A stretch of DNA of 64,000 nucleotides from Sphingosinicella sp. CPCC 101087 (lineage in GTDB: Bacteria; Pseudomonadota; Alphaproteobacteria; Sphingomonadales; Sphingomonadaceae): contig NZ_SBFF01000012.1 of assembly GCF_004151485.1 (NCBI RefSeq), positions 62,001 to 126,000 of the forward strand, in the 5' to 3' direction. Both the position numbers and the translations under genes were made by a program. Below, in pieces: positions 1 through 64,000 of this stretch (its first letter is position 1; each line of letters starts with the position of its first letter). The notes beneath the pieces were generated by a model. The model was not told where the DNA came from. It did not search any database and saw only the letters and a program-made list of their open reading frames with translations.

Positions 1-321
1 GCCGGCGCTCAAGCGATCATCGCGGCCGTTCGCAAGCGATGGCCCTGGCTCAAACACCCGTTCGCCGAGGGCGCCTACGACCGCACCCGCCTTATGGACG
101 CCGCGACCTATCAAGACTTCGTCCTCGAGATCATCCGCCGCTCCGACAAGGAACTTGGCCTCAAGGTGCTGCCGGAGCGCTGGGTTGTCGAACGCACCTT
201 CGGTTGGACGACGCGTTGGAAACGCCTCATTCGCGACTACGAGCAGCGGATCGACGTCTCGGAGGCCATGATCCATGTCGCTCTCGGCAGCCTCATGCTC
301 CGGAATATTGTCCATCCATGA
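1..321 (+). CDS. IS5-family transposase, C-terminal part
   Basis: The reading frame is open from the first base of the window to a stop at 321, so the 5' part lies outside. The visible 106 residues carry the typical end of IS5/IS1031-type DDE transposases: a WVVERTFGW block containing the last catalytic Glu, then a WKRLIRDYE stretch with the basic residues of the Y-(2)-R-(3)-E-(6)-K signature region, and a short C-terminal helix ending LMLRNIVHP. Such an enzyme cuts and pastes its own IS. The bases just after the stop (about 322-341) probably hold the right terminal repeat, but the other end is not visible to confirm it. The IS marks the left edge of a rearranged region. Confidence 0.85.
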   Translation, partial: AGAQAIIAAVRKRWPWLKHPFAEGAYDRTRLMDAATYQDFVLEIIRRSDKELGLKVLPERWVVERTFGWTTRWKRLIRDYEQRIDVSEAMIHVALGSLMLRNIVHP

Positions 322-394
322 CCATTCTCAAAACGGACTCTAAGGTTCGGGTGCCCGTTCGAATAGGCGATGAGTGAGCGACTGAGCATCGTGA

Positions 395-1486
395 TCAGTT
401 GTCCCGACGGGCGCCGCGCCGGCGAAGTTCCGTCGGCGTCGCGCCGAAGTGACGTTGTACCGCCACCGAAAAGCTCGAGGGGCGGTTATACCCCACGGCA
501 TAGGCAATCTGAGCAATCGAAACATCCCGCTCGCTCAGCATCGCCAGCGCCTGCTGCATGCGCAGGTCTTGGGTGTAGTCGGACACTGACCGTCCGACGA
601 TCTTACGAAATCCTGCACACAGTCCGCTGCGACTGAGCCCGACCTCGTGCGCAAGGTCTTCAAGCGACGGCGGTGTGATGAAGTTTTCCGCCAAGAAGCG
701 CTGAGCCTTTATGACGCCCCGCGCGGTCAGCATCGTCGTTTCAATCGACCCACTTTCAGCATGTTCAAGGGCCTCAATGGCCTGACACAAAATCTCGACT
801 GCCTTGGATTGCAGGAAAAGACGTCGGTGATGTCCCTCCAGCGAACAGGCATGCACATCGTCCAGACAGCGCAGCAAGGCGGCTCGCAACGGAAGCGGCC
901 GCGCAAGCGTGTGCTGAAGGTCGCCGTTCAGGAACCGGCGCAGAACGACCGGCAGCTCGAGTTCGCTGCCGGAATAGAGCGCCTTCAGCACTTCCCGATG
1001 AATCGATATGCTGACGAAGCGATGACAGCCGGCGAAGGTCGCTTCGGTGGCCGGCTCCCGGGCGGGGTGGATAAAGATCGACGAATTCGTTGCTTCGAGG
1101 CTGAAATCGTCGCCCTGGGGAAACACATATTCACTATCACCGTGGCTGGCGACGTGAACCTGCAACAAGTCCGGAAAGGACATGTGCAGCGACAGGGGGG
1201 TGTGGAAATTAACGTCGCCGAACCAGATGAAAAAGCCGTCCGACAAGCCGCAGCACTCATAGTGTCCGTCACCGTAGCGACCGATGGATTGCATGCGATA
1301 ATGATGATCGCTGAGCGGCAGGAACGCCTTGATCAACTCTTGCCGCCCGTCGAGCCTGTCGATGGAATGGTCCTGTAGCGCATAAGGCGCAATCACTGTC
1401 GCGGCGTCGCTAGGCGGGGCCGGGAAGCGTCGGACATGGCCGGAGCGCAGCAAGGCTGGCGTTCGGCGAAGATTGGACGTCGACAT
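395..1486 (-). CDS. AraC-family transcriptional regulator
   Basis: This is a 363-residue protein with an N-terminal sensor-like region and a C-terminal AraC/XylS double helix-turn-helix. The HTH region starts near residue 255 (SLEDLAHEVGLSRSGLCAGF) and the second helix pair has the usual IAQIAYAVGYNRPSSFSVAV. The N-terminal half resembles AraC_binding_1/2-type ligand domains (EYVFPQGDDF, SIHREVLKAL). I chose the ATG at 1486; a TTG at 1522 would add 12 residues, and neither has a strong ribosome-binding site. It is divergent from the SRPBCC gene at 1897 and is the likely regulator of that unit. A short homologous remnant of the same N-terminal domain lies near 37.1 kb. Confidence 0.85.
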   Translation of the reverse strand: MSTSNLRRTPALLRSGHVRRFPAPPSDAATVIAPYALQDHSIDRLDGRQELIKAFLPLSDHHYRMQSIGRYGDGHYECCGLSDGFFIWFGDVNFHTPLSLHMSFPDLLQVHVASHGDSEYVFPQGDDFSLEATNSSIFIHPAREPATEATFAGCHRFVSISIHREVLKALYSGSELELPVVLRRFLNGDLQHTLARPLPLRAALLRCLDDVHACSLEGHHRRLFLQSKAVEILCQAIEALEHAESGSIETTMLTARGVIKAQRFLAENFITPPSLEDLAHEVGLSRSGLCAGFRKIVGRSVSDYTQDLRMQQALAMLSERDVSIAQIAYAVGYNRPSSFSVAVQRHFGATPTELRRRGARRDN

Positions 1487-1896
1487 GGCAAGATGTTGCA
1501 CTTGCCGATCATACGCCGTCAAGTCGGCCCGATGCCGCTTGCGGAGAGGTTGCCGATGACTGCGGCGCTAGCACTTCTCCAGCGTCGAAATCGCTGAGCG
1601 GGACATCGCTCAAGCAAAAGTCCGCTCATTACAAAAGCTTAGCATAAGTTTTTTTTGGCAGTGCTCGAAAGCACTTTGGCGGCATTCGAAAGGCATGTGG
1701 TATAGAGTTCAGACGCAAATCCGACGCCTATCGCGACAAGCCGTTTGAGCGCTTGGATCGAATGAAACGGGGAGGCTGAATGAGGAAGCGGCGCAGCGCC
1801 TTGGCGTGTTCCCGTTAGATTGGCGTCGCTTGGGCGGAGCTTGGAAACGTCGGCGATCGCCCGTTCTAGTATCGAATAGAAGGATCGTTCGACGTA
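1487..1896. promoter_or_regulatory. Divergent intergenic region
   Basis: About 410 bases separate the AraC gene (-) from the SRPBCC gene (+). No credible gene is seen in either strand; long frames here continue antisense to the SRPBCC gene. An AT-rich stretch around 1625-1660 with a run of eight T (about 1649-1656) stands out in otherwise GC-rich DNA and is a plausible site for the divergent promoters. No operator can be assigned. Confidence 0.4.
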
Positions 1897-2361
1897 ATGA
1901 CCGCACAAGTCACCCTTGAGATACACGCCGAAGCTGCCGGGCACATTGCCGCGGGACGAGCGGACGTCTGGGCGGTAGTCGCGGATCTCTCGCGCAGGCC
2001 CAACCTGACATCGTGGAAGCTTCTCACCGGAGTGTGGCCGGACGAGACCGCTCAAGCGCGTGTCGCGATGAACAAGGGCGAGTTCGAGATGGTTCGCATC
2101 GAAACCGTCATACGCTGCGTAACCAAAGCACAGTTGCTGCTGAAGATCGAGGCGCCGGAGTGGGGGTCGACGGGGTGGCTCGACCACCGGATCGAGGAGG
2201 AAAATGGCGGATGCCGGCTCACAATCGGCGTGATCGCAGTCGCAACCTTCCCGGAAGGTGCCGGGCCGGCATCGCGTGATGAATATGCCGCTCTGTCCCG
2301 GCAGGGATTGGAGCAGGCATTGGAAGTGTATCGCAGGCGCATCGAAGCCGACGCTGATTGA
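1897..2361 (+). CDS. SRPBCC-family protein
   Basis: A 154-residue protein of the START/Bet v1-like SRPBCC superfamily, built around a hydrophobic cavity. The N-terminal AAGHIAAGRADVWAVVADL is the usual first strand and helix, the middle holds antiparallel strands (RIETVIRCV, QLLLKIEAPEWG), and residues from about 125 form the long C-terminal helix (LSRQGLEQALEVYRRRIE). Family members are polyketide cyclases, lipid-binding proteins or hydrophobic-ligand carriers; the substrate cannot be told. It is divergent from the AraC regulator and precedes a truncated alpha/beta hydrolase. A paralogous 3' end followed by an intact hydrolase lies at 37.2-38.1 kb, which suggests the original unit was araC, SRPBCC, hydrolase. 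Confidence 0.75.
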   Translation: MTAQVTLEIHAEAAGHIAAGRADVWAVVADLSRRPNLTSWKLLTGVWPDETAQARVAMNKGEFEMVRIETVIRCVTKAQLLLKIEAPEWGSTGWLDHRIEEENGGCRLTIGVIAVATFPEGAGPASRDEYAALSRQGLEQALEVYRRRIEADAD

Positions 2362-2370
2362 GCATTTCCA

Positions 2371-2551
2371 TGGGGACCGTGATGAAGAGGTTGACGGAAC
2401 CCAAATATGGTTCGCTACCTATGGTGATCGGTCGTGTCCCGCGATCTTCCTCGGACCGCATTTCTACGCCTCTTTCGGTCGCTCGGAAGGGGACGATAAG
2501 GATCGAGGGATCAACGGACTGAAGGACGAGTTCTTTCTGATCAGGCCGTAG
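2371..2551 (+). pseudogene. Alpha/beta hydrolase remnant (N-terminal ~55 codons)
   Basis: A reading frame from about 2387 encodes DGTQIWFATYGDRSCPAIFL and GPHFYASFGRSEGDD, closely matching the first 55 residues of the intact hydrolase at 37355-38122. Similarity stops after FFLI at about 2541, just before the catalytic region, and a stop follows at 2551. The match breaks at the palindrome TGATCA (2538-2543), beyond which an EamA permease fragment begins on the other strand. It follows the SRPBCC gene just as the intact hydrolase follows the SRPBCC remnant at 37.2 kb. Confidence 0.8.
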
Positions 2552-2754
2552 ATGCCGGCACCGCCGACGACCGCGAGGTAGGCCAGCGCCCACCAATGAA
2601 CTTCCGACAGGCCAGCGAGATCAGCTGCGCCGCCGGTCGCGAGCGACAGGACAGAGAGACTGCCGGCGCCGACGCCCATGCCGAAGGCGGTAAGGCAATG
2701 GCACCGGTGCGCACGAGCAGCGGCGTGGAGAGAGTCTTGTAGATTGCCATTCAC
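2542..2754 (-). pseudogene. DMT/EamA permease remnant
   Basis: On the minus strand this stretch encodes LTAFGMGVGAGSLSVLSLAT followed by LSEVHWWALAYLAVVGGAG. That is the pattern of a transmembrane helix, loop and next helix at the start of the second EamA repeat of drug/metabolite exporters. Only about 70 residues are left, the upstream part is not recognisable in frame, and the frame runs into the hydrolase remnant at the TGATCA junction. It is a non-functional scrap. Confidence 0.55.
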
Positions 2755-3069
2755 GCCGCCGCGCCATCCGTGATGAGATCGCCGCGCCGAGCGCCCGGCG
2801 GTGCCGTGTCGACGCTAGCACCAAGCGTCATCAAGACGCTGGCGGTTGCGACGAGCACGCCGGCGTTGCGCCGCATGGTCGGGCGCTCGACGATCGATTG
2901 AGCGGCATCTTCAAGCAGCATGTTGACCGTCGTTGCGCCAACCCGGCCGGGACCGGCGTGATGCCGCGGCCCAAGCAGTTCGGTGTCCGACACCGTTTCG
3001 GGGAACCGGTGGCAAACCCAGCCGACACCGACCTCTTCTCAGGCGTGAATCTTCCTGCGGATTTAGTGA
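2755..3069. other. Region without recognisable gene
   Basis: About 315 bases between the EamA scrap and the end of the CoA-transferase gene. Frames exist on both strands (for example 2751-2993 minus) but I recognise no family and see no good ribosome-binding site. It is probably decayed DNA belonging to the same rearranged zone. Confidence 0.4.
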
Positions 3070-4176
3070 TCAGCGCGGCGACCGCGGTCGTCGAAGTACG
3101 AACTGCTCGATCAGCTCTTGATCCTCGCCGAGATTGCGCGGAGGTCGGGGGACAGGGCAGGATGTCCTCGAATAACGAGGAGCAGGCGCTGGCTGCTTCA
3201 TACCGCCCAGTTCGATGAAGGTTCGGCGCGCGACGTTGTGGGGATCATCAGCCGCCTCGTCCATCGAGAGAACAGGTGCGACACAAGCGTCGATATTATC
3301 GAAAAGACGTGCCCAGTAAGTCTGATTTTCCGATCGGAACCGGGCCGTGAGCTTTCTCCTCTGGGCTGGCCAAGAGTCGCGATCATGCTGATCGTGGAAG
3401 TCGACATCGTCCGCAAAGTCTAATGTCTTGCACAAGGCGGCGAAGAACTGGGGTTCGATCGAGCCGACCGCCATGAACTTGGCATCGGCAGTTTTGTAGA
3501 CGTCGTAGAACGGCGCGCCGGTGTCGAGCAGGTTGGTGCCGGCGTCGGCGCTCCAGAGGCCGCGTTCCTTCAGGCCCCAGATCATAGTCATCAGGAGGGC
3601 GGAGCCGTCCGTCATCGCACAGTCGATGACCTGGCCCGGTCCCCCGCACCGGACGGCCAGCAACGCGCTTACCATCCCGAAGGCGAGGAGCAGGCCGCCC
3701 CCGCCGAAATCCCCCACCAGGTTCATCGGCGGCACTGGCGATTCCCCCACCCGGGCGCAGGCAGCCAGCACGCCCGAGCGCGCGATATAATTGATGTCAT
3801 GGCCCGCCGTCTGAGCACAGGGGCCGGTCTGGCCCCATCCCGTCATTCTTCCATAGACGAGACGCGGATTGTCGCCGAGCAGCACGTCGGGACCGATGCC
3901 GAGCCGCTCCATCACGCCTGGCCGGAAGCCCTCGATGATGCCGTCCGCGGTCTTGCACAGTGCGCGCAGCGTCTGGACGTCCTCCGCCGACTTGAGGTCG
4001 AGGGTCACGGAGCGGCGGGAGCGCAGCAGCGGCCCCATCAAGTCGCGCATGGGATCGTCCCGCTCGACGCGGATCACCTCGGCGCCGTGGTCGGCCAGCA
4101 TCATGCCGGCGAACGGCCCCGGCCCGATGCCGCCGATCTCCACGATGCGAATACCTTCCAGCGGGCCCGCCATCAC
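3070..4176 (-). CDS. CaiB/BaiF family CoA-transferase or 2-methylacyl-CoA racemase
   Basis: A 368-residue class III CoA-transferase. The start GPLEGIRIVEIGGIGPGPFA and the block LADHGAEVIRVERDD are the hallmark N-terminus; DLKSAEDVQTL, GRMTGWGQTGP and GHDINYIARSG follow in the order seen in alpha-methylacyl-CoA racemases (AMACR). The length and the GHDINY motif favour a racemase over a formyl-CoA transferase, but the two reactions cannot be separated by eye. Its start overlaps the stop of the acyl-CoA dehydrogenase gene by four bases (4173-4176), so the two are translationally coupled. As the last gene of the operon it would interconvert 2-methyl-branched acyl-CoA epimers or move CoA between acids made from branched-chain amino acids. 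The C-terminal 30 residues are poorly conserved. Confidence 0.88.
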   Translation of the reverse strand: MMAGPLEGIRIVEIGGIGPGPFAGMMLADHGAEVIRVERDDPMRDLMGPLLRSRRSVTLDLKSAEDVQTLRALCKTADGIIEGFRPGVMERLGIGPDVLLGDNPRLVYGRMTGWGQTGPCAQTAGHDINYIARSGVLAACARVGESPVPPMNLVGDFGGGGLLLAFGMVSALLAVRCGGPGQVIDCAMTDGSALLMTMIWGLKERGLWSADAGTNLLDTGAPFYDVYKTADAKFMAVGSIEPQFFAALCKTLDFADDVDFHDQHDRDSWPAQRRKLTARFRSENQTYWARLFDNIDACVAPVLSMDEAADDPHNVARRTFIELGGMKQPAPAPRYSRTSCPVPRPPRNLGEDQELIEQFVLRRPRSPR

Positions 4177-5312
4177 GGTTTTGCCGACAGCGCGCGCGCG
4201 ATGACCATGCGCTGGATGTCGGATGTGCCCTCATAGATCTGGCACACGCGCACGTCGCGATAGATCTTCGCGATGCCGAACTCCTCAAGATAGCCGTAAC
4301 CTCCAAGCGTCTGCAGCGCACCGGAGACGATCGCCTCGGCCGCTTCGGAGGCAAAGAGCTTGGCCATCGAAGCTTCGGTCAAGCACGGACGGCTGGCGTC
4401 CTTGGTGGCGGCGGCGTGCAGCGTCATCTGCCGCGCCGCCTCCAGCCGGGTCGCCAAATCGGCGAGCCGATGTCCGACCGCCTGATGCTCGATGATGGGC
4501 AGGCCGAAGCTCTTCCGCTCCGTCGCATAAGCGATTGCGGCTTCGAGCGCCGCCTGGCCCATGCCGACGCTCTGTGCGGCGATGCCGATCCGTCCGGTTT
4601 CGAGATTGGCCAGCGCGATGCGATAGCCCGCGCCTACCTCGCCAAGGACGAGTCCGTCCTCCACGAACAGATCGTCGAAGCCGATCGCGCATGTGTCGGA
4701 CGCATATTGACCGAGCTTGTCCTCGACCTTTTCGACCCGGTAGCCTTCCCGGCCGGTCGGAACGAGGAAAGCGGTAATACCTTTCTTGCGCGCTTCGCGA
4801 TCGGTGACCGCGAACACGATGGCGAGGCGCCCGATCCGTCCGTTGCTGATGAATTGCTTGGCGCCGTTGAGTCGCCAGCCGCCTTCGACGCGATCGGCAC
4901 GGGTGCGGAGCGCCGATGCGTCCGAACCGGCGTCCGCTTCGGTCAGGGCAAAGGCGCCGATCGCCCGGCCCGCAACCAGGTCCGGCAGGAAGCGGGCGCG
5001 CTGATCGGGCGTGCCGAACTTGAGCAGCCCGCCGACGATGAGACTATTCTGGATGCTGACGATAGTGGAGAGCGCTCCGTCGGCAGCAGCCAGCTCCATC
5101 AGCGCCAGGGCGTAGGAAACATAGTCGAGGCCCGCGCCGCCTTCAGCTTCGGGCGCGGTGACCGCCATCAGCCCGAGCTCCGCCAGCTGTTCGAACAGGT
5201 CGGCGGGAAAGGCCTTGGCGTGTTCGAACGCCGCGCTGTTTGGCCGAACTTTCTCTTGGGCGAAAGCGCGGATCGCGTCGCGGACGGCCTCCTGAGTATC
5301 ATTGAGGATCAT
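4173..5312 (-). CDS. Acyl-CoA dehydrogenase
   Basis: A 379-residue FAD enzyme with the standard three-part fold: N-terminal helices (residues 1-115), a beta domain with AFALTEADAGSDASALRTRA (FAD/substrate loop) and a C-terminal helical domain ending IYRDVRVCQIYEGTSDIQR. The Glu in YEGTSDIQ is at the position of the catalytic base of short/branched-chain enzymes. It abstracts the alpha proton and passes electrons to ETF. Its place after a Leu/Val-type dehydrogenase and a 2-oxoacid:ferredoxin oxidoreductase suggests isovaleryl-, isobutyryl- or 2-methylbutyryl-CoA as substrate; this is inference. The start is ten bases after the oxidoreductase stop, with a GAGAGG ribosome-binding site. Confidence 0.92.
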   Translation of the reverse strand: MILNDTQEAVRDAIRAFAQEKVRPNSAAFEHAKAFPADLFEQLAELGLMAVTAPEAEGGAGLDYVSYALALMELAAADGALSTIVSIQNSLIVGGLLKFGTPDQRARFLPDLVAGRAIGAFALTEADAGSDASALRTRADRVEGGWRLNGAKQFISNGRIGRLAIVFAVTDREARKKGITAFLVPTGREGYRVEKVEDKLGQYASDTCAIGFDDLFVEDGLVLGEVGAGYRIALANLETGRIGIAAQSVGMGQAALEAAIAYATERKSFGLPIIEHQAVGHRLADLATRLEAARQMTLHAAATKDASRPCLTEASMAKLFASEAAEAIVSGALQTLGGYGYLEEFGIAKIYRDVRVCQIYEGTSDIQRMVIARALSAKP

Positions 5313-5321
5313 AGCAGCCTC

Positions 5322-8300
5322 TCAAGCTGCTTGTTCGAGCGCCGATGCGGGCGGAGCGGCAAGAAGCGCCTCCCGCTGCTCTCGGTAGGCGTGGATCGCG
5401 CGTTCCTTCACCGGTCCGTAGCCCCGCACCATGTCGGGGAGGCTGGCGAGCGCGATCGCGCGTTCCAGGCCATTGCGGTCGAGCGTCGCCGTCAGCGTGC
5501 CGATCGTGGCTAGATATTCATCGCGAAGGGCACGTTCCGCCTTCCGCTCCTCGGTGTGGCCGAACGGGTCGAAGGCCGTGCCGCGCAGGCTGCGCAGGCT
5601 GGCGAGAGCCGAGAAAACGGGGAAGATCCATGGCCCGAAGCGGCGCTTCCTCGGTCGCCCGGTGGCCGGATCGATCCGCGCTAGAATGGGCGGCGCGAGC
5701 CAGATGGAAAGCCGCTTGACCGAAGCGAATTGTGCGCCGAGGCTCTGCCGGAAGGCGGGCAGCGCGTAGAGGCGTGCGACCTCATATTCGTCCTTGTACG
5801 CCATGAGCTTGTAGGCGTTCGCGGCGACGGCCCGGACGTAGCGCTCGCCATCGTCGCCGAAATCTCGCGCCGCCTGCAATGCATCGCTTAGGAGCCCGGC
5901 ATAGCGGGCGGCGTAATCCGCGTCCTGATAGGCTTCGAGCTCGGCGCCGAGCCGCGCGATCATGTCAGTGAGCGTCTCCGGCCGGCGCTCGGATTGACGC
6001 AGGCCCGCCGCGTCCTCCACGGCCGCCATGTCCCTGGCCGCAAGTCGACCCCAGTCGAAGGCGCGCAGGTTCAGCGACACAGCCGCGCCGTTGGCCTCGA
6101 TCGCGCCGCGAATTGCCGAGAGCGAAAGCGGGATCAGCCCCTGCTGCCACGAAAAACCCAGCATGAGCGTGTTGGCGGCAATGCCGTCACCGAACAGGCC
6201 CTCCGCGAGCCGCGTTGCGCCCAGGCTGAACGACCGCCCGCCGGTCGCGCGATCCAACGCATCCAGCATCTCTTCTCCCGGCAGCGTGGCGTCCCGGTCG
6301 GTGACCGCGTCGGCGGTGGGCGCGAGATCGCGGTTGACCACCGCGCGACTCCGTTCCGGATTCAACTTCGACAGCGTCTCGCGCCCGGCCGAAACGACCA
6401 AGTCGGTGGCGAGCAGGGCATCGACCTCGCCGGCACCGATCCGCACCGCATGGAGCGGCTTGCCCTTCGATCCGATCCGCACCTGGCTGACGACGCCGCC
6501 ATTCTTCTGCGCGAGGCCAGTGAAGTCGAGCACGGTCGCCTCCAGCCCGTCGAGGTGGGCAGCGACGCCGAGCATCGCGCCGATCGTCAGCACGCCCAGG
6601 CCCCCAATTCCCGCGACATAGATGTTCCAGGCTTCCTCCGGCGTCGCGACCGTCGGCATGGGCAGCGCCGCGAATTGCGCCTCCTCGATCGCTTTCAGGC
6701 GCCGGCTGTCGGGCTTGCGGAGGACAGGTCCTTCCACGTCGACGAAGCTGGGGCAGAATCCTTTGACGCAGGAGAAGTCTTTGTTGCAGCTCGACTGATT
6801 GATGCGCCGCTTGCGGCCGAACGCCGTCTCCAGCGGCTCGACCGCGATGCAGCTCGACTGTACCGAGCAGTCGCCGCAGCCTTCGCAAACGGCGGCGTTG
6901 ATGAACAGGCGGCGGTCGGGATCGGGGAAGTCCCGGCGTTTGCGTCGGCGGCGCTTTTCGGCGGCGCACGTCTGCTCGTAGATGATCACCGTGACGCCGG
7001 GCACCTCGCGCAGCCGCCGCTGCACCGCGTCCAGCTCGTCGCGATGCGCGATGCGGACGCCTTCGGCCAATCCGCCGGCCTTGCGCCACTTCTCCGGATC
7101 GTCGCTGACGAGGTGGATCTCCTCCACTGCCTCGGCGGCAAGCTGGCGCGTGATGAGCGCCGGATCGATGTTGCCCTCGGCCGGCTGCCCGCCCGTCATT
7201 GCGACCGCATCGTTGTAGAGGATCTTGAAGGTGATGCTGGTGCCGGCCACCACCGCGGCACGGATCGCCAGCAACCCGGAATGCTGGTAGGTGCCGTCAC
7301 CCAGATTCTGGAAGATATGCCGCGTGTTGGAGAAGGGTGCGGCGCCGGCCCACTGCATCCCTTCGCCGCCCATCTGGCTGAAGGTGGGGGTGCGGCGGTC
7401 CGGCATGGCGATCGCCATTGCGTGGCAACCGATCCCGCCCCCGGAGACCGATCCTTCGGGCGTGACGGTAGAGCTGTTGTGCGGGCAGCCGGAACAGAAG
7501 AAAGGCTTGCGCACCGGGAACGGCATGACCGGCGGTCCCGCCGCCCGCCGCTCCCAGGCGCTGAGGCGCGATTCCATATCGATCGTGCCGATGTTGCCCA
7601 GGCGCGCGGCGATGACCCGCCCCACCATCAACGGCGAGAATTCCATGGTGACCGGAAGGAGCGGTTCGTCGCCCGGGCCGGTCTTGCCGATCACGCGCGG
7701 CTTGCGACCGGGACGGTTGAAAAGCGCCGCCTTGAGCTGGTTCTCGACGATCGGCGCCTTCTCCTCGACGACGAGGATCTCTTCCGCCTCGCCGGCGAAG
7801 GCGATCAGTGGGGCGCTGGCCAGGGGCCAGCTCATCGCTACCTTGTAAACTGAAAGACCCAGCGCGTCGGCCTGGTGCTTATCGATGCCCAGCCTGTCGA
7901 GCGCCTGCATCACGTCCTGGTGCGCCTTGCCAACGGTGACGATACACAGCCGGGTATGCGGGGCCGACATGATCGGCCGGTCGATACCGTTCGCAATCGC
8001 CCAGCCCACCGCGGCGGGCTGCCGCTCCTCGATCATGCGGCGCTCGAGCTCGATCCGGTCCGCCGGCCATATGATGCGGGGATCCCAGTTGAGGCCGTGC
8101 GAGGGCACGAGGTGGGACGGCGTCTCGTAGATCCAATTGGCATCGGGGAGGTCGAAAGCGGCGGCGCCCTCGACAACTTCCGCAATGGTCTTCAGCGTCA
8201 CCCACAGGCCCGAGAAGCGCGACAGCGCGAGGCCGGCCAGACCGAGCAAGAGGATTTCGCTCACGCTCGCCGGCTGCAGGATCGGCATCATCACCGACTG

Positions 8301-8792
8301 GAAGATGCCGTCCGTCTGGTGCGGGAACATCGAGGATTGCGCCGAATGGTCGTCGCCGGCCACCGCCAGCACGCCGCCCAGCGGCGATGTTCCCACCATG
8401 TTGGCATTGCGGAACACGTCCCCCGTCCGGTCGACGCCAGGCCCCTTGCCGTACCAGATGCCGAACACGCCATCGACCCGCGCAGGTCCGTAGGCGCGAT
8501 GCATCTGCGCGCCCCAGAGCGCCGTCGCCGCCAGGTCCTCGTTCAGCCCGGGCTGGAACAGGATGTCGTTGGCCTTGAGCTGCTTCTCCGCTTTCCAGAG
8601 TTGCTGGTCGTAGGCTCCGAGCGGCGACCCGCGATAGCCGGAGACCAGGCCGGCCGTGTTCAGGCCGCGCCGACGATCGGCCGCCCGCTGCAGAAGCGGC
8701 AGCTTCACGAGGGCCTGGATGCCCGTCATGAACACGGGACCGTGCTGGGCTTCATAGAGGCTGGCCAGATCGAAGGGAGCGATGTGTGTCAC
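5322..8792 (-). CDS. Indolepyruvate/2-oxoacid:ferredoxin oxidoreductase, fused subunits
   Basis: A single chain of about 1156 residues that carries all parts of a 2-oxoacid:ferredoxin oxidoreductase. In order these are a pyrimidine-binding domain (LNTAGLVSGYRGSPLGAYDQ), a thiamine diphosphate domain (GGEGMQWAGA, NLGDGTYQHSG), cysteine clusters for iron-sulfur centres (VCEGCGDC and later CNKDFSCVKGFCP), a gamma domain (YVAGIGGLGVLTIGAML) and a long C-terminal extension (DUF6537-like). It oxidatively decarboxylates aryl or branched-chain 2-oxoacids to acyl-CoA with reduced ferredoxin. I chose GTG at 8792, which leaves a ten-base gap to the upstream gene; an alternative start at 8846 would overlap it by 44 bases. 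It should act on the 2-oxoacids made by the dehydrogenase encoded just upstream. Confidence 0.92.
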   Translation of the reverse strand: MTHIAPFDLASLYEAQHGPVFMTGIQALVKLPLLQRAADRRRGLNTAGLVSGYRGSPLGAYDQQLWKAEKQLKANDILFQPGLNEDLAATALWGAQMHRAYGPARVDGVFGIWYGKGPGVDRTGDVFRNANMVGTSPLGGVLAVAGDDHSAQSSMFPHQTDGIFQSVMMPILQPASVSEILLLGLAGLALSRFSGLWVTLKTIAEVVEGAAAFDLPDANWIYETPSHLVPSHGLNWDPRIIWPADRIELERRMIEERQPAAVGWAIANGIDRPIMSAPHTRLCIVTVGKAHQDVMQALDRLGIDKHQADALGLSVYKVAMSWPLASAPLIAFAGEAEEILVVEEKAPIVENQLKAALFNRPGRKPRVIGKTGPGDEPLLPVTMEFSPLMVGRVIAARLGNIGTIDMESRLSAWERRAAGPPVMPFPVRKPFFCSGCPHNSSTVTPEGSVSGGGIGCHAMAIAMPDRRTPTFSQMGGEGMQWAGAAPFSNTRHIFQNLGDGTYQHSGLLAIRAAVVAGTSITFKILYNDAVAMTGGQPAEGNIDPALITRQLAAEAVEEIHLVSDDPEKWRKAGGLAEGVRIAHRDELDAVQRRLREVPGVTVIIYEQTCAAEKRRRRKRRDFPDPDRRLFINAAVCEGCGDCSVQSSCIAVEPLETAFGRKRRINQSSCNKDFSCVKGFCPSFVDVEGPVLRKPDSRRLKAIEEAQFAALPMPTVATPEEAWNIYVAGIGGLGVLTIGAMLGVAAHLDGLEATVLDFTGLAQKNGGVVSQVRIGSKGKPLHAVRIGAGEVDALLATDLVVSAGRETLSKLNPERSRAVVNRDLAPTADAVTDRDATLPGEEMLDALDRATGGRSFSLGATRLAEGLFGDGIAANTLMLGFSWQQGLIPLSLSAIRGAIEANGAAVSLNLRAFDWGRLAARDMAAVEDAAGLRQSERRPETLTDMIARLGAELEAYQDADYAARYAGLLSDALQAARDFGDDGERYVRAVAANAYKLMAYKDEYEVARLYALPAFRQSLGAQFASVKRLSIWLAPPILARIDPATGRPRKRRFGPWIFPVFSALASLRSLRGTAFDPFGHTEERKAERALRDEYLATIGTLTATLDRNGLERAIALASLPDMVRGYGPVKERAIHAYREQREALLAAPPASALEQAA

Positions 8793-8802
8793 GACGTGTC
8801 GC

Positions 8803-9834
8803 CTAGGAAGCCGGGGAGAGACGCTCGAGGGCGATGTCGTCGGCAACTGCTCCGGTGCCTCGATCCTGTTCGCGCGCTCGCGCTGCTACTTCGCGAAAGG
8901 TATCGGCGAGCGTCAGGATGTGCTGCTCGACCGCTTCCGGGCTCCAGCCCGACCGCTGGTAATGAAGGTCGATGATTCCTCCGCCATTCGCCACGTAATC
9001 CGGGCAGTAGAGGATGCCGCGCTCCTTCAAGCGAAGGTCGTCTTCCGGATGGGCAAGCTGATTGTTGGCACCGCCGACCACCGCCTTGGCGCGGATGTTC
9101 GGGATCGAGTTATTGTTCAATATGGCACCGAGCGCGCACGGTGCGATGATGTCGACGTCGCTCGCGAGGATATCATCGACACTTCCGACTGTCGCTCCGA
9201 GATCCTCAGCAAGTTGGTCCGCAATCCGCCGATCAGTGTCGGCCACGATCAGGTCGGCGCCATCGGCTGCCAACAGATGCGCGAGCCGACCGCCGACATT
9301 GCCGACGCCCTGGATCGCAACCCTCAATCCCGAGAGCCCGACTGCGCCGAAGCGCAGCTCGGCGGCCGTGCGCATGCAATGATAGACACCGCGCGCGGTC
9401 GTCTGCGACGCGTTGCCCGCTTCGGCGAGCGTGCCCGCGGTAAAGGTCGTCCGTTCGCCGATCGTCTTGACGTCGTCGAGCGTCGTCCCGGAGTCGAACG
9501 AGGTGATGTAGCGGCCTTCGAGGCTTCGCACGAAATCGCCCATTTCGTGCAGGACAGCCTTCTTATCCGCGCGTCCGGGGTCCGCGATGATGACCGCCTT
9601 GCCGCCGCCATAGGGGATATTGGCGATGGCATTCTTGTAGCTCATCCCCTTGGAGAGCCGGAGCACATCCGTGACCGCTTCGGCCACGGTGGCGTAGGGG
9701 ACGATGCGGCATCCGCCCATCGCCGGCCCGCGCGCTTCGTTGTGGATCGCGATGAACGCTGTGAATCCAAGCCTCGGATTGTCGCGGCTGACGATCAGGA
9801 CATGGTCATCAAGATCTGGGTAAGCGCCGTACAT
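8803..9834 (-). CDS. Leu/Phe/Val (Glu-family) amino acid dehydrogenase
   Basis: A 343-residue NAD-dependent dehydrogenase. GPAMGGCRIV and LSKGMSYKNA contain the substrate loop and the catalytic Lys, and IPYGGGKAVI is the glycine-rich stretch of the N-terminal domain. VAIQGVGNVGGRLAHLL is the Rossmann dinucleotide motif, followed by VADTD, which fits NAD preference. Length and motifs match leucine, valine and phenylalanine dehydrogenases rather than the longer GDH. It deaminates the amino acid to its 2-oxoacid. It is the first gene of a four-gene minus operon and has a strong AAGGAGG site about eight bases before its ATG. The divergent Lrp regulator at 9951 is the expected controller. Confidence 0.9.
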   Translation of the reverse strand: MYGAYPDLDDHVLIVSRDNPRLGFTAFIAIHNEARGPAMGGCRIVPYATVAEAVTDVLRLSKGMSYKNAIANIPYGGGKAVIIADPGRADKKAVLHEMGDFVRSLEGRYITSFDSGTTLDDVKTIGERTTFTAGTLAEAGNASQTTARGVYHCMRTAAELRFGAVGLSGLRVAIQGVGNVGGRLAHLLAADGADLIVADTDRRIADQLAEDLGATVGSVDDILASDVDIIAPCALGAILNNNSIPNIRAKAVVGGANNQLAHPEDDLRLKERGILYCPDYVANGGGIIDLHYQRSGWSPEAVEQHILTLADTFREVAARAREQDRGTGAVADDIALERLSPAS

Positions 9835-9950
9835 GGGGTTCCTCCTTTCCGAAGGTTACACCCGAGCAGAGGGTTGAATCAGTTACATCGTTGCCCATTC
9901 TTGCGTGGAAACGCGTGACGTTCTTACCGAAGATGGGCTATAGGCGTTGC

Positions 9951-10421
9951 ATGACTACCCTGGACAGAATTGACCGCGAGATTCTCGCCCGCCTTCAACG
10001 GGACGGCGACCTGTCGATTAGTGAGCTCGCGGACCAGCTCGGCATGAGCGGACCGCCATGCTGGCGGCGGGTCAAGCGCCTGAAGGACGAGGGCGTCCTC
10101 ACGCATCGCAGCTGGCACGTCGATCCGGCCTCAGTCGGGCTCAACGTCGTGGTCTTCGCCACGGTTCGTCTGGCGACGCACGACGCGGCGGCCACCACTT
10201 CGTTTCGGGAGAAGGTACTCGATATCCCGGAGGTGATGGAATGCTACATCCTGCTCGGCACGAGCGACGTGCTGGTCAAGATCGTGGCGCCGGACATCAA
10301 GGCCTATGAAGCCTTCTATTACGACGTTCTGTCCCAGCTGCCGGGTGTCAGGGAGACGACATCCAGCGTCGTGATGAGCGCGGTCAAGCAGACGAGTGCG
10401 TTGCCGATCGCTCGGATCTAG
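9951..10421 (+). CDS. Lrp/AsnC-family transcriptional regulator
   Basis: A 156-residue regulator with an N-terminal winged HTH (DRIDREILARLQRDGDLSIS, then LADQLGMSGPPCWRRVKRL) and a C-terminal RAM/ligand-binding domain (VMECYILLGTSDVLVKIVAP). The ATG at 9951 gives the canonical family N-terminus; an upstream start at 9891 would add 20 unusual residues. It is divergent from the amino acid dehydrogenase operon with about 115 bases between the starts. That layout is typical of Lrp-type activators that sense the amino acid being degraded. It probably senses a branched-chain or aromatic amino acid. Confidence 0.92.
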   Translation: MTTLDRIDREILARLQRDGDLSISELADQLGMSGPPCWRRVKRLKDEGVLTHRSWHVDPASVGLNVVVFATVRLATHDAAATTSFREKVLDIPEVMECYILLGTSDVLVKIVAPDIKAYEAFYYDVLSQLPGVRETTSSVVMSAVKQTSALPIARI

Positions 10422-10463
10422 GAGTCAGGGCAGGTCCATGACCTGTGGGGCCGCGCCCTTTTG

Positions 10464-10910
10464 CTACAGCCACGCGACCAGATCGCCGAACGCAAGGGCG
10501 ATGGTTGCGGTGTTTCGTAGGGGATGGACCGCGATGCGGTCGGATGACCTGAAACCGGCATAGAAAACGACACGGACCGTGCCCGGCGGGGCGTTGCAGG
10601 CGGCAAGGGGTGTCACCGATCCCGGGGTCACGCGGAGGAGCTGCTCCATCTCGGCGGGCTTGGCGAACGAAAATTTGCCGGCGCCGAGCGTCTCAGCCAT
10701 CTCCTTCAAGTCCGCGCGTCGGTCGCTCGGCAGGTCGATCAGCCAGAAATTGCCCTTCTTGCCCTTCAGGAAGAGGTTCTTGGTGTGAGCTGCCGGAAGG
10801 TCACGGTGGACCGCGTCGCTCTCATCGCCAGTGAAGACAGCCATGTGCTCCAGCTTTTCGAAGGCGATACCGGCTTCGACAAGGCCGGCATAGATTTGAT
10901 CTTCCGTCAT
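10464..10910 (-). CDS. YbaK/ProX-type prolyl-tRNA editing domain protein
   Basis: A 148-residue free-standing aminoacyl-tRNA deacylase of the YbaK/PrdX group. The sequence has the family blocks TKNLFLKGKKGNFWLIDLPS, the ADLKEMAETLGAGKFSFA segment and PGSVTPLAACN. These enzymes hydrolyse mischarged tRNA, usually Ala-tRNA(Pro). The ATG at 10910 has a GGAGG site at 10914-10918 and fits the family N-terminus; a longer start at 10970 is therefore unlikely. It lies between two regulators and is transcribed away from the glyA/sox cluster. A role in protecting against unusual amino acids released by the catabolic island is possible but not shown. Confidence 0.85.
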   Translation of the reverse strand: MTEDQIYAGLVEAGIAFEKLEHMAVFTGDESDAVHRDLPAAHTKNLFLKGKKGNFWLIDLPSDRRADLKEMAETLGAGKFSFAKPAEMEQLLRVTPGSVTPLAACNAPPGTVRVVFYAGFRSSDRIAVHPLRNTATIALAFGDLVAWL

Positions 10911-11004
10911 ATGCCTCCAAGCGTTGGCCGCCTTCGAGTTGAGTTCTTGAACAAATACGACACGCTGCATAACCTTCGCGCCTCACAGAGCATCGGAGAC
11001 ATCA

Positions 11005-11994
11005 ATGGCGGACAGCACGGCAGAACGGCCGAAACTGCGGATCGGCTTCGTGCTGGCGCCGCGGTTCACGTTGGCCGCCTTCGCGAACTTCGTCGATGCG
11101 GTGCGGCTCGCCGCGGACGAAGGGGATCGCAGCCGGCAGATCGACTGCCAGTGGGCGGTGCTCGGCGAGCCAGGCGGGACGATCGAGTCGAGCTGCGGCT
11201 TGCATGTCCAGCCATGGGACACGCTCGATGACCCCGGACGCTTCGACTATATCATCGTGGTCGGCGGGCTGCTGCATGGCGGGATGCGCGTGTCGCAGCG
11301 CGTGAACGCATTCTTGCAAGCTGCAGCGGACGCCCAGGTCTCCCTCGGGGGCTTGTGCACAGGATCCTTCATTCTTGCCCGCGCGGGCCTGCTCGGCGGC
11401 TATCAGGTCTGCGTCAGCTGGTTCCATATCGCCGATTTCAAGGAGGAGTTCCCGGCGCTCCAGGCGGAATCCAGCCGCATGTTCGTGATCGATCGAGACC
11501 GGCTGACCTGCGCCGGCGGAACCAGCGTCGTTCACTTGGCCAGCCACCTGATTGAAAAGCATTGCGGACGTAGCCAGGCGATAAAGAGCCTTCGTATCCT
11601 CATTGAGCAGGCGGCGCTGCCGACCGGCGCATGGCAACCGGAAGAAGTGGTCACCCGCCCCGCGCAGGACAGCCTGGTCAAGCGCGCGATGCTGGATATC
11701 GAACAGGATGTCGGCCACCGCACTCCGTTGCCGAAGCTGGCAGGCTCGCTCGGCATCAGCGTCCGCCAGTTGCAGCGGCGCTTCGAATGCGACATCGGTA
11801 TTGGCGTGCGCGGATATCGCAGCAGCCTGCAGCTCTCCCGCGCCAAGTGGCTCGTTGAACATACCGACCGGTCGATGACGGAGATCGCGCTTGACTGCGG
11901 CTTTTCGGATTCGGCGCATTTTTCCCGGACCTTCAAGACGCATTTCGGCATCCTGCCTTCACTGCACCGGAAGCAGGCCGCGGCGAACGGCTAG
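11005..11994 (+). CDS. GlxA/GbdR-type AraC regulator with DJ-1/PfpI-like domain
   Basis: A 329-residue regulator. Residues 1-190 form a class I amidotransferase/DJ-1-like domain (FDYIIVVGGLLHGG, then GGLCTGSFILARAGLLGG), and residues 220-325 form the AraC double HTH (LAGSLGISVRQLQRRFE, then MTEIALDCGFSDSAHFSRTF). This architecture is shared by GlxA, CdhR, GbdR and SouR, which activate genes for carnitine, glycine betaine and sarcosine breakdown in pseudomonads and burkholderias. It stands directly upstream of glyA and the sox genes on the same strand, so it is the best candidate activator of the cluster, responding to an N-methylated glycine derivative. The exact ligand is inference. Confidence 0.88.
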   Translation: MADSTAERPKLRIGFVLAPRFTLAAFANFVDAVRLAADEGDRSRQIDCQWAVLGEPGGTIESSCGLHVQPWDTLDDPGRFDYIIVVGGLLHGGMRVSQRVNAFLQAAADAQVSLGGLCTGSFILARAGLLGGYQVCVSWFHIADFKEEFPALQAESSRMFVIDRDRLTCAGGTSVVHLASHLIEKHCGRSQAIKSLRILIEQAALPTGAWQPEEVVTRPAQDSLVKRAMLDIEQDVGHRTPLPKLAGSLGISVRQLQRRFECDIGIGVRGYRSSLQLSRAKWLVEHTDRSMTEIALDCGFSDSAHFSRTFKTHFGILPSLHRKQAAANG

Positions 11995-12114
11995 CTACGT
12001 CCCAGATCTAGCGTCATGGATTGGCGCAATCATTCTGAAGATCGTCACGTTTCTTCAATCTCATCCCTATCGCCTGCCATATGGAGGCTGCACGACCTTG
12101 TCCTAGGAGCAGTG

Positions 12115-13419
12115 ATGGTCAGCGCTTCGATCAGCCGGGATGATACAGCTTTCTTCGGCGGCCAGCTCGCGGATGCGGACCCGGCGGTGGACGCCGCGAT
12201 CACGGCGGAGCTTGGCCGGCAGAGCGATAAGCTCGAGCTGATCGCGTCGGAAAATATCGTCTCCACGGCCGTGCTCCAGGCGCAGGGCTCGATCCTCACC
12301 AACAAATATGCGGAAGGCTATCCGGGCAAGCGCTATTATGGTGGTTGCGAACATGTCGATGCGACGGAGCAGCTCGCGATCGATCGTGCCTGCCGGCTGT
12401 TCGGCGCGCGGTTCGCCAATGTCCAGCCGCATTCCGGCGCCCAGGCCGATATGGCGGTGGTCTATGCCTTGCTCCAGCCGGGCGACACGTTGATGGGGAT
12501 GAGCCTTGCCCATGGCGGCCATCTGACCCATGGCGCCGCGCCGACATTTTCCGGCAAATGGCTGCACGCGGTGCAATATGGCGTTCGGGAAGCCGACCAG
12601 CGGATCGACTATGAAGCGGTGGCGGACCTCGCCAGCGAATATCATCCCAAGCTGATCATCGCCGGCGGCTCGGCCTATCCGCGGCAGATCGACTTCGCGC
12701 GTTTTCGAGAGATCGCCGATTCCGTGGATGCCAAGCTGATGGTCGACATGGCGCATTTCGCCGGCCTCGTCGCGGGCGGGGCGCATCCCAATCCCCTCGA
12801 GCACGCCCATGTCGTGACCTCGACCACGCACAAGACGCTGCGGGGGCCGCGCGGCGGCCTCATCCTTACCAATGACGAGGAACTGGCCAAGAAGTTCAAC
12901 TCGGCTATCTTCCCCGGCATCCAGGGCGGGCCGCTGGAGCATGTCATTGCGGCCAAGGCCGTCGCGTTCGGCGAGGCGCTGCGGCCGTCGTTCGCCGGCT
13001 ATGCACGCCGTGTCGTCGAGAACGCCAAGGTCCTTGCCGCATCGCTCGAGCGGGCGGGCTATACGATCGTTTCCGGCGGCACCGACACCCATGTCGTTCT
13101 CGTCGATCTGCGGGCCCAGGGGCTGACCGGCAAGGGGGCGGAACGCCTGCTCGACGACGCCGGGATCACCTGCAACAAGAACGGCATTCCGTTCGATCCC
13201 GAAAAGCCGTCCGTGACGTCCGGCATTCGGCTCGGCTCGGCCGCGCTGACGACGCGCGGCTTCGACGCCGCCGCGTTCGACGTGGTCGGGCGGCTCATCG
13301 GCCGCGTGCTCGACGCAGCGGCGGCGGGCGAGGTGCCGGAGGCGTTGCTGGCGGACGTGCGCGGCAACGTGACCGCGCTGTGCGAGCGCTTCCCCATCTA
13401 CGTAACCACGCGCGGCTGA
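12115..13419 (+). CDS. glyA: Serine hydroxymethyltransferase
   Basis: A 434-residue PLP enzyme. The N-terminal [19 protein letters not shown], the YYGGCEHVD block and the PLP-lysine motif [13 protein letters not shown] are all present, as is [13 protein letters not shown]. It transfers a one-carbon unit between 5,10-methylene-THF and glycine to make serine. The ATG at 12115 has an AGGAG site at 12105-12109; the frame extends upstream to 12016 but without such support. A dedicated copy next to sarcosine oxidase genes is a known arrangement: sarcosine demethylation yields glycine plus methylene-THF, the two substrates of this enzyme. Serine then goes to the SdaA encoded at 18490. Confidence 0.95.
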
Positions 13420-13428
13420 CGATCCCAG

Positions 13429-14682
13429 ATGCAACGCTTTTCAGCCCTCGCGCTCCTTCGGCATGGTCTCGGCCGACATCAAGGCTGGAAGCCGCAATGG
13501 CGTAACGCAGCTCCCAAGCCGAGCTATGACGCGATCATCGTCGGCGGTGGTGGTCATGGCCTGGGGGCGGCTTACTATCTCGCCAAGGTGTACGGCATCC
13601 GCAACGTCGCGGTGGTGGAGAAAGGCTGGATCGGCGGCGGCAATACGGGTCGTAACACAACGATCATCCGATCCAACTACCTGTTCGAGGAAAGCGCGGC
13701 ACTCTACGATCACGCGCTCAAATTGTGGGAAGGGCTCAGCCAGGAGCTCAACTACAATGTGATGTTCTCGCAGCGCGGCGTGATGATGCTCGCGCACAAC
13801 ATCCACGATATCCAGGTCTTCAAGCGCCACGTCCACGCCAACCGGATCAACGGCGTCGACAATGAATGGCTGACGGCGGAGCAGGCGAAGGACTATTGCC
13901 CGCCGCTCAACATCGACCCGAACGTCCGCTACCCGGTGCTGGGCGCAGCGCTCCAGCGGCGTGGCGGCACGGCGCGGCACGATGCGGTGGCCTGGGGCTA
14001 TGCCCGCGCCGCCGATGCGCTGGGCGTCGACATTATCGAGAATTGCGAAGTGGCCGGGATCAGGCGCGACATGGCGGGGGCAGTCGCGGGCGTGGAGACG
14101 AGCCGCGGCTTCATCGCTTCCAAGCGGGTTGGCGTCTCGGCGGCAGGCCACACCAGCGTCGTGCTCGACATGGCGCATGTGCGCCTTCCGCTGGAAAGCT
14201 TCCCGCTGCAGGCGCTGGTTTCGGAACCGGTGAAGCCGGTCTTCCCCTGTGTCGTCATGTCCAACACGATTCACGCCTATCTAAGCCAGTCGGACAAGGG
14301 CGAGCTGGTGATCGGCGCAGGCACGGACGTCTATACCAGCTACACCCAACGCGGCGGCCTGCACATCGCCACCCATACGCTGGAGGCGATCTGCGAGCTG
14401 TTCCCGCGATTTCGCCGGATGCGAATGCTGCGCAACTGGGGCGGAATCGTCGATGTGACGCCGGACCGCTCACCCATCATCGCCAAGACGCCGGTGACGG
14501 GCCTTTATGTGAATTGCGGCTGGGGCACGGGCGGCTTCAAGGCCACGCCCGGCGCCGCGCATCTTTTCGCCCACACCATCGCCCGCGACGAGCCGCATCC
14601 AATCAACGCACCTTTCACGATCGAGCGGTTCCGCGACGGTTATCTGATCGACGAGGCTGCGGCGGCGGCCGTAGCGCACTGA
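13429..14682 (+). CDS. soxB: Sarcosine oxidase-type beta subunit, copy 1
   Basis: A 417-residue FAD/FMN-binding subunit of a heterotetrameric N-methyl amino acid oxidase. It shows the dinucleotide motif [18 protein letters not shown], the [19 protein letters not shown] block and [18 protein letters not shown]; the His in RHDAVAW corresponds to the residue that covalently holds FMN in characterised SoxB proteins. The beta subunit oxidises the N-methyl group and passes the carbon to the alpha subunit. The start lies nine bases after glyA. Compared with copy 2 (19948) the substrate-side regions differ strongly (for example [20 protein letters not shown] against TLAHDRHGLEMARRSANAM). The two enzymes may therefore accept different N-methylated substrates. 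Confidence 0.93.
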
Positions 14683-14697
14683 GGAGAGAGTCGGGCG

Positions 14698-14982
14698 ATG
14701 TTGATCATCCGCTGCCCTTATTGCGGTGAACGACCGGAGCTGGAGTTCGCCTATGGCGGCCAGGCGCATATCGCGCGGCCTTTGCAGCCGTCTGATCAGA
14801 ACGATGAGGACTGGAACGTCTATCTGAACCTGCGCGCCAATCCCAAGGGATGGCACAGCGAGCGGTGGCGGCACATCCATGGCTGCGCTCGCTTCTTCAA
14901 CGCGGTTCGCGACACCCGAACCGATCACTTCCTCGCCACCTACAAGATGGGCGAGCCCGCCCCCGAGGTGCCCAGCACGTGA
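14698..14982 (+). CDS. soxD: Sarcosine oxidase delta subunit, copy 1
   Basis: A 94-residue zinc-binding subunit. Cys6 and Cys9 (CPYCG) plus the later HIHGC (His-x3-Cys) reproduce the C-x2-C and H-x3-C zinc ligands known from SoxD, and FAYGGQAHIARP is the family core. It is structural and bridges the alpha and beta chains of the oxidase. It overlaps the alpha gene by a GTGA (14979-14982). Confidence 0.93.
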   Translation: MLIIRCPYCGERPELEFAYGGQAHIARPLQPSDQNDEDWNVYLNLRANPKGWHSERWRHIHGCARFFNAVRDTRTDHFLATYKMGEPAPEVPST

Positions 14983-17960
14983 CCACTACACTCTTCCGAA
15001 CGGGAAGCGGCGGGCTGATCGACCGCTCGCGCCCGCTGCGTTTCACCTTCGACGGCAAGTCCTATTCGGGCCTGCAGGGCGACACGCTCGCATCCGCGCT
15101 TCTGGCCAACGGCGTGCATCTCGTCGGGCGCTCGTTCAAATATCATCGGCCGCGCGGGATCATGGGTATCGGTGCCGACGAGCCGAACGCGCTGGTCGGC
15201 GTCCGACGCGACGATGCCCGCTATACGCCGAACCTGCTCGCGACGCAGGTCGAACTCTATGACGGTTTGGACGCCGTAAGCCAGAACCGGCACCCGAGCC
15301 TCGAGAACGATCGAATGGCGGTCAATGACAGGCTGCTGAGCCGATTCATTCCCGCCGGCTTCTACTACAAGACGTTCATGTGGCCGCATAAGGCGTGGGA
15401 CAGGCTGTACGAGCCGCGCATCCGCGCCGCGGCCGGCCTCGGCGTAGCGCCGGACAAGCCGGACCCCGACAGCTATACCCAGCGCTACGCGCATTGCGAC
15501 GTCCTGGTGATCGGCGCAGGTCCGGCGGGCATCACGGCGGCAATGGAAGCGGCGACAGCGGATGCCCGCGTCATCCTGTGCGACGATCGAGCGGCCATGG
15601 GAGGATCGCTGCTCTCCGCCGCGAGTGTGACGATCGCCGGCAAGGATTCGAGCGTCTGGTTGGACGAGTCACTGGCAGCTTTGGCGCGCATGCCGAACGT
15701 CACGCTCCTGTCCCGCACAATCGCCTTCGGCTATTATCCGCATAACTGGATCGGTTTGACCGAAAGGCTTACCGATCATCTCGCGGTTATGCCGGCGGGC
15801 CGGCCGCGCGAGCGGCTCTGGCAGGTACGGGCGAAGGAGGTCGTCATCGCGGCGGGTGCGATCGAGCGGCCGCTCGTCTTCCCAGGCAATGACAGGCCGG
15901 GCATCATGCTCGCCGACGCAGCCCGCACCTACCTTCAGCAATATGGCGTCTCGGTGGGCCGCAGAGTTGCCATCGTCGCGGCTCACGACAGCGCCTATCG
16001 CGCCGCCCACGAGTTGAGGGCGGCCGGCATAGCGGTGGTGGTGATCGCCGACATCCGCAGCCGGCCCGCAGTCGCCAACCCGCCGGATTGTGCCGGCACC
16101 CGAATCCTCTCCGATGCCTCGATCGAGGGAACGACCGGCAAACTGCGCGTTACTTCCATCACGCTGTCGGCCGGGAGTAAGCGAGAGACATTCGCCTGCG
16201 ATACCGTGCTGATGGCGGGCGGCTTCACCCCCAGCGTGCACCTGTTCTCGCAGTCGCGTGGCAAGCTTGCATGGGATCCGGAGCTCCAGGCCTACCTCCC
16301 TGGCCAATCGGCGGAAGCCGAGCGCTCGGCCGGCGCCTGCCGCGGGCGCTTCGCGCTTGAGGAGGCGCTTGCGGACGGCATGGAGGCGGGAAGGGCGGCC
16401 GCTCGGTCGGCGGGCTTTGCGACTGGGGTGGAGGTCCATGGTCCTGCCGTCACTGTGAGCCACCCGATCGGCGAGGGCGGCCATATCGGAGCGACATCAT
16501 CGTCGAAAGGAGCAAAGGACAAGGCTTTCGTCGACTGGCAGAACGATGTCACCGCCAACGACATCCTGCTGGCGGCGCGGGAGGGGTTCATCTCCATCGA
16601 GCATGTGAAGCGCTACACCACCACCGGCATGGCGACGGATCAGGGCAAGCTTTCCAACATCAACGCCCTCGGCATCGTCTCCGAAGCTACGGGTCGCACG
16701 ATCCCGGAGATCGGCCTCACCACCTTTCGGGCACCATACACGCCGATCACCTTCGGCAGCCTAGCAGGCCGCGCCCGCGGCGACCTGTTTGATCCCGCGC
16801 GGGTGACCGCGTTCAATGACTGGGCGATCGAGCAAGGCGCGGTGTTCGAGAATGTCCGCAACTGGAAGCGCGCGCATTATTTCCCGCGTCCCGGGGAGGA
16901 CATGCATGCCGCCGTCGCCCGCGAATGCCTCCAGGTGCGGAAAAGCGTTGGTATCTTCGACGCCTCGACGCTCGGCAAGATCGAGGTGGTCGGCCCTGAC
17001 GCGGCCGAGTTCCTGAACCGCTTCTACGTCAATGCGTGGACGAAGCTGGGCGTCGGCAAGTGCCGGTATGGCGTGCTCCTCCGCGAGGATGGTTTCATCC
17101 TCGACGATGGCGTAGTCGGCCGGCTCGCGCCCGATCGCTTTCACGTCACCACCACGACCGGCGGCGCCGCGCGCGTCCTCAACATGATGGAAGACTATCT
17201 CCAGACGGAATGGCCTGATCTCAGGGTCTGGCTTACTTCCACGACGGAGCAGTGGAGCGTGATTGCGGTGCAGGGGCCCAACGCCCGCGAAGTCCTATCG
17301 CCCTTAATCGAGGGGCTGGATGTATCGGCCGAGGCCTTTCCTCACATGAGCATCGCCGACGCGCAGATGTGCGGCGTGCCGATGCGCCTGATGCGGGTCA
17401 GCTTCACCGGCGAGCTCGGTTTCGAAGTCAATGTCCCGAGCGGCTATGGCGCCATGGTGTGGCAGGCCATCTGGGAACGCGGCAAGCTCTACGACATGGT
17501 GCCATACGGCACGGAAACGATGCACGTGTTGCGCGCGGAGAAGGGCTTCATCATCGTTGGCCAGGAGACGGACGGCACGGTCACGCCCGACGATGTGGGC
17601 CTCGCCTGGGCGATCGGTAAGGCGAAGCCGGATTTCGTGGGCAAGCGCTCCCTGGCACGCCCGGCCCTTGCGGCGTCGAACCGCAAGCAGCTTGTCGGTC
17701 TCCTGACGCGGAATCCGCAGATTGCATTAGAGGAAGGCGCGCAGATCGTGAGCCCGTCCGCGCCAGGCACCTCGATAGGCCATGTTACGTCGTCCTATCA
17801 CAGTTCGGTCCTCAAGAAGTCGATTGCGCTTGCGCTGGTGCGCGGTGGCCGCGCCCGGATTGGACAGATACTCCACGTCTCGATGCCGGGGGGGAGCATT
17901 CCCGTGGGAGTCGTTGCACCGGTTTTTTTCGATCCGGAGGGGAAGCGCATCAATGTTTGA
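14979..17960 (+). CDS. soxA: Sarcosine oxidase alpha subunit, copy 1
   Basis: A chain of 993 residues starting with GTG at 14979, overlapping soxD. It has an N-terminal 2Fe-2S-like fold without the cluster cysteines (GDTLASALLANGVHLVGRSF), an NAD-binding domain (DVLVIGAGPAGITAAMEAA), a central domain (NDRPGIMLADAARTYLQQYG) and a C-terminal GcvT-like aminomethyltransferase domain (VGIFDASTLGKIEVVGPDA onward). The GcvT part binds tetrahydrofolate and captures the methyl carbon as 5,10-methylene-THF instead of releasing formaldehyde. Its stop overlaps the gamma gene by eight bases. It is clearly homologous to, but diverged from, the second copy at 21545. Confidence 0.94.
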   Translation: MTTTLFRTGSGGLIDRSRPLRFTFDGKSYSGLQGDTLASALLANGVHLVGRSFKYHRPRGIMGIGADEPNALVGVRRDDARYTPNLLATQVELYDGLDAVSQNRHPSLENDRMAVNDRLLSRFIPAGFYYKTFMWPHKAWDRLYEPRIRAAAGLGVAPDKPDPDSYTQRYAHCDVLVIGAGPAGITAAMEAATADARVILCDDRAAMGGSLLSAASVTIAGKDSSVWLDESLAALARMPNVTLLSRTIAFGYYPHNWIGLTERLTDHLAVMPAGRPRERLWQVRAKEVVIAAGAIERPLVFPGNDRPGIMLADAARTYLQQYGVSVGRRVAIVAAHDSAYRAAHELRAAGIAVVVIADIRSRPAVANPPDCAGTRILSDASIEGTTGKLRVTSITLSAGSKRETFACDTVLMAGGFTPSVHLFSQSRGKLAWDPELQAYLPGQSAEAERSAGACRGRFALEEALADGMEAGRAAARSAGFATGVEVHGPAVTVSHPIGEGGHIGATSSSKGAKDKAFVDWQNDVTANDILLAAREGFISIEHVKRYTTTGMATDQGKLSNINALGIVSEATGRTIPEIGLTTFRAPYTPITFGSLAGRARGDLFDPARVTAFNDWAIEQGAVFENVRNWKRAHYFPRPGEDMHAAVARECLQVRKSVGIFDASTLGKIEVVGPDAAEFLNRFYVNAWTKLGVGKCRYGVLLREDGFILDDGVVGRLAPDRFHVTTTTGGAARVLNMMEDYLQTEWPDLRVWLTSTTEQWSVIAVQGPNAREVLSPLIEGLDVSAEAFPHMSIADAQMCGVPMRLMRVSFTGELGFEVNVPSGYGAMVWQAIWERGKLYDMVPYGTETMHVLRAEKGFIIVGQETDGTVTPDDVGLAWAIGKAKPDFVGKRSLARPALAASNRKQLVGLLTRNPQIALEEGAQIVSPSAPGTSIGHVTSSYHSSVLKKSIALALVRGGRARIGQILHVSMPGGSIPVGVVAPVFFDPEGKRINV

Positions 17961-18486
17961 CCCCGATGTCACTTCGCCGCTGGACGACGGTAGCCCGGCG
18001 ATCACGCCCGTGGGTCCCGTCTCTCGCGCTATAATCCGGTGCCGCGCGAGCGATATCGATCTCGTCTCCAATAGAATCGATATAGCTCTACCACGCGCAG
18101 CCTGCCGCTCGGTGCAGGACAGCGGGTTGAGTGCGCTCTGGCTGGGGCCGGACGAGTGGCTGATATTGAACGCCACCCCGGCGGATAGCTGGGTATCGGA
18201 ACTCTCGGCTCGGCTCGATGGCGCGCTCTGCTCGCTGGTGGACGTTAGCCATCGCCAGGTGGCACTATCCGTCCACGGCCCCAGGGCAGAGGATATCCTC
18301 GCTACGGGCTGCGCGCTCGACCATTCCATCGCGGCCTTTCCGGTGGGCATGTGCACCCGCACCATGTTCGCAAAGGCCGAGATTGTGCTCTGGCGCACGG
18401 GGGCAGCAAACTTTCATCTCGAGGTCTGGCGTTCTTTCGCCCGATATGTCGAGGCGCTGCTGCGCGAGGCGGAAAGCGAACGATAG
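17953..18486 (+). CDS. soxG: Sarcosine oxidase gamma subunit, copy 1
   Basis: A 177-residue subunit with the SoxG core: LSALWLGPDEWLIL, DVSHRQVALSVHGPRAEDIL and a C-terminal EVWRSFARYVEALL. It packs on the alpha chain and completes the alpha-beta-gamma-delta complex; it has no known catalytic residue. The ATG at 17953 overlaps the alpha stop. The sdaA gene begins three bases after its stop, so transcription continues. Confidence 0.88.
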   Translation: MFDPDVTSPLDDGSPAITPVGPVSRAIIRCRASDIDLVSNRIDIALPRAACRSVQDSGLSALWLGPDEWLILNATPADSWVSELSARLDGALCSLVDVSHRQVALSVHGPRAEDILATGCALDHSIAAFPVGMCTRTMFAKAEIVLWRTGAANFHLEVWRSFARYVEALLREAESER

Positions 18487-18489
18487 GAA

Positions 18490-19848
18490 ATGATCGGCGT
18501 TCGGGACATTTTTCGGATCGGGATCGGGCCGTCATCCTCCCATACGGTCGGTCCAATGAAGGCCGCCGCCGAGTTCGCGAAAGCACTCGACGGCCGGACA
18601 TTCGCGCGCGTGCGCTGCGACCTGCTGGGCTCGCTGGCCTGGACAGGGGCCGGTCACGCAACGGACAAGGCAGTCGTTCTCGGCCTCGCCGGTTTCCTGC
18701 CCAATGCCATAGAGCCCGGACTGATCGACGGGATCTTCGATCAGGCGCGAAAGACGCAGCGGCTGCGCATAGCCGGTCGTGAAATCTCGTTCGATCCCGC
18801 CACCGACATCATATTCGACCGCGAGGGCCGCACACCAGTGCATCCCAACACGCTCCGCTTCGCGGCGTTGAGCGACGTCGGCGCCGAAGTTCTGGCCGAG
18901 CGGTGGTGCTCGATAGGAGGGGGCTTCGTTGCCCCGGAGCACCTCGTCGGCGCTTCGGGATCGGAGGATGCGGAACATATTCCCTTCCCCTTTGCGACGA
19001 GTTCGGAACTGCTGGCGCTTTGCGAGCGCAACGGGCTCAGTATCGCGGAGATCGTCAGCGCCAATGAGCGCGCCAGCACATCGGCTGCGGAGCTGCGGGA
19101 GTATCTCGATCGCGTCATCGACGTGATGATGGACTGCGTCGATCGCGGCATGCAGGCGGAGGGCGTGCTGCCGGGACGTCTCAACGTACAACGCCGTGCC
19201 AAGGGCATCCGGCAGAAGCTCGATGCCGACCGATTCCGAAACCGGCAGGCTCCGCATGCGATCATGGATCATGTGAGCCTGTTCGCGATCGCCGTGAACG
19301 AAGAGAATGCAGCCGGCGGCAGGGTCGTCACCGCGCCGACCAACGGGGCGGCCGGCGTCGTGCCCGCGGTTCTGCGCTACTATCGGGATTTCTGGCCGGA
19401 CGCTAACCGCGCAGGCATGCGCGATCTGCTGCTGACCGCCGGCGCCATCGGTATGGTGACGAAGCTCAACGCCTCCATTTCCGGCGCGGAGGTTGGTTGC
19501 CAGGGCGAGGTCGGCACAGCCAGCTCGATGGCTGCCGCCGGTCTCGCGGCAGCGATGGGCGCCACCAACCTCCAGATCGAGAATGCCGCCGAGATCGCCA
19601 TGGAGCACCATCTCGGCATGACCTGCGACCCGATCGCAGGCCTCGTTCAGGTGCCCTGTATCGAGCGGAACGCGTTCGGTGCCATCAAAGCGATCAACGC
19701 GGCGTCGCTTGCCCTGCGCGGGGATGGAACGCACATCGTCTCGCTCGATCAGGTCATCGACACGATGATGCGCACCGGCCGCGACATGCATGCCAAGTAC
19801 AAGGAAACCTCCCTCGGAGGACTGGCCGTCAACTTCCCCGAATGCTGA
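18490..19848 (+). CDS. sdaA: L-serine ammonia-lyase (4Fe-4S type)
   Basis: A 452-residue single-chain L-serine dehydratase. The beta domain opens with [20 protein letters not shown], the substrate-phosphate-like SSSHT motif. The alpha domain has [34 protein letters not shown] and IERNA, which include the cysteines that ligate the catalytic iron-sulfur cluster. It converts serine to pyruvate and ammonia. Wedged between two sox gene sets, it takes the serine produced by GlyA into central metabolism. The tight spacing shows co-transcription with copy 1 of sox. Confidence 0.95.
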
Positions 19849-19947
19849 CGCCTGTGGCGGCGGGGCTGCACTGACAGATCGAGCATCGTCATACCACTCT
19901 TGCGGCTAATATGCAGATGTGTATTAAATGCGCAAAGGGAGACGGCC

Positions 19948-21195
19948 GTGACCAGGCGCTATTCAGCATTATCGCTGTTGCGGGAAGGCGTGAACGGCCA
20001 GCGCGGCTGGGAACCGGCCTGGCGGAACCCGCAGGCGAAGGCACGATACGATGCCATCGTCATCGGCGGCGGGGGGCATGGCCTGGCGACCGCATATTAT
20101 CTGGCGAAGAACCACGGGCTCACGAACGTCGCGCTCGTCGAGCGGGGATGGATCGGCGGCGGTAATACCGGCCGCAACACCACGGTAATCCGCTCAAACT
20201 ATTTCTTCCCCGCATCGGCGGCGTTCTACGATTTCTCAGTCAAGCTTTACGAAGGTCTGAGCAAGGAACTCAACTACAACATCATGTTCTCGCAGCGCGG
20301 CATGTGGACGCTCGCGCACGATCGTCACGGCCTCGAGATGGCGCGCCGGTCTGCGAACGCGATGCTGCTCAACGGAATCGATGCGGAATTCCACGACGAG
20401 CCGAGTGTCCGGGCGCGCATACCGGGTCTCAATCCGGATCCACGCTTTCCGATTCTAGGCGGTATCAATCAGCCGCGGGGCGGGACCGCGCGCCACGACG
20501 CGGTGGCGTGGGGATATGCGCGCGCCGCCTCGGCACTCGGGGTCGATATCATCCAGAATTGCGAGGTGCTCGACTTCATCATCGAGGGCGGACGTGTGCG
20601 GGGCGTCGAGACCAGCCTAGGCGCGATGCGCTCGGATCGCGTGGGTATGGCCGTGGCCGGGCACAGTTCGGTCATTGCGGCGAAGGCCGGTTTGCGGCTG
20701 CCCGTCAGCTCCTACGCATTGCAGGCCTTCGTGTCCGAGCCGGTCAAGCCGTGCCTCGACACCGTGATCCTATCGCCCGCCACGGGCACGTATCTCAGCC
20801 AGTCGGACAAGGGCGAGTTGGTGATCGGCGCTGGCCTCGATCTCTACCTCTCCTATGCGCAACGCGGCAGCCTTCCTTGGATGGAGCGCGCCGCCGCCGG
20901 CGTGGTGGAGCTCTTCCCTCGATTCTCGCGCCTTCGCTTTCTTCGCCAATGGGCGGGGATCGTCGATGTTGTCCATGACTCGACCCCGATCCTCGGCCCC
21001 ACCGCCGTCGACGGGCTCTTCATCAACTGCGGTTGGGGGACTGGCGGGTTCAAAGCAGTCCCGGCCGGCGGCTGGTGTCTCGCGCATCTTATGGCGACCG
21101 GGGAATCGCATCCGCTCGCGCGTGCATTCGGCATCGAGCGCTTCGAGACCGGTGCCCTGATCGACGAAGCTTCGGCCTCCGGCATCGCTCACTAA
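19948..21195 (+). CDS. soxB: Sarcosine oxidase beta subunit, copy 2
   Basis: A 415-residue paralogue of the beta subunit at 13429. It keeps the FAD motif [38 protein letters not shown] and [17 protein letters not shown] with the flavin-linking His. I chose the GTG at 19948 because of the AAGGGAGA site at about 19935-19942 and the match to the copy 1 N-terminus; the frame is open from an ATG at 19900. The 99 bases before it may hold a second promoter. The PRFPILGG and NPDPRFP region and overall sequence look closer to classical sarcosine oxidases than copy 1; this is impression, not measurement. Confidence 0.93.
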   Translation: MTRRYSALSLLREGVNGQRGWEPAWRNPQAKARYDAIVIGGGGHGLATAYYLAKNHGLTNVALVERGWIGGGNTGRNTTVIRSNYFFPASAAFYDFSVKLYEGLSKELNYNIMFSQRGMWTLAHDRHGLEMARRSANAMLLNGIDAEFHDEPSVRARIPGLNPDPRFPILGGINQPRGGTARHDAVAWGYARAASALGVDIIQNCEVLDFIIEGGRVRGVETSLGAMRSDRVGMAVAGHSSVIAAKAGLRLPVSSYALQAFVSEPVKPCLDTVILSPATGTYLSQSDKGELVIGAGLDLYLSYAQRGSLPWMERAAAGVVELFPRFSRLRFLRQWAGIVDVVHDSTPILGPTAVDGLFINCGWGTGGFKAVPAGGWCLAHLMATGESHPLARAFGIERFETGALIDEASASGIAH

Positions 21196-21206
21196 GGATC
21201 TTCACG

Positions 21207-21548
21207 ATGCTGCTTCTCGAATGTCCCTATTGCGGCCCGCGGGCGGAGATCGAGTTCCGCTACGGCGGCGAGAGCCATATCCGGCGGCCCGGCCCCCACG
21301 CCGAGGTGTCGGACGCGCAATGGGCAGACTATCTCTACAATCGCAAGAACCTGAAGGGCGAGCACCGGGAGCGCTGGCTGCATGCCGCCGGCTGCCGCCG
21401 CTGGTTCAACGTCGCGCGCAATACCGTCACGCATCAAGTACTTGCGGTGTACAAGATGACGGAGCCCTGTCCGCTGCCCGACGATACGGGGGCGCCGGTG
21501 GGCGATCCGTCCATGACACCCGGGACGGCCATGGGGGGAGCCGCGTGA
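21207..21548 (+). CDS. soxD: Sarcosine oxidase delta subunit, copy 2
   Basis: A 113-residue delta subunit with CPYCG (Cys6, Cys9) and HAAGC (His-x3-Cys) as zinc ligands and the FRYGGESHIRRP core. It is about 20 residues longer than copy 1, with a Gly/Ala/Met-rich tail after the family domain. It overlaps the alpha gene by GTGA at 21545-21548, exactly as in copy 1, so the two operons share their junction design. Confidence 0.92.
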   Translation: MLLLECPYCGPRAEIEFRYGGESHIRRPGPHAEVSDAQWADYLYNRKNLKGEHRERWLHAAGCRRWFNVARNTVTHQVLAVYKMTEPCPLPDDTGAPVGDPSMTPGTAMGGAA

Positions 21549-24472
21549 GCGGCCGGCGCCTCGACGCCGGCGGCCGCATCGATCGCGGCAATCGGATCGC
21601 CTTCACCTGGGGCGGGCGGACGCTTCACGGCCACCCTGGCGACACGCTCGCCTCTGCGCTGATGGCGAACGGGATTTCCATCATCGGCCGAAGCTTCAAA
21701 TATCACCGCCCGCGTGGGCTGATCGCGGCCGGACTTGAGGAACCGAACGGCATCGTCCAGCTCGAGACGGGCGCGACGACGGTGCCCAACGTCAAGGCGA
21801 CGCAGATCGAGCTTTATGAGGGGCTGATCGCCAATTCGGTCAACGTGAAGCCCGGCGTCGACTTTGACCTGATGGCCGTCAACAGCCTGTTCAAGCGATT
21901 CATTCCCGCGGCCTTCTACTACAAGACCTTCATGTGGCCGAACTGGCACGCGTTCGAGCCGTCGATCCGAAAGGCAGCCGGCTTGGGCAAGGCGCCTGGG
22001 GCCGCCGATCCCGACACGTACGAGCATCGCTTCGCGCACACCGACGTTCTGGTTGTCGGTTCGGGGGCCGCGGGGCTGGCCGCTGCTGCGGCTGCCAGTG
22101 AGGCGGGTGAGACCGTTCTGCTCGTCGAGTCCGATTCCGAGCTCGGCGGCGGTCTCCTAGCGGAGACGGCCGCGATCGACGGAACGGAGCCGCTGGCCTG
22201 GCGCGACGCAGTCCTGTTCGCGCTCCGGAAGCGCTCGAATGTGACGGTCATGAACCGCACCATGGCATTCGGTTTCTACGATCATGGTCTCGTCGGCCTC
22301 TGCGAGCGGCTAACGGACCATCTGCCGCCGGGCAAGCGTCGCGGGCCACGGCAGCGGCTCTGGAAGGTGCGCGCCAAGCGCGTGATCCTGGCGACCGGCG
22401 CGTTCGAACGGCCGATATCGTTCGCGGGGAACGATCTGCCGGGTATCATGCTCGCATCGGCTGCGCTCACCTATGCGCTGCGCTTCGGCGTCGCGCCGGG
22501 TCGACGCGTCCTGGTCGCCACGAACAACGACAGTGCCTATCACGCCACCTGCGCGTTGCACGACGCTGGCGTCGAGATCGCAGCCATCGTCGACTCGCGG
22601 TCGGAGGGCAGCGGCGCGGCGGCGGAAGCAACTGCACGCGGGATTCCGATGATCATTGGCGGCGCGCCGATCAAGGCCAAGGGCCGCCGGCGGGTTAAGG
22701 GCGTGACTATCGGCCATGCTGCAAGCGGCAGGACGCTGCGAACCATGGATTGCGATACGATCCTCATGTCGAGCGGCTGGAATCCGGTGGTCCATCTTCA
22801 TTCGCAGTCGGGCGGGTCGCTGGCATTCGATGAGGCGCTCGGAGCATTCCTGCCGAGCAAGTCCGCCCAGGCCGCGGTGAACATCGGTGCGGCGGCGGGC
22901 ATCTTCGATCTCGACACTGCCATCGTCAGCGGCTGGGCAGCCGGGCGAGGCGAGGACGTAGCGGCTCCGTGCCCGATCCCGGTCGGCCCCACCCGCCATT
23001 TCGCGAACGGCGACACGCGTGCGGCCAAGGCATGGGTAGACTATCAGAACGATGTCACCGCCGGCGATGTGCAGCTTGCCGCGCGGGAGAACTTCCGGTC
23101 CGTCGAACATCTCAAGCGCTACACGACCCTCGGCATGGCGTCGGACCAGGGCAAGACTTCGAACGTGACGGGGATTCACATCCTGGCGAACCTGATCGGC
23201 GCCCGGCCGCAGGCGGTCGGCACGACCAAGTTCCGCCCGCCGTTCGATCCGGTGACGATCGGCGGATTTGCGGGGCGCGCGGTGGGTGACAACCTGATGC
23301 CGCTCGCGACGACCGCCGCCCACGCCTCGGCCGTCGCGGCGGGTGCGCAGATGGAAAATCACGGTTCGTGGCTGCGTGCCGCCTTCTTCCCGCGCGCCGG
23401 CGAAGACGAGCATGCGGCAGTGACGCGAGAGGTGCTGGCCGTGCGCAGCAGCGTCGGCCTCTTTGATGCATCCCCGCTCGGCAAGATCGAGGTGAAGGGG
23501 CCCGATGCCGCCGAATTCCTGCAGCGGGTCTATGTGAACGGCGTTCGCAACCTCAAGGTCGGCCGCTGCCGCTACGGCCTGATGCTGAGCGAGCACGGGA
23601 TCGTCTATGACGACGGGGTCTTCGCGAGGGTCGCCGACAATCATTTCCTGGTGGGAACGACGAGCGGCCACGCCGCGGCGATCACGGACATCCTTCAGGA
23701 ATGGCTGCAGTGCGAATGGGTCGACTTGAAGGTGCTGGTCGAGAACGTGACGACCGCCTGGGCGGTGGTGAACGTCGCCGGTCCCAAGGCGCGTGAGGTG
23801 CTGGCGGCGGTGGGGACGGACATCGACCTTTCGCGCGAATCCTTCCCGCACATGGCCTATCGCGAGGGCCAGGTCGGCGGCGTCAGATGCCGGATCCAGC
23901 GGGTGAGCTTCTCGGGCGAGCTGTCCTATGAGGTCGCCGTGCCCTGGCAATATGGTCGCGCCCTGTGGGACGCTTTCATGCGCGCCGGCCAGCCCCACGG
24001 CATCACACCGTTCGGTGTCGAGGCGCTGATGGCGATGCGCATCGAGAAGGGCTTCCTGCACGTCGGTTCCGACACCGACGGCACGACCATGCCGCAGGAT
24101 GTCGGATTCGGTTCCAGCATGGCGAAGAAGCCGGACGACTTCATCGGCCGTCGCTCCACCATGACCCCGGAGGGCTTACGCCCCGATCGAAGGCAGCTCG
24201 TCGGGCTGGAGGTTCTTGATGGCGGCGACGCGATCGAGACCGGCGCGCACGTCCTCGCTGGCGATGGCGCAGGGCCTCGCGCCACGCAGGGCTGGGTCAC
24301 CTCCTCGGTGCTCTCGCCGACGCTTCGCCGCCCGGTGGCCATGGCGCTGATCGAGCGCGGCGAGGCGCGGATCGGTGAGACCGTCAAGGTCTGGGACGTC
24401 GGTAAAAGCCGGCTGGCGCGGATCGTTGAGCCGCGTTTCTACGATCCGGCAGGAGAACGGCTCGATGTCTGA
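21545..24472 (+). CDS. soxA: Sarcosine oxidase alpha subunit, copy 2
   Basis: A 975-residue alpha subunit starting at GTG 21545. The domain order is the same as copy 1: GDTLASALMANGISIIGRSF, then an NAD-binding DVLVVGSGAAGLAAAAAAS, the NDLPGIMLASAALTYALRFG middle part, and the GcvT-like tetrahydrofolate domain from VGLFDASPLGKIEVKGPDA to the end. The product is 5,10-methylene-THF plus the demethylated amino acid. The gamma start overlaps the end by eight bases. Sequence identity to copy 1 is moderate by inspection, so this is an old duplication or separate acquisition. Confidence 0.94.
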   Translation: MSGRRLDAGGRIDRGNRIAFTWGGRTLHGHPGDTLASALMANGISIIGRSFKYHRPRGLIAAGLEEPNGIVQLETGATTVPNVKATQIELYEGLIANSVNVKPGVDFDLMAVNSLFKRFIPAAFYYKTFMWPNWHAFEPSIRKAAGLGKAPGAADPDTYEHRFAHTDVLVVGSGAAGLAAAAAASEAGETVLLVESDSELGGGLLAETAAIDGTEPLAWRDAVLFALRKRSNVTVMNRTMAFGFYDHGLVGLCERLTDHLPPGKRRGPRQRLWKVRAKRVILATGAFERPISFAGNDLPGIMLASAALTYALRFGVAPGRRVLVATNNDSAYHATCALHDAGVEIAAIVDSRSEGSGAAAEATARGIPMIIGGAPIKAKGRRRVKGVTIGHAASGRTLRTMDCDTILMSSGWNPVVHLHSQSGGSLAFDEALGAFLPSKSAQAAVNIGAAAGIFDLDTAIVSGWAAGRGEDVAAPCPIPVGPTRHFANGDTRAAKAWVDYQNDVTAGDVQLAARENFRSVEHLKRYTTLGMASDQGKTSNVTGIHILANLIGARPQAVGTTKFRPPFDPVTIGGFAGRAVGDNLMPLATTAAHASAVAAGAQMENHGSWLRAAFFPRAGEDEHAAVTREVLAVRSSVGLFDASPLGKIEVKGPDAAEFLQRVYVNGVRNLKVGRCRYGLMLSEHGIVYDDGVFARVADNHFLVGTTSGHAAAITDILQEWLQCEWVDLKVLVENVTTAWAVVNVAGPKAREVLAAVGTDIDLSRESFPHMAYREGQVGGVRCRIQRVSFSGELSYEVAVPWQYGRALWDAFMRAGQPHGITPFGVEALMAMRIEKGFLHVGSDTDGTTMPQDVGFGSSMAKKPDDFIGRRSTMTPEGLRPDRRQLVGLEVLDGGDAIETGAHVLAGDGAGPRATQGWVTSSVLSPTLRRPVAMALIERGEARIGETVKVWDVGKSRLARIVEPRFYDPAGERLDV

Positions 24473-25040
24473 CAGCGCCTTTCATCTGGCGCGCGACGCC
24501 GCGAGCGGCTTCGCGCGTGAGGGCGCGGGCGTTCGCTTGGCCGTGGAGCCGCGGCTCGGCATCGCCAAGCTCCAGGTCCTCGGCAGCGATCCCGACTTCT
24601 GGTTCGAGGAGGCACTCGGTATCGCCGCGCCTGCGCCCTTGCGTGAGATCGAGCCGGAACCGGTGGCCTGCGCGTGGCTTGCACCGGGCGAATGGCTGGT
24701 GACGGGCCCCGAGGAGGATGTGGAGCGCGTCCGTCAGCGCTGCGACAACGTGGCCGGCAATCTTGGCCTGATGGTCGACATCACCCACGCGCGCGCCGCG
24801 TTCGAGTTGAGCGGCGTTGGCGCGCGCAACGTGCTCGCCGCCCACTGCCCACTCGATCTCTCCGACAAGGAGATGCCGGTCGGCGCGGCCAAAAGGTCGA
24901 CCTTCTCCGATACGGGCGTGTTCATCAGCCGCAGGCCCGACCGGGATGGCGCGCCCTGCTTCAGGCTGATCTTCGACCAGACGATGGCCGCTTATGCCGA
25001 GCGCCTGCTCGACGCGACGACCACGGGGGCCGCGCCGTGA
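24465..25040 (+). CDS. soxG: Sarcosine oxidase gamma subunit, copy 2
   Basis: A 191-residue gamma subunit. It has ACAWLAPGEWLVTGPEEDVE, VDITHARAAFELSGVGARN and DQTMAAYAERLLDA, matching the SoxG pattern at corresponding positions to copy 1. An AGGAG site (about 24451) precedes the ATG at 24465. The stop overlaps the purU start by four bases (GTGA at 25037-25040), tying C1 disposal to this operon. Confidence 0.88.
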   Translation: MSDSAFHLARDAASGFAREGAGVRLAVEPRLGIAKLQVLGSDPDFWFEEALGIAAPAPLREIEPEPVACAWLAPGEWLVTGPEEDVERVRQRCDNVAGNLGLMVDITHARAAFELSGVGARNVLAAHCPLDLSDKEMPVGAAKRSTFSDTGVFISRRPDRDGAPCFRLIFDQTMAAYAERLLDATTTGAAP

Positions 25041-25879
25041 CGATCTCCAATCTCGTCCTGAAGTTTCGCGCACCAGACCGGGCCGGGATCATGGCGACCG
25101 TCAACCAGGCCCTCGCCGCACGCGGCTGCGACATTCGCGAAGCCGAAGTCTATGGCGACGACGACACGGGCCGCTTCTTTCTGCGCATGGCCCTGACCAG
25201 CCCGCTCGGCCGCGACGCTCTGGCCGAGGTCTTCGCCCCGGTCGCTGCCGAGCTGGCGCTCGACTGGGAGCTGCACGACCTCGCCCGCCGCATCCCGGTC
25301 CTGCTCGCCGTCTCGAAATTCGGCCATTGCCTGGTCGACATCATCCACAAGAAGGAGATCGGCCAGCTGCCGATCGACATCGTCGGCGTGGTCTCCAACC
25401 ATGAGGCGATGCGCAGGATCGTCGAATGGCACGGCCTTCCGTACCATCACCTGCCGATGAGCGAGGGCAAGGAGGCGCAGGAAGCCCGCTTCCTGTCGAT
25501 CGTCGAGGAGAGCGGCGCCGACCTCGTCGTCCTCGCGCGCTACATGCAGATCCTGTCGGACGGCTTCTCGGCGCAGCTCGCCGGGCGCTGCATCAACATC
25601 CACCATAGCTTCCTGCCCAGCTTCAAGGGCGCCAAGCCCTATCACCAGGCCCACGCACGCGGGGTGAAGATCATCGGCGCGACGGCGCACTTCGTGTCGC
25701 CCGACCTCGATGAAGGGCCGATCATCGAGCAGGACGTCCGCCGCGTCAGCCATGCCACCATCGCCGACGAGATGGTGGCGATCGGCCGCGAGATCGAGGC
25801 CTCGGTCCTGTCGCGCGCCGTGCGCTGGTATGCCGAGCATCGCATTTTCGAGAACGGGAACAAGACGGTGGTGCTGTGA
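25037..25879 (+). CDS. purU: Formyltetrahydrofolate deformylase
   Basis: A 280-residue enzyme with an N-terminal ACT domain (LVLKFRAPDRAGIMATVNQA) and a C-terminal formyltransferase fold. INIHHSFLPSFKGAKPYHQA carries the Asn and His, and SPDLDEGPII the Asp, of the catalytic triad of this family. It hydrolyses 10-formyl-THF to formate and THF. It restores THF when two N-demethylating complexes flood the folate pool. The GTG start overlaps soxG copy 2. FolD, needed to turn methylene-THF into formyl-THF, is not in this window. Confidence 0.95.
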   Translation: MTISNLVLKFRAPDRAGIMATVNQALAARGCDIREAEVYGDDDTGRFFLRMALTSPLGRDALAEVFAPVAAELALDWELHDLARRIPVLLAVSKFGHCLVDIIHKKEIGQLPIDIVGVVSNHEAMRRIVEWHGLPYHHLPMSEGKEAQEARFLSIVEESGADLVVLARYMQILSDGFSAQLAGRCINIHHSFLPSFKGAKPYHQAHARGVKIIGATAHFVSPDLDEGPIIEQDVRRVSHATIADEMVAIGREIEASVLSRAVRWYAEHRIFENGNKTVVL

Positions 25880-25902
25880 GCCCGCCGAAGCAGGAGAGCA
25901 TC

Positions 25903-27606
25903 ATGGCCGACATGGCTAAGTATATCGTGAATCCGGGGCCGAAGACGGCGGCCGAGGGATTGAAGGCCGCCGTCACGACCGACAATGCGATCGTCACCGA
26001 GACGATGATGAAGGTGCTGGAGGACGGCGGCAACGCGGCCGATGCGGTGATCGCCGGTGCCATGGTGCAGGCGGCGGTCGAGCCGTTCATGACCAACCAT
26101 GCCGGCCTCGTCACCATGCTCTATTACGAGGCGAAGACGGGGATCATCCACCAGCTGGACAGCCTCGGCGGCCACCCGTCGGGCCTGTCGCCGTTCCGGC
26201 CGGTACCGCCGGGCATGGGGCCCTATGCCGCCTCGCCGCCCTCGGCGATCATCCCCGGCTTCATGCCCGGCCTGAAGGCGATTCACGAGCGGTTTGCGAC
26301 CAAGGCGTGGTCTGCCCTGTGCGAGGACGCCGTGCACTGGGCGGAGACGGGGCATCCCGTGTCCACCTTCGAATACGGCGTCAACGTCTTCGTCGAGAAG
26401 TTCATCACCTACTTCCCGGAAGGGCGCGACTTCTTTCAGCCCGAAGGCTATTTCCCGAACGTCGGCGACATCTTCACGCCGCCGGGCATGGCCGACACGC
26501 TGCGCGGCGTGCGCGACAACGGTCCCGATCACATGATCACCGGCCCCTGGGCGGAGGCGTTCGTCGCGAGGGGCAACGCGCTAGGCTGGAAGGTCACGCT
26601 GGGCCACATGACCGAGACGCCGCCGCGCTGGATCGACCCGCTGCGGTTCCGCCACAACGAATATGAGGTGGTGTGCCTCGGCCCGCCTCAGGCGCAGGGC
26701 TTCTTCACCGCCGTCGCGATGGGCGTGCTGAAGCATCTCGGCATCCGGGACATGGAGCCAGGCTCCGCGGAGCATTGGTGGGCGATGGGCCATGCGCTCC
26801 GCCAGGGTGCGCGGCATTGGGAATATGCCGCAGACGACCAGTTCTTCGAAGTCCCGCGCGAGGCGGTGCTCGACGACGACTATCACGCGCATCTCGCAAG
26901 GCTCGTCCGCGGCACCCGGCCTAAGGTTGACCTGTCCGAGCATATCAGGCTCGCGGGCGACGGATCGTCCGCCGGTGGCGACCTGATGTCGGCGTTCAGC
27001 GGGGGCGGGGCCCGACCGCGGCTGGTGAAGACCGAGGACAAGCAGCCGTCGGGCAGTTGCGAAATCGCCGTGGTCGATGCCGAGGGCAATTGGTGTCAGT
27101 TCATGGACACGCTCCAGGGCTCGGGCATTCCAGGTCAGGTCGTCGGCGGCATTCCCATGGTGGGCAGCCACGCCACCTTCGGACACCTCCAGAGCCCGAT
27201 GGATGCGACGCTGCTGAAGGGCGCCAAGAGCCGCTCGATCATGGGCAACACATTGGTGCTGAAGGACGGCAAACCGGTCTTCTCGGCCGGATCGCCCGGT
27301 AACATCCACTGCACCCTGCCGCAGGTGCTGACCTACCTGCTCGACTTCAAGCTCGACCCCTATGCCGCGGTCGACGCGCCGCGCATGCTGCCGATGACGG
27401 AGAACAAGGGCGTGGTGATCGAGGACCGTCTCCGGCCGGGCGTGGTGGAGGATCTCTACAAGCTGGGCGTGCGGGTGGGCGTCACGCCCGCCTACGACTT
27501 CCACATGGGTAGCTTCTCGGTGATCGCGCGCGATGAGGCATCGGGCATGCTGACGGCCGTCGCCGATCCGCGCCGCACGGCTGTGGCCGACGGCATCCGG
27601 GAGTAG
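25903..27606 (+). CDS. Gamma-glutamyltransferase-family Ntn hydrolase 1
   Basis: A 567-residue member of the gamma-glutamyltranspeptidase family. The N-terminal block NAIVTETMMKVLEDGGNAAD is typical, as is the small-subunit end with SAGSPGNIHCTLPQVLTYLL and DAPRMLP. The nucleophile position, normally Thr in TTHxSVVD, reads SCEIAVVD here, so Ser385 replaces Thr. There is no signal peptide, so it is probably cytoplasmic, unlike classical GGT. The ATG at 25903 has an AGGAG at 25892-25896; a GTG at 25876 lacks support. It follows purU by about 20 bases and ends the sox cluster, so it may release an N-methylated amino acid from a gamma-glutamyl or similar amide. Function is inferred. Confidence 0.82.
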   Translation: MADMAKYIVNPGPKTAAEGLKAAVTTDNAIVTETMMKVLEDGGNAADAVIAGAMVQAAVEPFMTNHAGLVTMLYYEAKTGIIHQLDSLGGHPSGLSPFRPVPPGMGPYAASPPSAIIPGFMPGLKAIHERFATKAWSALCEDAVHWAETGHPVSTFEYGVNVFVEKFITYFPEGRDFFQPEGYFPNVGDIFTPPGMADTLRGVRDNGPDHMITGPWAEAFVARGNALGWKVTLGHMTETPPRWIDPLRFRHNEYEVVCLGPPQAQGFFTAVAMGVLKHLGIRDMEPGSAEHWWAMGHALRQGARHWEYAADDQFFEVPREAVLDDDYHAHLARLVRGTRPKVDLSEHIRLAGDGSSAGGDLMSAFSGGGARPRLVKTEDKQPSGSCEIAVVDAEGNWCQFMDTLQGSGIPGQVVGGIPMVGSHATFGHLQSPMDATLLKGAKSRSIMGNTLVLKDGKPVFSAGSPGNIHCTLPQVLTYLLDFKLDPYAAVDAPRMLPMTENKGVVIEDRLRPGVVEDLYKLGVRVGVTPAYDFHMGSFSVIARDEASGMLTAVADPRRTAVADGIRE

Positions 27607-27621
27607 GTCCGGCCGTAGCCG

Positions 27622-28239
27622 TCAGCCGGCGCGGGCCTTGCGCTGCTTCTCTGCGACGGACCGGACCGCCGCGAGCGCTTCCTCGCCGCACAGGATGTCG
27701 ATGTAGAGCTGCGCGTTGCGGCGGCGCTCGGGGATGCTCTCCCGCACGCCCATCGCGTAATAGCCGATCTGGTGGTAATAGAAGACCCGCGCCCTGATCG
27801 CGGCATGCTCGCGGTCGTAGCCGATCGCCTCGAAGAACTTCTGCAGAGTGACCAGCCGCTCGCGGTCGGCGCGCTCGACAGCCCATTCGGCACGCTTGTC
27901 GGCCCGGGCCCACTCACGCACGGCCAGGTCGAATCGATAGTCGTAACCGTCAGACTCGATCAGCCGGTCAATGGCGCGGTTGAACCATCCGATCGCGTCG
28001 GGCCCCCTGGCAGGCGGCGGGTCGCTCGGCAGGAAGCGGCAGCTTTTCTCCCAATGGCGGATGATGCAATCGAGGAACTCGTCCCGGTCCTTGAAATTAT
28101 GGTAGAACCCGCCGCGCGTAACGCCGAGGCGGTTGGCCAGGCGATCGACCTTCAGCCCAGCTATCCCCTCATCTACAAGCGTGCGCTGCGCGGCCTCGAT
28201 CCAGTCCTGCTGGGTGTTCTTCGGTGTGCGTCCAACCAT
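27622..28239 (-). CDS. TetR/AcrR-family regulator
   Basis: A 205-residue repressor-type protein. The N-terminal HTH reads WIEAAQRTLVDEGIAG, then LANRLGVTRGGFYHNFKDRD, with the GxFYxxFxxRD end typical of TetR; the remainder is a helical ligand domain. The ATG at 28239 gives the normal family start; the frame extends to 28320 without a family match. It converges on the GGT gene (stops 15 bases apart) and lies downstream of the TonB receptor gene on the same strand. It may repress the receptor or the peptide-use genes around it. Confidence 0.9.
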   Translation of the reverse strand: MVGRTPKNTQQDWIEAAQRTLVDEGIAGLKVDRLANRLGVTRGGFYHNFKDRDEFLDCIIRHWEKSCRFLPSDPPPARGPDAIGWFNRAIDRLIESDGYDYRFDLAVREWARADKRAEWAVERADRERLVTLQKFFEAIGYDREHAAIRARVFYYHQIGYYAMGVRESIPERRRNAQLYIDILCGEEALAAVRSVAEKQRKARAG

Positions 28240-28370
28240 GCGCGTCTGATGTCCTGCTCGTTCGGGCAATATGGGACGGGTGACCTGCCGCACAATGTCA
28301 CATTTCGGCCGGAGCAACAAAGCCGCTCTGCGTCCGTGAAGGGCGCCGGAGACAATGGCGGCGCCGAAGC

Positions 28371-28409
28371 CTCTCCCGCTCCTCCTTCGCGTCGGAGGGA
28401 GCGGGAGAG
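28371..28409. terminator. Strong hairpin downstream of the TonB receptor gene
   Basis: CTCTCCCGCTCCTCC (28371-28385) pairs with GGAGGGAGCGGGAGAG (28394-28409), a 15-bp stem with one bulged base and an 8-base loop. It lies 30 bases past the stop of the minus-strand receptor gene. No T run follows on either strand, so it may be a transcript-end or processing hairpin rather than a classical Rho-independent terminator. A second hairpin, GGCGCCG/CGGCGCC, adjoins it at about 28343-28366. Confidence 0.4.
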
Positions 28410-28439
28410 CGTTGGAACGGATCGGGAGGTCTTCTGGAA

Positions 28440-30695
28440 CTAGAAATTGTAACCGACGGACAGCGTTATCGTTCGCGGCTGGATGTAATACAGGAGCGTG
28501 TCGGTGCCGGCCTGTCCCGGCAGCACCTTGAGGCTCGTCGCGGTCTGGATGCCGTGCGAGTTGAAGATGTTGTCGGCGCGGAGCTGGACGTTGAATTCGC
28601 CGAGCACGGCGCTGGTGCGCAGGTCGAACGAAGTGAAGCTGGGCAGCTCCTGCCCCGGGTTGTTGGTGGAGCCAGGGAATGAGCTGATTCGCTCGCCGGT
28701 ATGCTTCGCCGTCGCGCCCACCGACATCTCGGTTCCGCCGACGGAGAAGGTATAGTCTGCGAGCAGCGCGCCGGCGAACTTCGGCGTCAGCGGAAGCCGG
28801 TCGCCCTCGACCGCGCCGATCGCGGCGGTCACGCCGGCGTCGATCTCGGTGAGCTTGGCGGACGTGTGCGCCGCGCTTGCGCCGAGCACCAGGCCGTCCA
28901 CCGGACGCGCATTGAGCTCGAGCTCGATGCCTTCGACCTTCGCCTTGCCGGCGTTGAGCAAGGCGAGCAGCCCGTTGACGAGCGAGTTAAGCTGGATGTT
29001 GGTCCAGTCGGTCCGATAGGCCGCAAGGTCTGCCGAGAAGCGGCGGTCGGCGGTCGACGCCTTCACGCCCGCTTCGTAGCTCCACACGGTGTCCGGATCG
29101 ACGCTCTGCGGCAGCGTCGGGTTGGAGGTGTTGGCGGGGCCGCCTGGGCGGTAGCCGCTGGCCGCCCGGACATAGGCGGTCAAATTGTCGGTCGGGCGCC
29201 AGCGCGCAGAGGCGACATAGGTGGTGGCGCTGTCCTCGTCCTCGATGGTGCGTCCCGGCGTGGGCACAAAGACGTTGATTCCCGGACGCGACTGATATCG
29301 CTGGTCGTTCTTGCTGTAGCGGATGCCGCCGGTGACGTCGAACTCGTCGGCCAGGTAGACGGTGACGTTTGTATAGCCCGCATATTCCTCGAACGTGCCC
29401 TCGGTCTCGTTGCGGACCAGCGAGCTGTAGGGCGCGGGGAGCCGTTCCCGGGTCGTAGGGTCGAAGACCTGGAGGTCCACCGGATAGGCCGTGTCTTCCT
29501 TCGTGTAGAACAGGCCGGCGATGAACTCGACTGGGCCGATCCGACGGGAGGCGAAGCGCGCCTCGGCATTGTACTTGTCCATGCTGGGGCTGGCGAAGCC
29601 GGGCAGGGCGGATGGGAAGGGCAGCAGGACGTTATAGGCGTTGGTATAGTCCGTATAGATGGCGACGTCATAGTGGCCGTAGCTGCCGTTCAGCGCGAAA
29701 TCGCCCAGCGACGTCCCGTACCGGACACTGAGGTTGGTGGTATAATATTCAAGGTCGACGCCGGTGTCGAAGAAGGAACGGTATTCGAAACGATCGAAGC
29801 GCGGCGTCAGTGTGTCGGTGACCGCCAGCGTCGCGTTCAAGCCGGTGGTCTTGGTCGACTGGTAGAGACCACCGACCTCGATATCCAGGTCCGGCGTCGC
29901 CCGGACGAGCAGCGAGGCGCGCGCGCCATAGCTTTCGCCTTGGTTCACGTTCTCGGTGCCGGTGAGGAGGTTGTCGGTATAGCCGGGGATGTGCCGGGCC
30001 GTGCCCGTCACGCGCAGGCCGACCGTATCGGTGACCAGGGGAACGTTGAGCGAGGCCCGTCCGCCATAGCCCATCTGGCCGCCGTCCACGTCGGAAACAT
30101 CGACGCGAAGCGAGCCGCTGAACGTATCGAGGTCCGGCTTCTTCGAGATCAAGCGAACCAGACCGCCGAGGCTGGAGGCGCCGTAAAGGGTGCCTTGAGG
30201 TCCTTTGAGAACCTCGATCCGCTCGAGATCGGAAAGGTCCGGGTCGGGCGTCAATATGCCGCCGTACGACAGCAGGCCGCTCGCGGTGAACGGCGTGTCG
30301 TCGATATAATATGCCGCAGTGGCATTGGTCTGGTAGTTGCCGGTGTTGAGCCCGCGCAGGATCACCGCTCCGGTGCCGGGCGCCCCGCTTGTGCGGTATG
30401 CGAAGCCGGGAACCAGCGCCGCATAATCGGCAACGTCGGTGATGCCGAGATTCTCGATCTTCTCGGACGTCAGCGCGCTAATGGAGGCGGGGACATCCTG
30501 CAGGCGCTGTTCCCGCCTGTTGGCGGTGACGATGATCTCGGCGCTGGTCGCCTCCTCGGTGGCCGAGTCGCCTTCGGCTAACTCCGGCACGCTCTCGTCG
30601 GCCGTCTGAGAAGGCCCGGTCTGCGCCCAAGCAGGCGATGCGGCCGCCGCCGCGAGTGCAACAACGCTGCAAGCGCTTAAAATACGATACTGCAT
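28440..30695 (-). CDS. TonB-dependent outer-membrane receptor
   Basis: A 751-residue outer-membrane transporter. Residues 1-24 form a signal peptide ending SPAWAQ. A TonB-box-like EIIVTANRREQRLQDVPASI comes near residue 53, then the plug domain (VLKGPQGTLYGASSLGG, LVRLISKKP) and a 22-strand barrel ending in LSVGYNF with a terminal Phe. The plug type (RxxQRLQDVP) is the large sphingomonad group annotated as siderophore receptors but often used for organic substrates. It is divergent from the second receptor at 31337, and the two flank a 640-base regulatory region. It would import the island's substrate across the outer membrane. Confidence 0.93.
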   Translation of the reverse strand: MQYRILSACSVVALAAAAASPAWAQTGPSQTADESVPELAEGDSATEEATSAEIIVTANRREQRLQDVPASISALTSEKIENLGITDVADYAALVPGFAYRTSGAPGTGAVILRGLNTGNYQTNATAAYYIDDTPFTASGLLSYGGILTPDPDLSDLERIEVLKGPQGTLYGASSLGGLVRLISKKPDLDTFSGSLRVDVSDVDGGQMGYGGRASLNVPLVTDTVGLRVTGTARHIPGYTDNLLTGTENVNQGESYGARASLLVRATPDLDIEVGGLYQSTKTTGLNATLAVTDTLTPRFDRFEYRSFFDTGVDLEYYTTNLSVRYGTSLGDFALNGSYGHYDVAIYTDYTNAYNVLLPFPSALPGFASPSMDKYNAEARFASRRIGPVEFIAGLFYTKEDTAYPVDLQVFDPTTRERLPAPYSSLVRNETEGTFEEYAGYTNVTVYLADEFDVTGGIRYSKNDQRYQSRPGINVFVPTPGRTIEDEDSATTYVASARWRPTDNLTAYVRAASGYRPGGPANTSNPTLPQSVDPDTVWSYEAGVKASTADRRFSADLAAYRTDWTNIQLNSLVNGLLALLNAGKAKVEGIELELNARPVDGLVLGASAAHTSAKLTEIDAGVTAAIGAVEGDRLPLTPKFAGALLADYTFSVGGTEMSVGATAKHTGERISSFPGSTNNPGQELPSFTSFDLRTSAVLGEFNVQLRADNIFNSHGIQTATSLKVLPGQAGTDTLLYYIQPRTITLSVGYNF

Positions 30696-31336
30696 GGACT
30701 GCCTCTCCGCTCAAGGTTCGCCGCCAGCCAAGGTTTTCGCTACCCAGTGCAAGACGACGAAGGTTCAACCTCGTTCGCTAGCCGGCGAGAATGGCCCAGT
30801 TTCGAAAATCATACAACTCTGTATGATATTGGCGATTTCGGCGATGATCGCTTTCTCCAAATGTGTTACAGAGGCGCCACAGTCTTTGTGACCGGAGCTC
30901 GCATGCCCGGGATCGCCGTCGCCTCGAAGCCTGCTTTCTCCATTAGCTAAGCGACAGTGCGCGATTGCGCAGATCGAGCCTCCCTGATCGCTAAGATGAG
31001 CGGCCATCGTTCGCGTGTTTCAGCCCGAATCGGCAGCTACTTTCGTATTTCGCCGAATTGCTTTCGAGCGCGTCCGGCCGGGCGGTTCCCGGATTGACTA
31101 GCGGGATACGGCAGCCTCATCTCTGAAAGATCAGGCGACGGAACGCCTCCATTTCATGCAGGCTTGCATGGGCAGTGGTGCCATAGAGCGGAACATGACC
31201 GAGTGATTCCACCAGGCGAAAGCAGCGGATCGGCCAAGAAGGAGTGCTCCAAGCGCGCCTCCGGCCCGGCCGCCGCCATTATGCTGGAAGCCACTCGGCC
31301 GGGGAAAAGCAAACAGACGCAAGTAGGAGCGGGGGA
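30696..31336. promoter_or_regulatory. Divergent region between two TonB receptor genes
   Basis: About 640 bases with no convincing gene; short frames on both strands have no recognisable product or ribosome-binding site. It must hold the promoters of both receptor genes. The AT-richer stretch around 30800-30870 (for example CATACAACTCTGTATGATATTG at 30809-30830) contains the inverted pair ATACA and TGTAT and is a plausible operator/promoter for the minus gene. Confidence 0.4.
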
Positions 31337-33463
31337 ATGAAAACGAAAGCAATCTTCTGGCTGGCGAGCGTCGCCTTTCTGCCGGGCATCGCCCACGCGC
31401 AAACCACGACGGCCGCCGAGGAGGAGCTTGAAACCCCCAACGACATCGTCGTGACCGCTCAGCGGTACGAGCAGCGGCTCCAGGACGTGCCGATGTCGAT
31501 CAGCGCCGTAACCGCTAGGGATATCCAGGCGCGCAATTCGGAGCTGCTCGAGGAACTGCAATATTCTGTGCCGGGCCTGTCCACGTACGGCTATGGCGTC
31601 GGCGCGAGTTCGACGCAGCTGCGCGGCGTTTCCAACATCAGCGGCGCGGCGACGGTCGGTATCTATTATGACGAAACGCCGCTGACCACGATCAATGCCG
31701 GCTTGGATCCCAGCGTCAAACTGTTGGACTTGGAGCGTGTCGAAGTGCTGCGCGGTCCGCAGGCGACGCTGTATGGCGAAGGCTCGATGGGCGGCGTCAT
31801 TCGCTACATCCCGGCAGCGCCCAATCTGGGCAGCGTGAGCGGATGGCTCGACGGCGAATGGTCGGATACCAGGGGCGGCGCCGGCAATTACGTGCTGAGC
31901 GGTGCGATCAATCTGCCGGTCGTCACCGATGTGGTCGGCGTGCGGGTCGCCGCGAACTATGAGCGCCGGGGCGGCTGGATCGACAGGGCCCTTACCGGCG
32001 AGCGGAACATCAACGAGGCCGACCTGTTCTCGGTCCGCGGAACGCTTCGCATAAATCCGACTGATCGCTTCGATTTCTCGTTGCTCGGCCTATATCAGAA
32101 GTCGAGGCAGGACAGCGAGAATTTCGGCGTCGACGGCACGACGACGGATCGCGTCCCGACCCCGATCGTCGATCGCATGACCTTCATCCAAGCCAAGGCG
32201 AGCTACGACCTCGACTTCGCGACGCTGACGGGCATCGGCGGCTATATCGATCGTCGCAACACCAACGTCCTCGATATCACGGGCCTGCTCACGAGCTTGT
32301 TGCCGGTGCTCGGCCCTCCGGGGTTCATTACCGCGGTCCCGCTCAGCACCGCGTCCGATTTCAAGATCTACAATGCCGAGCTGCGACTCGCTTCGCAGGG
32401 CAGCGGCCCGCTCACCTACGCCATCGGCGCTACCTACCGTAATTTGAAGCAGGATCTGTTGCAGGCGACGTCGACGGCGCCCGGCACATTGCCTTTCGTC
32501 CTGCTGTCCGCCAGCGGACCCAGCCGGAATACCTCCTATGCCGTCTACGGCGAACTTGGCTATGAAATCCTGCCGGCGCTGACCGCTACCGTCGGAGCAC
32601 GTTACTACGAGGAGCACAAACGGCGGCGTGTCGACCAGATCAGTTTCGGAACACCCATCACAGACTTGAACGACGGCAAGTTCAACTCGTTCAACCCGCG
32701 TTTCAACCTGAGCTACCAATTCTCGCGTGACGCATTGTTTTACGGGAGCGTCGCCAAGGGGTTCCGCAGCGGTGGTTTCAACCTGACTTCGGCGGGGCTT
32801 GCCGGCGGGGTCGTCGTTCCGCCGACATACGAGCCGGACGTCATTTGGACCTATGAAGGCGGCGGTAGGGTCTCGCTGGCTGACAACCGGCTCGTGCTCG
32901 ACGCCAGCGTCTACCGCAACATCTGGACGCGGGTGCAGACGGTGACCTCCGCGCCGGGAAGCCCTACGGCGTTCACCACCAATTCGGGCCGTGTCACCGG
33001 ATGGGGCGTCGACTTTTCCGCGACGGCGCGTCCGACGAACGCGCTGAGCCTCAGTGCTACGTTCGGCTGGAACAACATGGAGTACAAAACGAACACGAAC
33101 GACAAGCTGAGGGGGGATCCGGTCGACGGCGCGGCCCGGCTGTCCTACTCAGCGTCGCTCGACTATCGCCCTGAACTCGGCGATGATGTCACGGGTATCT
33201 TCCGGATCGACTATCAGCATGCCGGGCGCGGTCAAATCACCGTCCGTTCGTTCGGCGGCGCCGGTATCATCAGCGAGCGGCCGAAGCGTGATCTCGTAAA
33301 CCTCCGGGTCGGGGTTGCCTTGGGCGCGATCGAGCTGACTGCCTTCGCGTCCAACCTCTTCAACGAAGATGCCCCGATCCTGATCGGGCCCTACGGCGCG
33401 ATTGCCGACAATATCGAGCAACGGCCGCGCACGCTCGGTATCAGCGCCAGCACGCGGTTTTGA
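31337..33463 (+). CDS. TonB-dependent outer-membrane receptor
   Basis: A 708-residue receptor. The ATG at 31337 follows AGGAG at about 31325 and yields a clean signal peptide (MKTKAIFWLASVAFLPGIAHAQ). A TonB-box-like DIVVTAQRYEQRLQDVPMSI follows at about residue 37, then the plug (VLRGPQATLYGEGSMGG, VIRYIPAAP) and barrel, ending LGISASTRF with a terminal Phe. It is a diverged relative of the receptor at 28440. A strong terminator comes 15 bases after the stop, which separates it from the S9 peptidase gene. Confidence 0.93.
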   Translation: MKTKAIFWLASVAFLPGIAHAQTTTAAEEELETPNDIVVTAQRYEQRLQDVPMSISAVTARDIQARNSELLEELQYSVPGLSTYGYGVGASSTQLRGVSNISGAATVGIYYDETPLTTINAGLDPSVKLLDLERVEVLRGPQATLYGEGSMGGVIRYIPAAPNLGSVSGWLDGEWSDTRGGAGNYVLSGAINLPVVTDVVGVRVAANYERRGGWIDRALTGERNINEADLFSVRGTLRINPTDRFDFSLLGLYQKSRQDSENFGVDGTTTDRVPTPIVDRMTFIQAKASYDLDFATLTGIGGYIDRRNTNVLDITGLLTSLLPVLGPPGFITAVPLSTASDFKIYNAELRLASQGSGPLTYAIGATYRNLKQDLLQATSTAPGTLPFVLLSASGPSRNTSYAVYGELGYEILPALTATVGARYYEEHKRRRVDQISFGTPITDLNDGKFNSFNPRFNLSYQFSRDALFYGSVAKGFRSGGFNLTSAGLAGGVVVPPTYEPDVIWTYEGGGRVSLADNRLVLDASVYRNIWTRVQTVTSAPGSPTAFTTNSGRVTGWGVDFSATARPTNALSLSATFGWNNMEYKTNTNDKLRGDPVDGAARLSYSASLDYRPELGDDVTGIFRIDYQHAGRGQITVRSFGGAGIISERPKRDLVNLRVGVALGAIELTAFASNLFNEDAPILIGPYGAIADNIEQRPRTLGISASTRF

Positions 33464-33477
33464 GAGCAAGCCGCAAC

Positions 33478-33514
33478 GCGGCGTCACGGTTTGCTCGTGA
33501 CGCCGCCTTTTTTC
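33478..33514 (+). terminator. Rho-independent terminator
   Basis: GCGGCGTCACG (33478-33488) pairs perfectly with CGTGACGCCGC (33496-33506) across a 7-base loop, followed by CTTTTTTT (33507-33514). It ends the TonB receptor transcript. It lies only 20 bases before the annotated start of the S9 peptidase gene. Confidence 0.9.
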
Positions 33515-33533
33515 TGAAATTTCCGGGATCGTC

Positions 33534-35900
33534 GTGGTGAGCGTTGGCAGCCCAGTTGCAGAAATGATCGACCGTTATCGCGCGGCCGAAGCGATGCTCG
33601 ACGCGAACCTCGCGCCGCTCGTGCTCAACGAGAGCATTCACCCGCACTGGTTTAACGACCGCGACTTCTGGTATCGGCGGCAGCGCCCGGACGGGGGCGA
33701 ATATGTGCTGGTGACTGGAGAGCGGGCAGGCCCCGCCTTCGATCATGCAGCGGTGGCCGCGGCGATGGGCGCCGCCACGGATGCCCCGGTCGACCCATGG
33801 TCGCTCGCGGTCGAGGAGATCACGGGGGACGGCGTCGTCATTCTCACCGCCGGCAATCACCGCTGGCGGTTCGCGGAAAGCGTCGTCACCGACCTCGGCG
33901 CGATCGAAGCGCCGCAACCTGACGTCCTGCTGTCGCCGGACAAGAGCCACGGCCTCATCGCGCGTGATCACGACCTCTACCTCGTCGGGGAGAGGGGCGA
34001 GCGGCGGCTGACAGATGACGGGCAATCGGACTTCGCCTGGGGAAAATACCCGGATGCCGGGCTCCTCGCCGTGGTGCGCCAGCGCAGCGGCTTGCGCTTC
34101 CCGCCCTTCGGCTGGTCCTGGTCGCCCGACGGCGCCTTCGTCGTCGGCGGCCGGCTCGACGAGCGCCATATCGAGCCTTACCCGTTCCTTGAGTCGGTGC
34201 CCCAGGACGGCGGCTTCAGGCCCAAGGCCTATCACATCCGTCAGCCCCTCACCGGCGAGCCGAACCCGATCTTCAGCGCCTCAGGCATTGAGGTGGCGAC
34301 CGGGCGGCGAATCCCATTCGACCTTCCCGCCGAGTTGTCCTCGGAAATTCTGTCGATCGAGCCGATCGCCTGGGCGGCCGGCAATCGACGCCTGTTCTTC
34401 GCTGCCGCGCTCCACGGCGCGCGCGAGGCGCGGCTGATGGAAGTTGACGTGACGAGCGGAGCCGTCCGCACTCTCATTGCCGAGCGGGTCGAGGGCTTCA
34501 TCAATCTCGGCTCCGAACTCTACGCGCAGCCCAATATCCGCATCCTCGGCGGCGGCGGGGAAGCAATCTGGTATTCGCAGCGGACCGGCTTCGGCCATCT
34601 CTACCGCTACGACCTCGAGAGCGGAGCGCTCGTCCATGCGCTCACATCGGGCGATTGGGTCGTGCGCGACATCCTCAAGGTCGACGAGGCGGGCGGCCGG
34701 ATATTCTTCACCGCGTCAGGCCGGGAGGGCGGCGACCCTTATCTCCGGCGCGTTTACCGCGTCGACCTCGACGGAAGCGACCTGACCCTGCTGACGCCGG
34801 AGGAAGCGGACCATATGCTGAACGGCGCGCCGACCGCTATGATCGCGCTCCTGCTCGGCGCCGCTACGCCGCCGGCGATGCTGTCCCCGGACAGTCGCCT
34901 GCTGATCGACACCTATTCCACCGTTTCGTCGCCCAGCGTCTCGGTGCTGCGCTCGGCGGAGGACGGCGCGATCGTTCGCACGCTTGAGACCGCCGATGCG
35001 AGCGCCCTGCTGGCGACCGGCTGGCGCCCGCCCGAGCCCTTCGTCGCCAAGGCCGCCGACGGCATGACCGATCTTTATGGCGTCCTCTATCGGCCTCACG
35101 GGCAGTCCGACGACCCGGCGCCGGTGATCGACGCGATCTACGGCGGGCCGCAGATGACCGTGACGCCCCGCAACTTTCCGGCCGCACGGCGCCCGGTCGG
35201 CGCTTACGGCCGCAGCGCCTTCGCCTCATTGGGATTTGCCGTGATAACGGTCGATGGCCGCGGTACGCCATTGCGTTCCAAGGCATTCCACGACGCCGGC
35301 CACCGCGCCTTTGCCGATACATGCGTCGACGATCACGCGGCGGTGCTGCGCCAGCTGTGCGATCGCGATCTGACTCTCGATCGCAACCGCATCGGCATCT
35401 ACGGCCACAGCTTCGGCGGTTACACCTCCGCCCGCGCCATCCTGCGCTACCCGGATATCTTCAAGGTGGCTGTCTCCTCGGCGGGCATCTACAACCTGCA
35501 CGCCATCTACCGCAGCATCACCACCATCACGGAAGCGCCCGATTATGGCGAAGGCTTGGGGGTTAAGCCCGACCACCGTGCCGTCCCGCGCAATTTCCAG
35601 GCGCTCGACAACAACCTTCTCGCCGGTAATCTCCGGGGTAAGTTGATGCTTGTCTATGGCGACATGGACGAGAACGCCTTTCCCGCCATCACGCTGCAAT
35701 TTTGCGATGCGCTCAATCGCGCCAATCGCAGCTACGACCTGCTCTACCTCCCCAACCGGATGCACGCTTTGACGGCGGAGCCGTATCTGGTCCGCCGGAT
35801 GTGGGATTATTTCGTCGAGCATCTGATGGGTGAGGAGCCCCCCCTCAATTACTCGATCGGGGGAGGCGCGGCGCAGGCCGATCACAGGACGGACGCATGA
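33534..35900 (+). CDS. S9-family serine peptidase (DPP IV/acylaminoacyl peptidase type)
   Basis: A 788-residue peptidase with an N-terminal DPP IV-like beta-propeller (residues about 60-520) and a C-terminal alpha/beta hydrolase domain. The catalytic triad is visible: Ser626 in GHSFGGY, Asp712 in YGDMDENAF and His744 in NRMHAL. It removes short peptides, often after proline or from N-modified peptides. No signal peptide is seen, so a cytoplasmic location is likely. The start is uncertain: GTG 33534 lies directly after a terminator, and ATG 33564 is an alternative; neither has a good ribosome-binding site. The stop overlaps the start of a truncated GGT gene by four bases. Confidence 0.88.
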   Translation: MVSVGSPVAEMIDRYRAAEAMLDANLAPLVLNESIHPHWFNDRDFWYRRQRPDGGEYVLVTGERAGPAFDHAAVAAAMGAATDAPVDPWSLAVEEITGDGVVILTAGNHRWRFAESVVTDLGAIEAPQPDVLLSPDKSHGLIARDHDLYLVGERGERRLTDDGQSDFAWGKYPDAGLLAVVRQRSGLRFPPFGWSWSPDGAFVVGGRLDERHIEPYPFLESVPQDGGFRPKAYHIRQPLTGEPNPIFSASGIEVATGRRIPFDLPAELSSEILSIEPIAWAAGNRRLFFAAALHGAREARLMEVDVTSGAVRTLIAERVEGFINLGSELYAQPNIRILGGGGEAIWYSQRTGFGHLYRYDLESGALVHALTSGDWVVRDILKVDEAGGRIFFTASGREGGDPYLRRVYRVDLDGSDLTLLTPEEADHMLNGAPTAMIALLLGAATPPAMLSPDSRLLIDTYSTVSSPSVSVLRSAEDGAIVRTLETADASALLATGWRPPEPFVAKAADGMTDLYGVLYRPHGQSDDPAPVIDAIYGGPQMTVTPRNFPAARRPVGAYGRSAFASLGFAVITVDGRGTPLRSKAFHDAGHRAFADTCVDDHAAVLRQLCDRDLTLDRNRIGIYGHSFGGYTSARAILRYPDIFKVAVSSAGIYNLHAIYRSITTITEAPDYGEGLGVKPDHRAVPRNFQALDNNLLAGNLRGKLMLVYGDMDENAFPAITLQFCDALNRANRSYDLLYLPNRMHALTAEPYLVRRMWDYFVEHLMGEEPPLNYSIGGGAAQADHRTDA

Positions 35901-36201
35901 CCGACAAGAGCAGCTACATCGATAATTGCGGTCCCAAGACTTCGGTCACGGGGCTGAAGGCGGCCGTCATCGACAATGCGATCGTCACCGAGACGATGAT
36001 GAAGATCCTGAACGGGGGCGGAAACGCGGCCGACGCCGTTGTCGCCATGGTTCAGGCGGCGGTCGAACCGTACATGCCAACCCTGCCGGTCTCGTCGCTA
36101 TGCTCAATTACGAGGCTGCGACCGGTAAGATACATCAGCTCGACAGTATCGGCGCGCAGCCGACGGGATCGCTGCATAGGACTGCAGCGCGCCGACCATG
36201 A
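35897..36201 (+). pseudogene. Truncated, frameshifted GGT-family gene
   Basis: The first 60 codons (SYIDNCGPKTSVTGLKAAV, NAIVTETMMKILNGGGNAAD) closely match the N-terminus of the intact gene at 25903. The frame is lost after AAVEPYM (about 36075) and continues in another frame as NPAGLVAMLNYEAATGKIHQ, matching TNHAGLVTMLYYEAKTGIIHQ of the intact copy. Similarity ends at about 36160-36200. The remaining four fifths of the gene are gone. Its start overlaps the S9 stop by ATGA, so it was once part of that operon. Confidence 0.85.
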
Positions 36202-36236
36202 TCAGGCAAACGAACGACCTCTATTGGAGAATGGCA

Positions 36237-37070
36237 ATGCGTAGGCTTTTCGTTTCCGTCGACATGGAGGGCGTTGCAGGCGTCGCGTCCGCCGTGTCGC
36301 TAATGCCCACGGGCTGGGAATATACCGCCTATCGCCGCTGGATGACTGCCGAGCTCAACGCCGTAGCGGAAGCCGCGTTCGACGCGGGCTATGCCGAGGT
36401 AATCGCCGTGGACGGGCATGGCAATTCGCACAATGTCGATCCCGATCAGCTGATCGACAATATCCAGCTTGTCCGTTCGTCGCCGCGACCGATGTTTCAG
36501 ATGCAGATGATCGATGATCCGAGCGTCGATGCCTGCGCCTTCATCGGCTATCACAGCGCGGCCGGCACGCCCGATAGCATCCTCGCGCACAGTTTTTCCG
36601 GTGCCGCACTACGCTCGGTGCGGTTGAACGGCGTACTCGCATCCGAGGGCTATATCAACGCGGCGGTTGCAGGAGAGTTCGGCAAGCCGGTCCTGTTCGT
36701 TTCGGGCGACCGGCAGACCCTGGAGGACGCGCGCCGCTACGCGCCCGACGCCGTCCTCCACACCACCAAACAATCCTTCGGGTTCCGTTCGGCGATGTCG
36801 CTGCCGCCCCGCCAGGCGTGCGAGGCGCTCAAGAAGGCGGCCGCTCGCGCCTTCGCACAACCGTATGGCCAGCCATTCAAGGTCGAACCGCCGTTCGAGG
36901 TGGAGGTCGAAATGACTTCACAGGTCGCGGCGGAGTTGCTCGGCTATCTCCCCTGGCTCGAGCGCACCGACGCTTACACCGTTAAAGCGCGCTTCAAGGC
37001 GATGCAGGAGGTGCGGGGCTTCATCGGCTTCGTCATGTCGTACATGCCCAACGGCCAGACCCCGTACTAG
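36237..37070 (+). CDS. M55-family (DppA-like) D-aminopeptidase
   Basis: A 277-residue zinc peptidase of the M55 family. LFVSVDMEGVAGV holds the first metal ligands (Asp9, Glu11 by analogy with DppA), IAVDGHGNSHNVDPD and FIGYHSAAGTPDSILAHSF hold further His/Asp residues, and LNGVLASEGYINAAVAGEFG is the conserved core. DppA of Bacillus cleaves D-Ala-D-Ala and D-Ala-glycine peptides; family members act on short or D-residue peptides. The ATG at 36237 has GGAGA at about 36225. Position between an S9 peptidase and an alpha/beta hydrolase supports a peptide-degrading cluster. Confidence 0.9.
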   Translation: MRRLFVSVDMEGVAGVASAVSLMPTGWEYTAYRRWMTAELNAVAEAAFDAGYAEVIAVDGHGNSHNVDPDQLIDNIQLVRSSPRPMFQMQMIDDPSVDACAFIGYHSAAGTPDSILAHSFSGAALRSVRLNGVLASEGYINAAVAGEFGKPVLFVSGDRQTLEDARRYAPDAVLHTTKQSFGFRSAMSLPPRQACEALKKAAARAFAQPYGQPFKVEPPFEVEVEMTSQVAAELLGYLPWLERTDAYTVKARFKAMQEVRGFIGFVMSYMPNGQTPY

Positions 37071-37094
37071 ATGAAGACGGACGTACTAGCTGGG

Positions 37095-37160
37095 TCTGAG
37101 CTTAACGTATCGCCCTGCGGGAATACATATTCACCGGCGCCGTTGCTGGTCACGTGCCTG
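37095..37160 (-). pseudogene. AraC regulator remnant (about 20 codons)
   Basis: Read on the minus strand the sequence gives VTSNGAGEYVFPQGD, matching VASHGDSEYVFPQGD of the AraC protein encoded at 395-1486 in the same orientation relative to the SRPBCC gene. Nothing else of the regulator is left. The fragment runs directly into the SRPBCC remnant, so roughly 1 kb was deleted compared with the left-hand copy. Confidence 0.65.
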
Positions 37161-37164
37161 CGGG

Positions 37165-37376
37165 GAACGCGATGGGGACGGCTCTCGCCTCACCATCGGC
37201 GTGATCGCCGTAGGGACCTTCGCCGAAGGCCAAGGACCGGCATCCACAAGCGAGTATGCGGCAATGTCGCAGCGGGGGCTCGCGAATGTGGTGGAAGAGT
37301 ATCGCATTCGCATCGAAGGGGCGGGATGTGACCGCGGCTCCGACGGAGGAATCCATGAAGAGCGTGAGAGTCGCTG
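37165..37376 (+). pseudogene. SRPBCC gene remnant (3' third)
   Basis: The frame reads SRLTIGVIAVGTFAEGQGPA and then SEYAAMSQRGLANVVEEYRI, closely matching the last 50 residues of the SRPBCC protein at 1897-2361 (CRLTIGVIAVATFPEGAGPA). The first two thirds of the gene are missing and the stop is displaced to 37376, inside the hydrolase gene. No start codon or ribosome-binding site serves it. Confidence 0.8.
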
Positions 37377-38122
37377 ACGGAACGGAGATCTGGTTCGCAA
37401 CCCATGGTGATCCGTCCTGCCCGGCCCTGCTCCTGGGGCCGCATTTCTATGCGTCTCTTGGCCGAACGGAGGAGGACGATACCAGCCGGTGGATCGATGG
37501 GCTGAGGGACGAATTCTTCCTGATCGTCGCCGATTATCCACGCGGGTTCGGGCGAACCGGAAACCCCCTCGGACTGGACTTCACGCCCGACGTCGCGGCC
37601 GAAGAATATGACCGCATTGCCGACGCCGCCGGCGTGGAGCGTTTCGGCTGGGTCGGCTACAGCTATGGCGGTGCGATCGGCCTCCAGGTCGCGTGCCGGA
37701 GCACGCGTGTATCGGCCCTGGCCGTGGGCGGCTTCCCGCCGCTGCGCGCGCCCTATCGGGAAATGGTGGAGATCACGACCCGGATGGCGACGGCATCGGA
37801 AGGTGCCGCCGGCATGGATCCGAAGCTGCTCTGGTCCGCCGTGGGCTTCTACGGGCCGCTGGCCGACTGGCCGGAGCGGGCGGAAGTGACGAAGCTCCGT
37901 ATGCCATGCATGACCTATATGGGCACGGCCGACGTCGGCGTACCCGCGCACGGCGTCGACATTCCGCTGGCAGCCAGGCTGCGTGAGGCCGAACCGGATT
38001 TGAAGGCCATGGGGTGGCAGATCGAGTGGATCGAAGGCGGGGACCATCTCAGCACGGCGCAGGCATCGGCATCGCTGCCCGTCGTGCGCCACTTCTTTCG
38101 TAAGGGGCTGTCGCCCGCCTGA
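37355..38122 (+). CDS. Alpha/beta hydrolase
   Basis: A 255-residue alpha/beta-fold hydrolase. The oxyanion-loop region is LLGPHFYAS, the nucleophile elbow is GYSYGG (Ser103), and the likely catalytic His is His231 in EGGDHLSTAQ. A helical cap spans about residues 125-190. It cleaves an ester, amide or C-C bond in a small molecule; the substrate is unknown. A GGAGGA site at 37345-37350 supports the ATG at 37355. The first 55 codons have a decayed twin at 2371-2551, also after an SRPBCC gene. The intact SRPBCC protein at 1897 may still work with this hydrolase. Confidence 0.85.
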   Translation: MKSVRVADGTEIWFATHGDPSCPALLLGPHFYASLGRTEEDDTSRWIDGLRDEFFLIVADYPRGFGRTGNPLGLDFTPDVAAEEYDRIADAAGVERFGWVGYSYGGAIGLQVACRSTRVSALAVGGFPPLRAPYREMVEITTRMATASEGAAGMDPKLLWSAVGFYGPLADWPERAEVTKLRMPCMTYMGTADVGVPAHGVDIPLAARLREAEPDLKAMGWQIEWIEGGDHLSTAQASASLPVVRHFFRKGLSPA

Positions 38123-38324
38123 CCGATCGTCGCTGGGCCAGGCGTGTGACGGCTGAGCACCTCGCACCCCTCTGGGTGGGAATGCCGTAATCGGTTCCCA
38201 CGGGACTTTCGCGTTCGGCTAAATCTCTTTTGCGCGCGTCGGTGCGAGGGCGATCCTGCTTGAACGGATTGCTCCCGCGGCTCCAGTCTTCGAACGCCAC
38301 AATGCCGTGGCTTGTGGACATTTC

Positions 38325-39734
38325 ATGCAGAAACGCGCCCCTCTCTCCGCCTGGTATGCCCTCGCAATTGTTTCGGTGACCGTGTTGTACTCGGTCATGG
38401 ATCGCCAAGTGTTGATGCTGCTGGCTCAGCCGCTGAAGACCGCGCTTGATCTCAGCGATACGCAAATCGGCAGCCTGCAGGGGCTGGGCGCGGCGCTCTT
38501 CTCCGCGATCGCGGTGGTGCCGCTAGGCTGGCTGGCGGATAGGATTGACCGGCGACTGCTTCTGGTATGCTGCATCCTGATCTGGTCTGTCGCGATCGCA
38601 GCCTGCGGTCTGGCGAACAGCTATTGGAGCCTGCTGTTCTTCGTCGCCCTGCTGGCGGCGGGGGAGTCGGGCGTTTCGCCGATCGTCTTCGCGATGATCC
38701 CGGACCTGTTTCCGGAGCGGCAGCGGATGACCGCCAACTTCATCTTTTATTCCGCGACGATCCTCGGTTCCGGCGCCGGCATTGCCATCGCGGGGGCCGT
38801 CATCGACAATATTGGGTTGTTCGCTCCGATGTTCCCCGCCGATCTCGCCGCGGGAGAAACCTGGCGGCTAGTCTTCTTCGTCGTTGCTATACCCGGGCCG
38901 TTCCTCGCACTCGCCGTCGCGGCGATCCGCATGAATCGCCGCGCCGCGCTCGTGAAAGCCAAACCGCCGATCCTTACCCCGCAGGATGCCGCGCAGACGT
39001 CACAGGTTCTGGTACCTCTGCCTGAAGACGCGGCCGCAGAGTTCCACGATGCAGAAACCCTGCCTCAGGCAAAGCCGCAATTGCTGCCCCACCTCGTGCT
39101 CAACTGGAAGGCGATTCTGGGTGTGTTCGCGCCGTACGGCCTGGCGCTGCTGGGCGCTTATTCCGTCCTGATATGGCTGCCGGTCATCTTGATGCGCGAC
39201 TTCGGCCTTTCGGCGGGCGCAGTCGGCGCGGGCCTGGGTAGCACGTTCATCGTCGGTAGCGTCGGCGGGCTCGCGATTGTCGCCGTGATTGCAAAATACC
39301 TGAGATCGAAGTGGGGCGACAAAACCCCCATCCGACTGTCGCATATCGGCTATATGATCTACGCGCTGCTTTCGCCGCTCTATCTGCTCGCTCGGTCTCC
39401 GGAGGAGATTTTCCTAATCGCGACGATCCTGATGGGAGTCGGCGTGGGCGGCAATTCACTGATGCCGACCCTGCTGCAGAACCTCGCTCCCGGTACCCTA
39501 AGAGGAAGGGTGTTCGCGATCTCGATGGTGGTCGCGACGTTGTTCCACGTCACCAGCCCTATCGCGGTGGGCCTGCTGTCGGATCATGTGTTCACGGGGC
39601 GCGGCGGGCTCATCAAGGCCGCCGTGGTCATCTGCGCGCCCGCTTTCTTCATTGCCTCGATCACCCTCCGCCTCGCGGAAAAGCAGATTCTGGCGACGGT
39701 CAATAGAGTGCGGGCGATGTCCGAGCCTGCCTGA
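38325..39734 (+). CDS. MFS transporter, Spinster-like
   Basis: A 469-residue permease with about 12 transmembrane helices in two halves, split by a hydrophilic loop near residues 205-245. The first half has the family signature MDRQVLMLLAQPLK and the loop 2-3 motif GWLADRIDRRLLL. The ATG at 38325 is preferred over a GTG at 38307. Spinster-type carriers in sphingomonads often accompany TonB receptors and move organic acids, sugars or peptide-derived compounds over the inner membrane. Here it could import the peptide or amino acid substrate. Confidence 0.88.
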   Translation: MQKRAPLSAWYALAIVSVTVLYSVMDRQVLMLLAQPLKTALDLSDTQIGSLQGLGAALFSAIAVVPLGWLADRIDRRLLLVCCILIWSVAIAACGLANSYWSLLFFVALLAAGESGVSPIVFAMIPDLFPERQRMTANFIFYSATILGSGAGIAIAGAVIDNIGLFAPMFPADLAAGETWRLVFFVVAIPGPFLALAVAAIRMNRRAALVKAKPPILTPQDAAQTSQVLVPLPEDAAAEFHDAETLPQAKPQLLPHLVLNWKAILGVFAPYGLALLGAYSVLIWLPVILMRDFGLSAGAVGAGLGSTFIVGSVGGLAIVAVIAKYLRSKWGDKTPIRLSHIGYMIYALLSPLYLLARSPEEIFLIATILMGVGVGGNSLMPTLLQNLAPGTLRGRVFAISMVVATLFHVTSPIAVGLLSDHVFTGRGGLIKAAVVICAPAFFIASITLRLAEKQILATVNRVRAMSEPA

Positions 39735-39804
39735 CGCCTGTCCAAGGCAAAATCGGCCCTGACACGGACTTGCCGTCCGAGTGGTACATTGGCGACCTGG
39801 AAGA

Positions 39805-40791
39805 CTATTTCCAGACTGCTTTGGCCACGCGTAGCAGGTTTCCGCCCAGGATTTTCTGAATGTCGCCCTCAGCATAGCCGGCCTTGATCTGCAGCTCGAC
39901 AAGCTTCTCGATCTGGGAGGGGGAGACGCATCGCAGGCCCGCGCCGACTTCATATCCCAGCCCGTCCGGGAAGGTCCCCTTCATCTCGACCACGTAGTCG
40001 CCGAGCTCGGCAAGGTCGAAGACGTAGTCGAGGCCGATGCCGACATGATCGGCACCGAGCAGCTGCACGACGTGATCCATGTGGCGAAAATAGGTGTCCG
40101 TCGAGCTGTCGTTATTCCCCAGGAAAATGCCGATGCCGTTGGGGCAGACGACGCCGCCGCTCTCCGCGCATCGCCGCAGGAGATCATCGGGCACGTTGCG
40201 CGGGTGGTCGTAGACCGCGCGCGGGTTCGAATGTGAAAAGATCACTGGATTTTTGGAATAGTCCATCACATCCCGCACCGTCCGGTATCCGGTATGGGTG
40301 CAGCATGCGACCATTCCGACCCGTGCCATTTCATCGAGCACGTCGCGGCCGAAGGCGGTGAGGCCCTGGTCATCGTCCTGACAGCCACCGCCGACGCGAT
40401 TGTTGCGATTATAGGCCATCAGCATCCAGCGAACGCCAAGATCGTAATAAAGTGAGATCAGGCTGATCTGATCGGCGATGCCGTTGGCCCCTTCGATGTC
40501 AAAGCCGATGGCGAGCCGTCCGGTAGCGCGGGCACGATCGATATCCTCGACCGTTTCGATCAGCAGATACTCATTGGGTCGGGCCGAGATCCACCGCCGA
40601 AAGTGGGCGAGCATCCGGACATGATCCTCAACTCCCTGTTCGCCGAAGCCGATGTTGATCATCGCAACGTCGATCCCGCTCGACCTGTAGAGTTCGAGCT
40701 GCGGCAGGAATGCCTCGTCCAGAGGGCGCAGCGGCAGGCAGCCGTGATTGTCCCAGACCAGACTTGATCGAAGCAGTGCCTTGGCGTCCAT
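39805..40791 (-). CDS. M19 (renal dipeptidase-like) metallopeptidase
   Basis: A 328-residue M19 family protein. The bridging Glu is in FDIEGAN, and the two later His ligands are in THTGYRT and IFSHSNPRAVYDHPRN. The N-terminal metal motif is unusual: the family has His-x-Asp (DGHxD), but here DNHGC puts Cys18 where the Asp should be. M19 enzymes split dipeptides, including ones with D-residues at the second position. It converges with the MFS gene and is divergent from the second GGT homologue at 41040. Ribosome-binding signal before the ATG is weak. Confidence 0.87.
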   Translation of the reverse strand: MDAKALLRSSLVWDNHGCLPLRPLDEAFLPQLELYRSSGIDVAMINIGFGEQGVEDHVRMLAHFRRWISARPNEYLLIETVEDIDRARATGRLAIGFDIEGANGIADQISLISLYYDLGVRWMLMAYNRNNRVGGGCQDDDQGLTAFGRDVLDEMARVGMVACCTHTGYRTVRDVMDYSKNPVIFSHSNPRAVYDHPRNVPDDLLRRCAESGGVVCPNGIGIFLGNNDSSTDTYFRHMDHVVQLLGADHVGIGLDYVFDLAELGDYVVEMKGTFPDGLGYEVGAGLRCVSPSQIEKLVELQIKAGYAEGDIQKILGGNLLRVAKAVWK

Positions 40792-41039
40792 TCTTGCACT
40801 CGTTCCGTGGTAGACCTGCGGCCAGGCGTTGGCCGATATTCCACGGGATTACACCCTTGCTCGGATCGGCTTAAGCGCCATCCTTTCGTGATCGTCCAAA
40901 AGTGTTTTGTCAGCGGCGGATTGTTACGCGGGCGCCTGCCGCGGCCTTGCGTGGCACTTTGTGCACTTCTTTCTAGGTGGTCCGTGCCGGCGTGGCTCGG
41001 GGCGGAGCACACGGCTTGGCAATCAGGAAGGGATGGAAA

Positions 41040-42755
41040 TTGACGACACTGGCCCCATCGGCATGGTCTGACGCTGATCGTGAACGCTTCTGGAGCATCC
41101 AGCAGGCCGCCCTGCCGGGTAACCCGTCGGCAACAGGCACGCGCGGCGCGGTCTCCACCGCCCTCAACGGCCTAGCGGCGCGAGTGGGCGAGGAAGCGCT
41201 TAGGCAGGGCGGTTCGGCAGTGGACGCGGTGATGAGCGCCGCGCTTGCCCAGATCGTTCTCGGCGGCGGGGCGGTTATCAGCGCTTTCGGCATTCTCGCG
41301 CTGATGCATCATGACGCAGCGAGCGGCGAGACGACCTCGCTCAACGCCGGCTGGAACACGGTGCGCGGCGAAACCGACGCGCTATCGATCCCCGGAAAGA
41401 TCAACCCCGCCGGCGATGGCATGGCCAATATGATCGGCGACAGCGAGCCGTCGGGCCGTACCGCGATGGTCGGCGGTTTCATGCGCGGGCTCGAGGCCGC
41501 ACACCGCCGCTACGGCAAGCTGCGCTTCGCGCGCCTGTTCGATGCCGCGATCGAGCTGGCGGAAGACGGCTTTACGGTCCCGCCCGGGCTGGCCCGCTAT
41601 ATCGACGTCCGCAAGGACGATCTCGCCCGGCTTCCCGAGACGCGGGCGGTGTTCTTCAAGGCGGATGGCAGGCCCTATGGTGAGGGCGATAAGTTCCGTC
41701 AGCCCGCGCTTGCCGAAACGCTGCGGCGCGTGGCGAGCGAGGGCGCCGACTACATGTATACCGGCGCTTGGGCCGCGCGCTGTGTCGAGGCTGTGCAGCG
41801 CGACGGCGGCAAGATGACGCTCGAGGACCTGGCAGCCTATCAGCCGATCTGGTCCGACCCGGTGACAATCGAGCGGCAGGGCTATACGCTCGCCTTGCTC
41901 GGCGAGCCCTGCGAAGGCTCCGTCAACCTGATCGAATCCTTGAACTTGACCGAAGCGGCCGGCATCCGGGAGATCGGTCACTGGTCGACATCTGCCGAGA
42001 GCCTGGTCTGCCTCGCCAAATGCTGCGCGGCGATGGGCGGCATGCGCTACGACAGCCCCGAGGAGCAGCAGGCCGCCTTCCCCGGCATCGACATGAGCCG
42101 TACCTCGCGCCTCACGCGCGACCATGCCGCTGCCTTGTGGTCGCGTCTGGAGGAGGGGTCGCCGATCCGTTTGATACCGAGGGGCACGCATTCCGACGTC
42201 GTCGTCGCCATCGACGCCGACGGCAACATGGCTGCGCTGTGTCATTCGATCAATTGTCTTATTTGGGGCAAGACGGCGATCGTCGTCGATGGCGTGTCGG
42301 TCGGTGATCCGGCCTCCTACATGCAGTCGATGGTTGCGGCGACGCCGCCCGGCACGCAATTGCCGAACCCGATCGAGGTCGGCCTGGTGCTGAAGGACGG
42401 CCGTCCCGAAATCGCTTGGTCGTCGATGGGCGTCGGCCTTCATTATCAGACGACGCAATCGCTGCTGAACGTGATCGACTTCGGCATGACGGTCGAGCAG
42501 GCCGCCAACGCTCCGCGCCTGTTGCTGCCGATTTCGCCGGACGGCAGCCAGCGCGAATTGACCCTGCGTGTCATCGACGGGGAATTTCCCAGCGAGCTGC
42601 TCGATGCCACCGGCGTCGAGATCAAGGCCATCTCGCCGGCCGAGGCGCGTTTCGCGCAAGGGTTGTGGGTCGCCGTCCAGCGCGATCCGGACACCGGCAT
42701 GCTCAGCGCAATCTCGCCAAGCTATACGAACGGGCAAGCCACCGCGATTGCCTGA
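41040..42755 (+). CDS. Gamma-glutamyltransferase-family Ntn hydrolase 2
   Basis: A 571-residue GGT-family protein, distant from the copy at 25903. The N-terminal EEALRQGGSAVDAVMSAALA and the C-terminal INCLIWGKTAIVVDGV and EQAANAPRLL blocks place it in the family. The maturation site is odd: instead of TTHxSVVD it reads GTHSDVVVAID, so the nucleophile is either Thr383 or Ser385. There is no signal peptide. I chose TTG at 41040 because AGGAAGGG lies about eight bases upstream; a GTG at 40977 is the only other in-frame candidate. It is divergent from the M19 gene with about 250 bases between. It may hydrolyse a gamma-glutamyl or N-acyl amide. Confidence 0.78.
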   Translation: MTTLAPSAWSDADRERFWSIQQAALPGNPSATGTRGAVSTALNGLAARVGEEALRQGGSAVDAVMSAALAQIVLGGGAVISAFGILALMHHDAASGETTSLNAGWNTVRGETDALSIPGKINPAGDGMANMIGDSEPSGRTAMVGGFMRGLEAAHRRYGKLRFARLFDAAIELAEDGFTVPPGLARYIDVRKDDLARLPETRAVFFKADGRPYGEGDKFRQPALAETLRRVASEGADYMYTGAWAARCVEAVQRDGGKMTLEDLAAYQPIWSDPVTIERQGYTLALLGEPCEGSVNLIESLNLTEAAGIREIGHWSTSAESLVCLAKCCAAMGGMRYDSPEEQQAAFPGIDMSRTSRLTRDHAAALWSRLEEGSPIRLIPRGTHSDVVVAIDADGNMAALCHSINCLIWGKTAIVVDGVSVGDPASYMQSMVAATPPGTQLPNPIEVGLVLKDGRPEIAWSSMGVGLHYQTTQSLLNVIDFGMTVEQAANAPRLLLPISPDGSQRELTLRVIDGEFPSELLDATGVEIKAISPAEARFAQGLWVAVQRDPDTGMLSAISPSYTNGQATAIA

Positions 42756-42823
42756 GCGAACCTTTCGCGCAGCACGGGCGTCGCACACATGGCGCAAGAG
42801 ACGTCTCGAATGGAGTTTGACAG

Positions 42824-42976
42824 ATGGCGGTGATCTTGATCGATCAGCTGGCGGCGGATTTCCAGCCGCGCAAGAAGGCGCGGCAGCTCCTGTCGGACAT
42901 TGAGTCCAAGGCCGACCTGTTACACGCCGCACGTCCACAATCTGGCGTTCCTACGCACGCAGGCCGAGCGGATTGA
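42824..42976 (+). CDS. Short unidentified ORF at the island junction
   Basis: A 50-residue frame begins at an ATG with GGAG eight bases upstream and reads MAVILIDQLAADFQPRKKAR before running out of frame into a HEPN gene remnant. I recognise no family. It may be the first codons of a gene cut off when the mobile element joined the catabolic island. Confidence 0.25.
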   Translation: MAVILIDQLAADFQPRKKARQLLSDIESKADLLHAARPQSGVPTHAGRAD

Positions 42977-43199
42977 TCGCCGGGTGGTGCACATCTGGTC
43001 GCAGGATAGCCGCCGCGACAGACACCTTTTTGAGAAGCTGAAAGCCGCCTACGTAAAGGCGCGATACTCCCGCCACTACCGCATCAGTGAAGAGGAATTT
43101 GCTTGGCTCGGTGAGCGCGTGGAAGAGCTCGGGCAGGCCGTCCACGTGATCTGTTCCGAGCGGATCGCTATGCTCGAGGCGCAGGCGAAGGCCGCTTGA
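42918..43199 (+). pseudogene. C-terminal HEPN part of a truncated MNT-HEPN protein
   Basis: The frame encodes YTPHVHNLAFLRTQAERIDR, LFEKLKAAYVKARYSRHYRI and EEFAWLGERVEELGQAVHVI. This matches the C-terminal HEPN half of nucleotidyltransferase-HEPN proteins that are common on alphaproteobacterial mobile elements. The nucleotidyltransferase half and the start are missing. A TTG at 42900 could start a 99-residue protein, but the junction within the domain argues for truncation. It lies 0.3 kb before ssb. Confidence 0.65.
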
Positions 43200-43507
43200 T
43201 CCCCTGATTTCGGACGGCGGTGAGCCGATCGTCAGGAGCGCGAGCGCACCGTCTTCTGGTCACGTTCGGCTCTCCCGTAGCCGTCCACCGGGCCACACCC
43301 ATCTCCTTTCGTCAGCCCTTCTGGCACGGCTGCGGCGGGGCGCAACCCGCGGCCCTACGGCCCGTGTTGCCCTTCGGGCTGCCCGCGCCGGCCTAGGGCC
43401 TTAGGTTCCCCTGCGGCTGCGCCTCCGGTGCGCTCCGCCGCATTCGCCGCGCCTTTTTCCGGGCTGTCGACGGGGTGGTCCCGGCGACAGGACAGGAGAT
43501 TTCAGCC
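43200..43507. promoter_or_regulatory. Hairpin-rich leader of ssb
   Basis: About 300 bases of very GC-rich DNA with no gene. It contains a stem-TTC-stem hairpin GCCC-TTC-GGGC (43369-43379), a GGCC/GGCC pair just before it (43351-43362) and further short repeats of CGCC/CGCTCCG type. AGGAG at about 43494 is the ssb ribosome-binding site. Such structured DNA on the side of oriT away from the relaxase gene could act on single strands during transfer. Confidence 0.4.
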
Positions 43508-43921
43508 ATGACCAACACCGTTCTTCTCGTCGGCAACCTGGGCGCCGACCCCGAGCTCCGCAGCGCCAACAGCGGCACCGACATCGCCTCCTTCAGCCTC
43601 GGCACGAGCCGTCCGAAGCGCGACAGCGAGGGCAAGACCTACAAGGATGCGAGCGGCTTCACCGCCAAGGACACCGAGTGGCACCGCGTGACGTGCTTTA
43701 ACGGCCTCGGCAGGATCATCGCCCAGCACGCGACCAAGGGCATGCTCGTCTCAGTCCGCGGCAGGCTCCACTACACCCGCTGGACCGACCGCGACGGCAT
43801 CGAGCGCTACGGCTGCGAGATCATCGCCGAGGACGTCCAGTTCTTGAGCCGAGCCCGGCAGAACAGTTCGTCCGGCGGCTCCGAGCCGCAGCAGGATCTG
43901 GACGACGACGTGCCGTTCTGA
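43508..43921 (+). CDS. ssb: Single-stranded DNA-binding protein
   Basis: A 137-residue SSB. The OB-fold opens NTVLLVGNLGADPELRSANS, has SFSLGTSRPKRDSEGK and WHRVTCFNGLGRIIAQHATK in the usual places, and ends in the acidic tip DDDVPF that docks partner proteins. It protects single-stranded DNA during conjugative transfer or replication. Length and position next to a relaxase mark it as the accessory SSB of a plasmid or ICE rather than the chromosomal one. A terminator follows. Confidence 0.95.
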   Translation: MTNTVLLVGNLGADPELRSANSGTDIASFSLGTSRPKRDSEGKTYKDASGFTAKDTEWHRVTCFNGLGRIIAQHATKGMLVSVRGRLHYTRWTDRDGIERYGCEIIAEDVQFLSRARQNSSSGGSEPQQDLDDDVPF

Positions 43922-43932
43922 GGTCATCGGTC

Positions 43933-43963
43933 GCCCCGGCGGCTTCGGCCGCCGGGGCCTTTT
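43933..43963 (+). terminator. Rho-independent terminator of ssb
   Basis: GCCCCGGCGGC (43933-43943) pairs perfectly with GCCGCCGGGGC (43948-43958) over a TTCG loop, followed by CTTTT. It lies 12 bases after the ssb stop. Confidence 0.85.
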
Positions 43964-44104
43964 CCGTGCTCAATCATCCTGTCATCCCACCGCCGAGAGG
44001 CTCTCCGGCTCGTGCATTGTGATGCGGGAGGAGAGGCTGCGGGGGGAGGGGGGCTCGTCTCGTAGAGACCCAGTGTGGCGGGCGGCGAAGCGGCTGATCA
44101 AGGC

Positions 44105-44175
44105 TGCGCGGTGCCCCCAATTTGCTTCGCAAATCGGCTCCCCCGCGCCCCGCTTCGCGGCGCCTTCGGCGGCCC
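44105..44175. repeat. Cluster of three stem-TTC-stem hairpins
   Basis: Three consecutive perfect hairpins with the same three-base loop: ATTTGC-TTC-GCAAAT (44120-44134), CCGC-TTC-GCGG (44150-44160) and CGCC-TTC-GGCG (44161-44171). The surrounding 280 bases (43964-44246) hold no convincing gene. The same design appears before ssb (43369) and before the relaxase gene (44886-44898). Confidence 0.55.
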
Positions 44176-44246
44176 TGACAGCCGCTCCGCCGCTCGCTCC
44201 GCAGGCGCCGTCTTCGATCGGAAGACGATGCTGAAGGAGACATCCG

Positions 44247-44594
44247 ATGAACATGATTTCGACGATCGGGCGGGGGTGTGATGCCGCGGTGCACGCGCTT
44301 CGGGCGGAGTTCGGGGCGGTTCTGGCCGCGCGGATTATCGAGGCTGAAGCCGTCGACTTCCTATGGGAGGCGAGGGTCCGAGAGCGGTACCTGGGTCAGC
44401 AGATCAGCTGGGATTTCGACGATGGAGATGCGTCCCAGGAGCTCTCGCGGATCTCGATTCTGAGCGTTCTGGATGGCCGCTGGTACGTCGGATTGTGCCT
44501 GGTCGATGGCGAAGGAGCGGCGGTGGAGCTGCTCTGGAAGCGGCCTTTCGAGTGCCGCGGAGAGGCTGAATTCGAACTTGTTCGGGCGCGATGA
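44247..44594 (+). CDS. Conserved hypothetical protein of the mobility module
   Basis: A 115-residue acidic protein with a strong AAGGAGA site before its ATG. It has no recognised domain; features are an N-terminal helical part (CDAAVHALRAEFGAVLAAR), a WDFDDGD acidic patch and a C-terminal strand-rich half (RISILSVLDGRWYVGLCLVD). It sits between ssb and the relaxase gene, on the same strand, and so probably belongs to the conjugation or DNA-maintenance functions. No function can be assigned. Confidence 0.7.
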   Translation: MNMISTIGRGCDAAVHALRAEFGAVLAARIIEAEAVDFLWEARVRERYLGQQISWDFDDGDASQELSRISILSVLDGRWYVGLCLVDGEGAAVELLWKRPFECRGEAEFELVRAR

Positions 44595-44806
44595 TCGCTC
44601 CAAATGGCTCTTGCGGGGGCGGCGCGGCAGCGTCGCTCCCGCTTTCTTTTTATTGGCTCGGATGCAGCTTTGCCCGCGATCGGTGGTGCTGGGGGTGAGA
44701 CGTCCTGGAAAGAATATGCGGTAGGGAGACAGAAGGAGCAGGGGAAGGCAAGATTAAAGCAGTGCCTCCCTGAGGCCCTGAATGTGGCGTCTGCACATCG
44801 TTTTTT

Positions 44807-44836
44807 GTGGAGGCATGCGGGGGCGCATGCCTCCAC
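44807..44836. repeat. Perfect inverted repeat, candidate oriT element
   Basis: GTGGAGGCATGCG (44807-44819) and CGCATGCCTCCAC (44824-44836) form a 13-bp perfect palindrome around GGGG, preceded by TTTTTT. It lies in the 320-base gene-free stretch (44595-44917), 82 bases before the relaxase start. Inverted repeats next to the nick site are typical of oriT. The T run is on the wrong side for a plus-strand terminator. A further GCTGC-TTC-GCAGC hairpin is at 44886-44898. Confidence 0.55.
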
Positions 44837-44917
44837 TTGCTCAAGAAGTGGCGGTTTTCTGCGGCGCATTGTGGAGGACCTTGAAGCTGCTTCGCAGCCT
44901 CGCCTCATCTCCTTGCC

Positions 44918-46891
44918 ATGGCCCAGGAAGACGACTTCGAACTCTGGCTCGGCCGCATCGGTGATCGCGGTCGCGGGAGCGGCAAGAGGTTCGCGAACCG
45001 TATCCGGCAGGCGGCGCAGCTCGCCGGCGGACCGACGGCGCGCGGCGGCGCTCGGAAGTTCGACGGAAGCCGCATCGGCCGCGGTGCTGGGGTCGGCCGT
45101 GTGCTGTCGAGCGGACCAAGGCACAGGGGCCGCGCGGCGCGGCGCGTGGTGGTGAAGGCCAGCATCGTGAAGCTGGGCCGGAAGGGGCTCGCGCGGGCCA
45201 CGGCGCACATGCGCTACCTGCAGCGGGACGGGACAACACGCGAAGGGGAGCGCGGCGCGCTCTATTCGGAGCGGGAGGATCGGTTGAACGGCAAGGAGTT
45301 CGTCGCTCGCGGCGCCGGAGACCGCCACCAGTTCCGTTTCATCGTCGCGCCGGAGGACGGCTCGGAATATGACGACCTGAAGCCGCTCGTCCGCCGCTTC
45401 ATGGCCCAGGCGGAGAAAGACCTCGGGACGAAGCTCGACTGGGTCGCTGTCGATCACTTCAACACGGGCCACCCGCACAGCCACGTGATCGTCCGCGGGA
45501 AGGACGATCGGGGCAAGGACCTGATCATCGCACGCGAGTACCTGACGCAGGGGCTGCGCGAGCGCGCCGCCGAGCTAGTCAACCTGGACCTGGGGCCGCG
45601 GACCGAGCGGGAGATCTTTCGCTCCGACCTACGGGAGGCCGAGCAGGAGCGGCTGACCGGCATCGACCGGCGGCTGATCAGGTCGATGGACGCCGAGGGG
45701 CTCGTGGATCCGCGGCACGGGAGCTGGGTCGAGCAGGACCTGCGGACGGCTCGGCTGCGGACGCTCGGCGCCATGGGCCTGGCGAGCGAGGAGCGGGGCG
45801 GCCGATGGAAGCTCGATCCGGAGCTGGAAACGACGCTGCGGGAGATGGGCCGGCGCGGCGATATCATTCGCACGATGAACCACGCGCTCCGCGTCGCGAT
45901 GCAGCCGCGGGCGCCACAGGATCAGGGGATCTACGATCCGGACGCACCCGATGCGCGGCCGGTTGTCGGCCGGCTTGTCGCGTCCGGACTCGCGGACGAG
46001 CATGCCGATCGGCGGTTCCTCATCATCGACGGTGTGGATGGCCAGACCCACTATGTGGATGTCGGGGCGAGCATGCTCGAAGCGCGGCCGGGAGCGATCG
46101 TCCAGGTCGAGCCGCGGCAGGCGGGCGTGCGGGAGGTGGATCGGACGATCGCGGCGATCGCCGAAGCCAGCAAGGGCTGGTACAGCGTCGAGCTTCATCA
46201 GTTCCGTGACCCCACGGCGACCGAGCCGTTCGCTACGGCGCATATCCGCCGGCTGGAAGCGCTTCGCCGCAGCGGGCTTCCTGTCGAGCGAGAGGTCGAT
46301 GGCTACTGGCAGATCCCGCCGGATCACCAGGAGCGGGTGGAGGCGCACGAGCAGCGGCTTCGCGCCCGCATGCCCGTCACAGTCACGCTCCTCAGCGGTG
46401 ACCGCCTTGATCTTCTGCCCGAGCGGGACGGAGCGACCTGGCTCGACCGGGAGATCGTTGCGGAGAAGCCGGTGGAGCTCGGGCGCGGATTCGGGGCTGA
46501 AGTTCGGAAGGCGATCGATCGGCGCCTGCAATGGCTGGCGGCGCAGCGGCTGATCGATCTCGATGGCGAGCATTACCGCTTCAGGTCCGACCTGGTGGAC
46601 CAGCTGGAGCGGCGGGAGCTCAGGGCTGCCGCGGCGAAGGTCGGGCGCGAGAGCGGGCGTGCCTTTCGTGAGCACGGTATCGGCGATCATGTGGAGGGGG
46701 TATGCCGCGGGCCGGTGCAGGTCGGGGATCGCAAGTTCGCGCTGGTCGAGCACTCGCTTGAGTTCAGCCTGGTACCATGGCGGCCGGTGCTGGAGCGGCA
46801 GATTGGGCGCGAGATCTCCGGGGTTGTGCGCGGCGGAGGGGTCAGCTGGACCATTGGACGGGAGCGGCAAGGCCCCAGCATCGGCATGTGA
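44918..46891 (+). CDS. Relaxase, VirD2/TraI-like (DUF3363 type)
   Basis: A 657-residue conjugative relaxase. The metal-binding motif HFNTGHPHSHVIVRG (His180, His185, His187, His189) is the HUH signature; YLQRDG near residue 99 offers the catalytic Tyr. Residues about 250-620 match the DUF3363 region found in these relaxases (YDPDAPDARPVVGRLVASGL, WLDREIVAEKPVELGRGFG). The N-terminal 75 residues are basic and disordered. It nicks oriT and leads the strand into the recipient. No coupling protein or type IV secretion gene is visible, so the element depends on another system, or those genes lie outside the window. Confidence 0.9.
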   Translation: MAQEDDFELWLGRIGDRGRGSGKRFANRIRQAAQLAGGPTARGGARKFDGSRIGRGAGVGRVLSSGPRHRGRAARRVVVKASIVKLGRKGLARATAHMRYLQRDGTTREGERGALYSEREDRLNGKEFVARGAGDRHQFRFIVAPEDGSEYDDLKPLVRRFMAQAEKDLGTKLDWVAVDHFNTGHPHSHVIVRGKDDRGKDLIIAREYLTQGLRERAAELVNLDLGPRTEREIFRSDLREAEQERLTGIDRRLIRSMDAEGLVDPRHGSWVEQDLRTARLRTLGAMGLASEERGGRWKLDPELETTLREMGRRGDIIRTMNHALRVAMQPRAPQDQGIYDPDAPDARPVVGRLVASGLADEHADRRFLIIDGVDGQTHYVDVGASMLEARPGAIVQVEPRQAGVREVDRTIAAIAEASKGWYSVELHQFRDPTATEPFATAHIRRLEALRRSGLPVEREVDGYWQIPPDHQERVEAHEQRLRARMPVTVTLLSGDRLDLLPERDGATWLDREIVAEKPVELGRGFGAEVRKAIDRRLQWLAAQRLIDLDGEHYRFRSDLVDQLERRELRAAAAKVGRESGRAFREHGIGDHVEGVCRGPVQVGDRKFALVEHSLEFSLVPWRPVLERQIGREISGVVRGGGVSWTIGRERQGPSIGM

Positions 46892-46977
46892 GCCGGGGGC
46901 ACCTGCGGTGAGCGAGCGCTCGGTGCGGCGGAAGCGCTGTTCGCGCGGACACGGCCAGCCTCCATACTGGCGCTGCC

Positions 46978-47406
46978 ATGAAGACCTTCAAGACACGCCA
47001 CCAATTCTATCTGCCGGACGATCTGTCGGAGGCTCTCGATCGGCTCTGCGCATCGTCTCACTCGTCGAAGACGGCCTTGCTCACGGAGGGGCTGAAGGCC
47101 GTGCTGGAGCGACGTGCCGGGCACGAGCTGGACCAGAGGTTCGGGGTGCGGTTGGATCGAATGAGCCGAGGGCAGGAGCGGCTCGAGAACAAGGTCGACC
47201 TTCTGGCCGAAGCCTTCGGAACGTTCGTTCACCATCAGCTGACTATGGTCGCGCACCAGCCGCCGTTCGACGAAGAGACGAAGCAGCTCGGGCTCAAGCG
47301 TTATCAGGCTTTCATCGACCTCGTGGGGCGACGCCTGGCGTCCGACTCGAAACTGCGGCTGATGCGATTGGACGAGTCACCCGGAGAGATTAGCAAGGGA
47401 CACTAG
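46978..47406 (+). CDS. CopG/ribbon-helix-helix-type accessory protein
   Basis: A 142-residue protein. The N-terminal FKTRHQFYLPDDLSEALDRL followed by SSHSSKTALLTEGLKAVLER is a ribbon-helix-helix DNA-binding pattern; the rest is helical and charged. In related ICEs and Ti-like plasmids a gene of this kind sits between the relaxase gene and the trb operon and is annotated as a CopG-family protein. Here the next genes are on the other strand and belong to a defence operon, so the transfer operon appears replaced or moved. It may regulate or assist relaxase at oriT. Confidence 0.75.
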   Translation: MKTFKTRHQFYLPDDLSEALDRLCASSHSSKTALLTEGLKAVLERRAGHELDQRFGVRLDRMSRGQERLENKVDLLAEAFGTFVHHQLTMVAHQPPFDEETKQLGLKRYQAFIDLVGRRLASDSKLRLMRLDESPGEISKGH

Positions 47407-47435
47407 GCCACAGCGATCTGCGACCGCTTGATTAC

Positions 47436-48473
47436 CTAAAGGATCGATATCTGCTGCAGCCAGTTTAGGATGCCCTTGGCCAAATGTCGCAGCATCTCAA
47501 CTAACTCCTCCTTGAACGTCACGCCGAGCGTGGCGGTCGTGCCCCAGAGCGCTTTCGCCATGTATTCGCGGGCCATGTCCTTGCCCTTGTCGAGGACTTT
47601 GGCACCTTCCTGCTTCGCCATCTGCAGGATCTTGCCCGCCCACGCGAGGAACGCACCGGCCCTCCCGATTTCCCGGGGGTCGGGCTTCCCCAAGCTTAGA
47701 TCGGCCTTTAGCTCCTGTGCAGCCACCTCGATCTCAGGAGCAAGCCCAGGGTGCTTGTCGATAGGCCCCGGAGGCTGGTTGTGTCCCATGCCAGCCGGCG
47801 GGTCCTGCTTGCCGGTGTTCAAGGCAGCGAGCACTTCGTCGACGCCCGCGATAAGGTCGGTGCGCAGATCGGCTTCCTCGGGCGCGTCAAGATTGAATTC
47901 CGTGCTGTCCCTGGCGAGGTGGGCGATCTCGGACGCAAGCGGATCTGCCGCCGGACTGTCATCCGGCGCGAGGATAGGATCTAACTTCCCGCTGTGTACC
48001 GTCGAGAGGTGTTGAGCGTAGCGTCCGAGCTTATCCGGCCGGAGCGCTACCGCCCATTCGCCCTTCGTCTTGTCTTGCAGTGCGCCGCCGTCTGCGCCGG
48101 CCGATTTGAGGGTAGCCGCAGTGATTTGGATCGAGGGGGACGCGCCGAGCTTCCCGAGGCGGTGCTGCACGTCGAAGCCGGCAAAGACGCCGAAGTCGTC
48201 GCTCCAGCCCAAGATGAGTGTGCGCCCACCGGGTTCAGGCTCGAATCCATCGATCCCGGTGACCTGAATCCGGAATTCCGAGGCGGATCGACTTTTGCCG
48301 CCGTGGGAAAGATTCCAGATGTAAAGCCTCACCGTGTGGCGGACTCCCTCGCTCTCCATCGTGAAGCGCGCCGGATGCGTTCCGCCTTTGGTCAAGGGGG
48401 TCACCGTCCAACCGTCAGCGGCGATCGAATCCATCGCCCGGCGGATCAGCGCTTCCTTGTTGAGGCGGGCCAT
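47436..48473 (-). CDS. Defence operon protein with RLYIWN-type restriction-associated domain
   Basis: A 345-residue protein, last gene of the defence operon. Residues 20-115 resemble a domain found with DNA methylases in restriction systems: HTVRLYIWNLSHGG, SEFRIQVTGIDGF, GGRTLILGWSDDFGVFAGFD and SPSIQI. The same pattern occurs in the HTH protein at 53170. Residues 120-235 are low-complexity, and the C-terminal 100 are helical (AGAFLAWAGKILQMAKQEGA). A GGGAGAAG site supports the start; it lies 11 bases after the 122-aa gene. No nuclease motif is obvious. A role in recognising modified DNA is a guess from the domain's company. Confidence 0.65.
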   Translation of the reverse strand: MARLNKEALIRRAMDSIAADGWTVTPLTKGGTHPARFTMESEGVRHTVRLYIWNLSHGGKSRSASEFRIQVTGIDGFEPEPGGRTLILGWSDDFGVFAGFDVQHRLGKLGASPSIQITAATLKSAGADGGALQDKTKGEWAVALRPDKLGRYAQHLSTVHSGKLDPILAPDDSPAADPLASEIAHLARDSTEFNLDAPEEADLRTDLIAGVDEVLAALNTGKQDPPAGMGHNQPPGPIDKHPGLAPEIEVAAQELKADLSLGKPDPREIGRAGAFLAWAGKILQMAKQEGAKVLDKGKDMAREYMAKALWGTTATLGVTFKEELVEMLRHLAKGILNWLQQISIL

Positions 48474-48484
48474 CGCTCTTCTCC

Positions 48485-48853
48485 CTATTCACCCTTGGTG
48501 GCGAATAGCACCCCGGCGACATCGGGTGGGAGAGCATCGCCTTTATCGAACAGGCGCAGTCCCTCATTCATGAGGTGCTCGACCAATCTATAAGGCTGAG
48601 TCTCGTCGGGAAACAGCGCCTCTACGACGGCTTTCAGGGCCGCATCGGAATCGACGCTGCCGACGTTCCACTTGGTGCCGGCGCCCTCCGTCGTGCCGCG
48701 CGCTACGCCGGAATCGATCGCGTGCGCCATGGCGAACTTGGCCGCCTCGATTTCGGAAGCGAAGAGGCCTTCCGACGCCAGAGCGGCGAGGACGCGCTCG
48801 TTCGCCGAGGTGACCCCGATGGTCTTCTTGTCCATCGTTCTCTCTGCGGCCAT
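48485..48853 (-). CDS. Small conserved protein of the defence operon
   Basis: A 122-residue protein I do not recognise. It is mostly helical, with NERVLAALASEGLFASEIEA, AAKFAMAHAIDSGV and YRLVEHLMNEGLRLF. The size and helical pattern recall DndE-like or RHH-type partners of SMC-like ATPases, but no specific motif confirms that. An AGGAGAAGG site lies directly before the ATG, and it starts nine bases after the stop of the ATPase gene, so it is translated with it. Confidence 0.7.
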   Translation of the reverse strand: MAAERTMDKKTIGVTSANERVLAALASEGLFASEIEAAKFAMAHAIDSGVARGTTEGAGTKWNVGSVDSDAALKAVVEALFPDETQPYRLVEHLMNEGLRLFDKGDALPPDVAGVLFATKGE

Positions 48854-48862
48854 GACCTTCTC

Positions 48863-50818
48863 CTATCGCTTTACAAGTTCGGTGTGACGGGCAGACTGCC
48901 GTTCCAGCGACCATTCAGAACGGAGCCGGCCCTTGAGGGCGGCGCGGGCGCGGGCGGGCGGCAGCTCCTCTTCGTAGACCAGCAGAACGACCTGATCGGC
49001 CATGTCGGGGAGGACCTCAACGATGCGCGATCGGTGCCCCCCGTCGAGGCGGCCGAAAGGAGAGTCGATGACGATAGGCCCGCGGAGCTGGGCATTGTTC
49101 TGCAGCGCAGCAACCAGCGATAGGGCGACGACATGCTCGGCGCCGGCCGAGCGGACGGGAATGTCGCTCCCATCGCGGTGGACAATCGTCAGGCCATAAC
49201 TGTCGTTGATGCGCAGACCCGCATAATCGGACTCGGTGGTCAGCTTTTGGAAGTATTTGCTGGCGTCGGCCTCCACGCGATGGCGCAGCTGGTCGCGGTA
49301 GACATCAACGCTTTCCTTAAACAGATCATAGAGCCGGCTCGCCAGGTCCCGGCGGCGGCGCTCGGACTCCATCTGGCCGCCGGCCAGCTTGTCCAGCCGC
49401 TTCTGGATGTTGTCCCGGTAGGTGGCGTTGTCGGCCAGCTTTCCGGCCGTTGCCTTGACCCCTTCCTCCAACGCCGCGATCTGCCGGACGACGGAGTCAT
49501 ATTCGCGGCGGAGGCCCTTGAGCTCGTCCTCTTCATCTCCAGTCAGCTGCTTGCCGATTTCCTCGATCTCTGCGGTCTTGGCGTAGATCTCGCGCTTGCG
49601 GGCCTCGAGATCGGCCCAGAGCAGTCGAAGCGCCTCGGGGTTCGCCTCCGCCAGCTGCGTTTCAAGCGCGTCGAGACGGCGGCGGACGCCGGCCAGCTCC
49701 CGCTGATCGGCTTCGCGCGACCCTTGCCCGCCCTGTGGCAAGAGACCCCGGATCTTCGCCTGGGCGTCCGGCGAGACGGTCTGGAGACAGGTCGGGCATG
49801 CTACATCATGGCCCTCGGCAAGGCTGTGCAGAACCTGAGCCCGGGTGACGGCGCTCTGCAGTTCCGCTTCCTTCGTGCGATGCACGGTCACGGCCGCCGC
49901 CAACTGCGGACGAATGAGCGCCGACCAGGCCGGTGCCATGGCCTTCGAGATGGCGTCCTTCTTCTTCTGGAGAGATTCGTCGAGGCTCGCGACCTCACCC
50001 GCCAGTCGGTCGCGCTTGTCGAGCAGCGAAGCCATGCGCTCGCGGCGGCGCATGTCGTCCTCGATCGCGACCTTCTTCGCCCTGAGGGTCTCGAGATTCT
50101 TCTCGTGCCGGAAGAGGTCCGACGTGAGAACCTCGCGTTCCTCGACAAGGCTCTGCAGCTGGTTGCCGAACTCTCTTGTCTTCTGGTCGCCCTGGGCGGC
50201 GAGGGCGACGCGCGCCTCAGCCCTGTCGAGCGCCGCCTTTAGGCTGTCGCGCGACCGCGTGAGCGTCGGCAGGCCCAGTATCCGTTCGATCGCCTGGCTG
50301 ATCTTCGGGCCCATGTCGGTGTCGCCGTGCAGCAGGTCCTCATATTCCTGCAGCAGCTCGCCGTCGAAGAGGAAGAACCGTGCGATCTGCTCGGGCAGGA
50401 TGCGTTCGAGCTCAAGGGCGGCCTGCTGCGCCGGGAGGATGTGCCCGCCACGCTCGAGATAGTAGTCCGCGACATAGTCGTCGTGGCCGGCGGGCACGTC
50501 GGTTCCGGACTTTGGTCGACAGGTCCGCGTCAGCCGATATTCGGCACCCGCGTGGGTGATCTGGAGCCTCACCTCGAAGCTTCGGGCGCCCTCCGCGCGA
50601 GCCTCCCAGTTGATCATGTCATGGAACGATACGGGCCGCCGGCCTCGCCCGATGATCTTCCCGAAGAGCGCGAAGCGAAACGCGTTCAACAGCGTCGTCT
50701 TCCCGCGCATATTCTCGCCGTAAAAGACGGTGACGCCCTCTTCGTCCGGAAGGTTGAAGGCCTGCTGGCCCTTGAAGGCGCCGAAATCCTTGAGGTGGAG
50801 CGATTTGATCCGCAGCAT
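48863..50818 (-). CDS. Rad50/SMC-like ATPase (DndD type)
   Basis: A 651-residue ABC-type ATPase with split nucleotide-binding halves and a central coiled coil. Walker A is GENMRGKTT (Gly34-Thr42), a Q-loop/FFLFDGELLQEYEDL segment comes near residue 155, the coiled coil spans about 180-540 with a CPTC zinc-hook-like turn near 338-341, and GPIVIDSPFGRLD is the Walker B region. This is the architecture of DndD and other defence SMC-like proteins. It probably binds and scans or clamps DNA for the partner helicase. Its ATG shares a base with the stop of the 65-aa gene. Confidence 0.9.
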   Translation of the reverse strand: MLRIKSLHLKDFGAFKGQQAFNLPDEEGVTVFYGENMRGKTTLLNAFRFALFGKIIGRGRRPVSFHDMINWEARAEGARSFEVRLQITHAGAEYRLTRTCRPKSGTDVPAGHDDYVADYYLERGGHILPAQQAALELERILPEQIARFFLFDGELLQEYEDLLHGDTDMGPKISQAIERILGLPTLTRSRDSLKAALDRAEARVALAAQGDQKTREFGNQLQSLVEEREVLTSDLFRHEKNLETLRAKKVAIEDDMRRRERMASLLDKRDRLAGEVASLDESLQKKKDAISKAMAPAWSALIRPQLAAAVTVHRTKEAELQSAVTRAQVLHSLAEGHDVACPTCLQTVSPDAQAKIRGLLPQGGQGSREADQRELAGVRRRLDALETQLAEANPEALRLLWADLEARKREIYAKTAEIEEIGKQLTGDEEDELKGLRREYDSVVRQIAALEEGVKATAGKLADNATYRDNIQKRLDKLAGGQMESERRRRDLASRLYDLFKESVDVYRDQLRHRVEADASKYFQKLTTESDYAGLRINDSYGLTIVHRDGSDIPVRSAGAEHVVALSLVAALQNNAQLRGPIVIDSPFGRLDGGHRSRIVEVLPDMADQVVLLVYEEELPPARARAALKGRLRSEWSLERQSARHTELVKR

Positions 50819-51015
50819 CAGTTGGACTCCGCCGCGCGGGCGGCGATGGCCTCGTCCACCGATCTTGCGACATTGTCGGCCACGACGCCGTCCGCGTGGA
50901 GGCGAAGGACCTCGAGAACCAGATCGCGGTCGATGTCCGGGTACCGTTCGGAACGCACCCTCTCGATCGTGTCCGCGACAGAGGCGTCCCGGTGGGCGTG
51001 GGCGTCGTTAGGCAT
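50818..51015 (-). CDS. Small protein of DNA-modification system
   Basis: A 65-residue protein (VADTIERVRSERYPDIDRDL, VLEVLRLHADGVVADNVARS) that is acidic and helical. It overlaps the helicase stop by eight bases and the ATPase start by one, so it is certain to be co-translated. Short proteins of this kind between a helicase and a DndD-like ATPase have been annotated as modification-system-associated small proteins; the assignment is by context. It probably bridges the two large proteins. Confidence 0.75.
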   Translation of the reverse strand: MPNDAHAHRDASVADTIERVRSERYPDIDRDLVLEVLRLHADGVVADNVARSVDEAIAARAAESN

Positions 51016-53167
51016 CTGCCGTCTCCAATTCGTCTGTTTCGCTATCGTCGGATTCAAAGCCGTTCCCCGTGACGCTCGCCCAGTCGAAGCCGGTGGCGGC
51101 CGCAATGCGCCGAAGGTCCGCCACCGCGCCGGGATTGACGGCGTGGCTCCCGAACTCGATGGCGCGTGCCAGTTCGCCCTTAAGTATCGAGCCGCCCATC
51201 GCATCTTCGTCGTTCGCCTCAGGGACCACCACCACGTCGTGGAGGTGCGCCAGCGCCTTGCCCGGGAACCTGCGGAGCACGCGGCCGCGCCGCTGGATGA
51301 ACTCGCGCGGGTTCTTCGACGAAGCCAGGATGAGGGCATGGGTGACCGCCGGAATGTCGACTCCTTCGTCCAGGCAGCGGATCGAAACCACCACTCCGCC
51401 GCGCTCGCCGAACACCTCCAAGGTCCGGCTGCGGTCACCGGGCATGGCGCTATGATATTCGTAGACGTCGTCCACCCCCGCCTCCGAGATGGATCGCTTT
51501 ACGTCGGCGAGCTGGTTCTGGTCGTCGCAATAGACGATCCAGCGCTGGCCGCGGCGGTATGCTCCCGCCAGGACCTGGCCTGCAAGGGCAACCTTCGCCC
51601 GGGCGCCTTTGACGATCCTCGCGCGGCGGATCAGCAGCAGCTTGAGGCGGGCCGAGAGGCCGTCGGTGGCGTCTCCGCCACCTGCCATCGACCGCGCGTA
51701 CAGGCGGCGAAAGTCGTCCGTAGCCTTGATCCACTCGGCTCGCTCGTCGTCCTCCAGGGCGACGGTGTGGACGTTGTAAGCATAAGGTGTCAGCGCCTTG
51801 GCCTTGATCGCATCCTGAAGCTCGAATGGCGGCGGCACGATCCCGCCGAAATAGCCCATGAGCATCGCGGTGCCGTCGGGATCTCCGGCCCGCTCGGGCG
51901 TCGCGCTGAGGCCGAGCCGCGCCCCCGTTTCGAGCGTGAGCAGCTGGCTTGCACTGGTCGCGCCTAGGCGGTGGACCTCGTCGGCTACCATGAACAGATG
52001 ATCCCCGCCGACGATAAGGCCGCGAAACTGGTCACTCGACGCGGTCTGGATCGTGGCGAGGATCGCGCGGGAGGCTCCGTCTCCAGGACGGCTCCAAGTA
52101 CGAAGCCGGGCCCCATCGCGCCACCGACCATGCCCGCCGCCACAGAGCATCAGCTGCAAACCGGTCCCGTCGAACGTCGTGCGGAGCTCCTCGTTCCACT
52201 GCTTCATGAGGAGGTCGCTTGGGACCAGGATCATGGGTATTTCGCGCCGGGCGAGCCCGTCGTTGATCGCGCAGAGCGCAGTGAAGGTTTTTCCGGAGCC
52301 GGTCGCGTGCTTCAGAATTCCGCGGCGCCCACGCGCCTCCCAGCCGTCGAGCGCCGCGACCTGATGCGGGCGTGGAGTCCGGCCGCCTGACCGCCCGGCC
52401 TCTGCCGACCAACGAGCCGCGTGCTCCAGCTCGAGACAGATCTCATCGACGAAGTCCGGCCAGCGCCCTGCGTCCGAGGCCGACACGATCGCGCTCCTGG
52501 CGGTGTCGGGAAGGGCGCGGACAGTGATTTCAGGCCACCGGTCGTCCCAAACCCGCTCGAAATACTCCGCCTCGTCGATGACGCGAAGTTCTTCCCCCTC
52601 GTCACGCCAACTGGCGAAGACATCCACCGATTCAAGGTTGCCGTCGCGCGCAAGGCCCGGCCAAGTCTCGTTCATGGACCCCTTGAACGCGACGCGATCG
52701 CCGAACCGGTCCTCGAGAATGCCGACCTTGTCGTGGAACAAGCGCTTTGGCCTGCCGCCGGCTTCCTTGCCGACCCAGGCGATCTTGCAGTCGATCACGC
52801 CTGCGGCGATCAGCGAGGCCAGAACGACGGCAGGCTTTGCCAGCCCCTCAGTGGCCATCAGCGCGTTGAAGGACTCGGCGATCGCACGGCCGGCTTCGAT
52901 CTCCGCTCGCTCCGAATAACCGTCGCGGAGCGCCTCATGGTCGCCGTCGGAGAGAATGGGAGAGCAGATCAGGCGCATCCGGCCGCCTGCGGCGACGAAT
53001 TCCTTGAGACTCGGCCACGCCAGCAGGAAGATCGTGCTCGAGAAAAAGCCGACGGCGCGGTCGTACTTAACGCAGGCGCGGACCGCGGGCAGGTAGAATT
53101 CCTCCGCCACGTCGTCTTCGGGCTTGTGGTAGGCCCGCTTGAATACGTGATCACGTAGCTTCGCCAT
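51008..53167 (-). CDS. DEAD/DEAH-box helicase with N-terminal phospholipase D-like domain
   Basis: A 719-residue fusion. Residues about 20-235 form a PLD-like domain with one HDK motif (LFHDKVGIL, residues 143-147 approx.) and a later KGSMNETWPG, as in PLDc_2-type nucleases. Residues about 265-660 form a superfamily 2 helicase: HATGSGKT (Walker A, near 292), ADEVHRLG (DEVH box), GLSATPER (motif III) and QRRGRVLRRF (motif VI). The combination is known from several restriction and DISARM-like systems, where DNA translocation is coupled to cleavage. ATG 53167 lies two bases after the preceding gene; a longer frame upstream is only overlap. Confidence 0.92.
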   Translation of the reverse strand: MAKLRDHVFKRAYHKPEDDVAEEFYLPAVRACVKYDRAVGFFSSTIFLLAWPSLKEFVAAGGRMRLICSPILSDGDHEALRDGYSERAEIEAGRAIAESFNALMATEGLAKPAVVLASLIAAGVIDCKIAWVGKEAGGRPKRLFHDKVGILEDRFGDRVAFKGSMNETWPGLARDGNLESVDVFASWRDEGEELRVIDEAEYFERVWDDRWPEITVRALPDTARSAIVSASDAGRWPDFVDEICLELEHAARWSAEAGRSGGRTPRPHQVAALDGWEARGRRGILKHATGSGKTFTALCAINDGLARREIPMILVPSDLLMKQWNEELRTTFDGTGLQLMLCGGGHGRWRDGARLRTWSRPGDGASRAILATIQTASSDQFRGLIVGGDHLFMVADEVHRLGATSASQLLTLETGARLGLSATPERAGDPDGTAMLMGYFGGIVPPPFELQDAIKAKALTPYAYNVHTVALEDDERAEWIKATDDFRRLYARSMAGGGDATDGLSARLKLLLIRRARIVKGARAKVALAGQVLAGAYRRGQRWIVYCDDQNQLADVKRSISEAGVDDVYEYHSAMPGDRSRTLEVFGERGGVVVSIRCLDEGVDIPAVTHALILASSKNPREFIQRRGRVLRRFPGKALAHLHDVVVVPEANDEDAMGGSILKGELARAIEFGSHAVNPGAVADLRRIAAATGFDWASVTGNGFESDDSETDELETADA

Positions 53168-53169
53168 GA

Positions 53170-54057
53170 TCAGCCGCGAGCCATTCTGTCGCGCGTGATG
53201 CCGACGCGGCGGACGAGGCCGTCGGCCAACCGTGTGGGGGGGCAAGCCAGCAGCGTCTCGGTGACCGCGCCGCTGCCGGACGGCCTCAGCCGGCGCTCCT
53301 GCTCGGCGATCTTGCCGGCGGTCGCCGCGATGATGGTGCTGGCCTTCACCTGCACGTTTCGAGACCAAGCAAAGTCGGTATAGAGGCCCGCGTCCCACAG
53401 GATGAAGATGTCTTCCTCGGCGGCATAGCCCGCGAGAAGCACAATGCGGCCCCCCGTCTGATCGAAACTGGCACGTTCCCCCCGTCTTTGACCGGGGACG
53501 ATCAGCTGAACCTTGTGCTCGCCGAGCGGTCGGCCTCCGGGTGGGCGCGTGGCGTTGTAGATGTAGAGCCGAATGCGGGAGGGCAGGGGCGAGAGGAGGT
53601 CCGCCTCGAGCGGCTTGCGGTCGAGGTCGGTGTGGGACCGCACGCCGCTGCCGAGCGCCTTGATGAAGCGGCGGTGGAGCTCGGCCTGCGAGACGCGTTC
53701 GGTGAGGGCATCGATACCTGACTCGGGCTCGGCGTGGTCATCAGGCTCGAGCGGCGGCGGCACGGCTCCGACGTACACCGGCGGTCCCGACTGCACACTC
53801 GTCGCCATGATTTCCGCCGTCACCGCCACCACGTTGCCGCCGGCGGAGACGCGGGAAAGCCAGTGCTCGAAATGCTCGCGCCGCAGCCGCCATTGGCCAC
53901 GAAGCTTGAAGCCGGGGAGCTCGCCCGCGGCGAGCATGGCCGTGACGGTCCGCTCACCGAGCTTGAGCCGTGTCGCTATCTCTCGAATGGTCAGGATGTC
54001 GTTCAGAGCGGCCTCACGCTTGATGCCGCATATTGCGCAGCTTAGAAAGCTGCGCAT
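53170..54057 (-). CDS. HTH protein with RLYIYN-type restriction-associated domain
   Basis: A 295-residue protein. Residues 20-68 form an excisionase/MerR-like HTH (LTIREIATRLKLGERTVTAM, GELPGFKLRGQWRLRREHFE). Residues 155-250 carry the same domain as the protein at 47436: RIRLYIYNATRPPGG, EHKVQLIVPG, GGRIVLLAGYAAEEDIFILWD and NVQVKASTI. It probably binds DNA and reads its modification state or serves as a nuclease subunit. A 9-bp hairpin (54034-54056) covers its own start codon and first codons. It follows the methyltransferase gene by 20 bases. Confidence 0.7.
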   Translation of the reverse strand: MRSFLSCAICGIKREAALNDILTIREIATRLKLGERTVTAMLAAGELPGFKLRGQWRLRREHFEHWLSRVSAGGNVVAVTAEIMATSVQSGPPVYVGAVPPPLEPDDHAEPESGIDALTERVSQAELHRRFIKALGSGVRSHTDLDRKPLEADLLSPLPSRIRLYIYNATRPPGGRPLGEHKVQLIVPGQRRGERASFDQTGGRIVLLAGYAAEEDIFILWDAGLYTDFAWSRNVQVKASTIIAATAGKIAEQERRLRPSGSGAVTETLLACPPTRLADGLVRRVGITRDRMARG

Positions 54058-54077
54058 CAGCTAATCTTCAGCTGGAG

Positions 54078-57000
54078 TCAAGCGACCGGTTCGTTCAACA
54101 GATTTCGGACCTGCTGAAAATCCGGGAACTCTGACCGCCCTTCCGACATCAGGCGTCGCATCACTTCCGCGTGGACCCCCTGAACGCCCCGCGCCGCGAC
54201 CTCCGGGATAGCCGCCGCGTCACCGACCATGCGGGCAAGGTCGAGGGTGGCGTTCGCCACCGGTCGATCACGATTGATTTCGAGCGGCTTTCTGAGGTTC
54301 ATCACGACGTCGAAATGGGCGACATTCTCGTGCCCGTCGCGCCCTTTGTAGCCTTTGTGACTTTGCTGCTTTCGGTCGAGCGACGCAGCTTCGTGAAACT
54401 CGAATCCGGCGGCCGAGGCCGCTTCGCTGAGTGATCGCCAAACCGCGCTGTCGGTATTGTGAAAGACGATTGTGGCCCACCCACCAGGCTTGAGGACACG
54501 CGCCATCTCGGTGAGGGATTGCGCCATGAGCGCGGAATAGTCGGTGAGCGTCTTTCCCCCGTCTGCCGGCTGAAGCGAGCGGTTCACGACGGCCTCGAGG
54601 GCCGGATTCGTCACGCGGCCGAGCCAAGCTTCCCAGATCAGGTTGCAATCGGCGTAGAAGATGTTGGAGCCGAAGGGAGGATCGGTGAAAACGTAATCGA
54701 TGCTTGCATCCGCAATGCGGGAGAGATCGGTAGCGCTGCCGGAGAGAACCCGAGGAGGCTCGTCGGCGGAAGGGCTAAATGCAGCGTAATAGGCGCGCAA
54801 TTGTCCAATTTTCTTGCGCATCACCTCGAGCACGTTCGCCTCGGCGGAGAGCTGCGGCACGTAAAGCGTGCCGGTAAGCGGCCGATGGCCGCCGCGGGCG
54901 TTGAACCTTCGCATTCGCGTGCCATGCCAAGCGGTGTTCGTAAAGGCGAAGGCTAAAGCTGCCCGAAGCCGCGTGTCCGGCTCGTCCTGGATGGCATTCC
55001 AAAGCACCCCGAGCGCCAACCGGTTCCGATCCGTATACATGTCCCGAACGGATCGAATCCCTTGCAGATGAAGCGCGCAGCGCTGGTACATTTCGCGATC
55101 GGCGCCGAGTGGCACATCGGGAAAGGGCACGTCCGAACTCTCCAGAGCGAAGGCATCGGCGTCGAGTCGGTCGTCGGCGGTGGCGGCCCGTTCCCCTCGC
55201 GACCCGTTAGCGCGCGTGAACGCAATCAGCGCCGGCTCATTGCTCACCACCTCGAAGCGCCGGCGATCGGCGCGGTGGGAGCATGTCGGGCACTCCGTTT
55301 CACGCGTCATGCGCCCAGTCTTCCGGTCCACTGTGCCCCACAACAGAAAGTCGCCCCGGCACTGGGGGCACCGGTGACGCGTGCTCCAGAGGGTCCACCT
55401 TATCGTCGCCGGATCGCCATTTTCGTCCCGGGTCGAATAATAACGGTCGAAGTCACTCTTCACTGCCGTGGCCACACGTTGGAAAGCAGCTTCCAGCTGT
55501 TCACCGTTGCAGGCGTGGGTGTGATTCCACGCGAGATGTGCGGCGGCCGTGGAAAGATCGCTCAATATGGCGCGGCGCCCCGCCATCGCTGCCGCGACGC
55601 CTGTCATTCCAGAGCCGCAGAATGGGTCCAGGACAACGTCACCCGGCCTGGTGAAGTGCTCGATAAACGGGCGGATCGCCTCAGGCGGCACCTTGGTGTG
55701 GTAGCTGTGGGCGTTGTAAAGCGCGGTATTGCGAGAGCCCGGGACCATGCGCTCTTCGGGAGGTCCATCGGGAGCCGGGCCGCCCGTCGTCGCTGGAAGC
55801 GGCTCGTCCGAGAAATATCCGGCGACGAAGTCGGCCATCTTCTCCGCGGCTTCAGGCCGACCGAGCTTCGCCCGCCGAGCCTCGATGCTGTGGATGGTGA
55901 TCCCCGTGGCCGACAGATCCGACTGCAGCACGTCGCGCAGCACAGCGGTGTAGAGATGATCGGAGTCCGTCGCGCCTTCCGACAGAGCACGCTGGATCGA
56001 GGCGTCGACAAATGCTGGCGGAGCAGCTTCGCGCTTCCGCGCGGGCCGCGTCCGGTGCGCGAGCGTCAAGGTCAGATCTAGCCTCGTCACCCGCTCCTGT
56101 CCCAGTTGGCCCTTAACGCCTTTGATGGACGGCTGCCCCTTATTCAGCACATGGACGCTCTGGGTCTCTAAGCCTGCATCCGAGAGAGCGTCCTGTACTT
56201 CGGTCCAGACGCGGTCGTCGGTGTTGGAGAAGGCCAAGACGCCGCGTCCACCTCGCCGCATGATCCGGGCCGCCTCGCCAAAGGCCTTGGCCATGAGGTC
56301 ACCGTAGAGATCAAGGTCCTTGCCGCCAGCTGCCCGCGGCCGCCGCTGGTTGACGACGATCTCATTCGTCTGGTCCGTCTGGGCGCCGAGCCATGCATCC
56401 CACAGCAGGGAGCTGTCGGCATAGAAGATGTTGGAGCCAAACGGGGGGTCCATGAACACTAGGTCCACGGCATCATCTGGAATGCATCTTAGATCAGTCG
56501 CCGAGGCCTGAAAGACCTGGGCTTGCGTGTTGATGCCTTGCCGCGTCTGATAGAACCTCAGCACGTCGGCCGCCTTGCGGCGGAAGAGGCTAAGGACGTT
56601 CCACTCGTAACGAAGCGACGACACATACATCGTCCCAGTCATGACGTTCGTCGGACGTTTGGGGTTCCATTGGTAGCGCTTAGAGGCGCGGTTGACGCAT
56701 GCGGTGAACGCGAACAGTAGCGCCTCACGAACGCGACCCTCTGCCATTTGGACAATCGCGTGGCGCAGCGCCGCCAGTGCATGAAGATTACGTTTCGTGT
56801 AAAAACCGGCCGCGTCCGAGATGCCCATTGCCGAATGAGCGGAGCGCCACATCTCCCGATCCCTTCCGAAGGGAGCAGAGGGGATCCAATACGGTATGGT
56901 CGTCGCGTCCACCTCTTCTATTAGTGCCAGTTCCGCACCGGTCGGTTCATGCCACGTCATTCGCCTTCCTGCTCTCGAGACGTGGGTCCGCACGGGCTCC

Positions 57001-57869
57001 TCGCCAGTCCAAAGCAGATCCCCCTTCTCGAGTATTAGCGTGCACTCAGGGCACACGAGCTCCTTTCCCAACCCTTCATGCAAAGCATCCCAGTAGCTGA
57101 TGTGGCTGCTGCAGCTGTCACAAATGAATACATCACTCCAGACGGTGTACTCGATCCGCTCACCTTGGCTGCCGATCGGGACGTACAGCCAGTCCATGGT
57201 CGCTGCGACCTCCTGCTCCACGAGCGATAGTGCTCGCTTAAAAGCGTCCGGATCGCATGGCGCAGTGTAGTTTCGGGCGATGTGCACGGCCGCGGGTGAC
57301 AGATCAGATAGAAGCGCGTTCCGTCCCAGATCCAGTGCGGCGACCCCCGTCATCCCGGAGCCGCAGAATGGGTCGCTCACCAGCTCGCCGGGGCGGGTGA
57401 ATGCCTCGATAAACGGAGTGATCGCCGATGGCGGGACCTTGGTGTGGTAGCTATGAGCGCGATAGGTCGTGCTCGCCTTTGTCACATGGATCAAAGGCGG
57501 GATGGAAGAAGAGGCACGTGACGCCCGCTTCTGACGTGAACCGGATCGCGGTATTGTAGCAGGCTCAGTCGGATAGACGATCGCGTCTTGCTCCGCCCAC
57601 ACGCGTACGGCTGCAGCGACAGCTGTCGCATCAGCCTCGATGGCTCCTTGCACGTCTTTGGGGAGGCGTCCGGCTTGCAGAAGGAGGAGTTCTGGCGGCA
57701 ATCCCAGGATGGCGCTGAGCTTCCCAACCTGTTCCTCAGTTGGAACCCGCCTGCCGCTCTCGACGAGACTCAAGTAGCTCTTGTCCACGCCCACCTGGGA
57801 CGCCAAGGCCGCCTGAGAGATGCCCATAGCCTTTCGGCGCCTCTGAATGTGCAATCCCGCCGAACTCAT
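54078..57869 (-). CDS. XRE-HTH fused to two Zn-ribbon DNA methyltransferases
   Basis: A 1263-residue protein with three parts. Residues 5-60 are a Cro/CI HTH (RRRKAMGISQAALASQVGVD). Residues about 140-600 and 720-1190 are two complete methyltransferase domains with the order motif I (DPFCGSGMTG near 170 and 750), zinc ribbon (CDSCSS/CPEC near 250-275; CPQC/CPTC near 835-860) and motif IV (DPPFGSNIFYAD near 475 and 1060). That order plus the ribbon matches adenine-specific methylases of the COG1743/DUF1156-like type; DPPF suggests N6-adenine or N4-cytosine. It is the first gene of the defence operon. The HTH probably lets it repress its own promoter at the palindrome 57898-57916. Confidence 0.92.
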   Translation of the reverse strand: MSSAGLHIQRRRKAMGISQAALASQVGVDKSYLSLVESGRRVPTEEQVGKLSAILGLPPELLLLQAGRLPKDVQGAIEADATAVAAAVRVWAEQDAIVYPTEPATIPRSGSRQKRASRASSSIPPLIHVTKASTTYRAHSYHTKVPPSAITPFIEAFTRPGELVSDPFCGSGMTGVAALDLGRNALLSDLSPAAVHIARNYTAPCDPDAFKRALSLVEQEVAATMDWLYVPIGSQGERIEYTVWSDVFICDSCSSHISYWDALHEGLGKELVCPECTLILEKGDLLWTGEEPVRTHVSRAGRRMTWHEPTGAELALIEEVDATTIPYWIPSAPFGRDREMWRSAHSAMGISDAAGFYTKRNLHALAALRHAIVQMAEGRVREALLFAFTACVNRASKRYQWNPKRPTNVMTGTMYVSSLRYEWNVLSLFRRKAADVLRFYQTRQGINTQAQVFQASATDLRCIPDDAVDLVFMDPPFGSNIFYADSSLLWDAWLGAQTDQTNEIVVNQRRPRAAGGKDLDLYGDLMAKAFGEAARIMRRGGRGVLAFSNTDDRVWTEVQDALSDAGLETQSVHVLNKGQPSIKGVKGQLGQERVTRLDLTLTLAHRTRPARKREAAPPAFVDASIQRALSEGATDSDHLYTAVLRDVLQSDLSATGITIHSIEARRAKLGRPEAAEKMADFVAGYFSDEPLPATTGGPAPDGPPEERMVPGSRNTALYNAHSYHTKVPPEAIRPFIEHFTRPGDVVLDPFCGSGMTGVAAAMAGRRAILSDLSTAAAHLAWNHTHACNGEQLEAAFQRVATAVKSDFDRYYSTRDENGDPATIRWTLWSTRHRCPQCRGDFLLWGTVDRKTGRMTRETECPTCSHRADRRRFEVVSNEPALIAFTRANGSRGERAATADDRLDADAFALESSDVPFPDVPLGADREMYQRCALHLQGIRSVRDMYTDRNRLALGVLWNAIQDEPDTRLRAALAFAFTNTAWHGTRMRRFNARGGHRPLTGTLYVPQLSAEANVLEVMRKKIGQLRAYYAAFSPSADEPPRVLSGSATDLSRIADASIDYVFTDPPFGSNIFYADCNLIWEAWLGRVTNPALEAVVNRSLQPADGGKTLTDYSALMAQSLTEMARVLKPGGWATIVFHNTDSAVWRSLSEAASAAGFEFHEAASLDRKQQSHKGYKGRDGHENVAHFDVVMNLRKPLEINRDRPVANATLDLARMVGDAAAIPEVAARGVQGVHAEVMRRLMSEGRSEFPDFQQVRNLLNEPVA

Positions 57870-57897
57870 ACGCTCTCCATGTCGCTGAGACTAAGGC

Positions 57898-57916
57898 GTT
57901 GACAAATTCAGTCAAC
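57898..57916. promoter_or_regulatory. Palindromic operator/promoter of the defence operon
   Basis: GTTGAC-N7-GTCAAC is a perfect inverted repeat 29 bases before the methyltransferase start. On the minus strand its arm contains TTGACT, a good -35 element, so a protein bound here would block transcription. The XRE domain of the methyltransferase is the obvious candidate. No clear -10 is seen. A GGAGAG ribosome-binding site lies just before the ATG. Confidence 0.55.
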
Positions 57917-58234
57917 AGCAGATTTCAGCGTAGACCGACAAGCCTTACGATACGCCGAGGGTGATTCCGCCAGCCACCATCCCTGCTAAGCCTCTGTGTC
58001 TGCGGGACTATCGGGGGCACCCACCACAGCCCTGAGGCCTTCTTCCAAGGTGCTGTTGCCGGCGCGGAGGATTGATGTTAGGGCCTTCTAAGCGCCTATC
58101 TCTATGCCTCACTCGCACCGTTCATGCTCATGCTCTGGGGCAAGCTGAGGCCCGCTCCGGATGGACATGCCGGCGCCGCGACACCAGTTCACGCAGTGAA
58201 GCTTTCTAGAAACGCGACGGTCGCTCGACGGCCT
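57917..58234. other. Region without convincing gene
   Basis: About 320 bases between the defence operon promoter and the end of the small nuclease gene. The plus frame around 58095-58150 reads AYLYASLAPFMLMLWGKLRP, which could be the tail of a lost membrane protein, but there is no start or family match. Otherwise nothing is recognisable. Confidence 0.3.
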
Positions 58235-58768
58235 TTAGTAGCCGATGACGATCAAGCGATAAGGCATACGGATGCGGCTATGGCCGAACAGAGCGTCAGC
58301 TACCGCACACGTGTTCACGTAGTCCTTGCTGACGACATCACGACCTAAGCTCTTCCGCCGGTAGCCGAGCGGAACCGCCAGGATTAGGTTCTCGAGGTCC
58401 ACCATAACCAAGGCTTGAACGAGATCCCGATAAACCGCGTTACCCAGCCAAGCACGTCCCGCTTCAACCTCGAGCCCACATCGCCAACCGGGATGAAAGG
58501 AATCAATTTCATATTGCAGAGCGGATGCACCATCTTCACCGAAAAATACGGGCCGCTTGACGCGGGATCTCCCTGCCTCGACCTCAAAACCAAGCTCTAT
58601 TAGAGCTGGCGTAAGTGTTGCGAGAACGTCGTTGCTCTTAAGCCCTTTTCGAGCGGCTTGAGTGGAGATCGCCGGCTCCCACCGGCGGAACGCACTCACG
58701 ATATCATGAACGAACGCGGGAGGCGGTTCGGTTCGTGGAAAGGTGGAGAAGCGGATGCTGCCGGTCAT
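58235..58768 (-). CDS. PD-(D/E)XK-like (BglII-type) restriction nuclease
   Basis: A 177-residue protein. The block YEIDSFHPGWRCGLEVEAGR has an Asp followed 11 residues later by Glu-x-Glu, the arrangement of the catalytic acids in BglII/BstYI-type and related nucleases that use Glu instead of Lys. The rest (DLVQALVMVDLENLILAVPL, GYRRKSLGRDVVSKDYVNTC) fits an alternating alpha/beta core. It could be the nuclease arm of the neighbouring modification operon, with which it shares strand, but it lies 365 bases upstream of that operon and has its own transcript. The ribosome-binding site is weak. Confidence 0.6.
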   Translation of the reverse strand: MTGSIRFSTFPRTEPPPAFVHDIVSAFRRWEPAISTQAARKGLKSNDVLATLTPALIELGFEVEAGRSRVKRPVFFGEDGASALQYEIDSFHPGWRCGLEVEAGRAWLGNAVYRDLVQALVMVDLENLILAVPLGYRRKSLGRDVVSKDYVNTCAVADALFGHSRIRMPYRLIVIGY

Positions 58769-59156
58769 GCGACGAGAAGCATAGCCATAGCTCGGCCGCG
58801 GACCACCCCCTCATTTGCGGTTGAGCCGCTTCTCGTTTCGCAGCGTATGGGACCGCTCGTGGAGATCCCAGTATTGAAGCGCTTCGTCCAAAAATGTCCT
58901 AGAAAATATCCCGCTTGCGAAGCATGGCGGCAAGGTCCTCTGCTCTTCCGCTCTTATTGATCCGGTTTACAAGACCGACCGGCAATTCCTGCACGGGAGG
59001 CGCGCTACATCCTAGCCGACGATGACTTCATCCCCGGCGACCTCGCCTGGGCGGGCTTCGTCTTCGACAAGAAGACGACCCATGGCTTTCGCTATCGGAA
59101 GCTGCCCGGGCCCTAGTCCCTTTGAATCGTCGATCTCTTCGATGGTCCGCCTACGT
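58769..59156. other. Region with a C-terminal gene fragment
   Basis: About 390 bases between the nuclease gene and the HEPN operon. On the plus strand a frame ending at 59116 reads DDDFIPGDLAWAGFVFDKKT and THGFRYRKLPGP, which looks like the real C-terminus of some protein, but no start precedes it. It is probably a fragment left from an earlier insertion. Nothing else is recognised. Confidence 0.35.
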
Positions 59157-59714
59157 CTACGACGACTGTTCGGAGGCCATTAGATCGCGTCGCTCCAGAT
59201 AAGGCTTGATCGTGTCAGGAAGGGATTTGCCCGGACTGACCATCGTCAGGGCCGACAGTGCGTGCCCGATCACATGGTCTGGGTCGATGTCGCTATCGTC
59301 CATCGTTGCGAGCGGATCGTTGTCGGCGTGCTTCAGGAAATTGTACGGCTTCACGATGCAGTCGAGCAGCGCGCGCCGGCTCGCAGCGTCCAAGTTAATG
59401 ATCAGGTCGGCTGCTTGCGTCACCTCGCCCGCTGCGATTCCGCCGATAACCTTTTCGATGACGGCGTCCATTTCTGCATTGGTCGGGAGATTGACCGGCT
59501 CACCCTTCACCCGCGCCGAGGCGATCGTGAAGGCGCCGATCTTGAGCACCTGCTCGACATACTCGTCGCCGGCCTTCTTGATCAGGTCGCGCAACACGTT
59601 CAGCGCTGACGCCGCGACGACGTGGATCGCCAACGGATCCTCGCCACGTTCCGCCATGATGATCGCGCTGACCACCAGGCGCTCGGCTGCAGTTGCCTTG
59701 TCGATTTCAGCCAT
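59157..59714 (-). CDS. Hypothetical HEPN-like protein
   Basis: A 185-residue, largely helical protein. It begins AERLVVSAIIMAERGEDPLA and carries YNFLKHADNDPLATMDDSD near residue 128; the K/N-F-x-KHAD motif is seen in a widespread group of helical bacterial proteins that I take to be HEPN-like. The canonical R-x4-H is not present. The ATG at 59714 has a GGGGAG site; the longer frame overlaps the neighbour. It is the last gene of the five-gene operon, 22 bases after the 436-aa gene. Confidence 0.6.
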   Translation of the reverse strand: MAEIDKATAAERLVVSAIIMAERGEDPLAIHVVAASALNVLRDLIKKAGDEYVEQVLKIGAFTIASARVKGEPVNLPTNAEMDAVIEKVIGGIAAGEVTQAADLIINLDAASRRALLDCIVKPYNFLKHADNDPLATMDDSDIDPDHVIGHALSALTMVSPGKSLPDTIKPYLERRDLMASEQSS

Positions 59715-59736
59715 ATCTCCCCCCTTCGATACCCCC

Positions 59737-61047
59737 CTACAAAAGCGGTGCGCCCTGATCGAGCAGGTCCGACAGGACGTCGACGCGCGGCCGGGGGCCC
59801 TGCAACGCCAAGTCCACGATTCCGGCCGCGACGCTGCGGGCCAGGCTTCTCGCCAACACGCGCTGCGGAGTCGACATCTTCTGCAGCCCACCCCGGCCGT
59901 GGACGAACTGGCTGCGCAATTCGAACAGGTCCTTATATTCCTGCACGCTCGACTTATCGTTCAGGAGCGCGCCGATGCGAGCTGCAACCCGGTTTGTCGC
60001 GTTCATGCCCTTATGCGGGTCCGGCTTCGGTCGCATAAACGCCTTGTGATCCATCTCCAGGCCAACCGCCGCTTCAATCGCGGTCATGTGGGCCATGACC
60101 TCGTCGATGCCGTCCGACAGGAAGGCCCGCACCAGAAAGTGCGCGATCGGAGTCTCGAATAGGGGGGTCGCGCGGGCAGTCTCGAGGTCTCGCCAAGCCT
60201 GATTGGTCACCAACGCGAGCCCCCGCATGGCGTCGTCGCTCAGCGGAAGCTCAGTCGGCCGCTCAAGCTCGAGCTCTTCGCCGTCGTCGCCGACGATCCA
60301 CGGTTCGAGCGTAAGGCTGTCCGCGCTCGGCGGGGTCGCCGGCCGGATGAACAGGTCCTCGTCCACCGTGTGAATCCAGGGCAGCCGGAAGCCGCGCCAG
60401 TCGACCTCCTGCATCGTCGACCAGTCCTCCCATGGGGCGAGGATCAAGTAGAAGAGCGCAGCCTCAACTGCCGGCGGAAATCGCCCAAGGTGCGGGTCGA
60501 TCTCCCCGAAGTCGCGGTTCATCGCCATATACATCCACGGCGACGCGCGCTTCTCCGGCTGCGGGTCGAGGGCAATCTCCTCCTCGACTACCAGCCACTG
60601 AAATTGCGCAAGCCGCCGAGCGTCGAGCGGCTCGTTGGGCATAGTCCGCTCAATCCGTGGGACATCGAAAAGAGCGGCCAACTCGTCGGCGCTGAATTGC
60701 GCGATCCGCGACCGCCCGAACGTCATGACCGGCAGATCGTCGGCAAGATCGAGCGGGCATAGGTGACGGCGCACCGACGTCTTGTGGCGGCAAGCCTCAT
60801 CGAGAGCGTTCGCCGCAACGACAGGATCGAGCGCCAGATGAGTCTTCCCTGCCGGCAGATGGCACGGGAGCCCAAGCGATCGCAGAGCGGTGCTGAGCGC
60901 GAACACGGGCTTGTCGATGCCATACTCCGCCGCGCAGAGCTCGCTCAGAGCGGTGAAGCGCGGCGCTCTCAGGAGGTTCTTGGGCCCCGGCCGGGGGATG
61001 CGCCAGAGATCTTCAACCATTGCGATCATGGCGGCGTTCGCGCCCAT
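59737..61047 (-). CDS. Hypothetical protein with C-terminal HEPN (Apea-like) domain
   Basis: A 436-residue protein. The N-terminal 300 residues are unrecognised (VEDLWRIPRPGPKNLLRAPR, YMAMNRDFGEIDPHLGRFPP). The C-terminal 120 residues look like an Apea-type HEPN domain: AIEAAVGLEM, RVAARIGALL and FELRSQFVHGRGG, where RSQFVH is the R-x4-H ribonuclease motif (near residue 380). HEPN proteins of this type are RNases in abortive-infection and toxin systems. The start codon shares a base with the stop of the upstream gene (TGATG). Confidence 0.7.
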   Translation of the reverse strand: MGANAAMIAMVEDLWRIPRPGPKNLLRAPRFTALSELCAAEYGIDKPVFALSTALRSLGLPCHLPAGKTHLALDPVVAANALDEACRHKTSVRRHLCPLDLADDLPVMTFGRSRIAQFSADELAALFDVPRIERTMPNEPLDARRLAQFQWLVVEEEIALDPQPEKRASPWMYMAMNRDFGEIDPHLGRFPPAVEAALFYLILAPWEDWSTMQEVDWRGFRLPWIHTVDEDLFIRPATPPSADSLTLEPWIVGDDGEELELERPTELPLSDDAMRGLALVTNQAWRDLETARATPLFETPIAHFLVRAFLSDGIDEVMAHMTAIEAAVGLEMDHKAFMRPKPDPHKGMNATNRVAARIGALLNDKSSVQEYKDLFELRSQFVHGRGGLQKMSTPQRVLARSLARSVAAGIVDLALQGPRPRVDVLSDLLDQGAPLL

Positions 61048-61784
61048 CAGCCGGCCTCGCTGCGCGCCTGCGGAAACCAGGTGCGCTCCGCCCGCTGCTC
61101 GACCAGATGGGCTTCGAGGTTCTCGTGCTTCCCCTCGATGCTCTCATTGTAGATATATTCGGTATCCCGCCAGAACGCGGCGATCGCGGTGACGAACTCG
61201 CGCAGGGCGGCGACCGGGATCTCCATCGAGCCTGCAGGCGGCGGCGGCGCGGACCCTACCTGCGGCTCGCCAAAGCCGGGCGGCATGGGCGGGATCACAG
61301 GCCACAGGTCGGGTCGGCGCCGATGCAGTTCCACCGCCGAGTCCCCGTCACCGTGGCGGCACGCATTGCCGAGGTGCTGGAGGGTGTCGAGGAGCGGGAA
61401 GCTGGGAAACTCGTCCAAATTGATGCCGCGCAACCTTCGGAACCACTTTTGCAGATCTTGCCAGTTGGCCTTGTCGATCTTGCCGGCGATGGGCTTGCCC
61501 GGGCGTAGTTCGTTCGCGCAACCGCGCAGATAGCTGCGAAACTGCCGTTCCCAGATCGACTGGATCGACAGGCCGAAGGCCAAGATCGCCTCACTCTTCA
61601 TCGCTTCCATGTCGGCCTGAGCGAATTGATGGCCGGGCCAGTCGCTCGCCCCCAGTTCCGCGATCTTTGCGTCGAGCGTCGCGAGTGCCGGCACGATCAC
61701 GTCATCCAGAAAGGAGTGGATGGTCAGGTCGTGCTTGCTCGTCAGGACGTCGGCGAAGCAGTTCATCCAGCGGATCGTGGTCAT
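61047..61784 (-). CDS. Hypothetical helical protein, possible degenerate HEPN
   Basis: A 245-residue protein with helices at both ends (LAFGLSIQSIWERQFRSYLR; AALREFVTAIAAFWRDTEYI) and LQHLGNACRHGDGDS in the middle. The last resembles the RNAxxHG corner of HEPN proteins, but the Arg at the start is replaced by Leu, so an RNase activity is doubtful. A proline-rich linker (PPMPPGFGEP, PPPPAG) splits it. It overlaps both neighbours (4 and 1 bases), so it must work with them. No family assigned. Confidence 0.6.
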   Translation of the reverse strand: MTTIRWMNCFADVLTSKHDLTIHSFLDDVIVPALATLDAKIAELGASDWPGHQFAQADMEAMKSEAILAFGLSIQSIWERQFRSYLRGCANELRPGKPIAGKIDKANWQDLQKWFRRLRGINLDEFPSFPLLDTLQHLGNACRHGDGDSAVELHRRRPDLWPVIPPMPPGFGEPQVGSAPPPPAGSMEIPVAALREFVTAIAAFWRDTEYIYNESIEGKHENLEAHLVEQRAERTWFPQARSEAG

Positions 61785-62362
61785 GCTGGCGCTCCCAACG
61801 AAGCTGCCTCGGCGATGTAATCGCGATAAGCGTAGTTGATCAGTTCGCGGACGAGCTCAAGGAGGCCGCCGCTCGGGAAGCCGTCGAACGGGTCGCCGTG
61901 GGCGAGTGTGTTCCGCCGCTCGGCAAGGGTCGGGTGAACGTCGCCGACGAGCTGCCCGATTGCCGTCCCACCGCAGCGCTCGACCATGGGTATGTCGCTG
62001 TCGGTCAGCCCATCGGCTGTCACCATATGCTTGAGGAGCGCCGCGAAGCTGCGGTTTCTCTTCGAGAGCTCCCCGCCGTAGCGGTCCATCACGGCCAGTT
62101 CGAGCGCGATCAGCGCCGCCAGCTCGCCGGCCTTGATCAGGCTGAAGTCGATCCAGCCCAACAGGTAGAGCGTCTGCGCCCGTGCGAATTTTCGCTGGGT
62201 GATCTCCGGGATTCGCTGGTCGATCCCCAGCCCGGCGATGAAGCCCCTCCAAGCGTCCGCGCGATCAAAAAGCAGGAATGCTGCGGCGTTGCCCGTCGCC
62301 GGCCAGGCCAGGGTCAGGGGTTCGTCACGGTCCTCCAATGTGATGTGGGCGAACGTGCTCAT
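61781..62362 (-). CDS. HEPN-like protein with R-x4-H motif
   Basis: A 193-residue helical protein. The C-terminal half contains LAERRNTLAHGDPFDGFPSG, where RNTLAH is the R-x4-H active motif of HEPN RNases near residue 152, preceded by a long helix (ALLKHMVTADG). The first half is helical with a hydrophobic core (TLYLLGWIDFSLIKAGELAA). It lies 12 bases after the HNH gene and overlaps the next by ATGA. It is a candidate toxic RNase or regulator of the operon. Confidence 0.65.
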   Translation of the reverse strand: MSTFAHITLEDRDEPLTLAWPATGNAAAFLLFDRADAWRGFIAGLGIDQRIPEITQRKFARAQTLYLLGWIDFSLIKAGELAALIALELAVMDRYGGELSKRNRSFAALLKHMVTADGLTDSDIPMVERCGGTAIGQLVGDVHPTLAERRNTLAHGDPFDGFPSGGLLELVRELINYAYRDYIAEAASLGAPA

Positions 62363-62374
62363 TACGGAGCCGCG

Positions 62375-63658
62375 CTATGGAACGAAACAGTGGGCGCGAT
62401 GATGCGCCAGGTACGCCCCATGGCGTGCATCGAGTCCGGAGATCATCGCGCCTCGGACGATTCCCAATCGGTCGAGATTATCCTGGCTCAGTGTATTGGA
62501 GATGAGCAGCGTTCCGTTGTCCTCGAAGGAAATGAGACCTCGATCGAACAAGGCATCGACATGCACTGCGAGCAAGAGTCCGTTGAAGGGGTCGAGCCGC
62601 TCAGCGTTCGTGGCGCTTCGCCACGGCTTGATGTGCGAAGCACGCAAGAGCGGAAGGTGGTCAACGCCAGCCAGCGGACACGTCCCGTCCCAGGCGACGA
62701 CGAGGGCGTTGCGAAAGTCGCCTTGACCGATCCTCGCGGCTTGCAAGCGCTCCTTCTCAGTGAGCGGGTCCTCGGCGGGCGCCACCACCCGGACTGGGCC
62801 GTCGTCAGTCTCGAGGCGACTTGCGCCCTCCAGCAACGCGATCGTAGCGGCCAGATTGCTATCGGAGACGCCGAGAGCGAAGCCGTGACGGCCGACGGTC
62901 GTGCGATGTGGTGCGATGTATTCCGGAAATTCCCGAAGGTGCGCGTTCACATAGCTCCGAGGCGGCTCGACGGTGTCGACGCCTAGAGCCCGAAGGCTAT
63001 CCGCCACGTCGAGGAAGCCGGGGTGAACGACGAGGGGCCGAGTAGCAGTCTCCCGCTTCACGTAAACGACGAGATCGCCGCGTCGCATCTGCACTACCTT
63101 GCCGGTGCGATTGCGCTCTTTGAAACCCAACGTCTCAAGCGCATCGACAAGGGCCGCATCATGAATAGGAAGTCCAGTCTGCCGGACGAGCGTCGATGGG
63201 ACCACCGGGAGGGTCAGCCCCTCAGCTTTGCGTTTCCAGGTTCGGACATTGGAATCCGGCCAGTCAACCCAGAGCTTCCCAATTTGCTCGGACAGTTCGC
63301 TCCGGAGGCGCGTGGAAAAGCGGTCGACGGGCTTTCCTTCACCGGGCTGGTCCCCGCGATATGGACACGTCCAATCGGCCACTCCGGTATACAAATATTT
63401 CGCATCGAAAAGCCCGACGAAGAGTGTTTCGCCCGGAACCGGCGAGACGAACGAGGCCCATATCCTTCGGTTGCGAAAGATAGGGCGGTTCTCCTTCTGG
63501 GTATCCTGGTAGAGGATAAAACCCTCCGGGTCGTCGCGCCAAAGGTCCGCGATGCTCGCCGCAGAGGCGCCGCGTTTGGGCGTGTGATGGCGGAGAAGCG
63601 CGACCTCCTTTGGAACAATGCCCCGTTCCAAAAGCAGATCGTTAAAACTGGCGCTCAT
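62375..63658 (-). CDS. HNH endonuclease (HNH_2 type)
   Basis: A 427-residue nuclease. The HNH domain is at about residues 320-400: CPLAGVDHLPLLRASHIKPW, then ERLDPFNGLLLAVHVDALFD and LISFEDNGTLLIS, as in HNH_2 proteins. The N-terminal part (LLLERGIVPKEVALLRHHTP, LWRDDPEGFILYQDTQK, SFVSPVPGETLFVGLFDA) matches the region found before HNH domains in restriction-like endonucleases. The ATG at 63658 is preferred because of a GGAG site; a TTG at 63688 is possible. It is the first gene of the operon with the HEPN-like genes. Confidence 0.85.
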   Translation of the reverse strand: MSASFNDLLLERGIVPKEVALLRHHTPKRGASAASIADLWRDDPEGFILYQDTQKENRPIFRNRRIWASFVSPVPGETLFVGLFDAKYLYTGVADWTCPYRGDQPGEGKPVDRFSTRLRSELSEQIGKLWVDWPDSNVRTWKRKAEGLTLPVVPSTLVRQTGLPIHDAALVDALETLGFKERNRTGKVVQMRRGDLVVYVKRETATRPLVVHPGFLDVADSLRALGVDTVEPPRSYVNAHLREFPEYIAPHRTTVGRHGFALGVSDSNLAATIALLEGASRLETDDGPVRVVAPAEDPLTEKERLQAARIGQGDFRNALVVAWDGTCPLAGVDHLPLLRASHIKPWRSATNAERLDPFNGLLLAVHVDALFDRGLISFEDNGTLLISNTLSQDNLDRLGIVRGAMISGLDARHGAYLAHHRAHCFVP

Positions 63659-63939
63659 CGCGGAACTCCATTCCGACAAAGTGGCCAAATCGTGCGTCGC
63701 TGGTCACCGGCGAGCATCGAGTATCACGAGCCTGGTAGTCGGAAAACAAGCGCATTTTGTGGCTCCGACCCGAAGGTGCCAATCAGCAAACGCCAAACTG
63801 CTTTCCACCTAGTTTTTTCGGGCGTCCGCTTTAGCTCCTGATAAGAACGAAAGCTGACAGACCGCTGACGGCCACGAGCGGCCGCGAAGGCCTGCGTCGT
63901 CCCACCAGGCGCCGCGAGATGTCACCCTAGCCGCTCGCT
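63659..63939. other. Upstream region of the HNH operon
   Basis: About 280 bases with no gene of its own; the plus-strand frames here are antisense continuations. It must contain the promoter for the five-gene operon, but I cannot place -35/-10 elements with confidence. It ends at the nested palindrome at 63940. Confidence 0.35.
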
Positions 63940-63977
63940 TGTTACCTATGCGTTACCTGACGCAAAACTAGGTAACA
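63940..63977. repeat. Nested palindrome with three GTTACCT elements
   Basis: TGTTACCTA (63940-63948) and TAGGTAACA (63969-63977) form a perfect 9-bp inverted repeat. Nested inside is TGCGT-N6-ACGCA (63949-63964), and the element GTTACCT occurs three times (63941, 63952 and, inverted, 63970). It could be an operator for the HNH operon or for a gene beyond the window edge, or an attachment/recombination site. The context is cut off at 64000. Confidence 0.5.
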
Positions 63978-64000
63978 GAAAAATGGCGGAAAACTGGCGC

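Follow-up and report, generated by a model that had tools for sequence, protein, structure and literature searches.

The operon on the minus strand at 47436-57869 of the window (i.e. the whole stretch of 64,000 nucleotides that was analysed) is probably a methylation-paired PbeABCD defence operon. Seven ORFs fill this interval, spaced by -8 to +20 bp, in the order already given in the original prediction, which had described a tightly packed, modification-associated operon of defence type with a methylase, a PLD-type helicase and a DndD-like ATPase; the profile matches agree with this description, and modification-based defence, the function it proposed, is likely right. Its statement that the operon does not fit a named system has to be given up, since the core corresponds to PbeABCD and a version with methylase and MTaX1 genes is in print, as far as the available parts of two reports describe it (PMC10853773, PMC6459918); the kind is thus known and the operon is a member of it, in a version that looks complete. 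Additions to this known kind are the accessory nuclease, the exchangeable effectors and a hint as to the fold of MTaX1.

Whether PbeABCD works with methylases when phosphorothioate genes are lacking is a question left open by Xiong et al. in the accessible portion of their text (PMC6459918). With a modification gene, reader candidates and an effector assembled in about 10 kb of a bacterial operon, this methylase-pairing question becomes testable in a common laboratory bacterium. Furthermore, related sets of methylase and MTaX1 with different effectors offer a route to further systems and suggest a role for MTaX1, a poorly understood Pfam domain.

Genes of the operon and their setting

The gene at 54078-57869 (minus strand, as all those of the operon) encodes a protein of 1263 aa, in which an XRE-HTH domain is fused to a tandem of permuted Zn-ribbon DNA methyltransferase domains. 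It is matched by HTH_31 and N6_N4_Mtase in Pfam and, in PADLOC, by MTase_II PDLC03312 with 1704 bits, which outscores the PglXI match (660 bits), itself a real one. Identity between the two halves is 39% over 495 aa, and DPFCGSG, DPPF and two CxxC pairs are present in both of them at 7/7 loci (window included); both domains therefore look active, and each perhaps serves one strand of an asymmetric site. In a Rhodobacter locus (L008), the halves are two separate ORFs of 684 and 586 aa. DPPF motifs are commonly associated with methylation of adenine at N6. The methylases of the CxC ABC-ATPase/DndE systems are spoken of as cytosine methylases by Rakesh et al. in the available part of their report (PMC10853773).

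The next gene, 20 bp away (53170-54057), encodes a 295-aa protein with Pfam matches to HTH_17 (1.6e-11) and MTaX1 (PF20296, 4.4e-21), and the last one (47436-48473) a 345-aa protein with a match to MTaX1 (1.7e-24) and a helical C-terminal part, the structure model of which has a pLDDT of 80.5.

The four genes between them are best read, as judged from homology and position, as a PbeABCD cassette. The helicase gene (51008-53167) lies 2 bp from that of the HTH-MTaX1 protein; its most likely start is the ATG at 53167, giving 719 aa, and not the GTG at 53398 of the ORF list. The protein, with an HKD-type motif and an SF2 helicase part, is matched by PADLOC PbeA with 663 bits and by TIGR04095 of NCBIfam with 308 bits, under the 600-bit cut-off of the latter; its HDK, GSGKT, DEVH and QRRGR motifs are conserved in the window and the other operon loci (7/7). 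The ATPase (48863-50818, 651 aa), of the DndD-like ABC type, scores 744 bits with PADLOC PbeC versus 190 bits for the best DndD among the matches listed, and 179 bits with TIGR03185 of NCBIfam, under the cut-off of 245.85. Its CPTC hook (CxxC) is invariant in 8/8 aligned sequences, the clade itself being named for CxC.

Two small proteins complete the cassette. That of 65 aa (50818-51015) overlaps the helicase gene by 8 bp and the ATPase gene by 1 bp, an arrangement found at 7/7 operon loci including the window, and is placed in the PbeB slot by position and size only; it has no Pfam or PADLOC match and one weak NCBIfam match (E 0.032), and two plasmid proteins of the same slot bear the name '(CxC ATPase) DNA modification system(-)associated small protein'. 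The 122-aa protein (48485-48853), 9 bp from the ATPase gene and 11 bp from that of the 345-aa MTaX1 protein, is not matched in the Pfam, PADLOC or NCBIfam libraries, and is taken as PbeD-like from a profile-profile match: with hhalign, the profile of its family (11 members) aligns with that of six proteins from the same slot, of which three bear the name 'DNA phosphorothioation-associated protein 4', with a probability of 73% and E 3.9e-6, as compared with E 0.47-0.65 for three unrelated control profiles. The same profile does not match clade-1 DndE (probability 1.2%, E 0.018), nor do the six same-slot proteins (0.6%); PF08870, searched in the window's genome, does not match the 122-aa protein, and the PADLOC scan of the family gave a single match, to HEC-01B, in 1/11 members (E 0.03). 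PDB sequence searches with the alignments of this family, of MTaX1 and of the 177-aa nuclease discussed below gave E 0.12 or worse.

The GC content of the operon is 0.643 versus 0.645 for the window. On its left, the plus strand carries an SSB gene, a weak CopG-type match and a gene for a DUF3363 relaxase (44918-46891; PF11843, 413.8 bits), the relaxase being no part of the system, which points to a mobile-element setting; a TrwC relaxase gene is near one Sphingomonas copy (L004), and an integrase and an IS91-type transposase are near the Rhodobacter copy.

Relation to known systems

PbeABCD was named by Xiong et al. in 2019, whose report, in its available part, describes an approximately 10^4-fold protection from viruses that needed phosphorothioate, leaves viral DNA uncleaved and is harmless and inactive when the modification is missing (PMC6459918). 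Set against these findings, the attack on unmarked DNA foreseen in the original prediction is no more than a possibility. In the same part of the report, base-modifying genes are found within 10 kb in 155/320 solitary PbeAC loci and methylation pairing of PbeABCD is proposed (PMC6459918); the literature search found no experiment on a methylation-paired PbeABCD. The DndCDEA-PbeABCD system shares with the operon the order of helicase (PLD/Res), small protein, AAA/ABC ATPase and small PbeD, but here the modification gene is a methyltransferase and two MTaX1 proteins are added, on comparison with the accessible text (PMC6459918), and the window ATPase is only distantly related to its haloarchaeal counterparts (24.0-24.3% identity to two same-slot ATPases). 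The CxC ABC-ATPase/DndE systems with methylase and MTaX1 of Rakesh et al. (2024) have the same core, methylase and MTaX1 as far as their verbal description in the available part goes (PMC10853773). The hook is CPTC here, and the XRE-tandem methylase, the HTH-MTaX1 gene and a linked BamHI-type nuclease are not named in that part of the text (PMC10853773).

The claim that BREX, DISARM and Dnd do not fit stands. The PADLOC scan covered 10 proteins of 47436-61784, and the matches listed for the methylase and the ATPase were the best 25 of 95 and the best 25 of 110, respectively. Among the matches listed there are no PglZ, BrxC or BrxF, and BREX was rejected for the lack of the first two; likewise, DISARM was rejected, as they include no DrmA or DrmB and only a weak match to the helicase DrmD (23.9 bits). 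MADS was rejected with NCBIfam scores of 51 of 80 bits for MAD1 and 19.5 of 720 bits for MAD2. DndC, the absence of which had been predicted, is not found over the cut-off in the window's genome or in any of the nine genomes (0/9; one weak match, 21.8 of 290.4 bits), on which ground the Dnd phosphorothioation system was rejected. The window's genome, moreover, has no DndD-family match apart from the operon ATPase, so that a phosphorothioate mark of Dnd type is unlikely here. Methylases about 31% identical to the tandem enzyme are found in two BREX type 3 plasmid loci (the two examined of four plasmid records at 30-33%) and appear, from this similarity, to be its distant relatives, the BREX PglX being distant kin of a methylase that is here tandem and XRE-fused. 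Type II restriction-modification loci with MTaX1-HNH (Roseivivax, Thiothrix and the G300 locus described below) share a methylase next to MTaX1; there MTaX1 is fused to HNH, whereas here it carries a helical C-terminal part and stands beside PbeABCD.

Recurrence, accessory nuclease and exchangeable effectors

A search for the same gene set elsewhere, which had been suggested as a check, recovered all seven genes in the same order and on the same strand at 5/9 genome-contig loci, namely in Sphingomonas (L004 and L005), Tateyamaria (L006 and L007) and Rhizobiales (L009); given this recurrence, the arrangement is more than chance. The Rhodobacter locus has six of the genes; nothing there matches the 345-aa MTaX1 gene, which means that either this gene is not always needed or the locus has decayed. 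In two further loci (L010 and L011, the latter beginning at a contig end) the matches are limited to PbeC and PbeD, and in L012 to distant ones to PbeC and PbeA. Pairwise distances among the methyltransferase, PbeA, PbeC and the 345-aa MTaX1 protein correlate with r 0.91-0.97, and those that involve the HTH-MTaX1 protein or PbeD with r 0.68-0.90 (6-7 loci in both cases, with no null test). The close clade is rare in the sampled genomes, as PbeC is matched at E<=1e-40 in 2/385 class genomes, the window's included, and, among 398 phylum genomes, PbeC at E<=1e-50 and MTaX1 at E<=1e-5 are matched in the window's own genome alone.

On plasmids, ten records match the ATPase at E<=1e-20, and the order helicase, small protein, ATPase, small protein is found at seven of the eight loci examined (Aurantiacibacter, Pontibrevibacter, Ruegeria, Natrinema, Halorhabdus, Lactiplantibacillus and Halorubrum), the Halorhabdus cassette being interrupted by an IS66 gene; on the Rhizobium plasmid the helicase gene instead follows that of PbeD. 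In Halorubrum, the cassette comes after dndC, dndD, dndE and a desulfurase gene, and its small protein is named 'CxC ATPase DNA modification system associated small protein'; in Halorubrum trapanicum the sole over-limit match falls on the DndD gene and does not extend to the gene in the PbeC slot of that plasmid. Beside three plasmid PbeABCD-type cassettes there are sigma-factor-like HTH proteins (L039, 636-3689; L042, 611-3691; L019, 14359-15672; all on the plus strand), those of L039 and L019 with alpha-CTD-like Pfam matches and that of L042 recognized by annotation.

The minus-strand gene at 58235-58768, outside the operon coordinates and 365 bp upstream of the methyltransferase gene, encodes an accessory protein of 177 aa that shares the fold of the BglII, BstYI and BamHI endonucleases. 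Its D89, E100 and E102, invariant in 5/5 sequences of the family, may correspond to the D...ExE-type active-site residues of BamHI. The gene is at the operon boundary in 5/9 genomes, with varying position and strand, and was not found in the other 4/9 operon-type genomes, one of which (G385, the genome of L004) has the full operon. For its association with the operon, the Fisher value is 4e-6 (4/8 versus 3/336, with the window's genome omitted), a figure that treats related genomes as independent; its distances track those of the operon less well (r 0.40-0.77). It also occurs without the operon in 3/337 class genomes, where none of the seven genes was found at E 0.01 in the three surrounding 19-kb stretches and where two of the three frames look broken, that of G138 close to its end and that of G091 by a single stop. 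The accessory nuclease is therefore not tied to the operon. It has no plasmid match, and pattern searches of viral contigs turned up nothing related to the nuclease, to the MTaX1 protein or to the methylase. In the accessible text of Rakesh et al., standalone nucleases tend to lie at system boundaries, sometimes on the opposite strand (PMC10853773).

MTaX1 recurs with other partners. Eight plasmid records, of which five were examined, match the 345-aa protein, each only in its N-terminal part, and its C-terminal 114 residues have no plasmid match. MTaX1 is fused to HNH in three proteins, in all of which cases a methylase gene is adjacent or at most 0.5 kb away (beside the fusion gene in Roseivivax, L053, and Thiothrix, L054), and to GmrSD in one, from Hymenobacter (L058), where no methylase is annotated within the 10.5-kb stretch. 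The third HNH fusion (L020, genome G300) is encoded beside an XRE-tandem methylase 47.6% identical to that of the window; the opposite strand encodes a PbeD and a partial PbeC. On a Pseudarthrobacter plasmid (L055), an annotated HTH regulator, two methylase genes, MTaX1, an AAA_5 ATPase and a 668-aa protein follow each other; one methylase is 43% identical to the first half of the window enzyme and the other 44% identical to its second half, and their order is the same. This set of split tandem methylase, MTaX1, ATPase and 668-aa protein is a candidate methylation-paired system. A Paenarthrobacter record has the same last three genes, its methylase matches lying at the opposite end of that circular record. 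The 668-aa protein of the actinobacterial plasmid, encoded with the ATPase at 6771-9955 (plus strand), belongs to no Pfam or PADLOC family. As related marking sets occur with at least three effectors, MTaX1 as the site- or mark-reading part is supported, and the fusions to HNH and GmrSD likewise support a possible reader role.

Mode of action, alternatives and neighbouring genes

In the mechanism proposed for a methylation-paired PbeABCD, the self mark would be base methylation instead of phosphorothioate. The tandem methyltransferase would mark the target sites of the host, PbeC and PbeD would scan and loop DNA, and one or both MTaX1 proteins would read the mark at the same sites; on unmarked invader DNA, the helicase/HKD module of PbeA would act and replication of the invader would be stopped. 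The XRE and HTH_17 domains probably serve to control expression, and the BamHI/BglII-like gene next door may provide an optional second nuclease. By analogy with the tested archaeal system, it is conceivable, if somewhat doubtful, that methylation also arms PbeABCD, in which case loss of the methylase should abolish defence without killing the cell. A broader reading, which is on the whole unlikely, would make of MTaX1 a nuclease-derived reader of the methylation state, forming with the tandem methylase family a portable self-marking cassette that is plugged into unrelated effectors (PbeABCD, HNH, AAA_5 ATPase and, by domain fusion, GmrSD), with methylation arming the PbeABCD version and not merely blocking it.

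The pairing of a related tandem methylase with an MTaX1-HNH nuclease gene in L020 and the conservation of HKD-type and helicase motifs at 7/7 operon loci would also suit ordinary restriction-modification, in which the methylase protects, PbeABCD cuts unmethylated DNA through its HKD nuclease and the methylase is essential; cleavage as part of the action is indeed argued for in the available part of Rakesh et al. (PMC10853773). This alternative is nevertheless rather less probable than the pairing proposed here, as, according to the accessible part of the report, the PbeABCD that was tested showed no toxicity when the modification was lacking, and the viral DNA was not cut (PMC6459918). Distinctly improbable is a suicide system, in which, once an invader disturbs methylation or PbeB, either PbeABCD or the accessory nuclease would turn on the DNA of the host and kill the cell: action of this type is proposed for PbeB-type small proteins and standalone boundary nucleases in the consulted part of Rakesh et al. 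(PMC10853773), and the boundary position of the accessory nuclease, variable in place and strand, in 5/9 genomes would suit it, but the full operon of G385 exists without that gene.

That the operon no longer functions, or that it works for the upkeep of an element and not against phages, is very unlikely. Remnant or disrupted copies are known (L010 and L020, in the latter of which the PbeC match covers residues 410-651 only and a transposase ORF runs into the beginning of the frame), and relaxase or integrase genes near three copies (DUF3363 in the window, TrwC in L004, integrase in L008) would go with maintenance of an element; however, the seven frames are open across their aligned length in the window and five further loci, with the start codon of the MTaX1 gene unclear in L006, and methylase and helicase motifs are kept. 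The preferred reading is that of a methylation-paired PbeABCD operon.

Other genes in the vicinity deserve mention. A 437-aa protein (62375-63688, minus strand) combines a UzuA-like N-terminal part (PADLOC 1.9e-17) with an HNH_2 C-terminal part, and would represent a second restriction-like gene near the operon. The 245-aa protein at 61047-61784 (minus strand) weakly matches a reverse-transcriptase-associated HEPN model (PADLOC 1.5e-4), and an adjoining 436-aa protein has no Pfam, PADLOC or NCBIfam match. Just beyond the right end of the window, still on its contig (L022), two adjacent giant frames of 1791 and 2594 aa (1195-6570 and 6572-14356, both on the minus strand) have no PADLOC match at E<=0.001 and only one sub-cut-off flagellin match in Pfam (E<=0.01). 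Directly beside one Tateyamaria copy of the operon (L007), a 1776-aa protein encoded at 13645-18975 (plus strand) shows weak Sacsin/HATPase and NO VEIN C-terminal matches.
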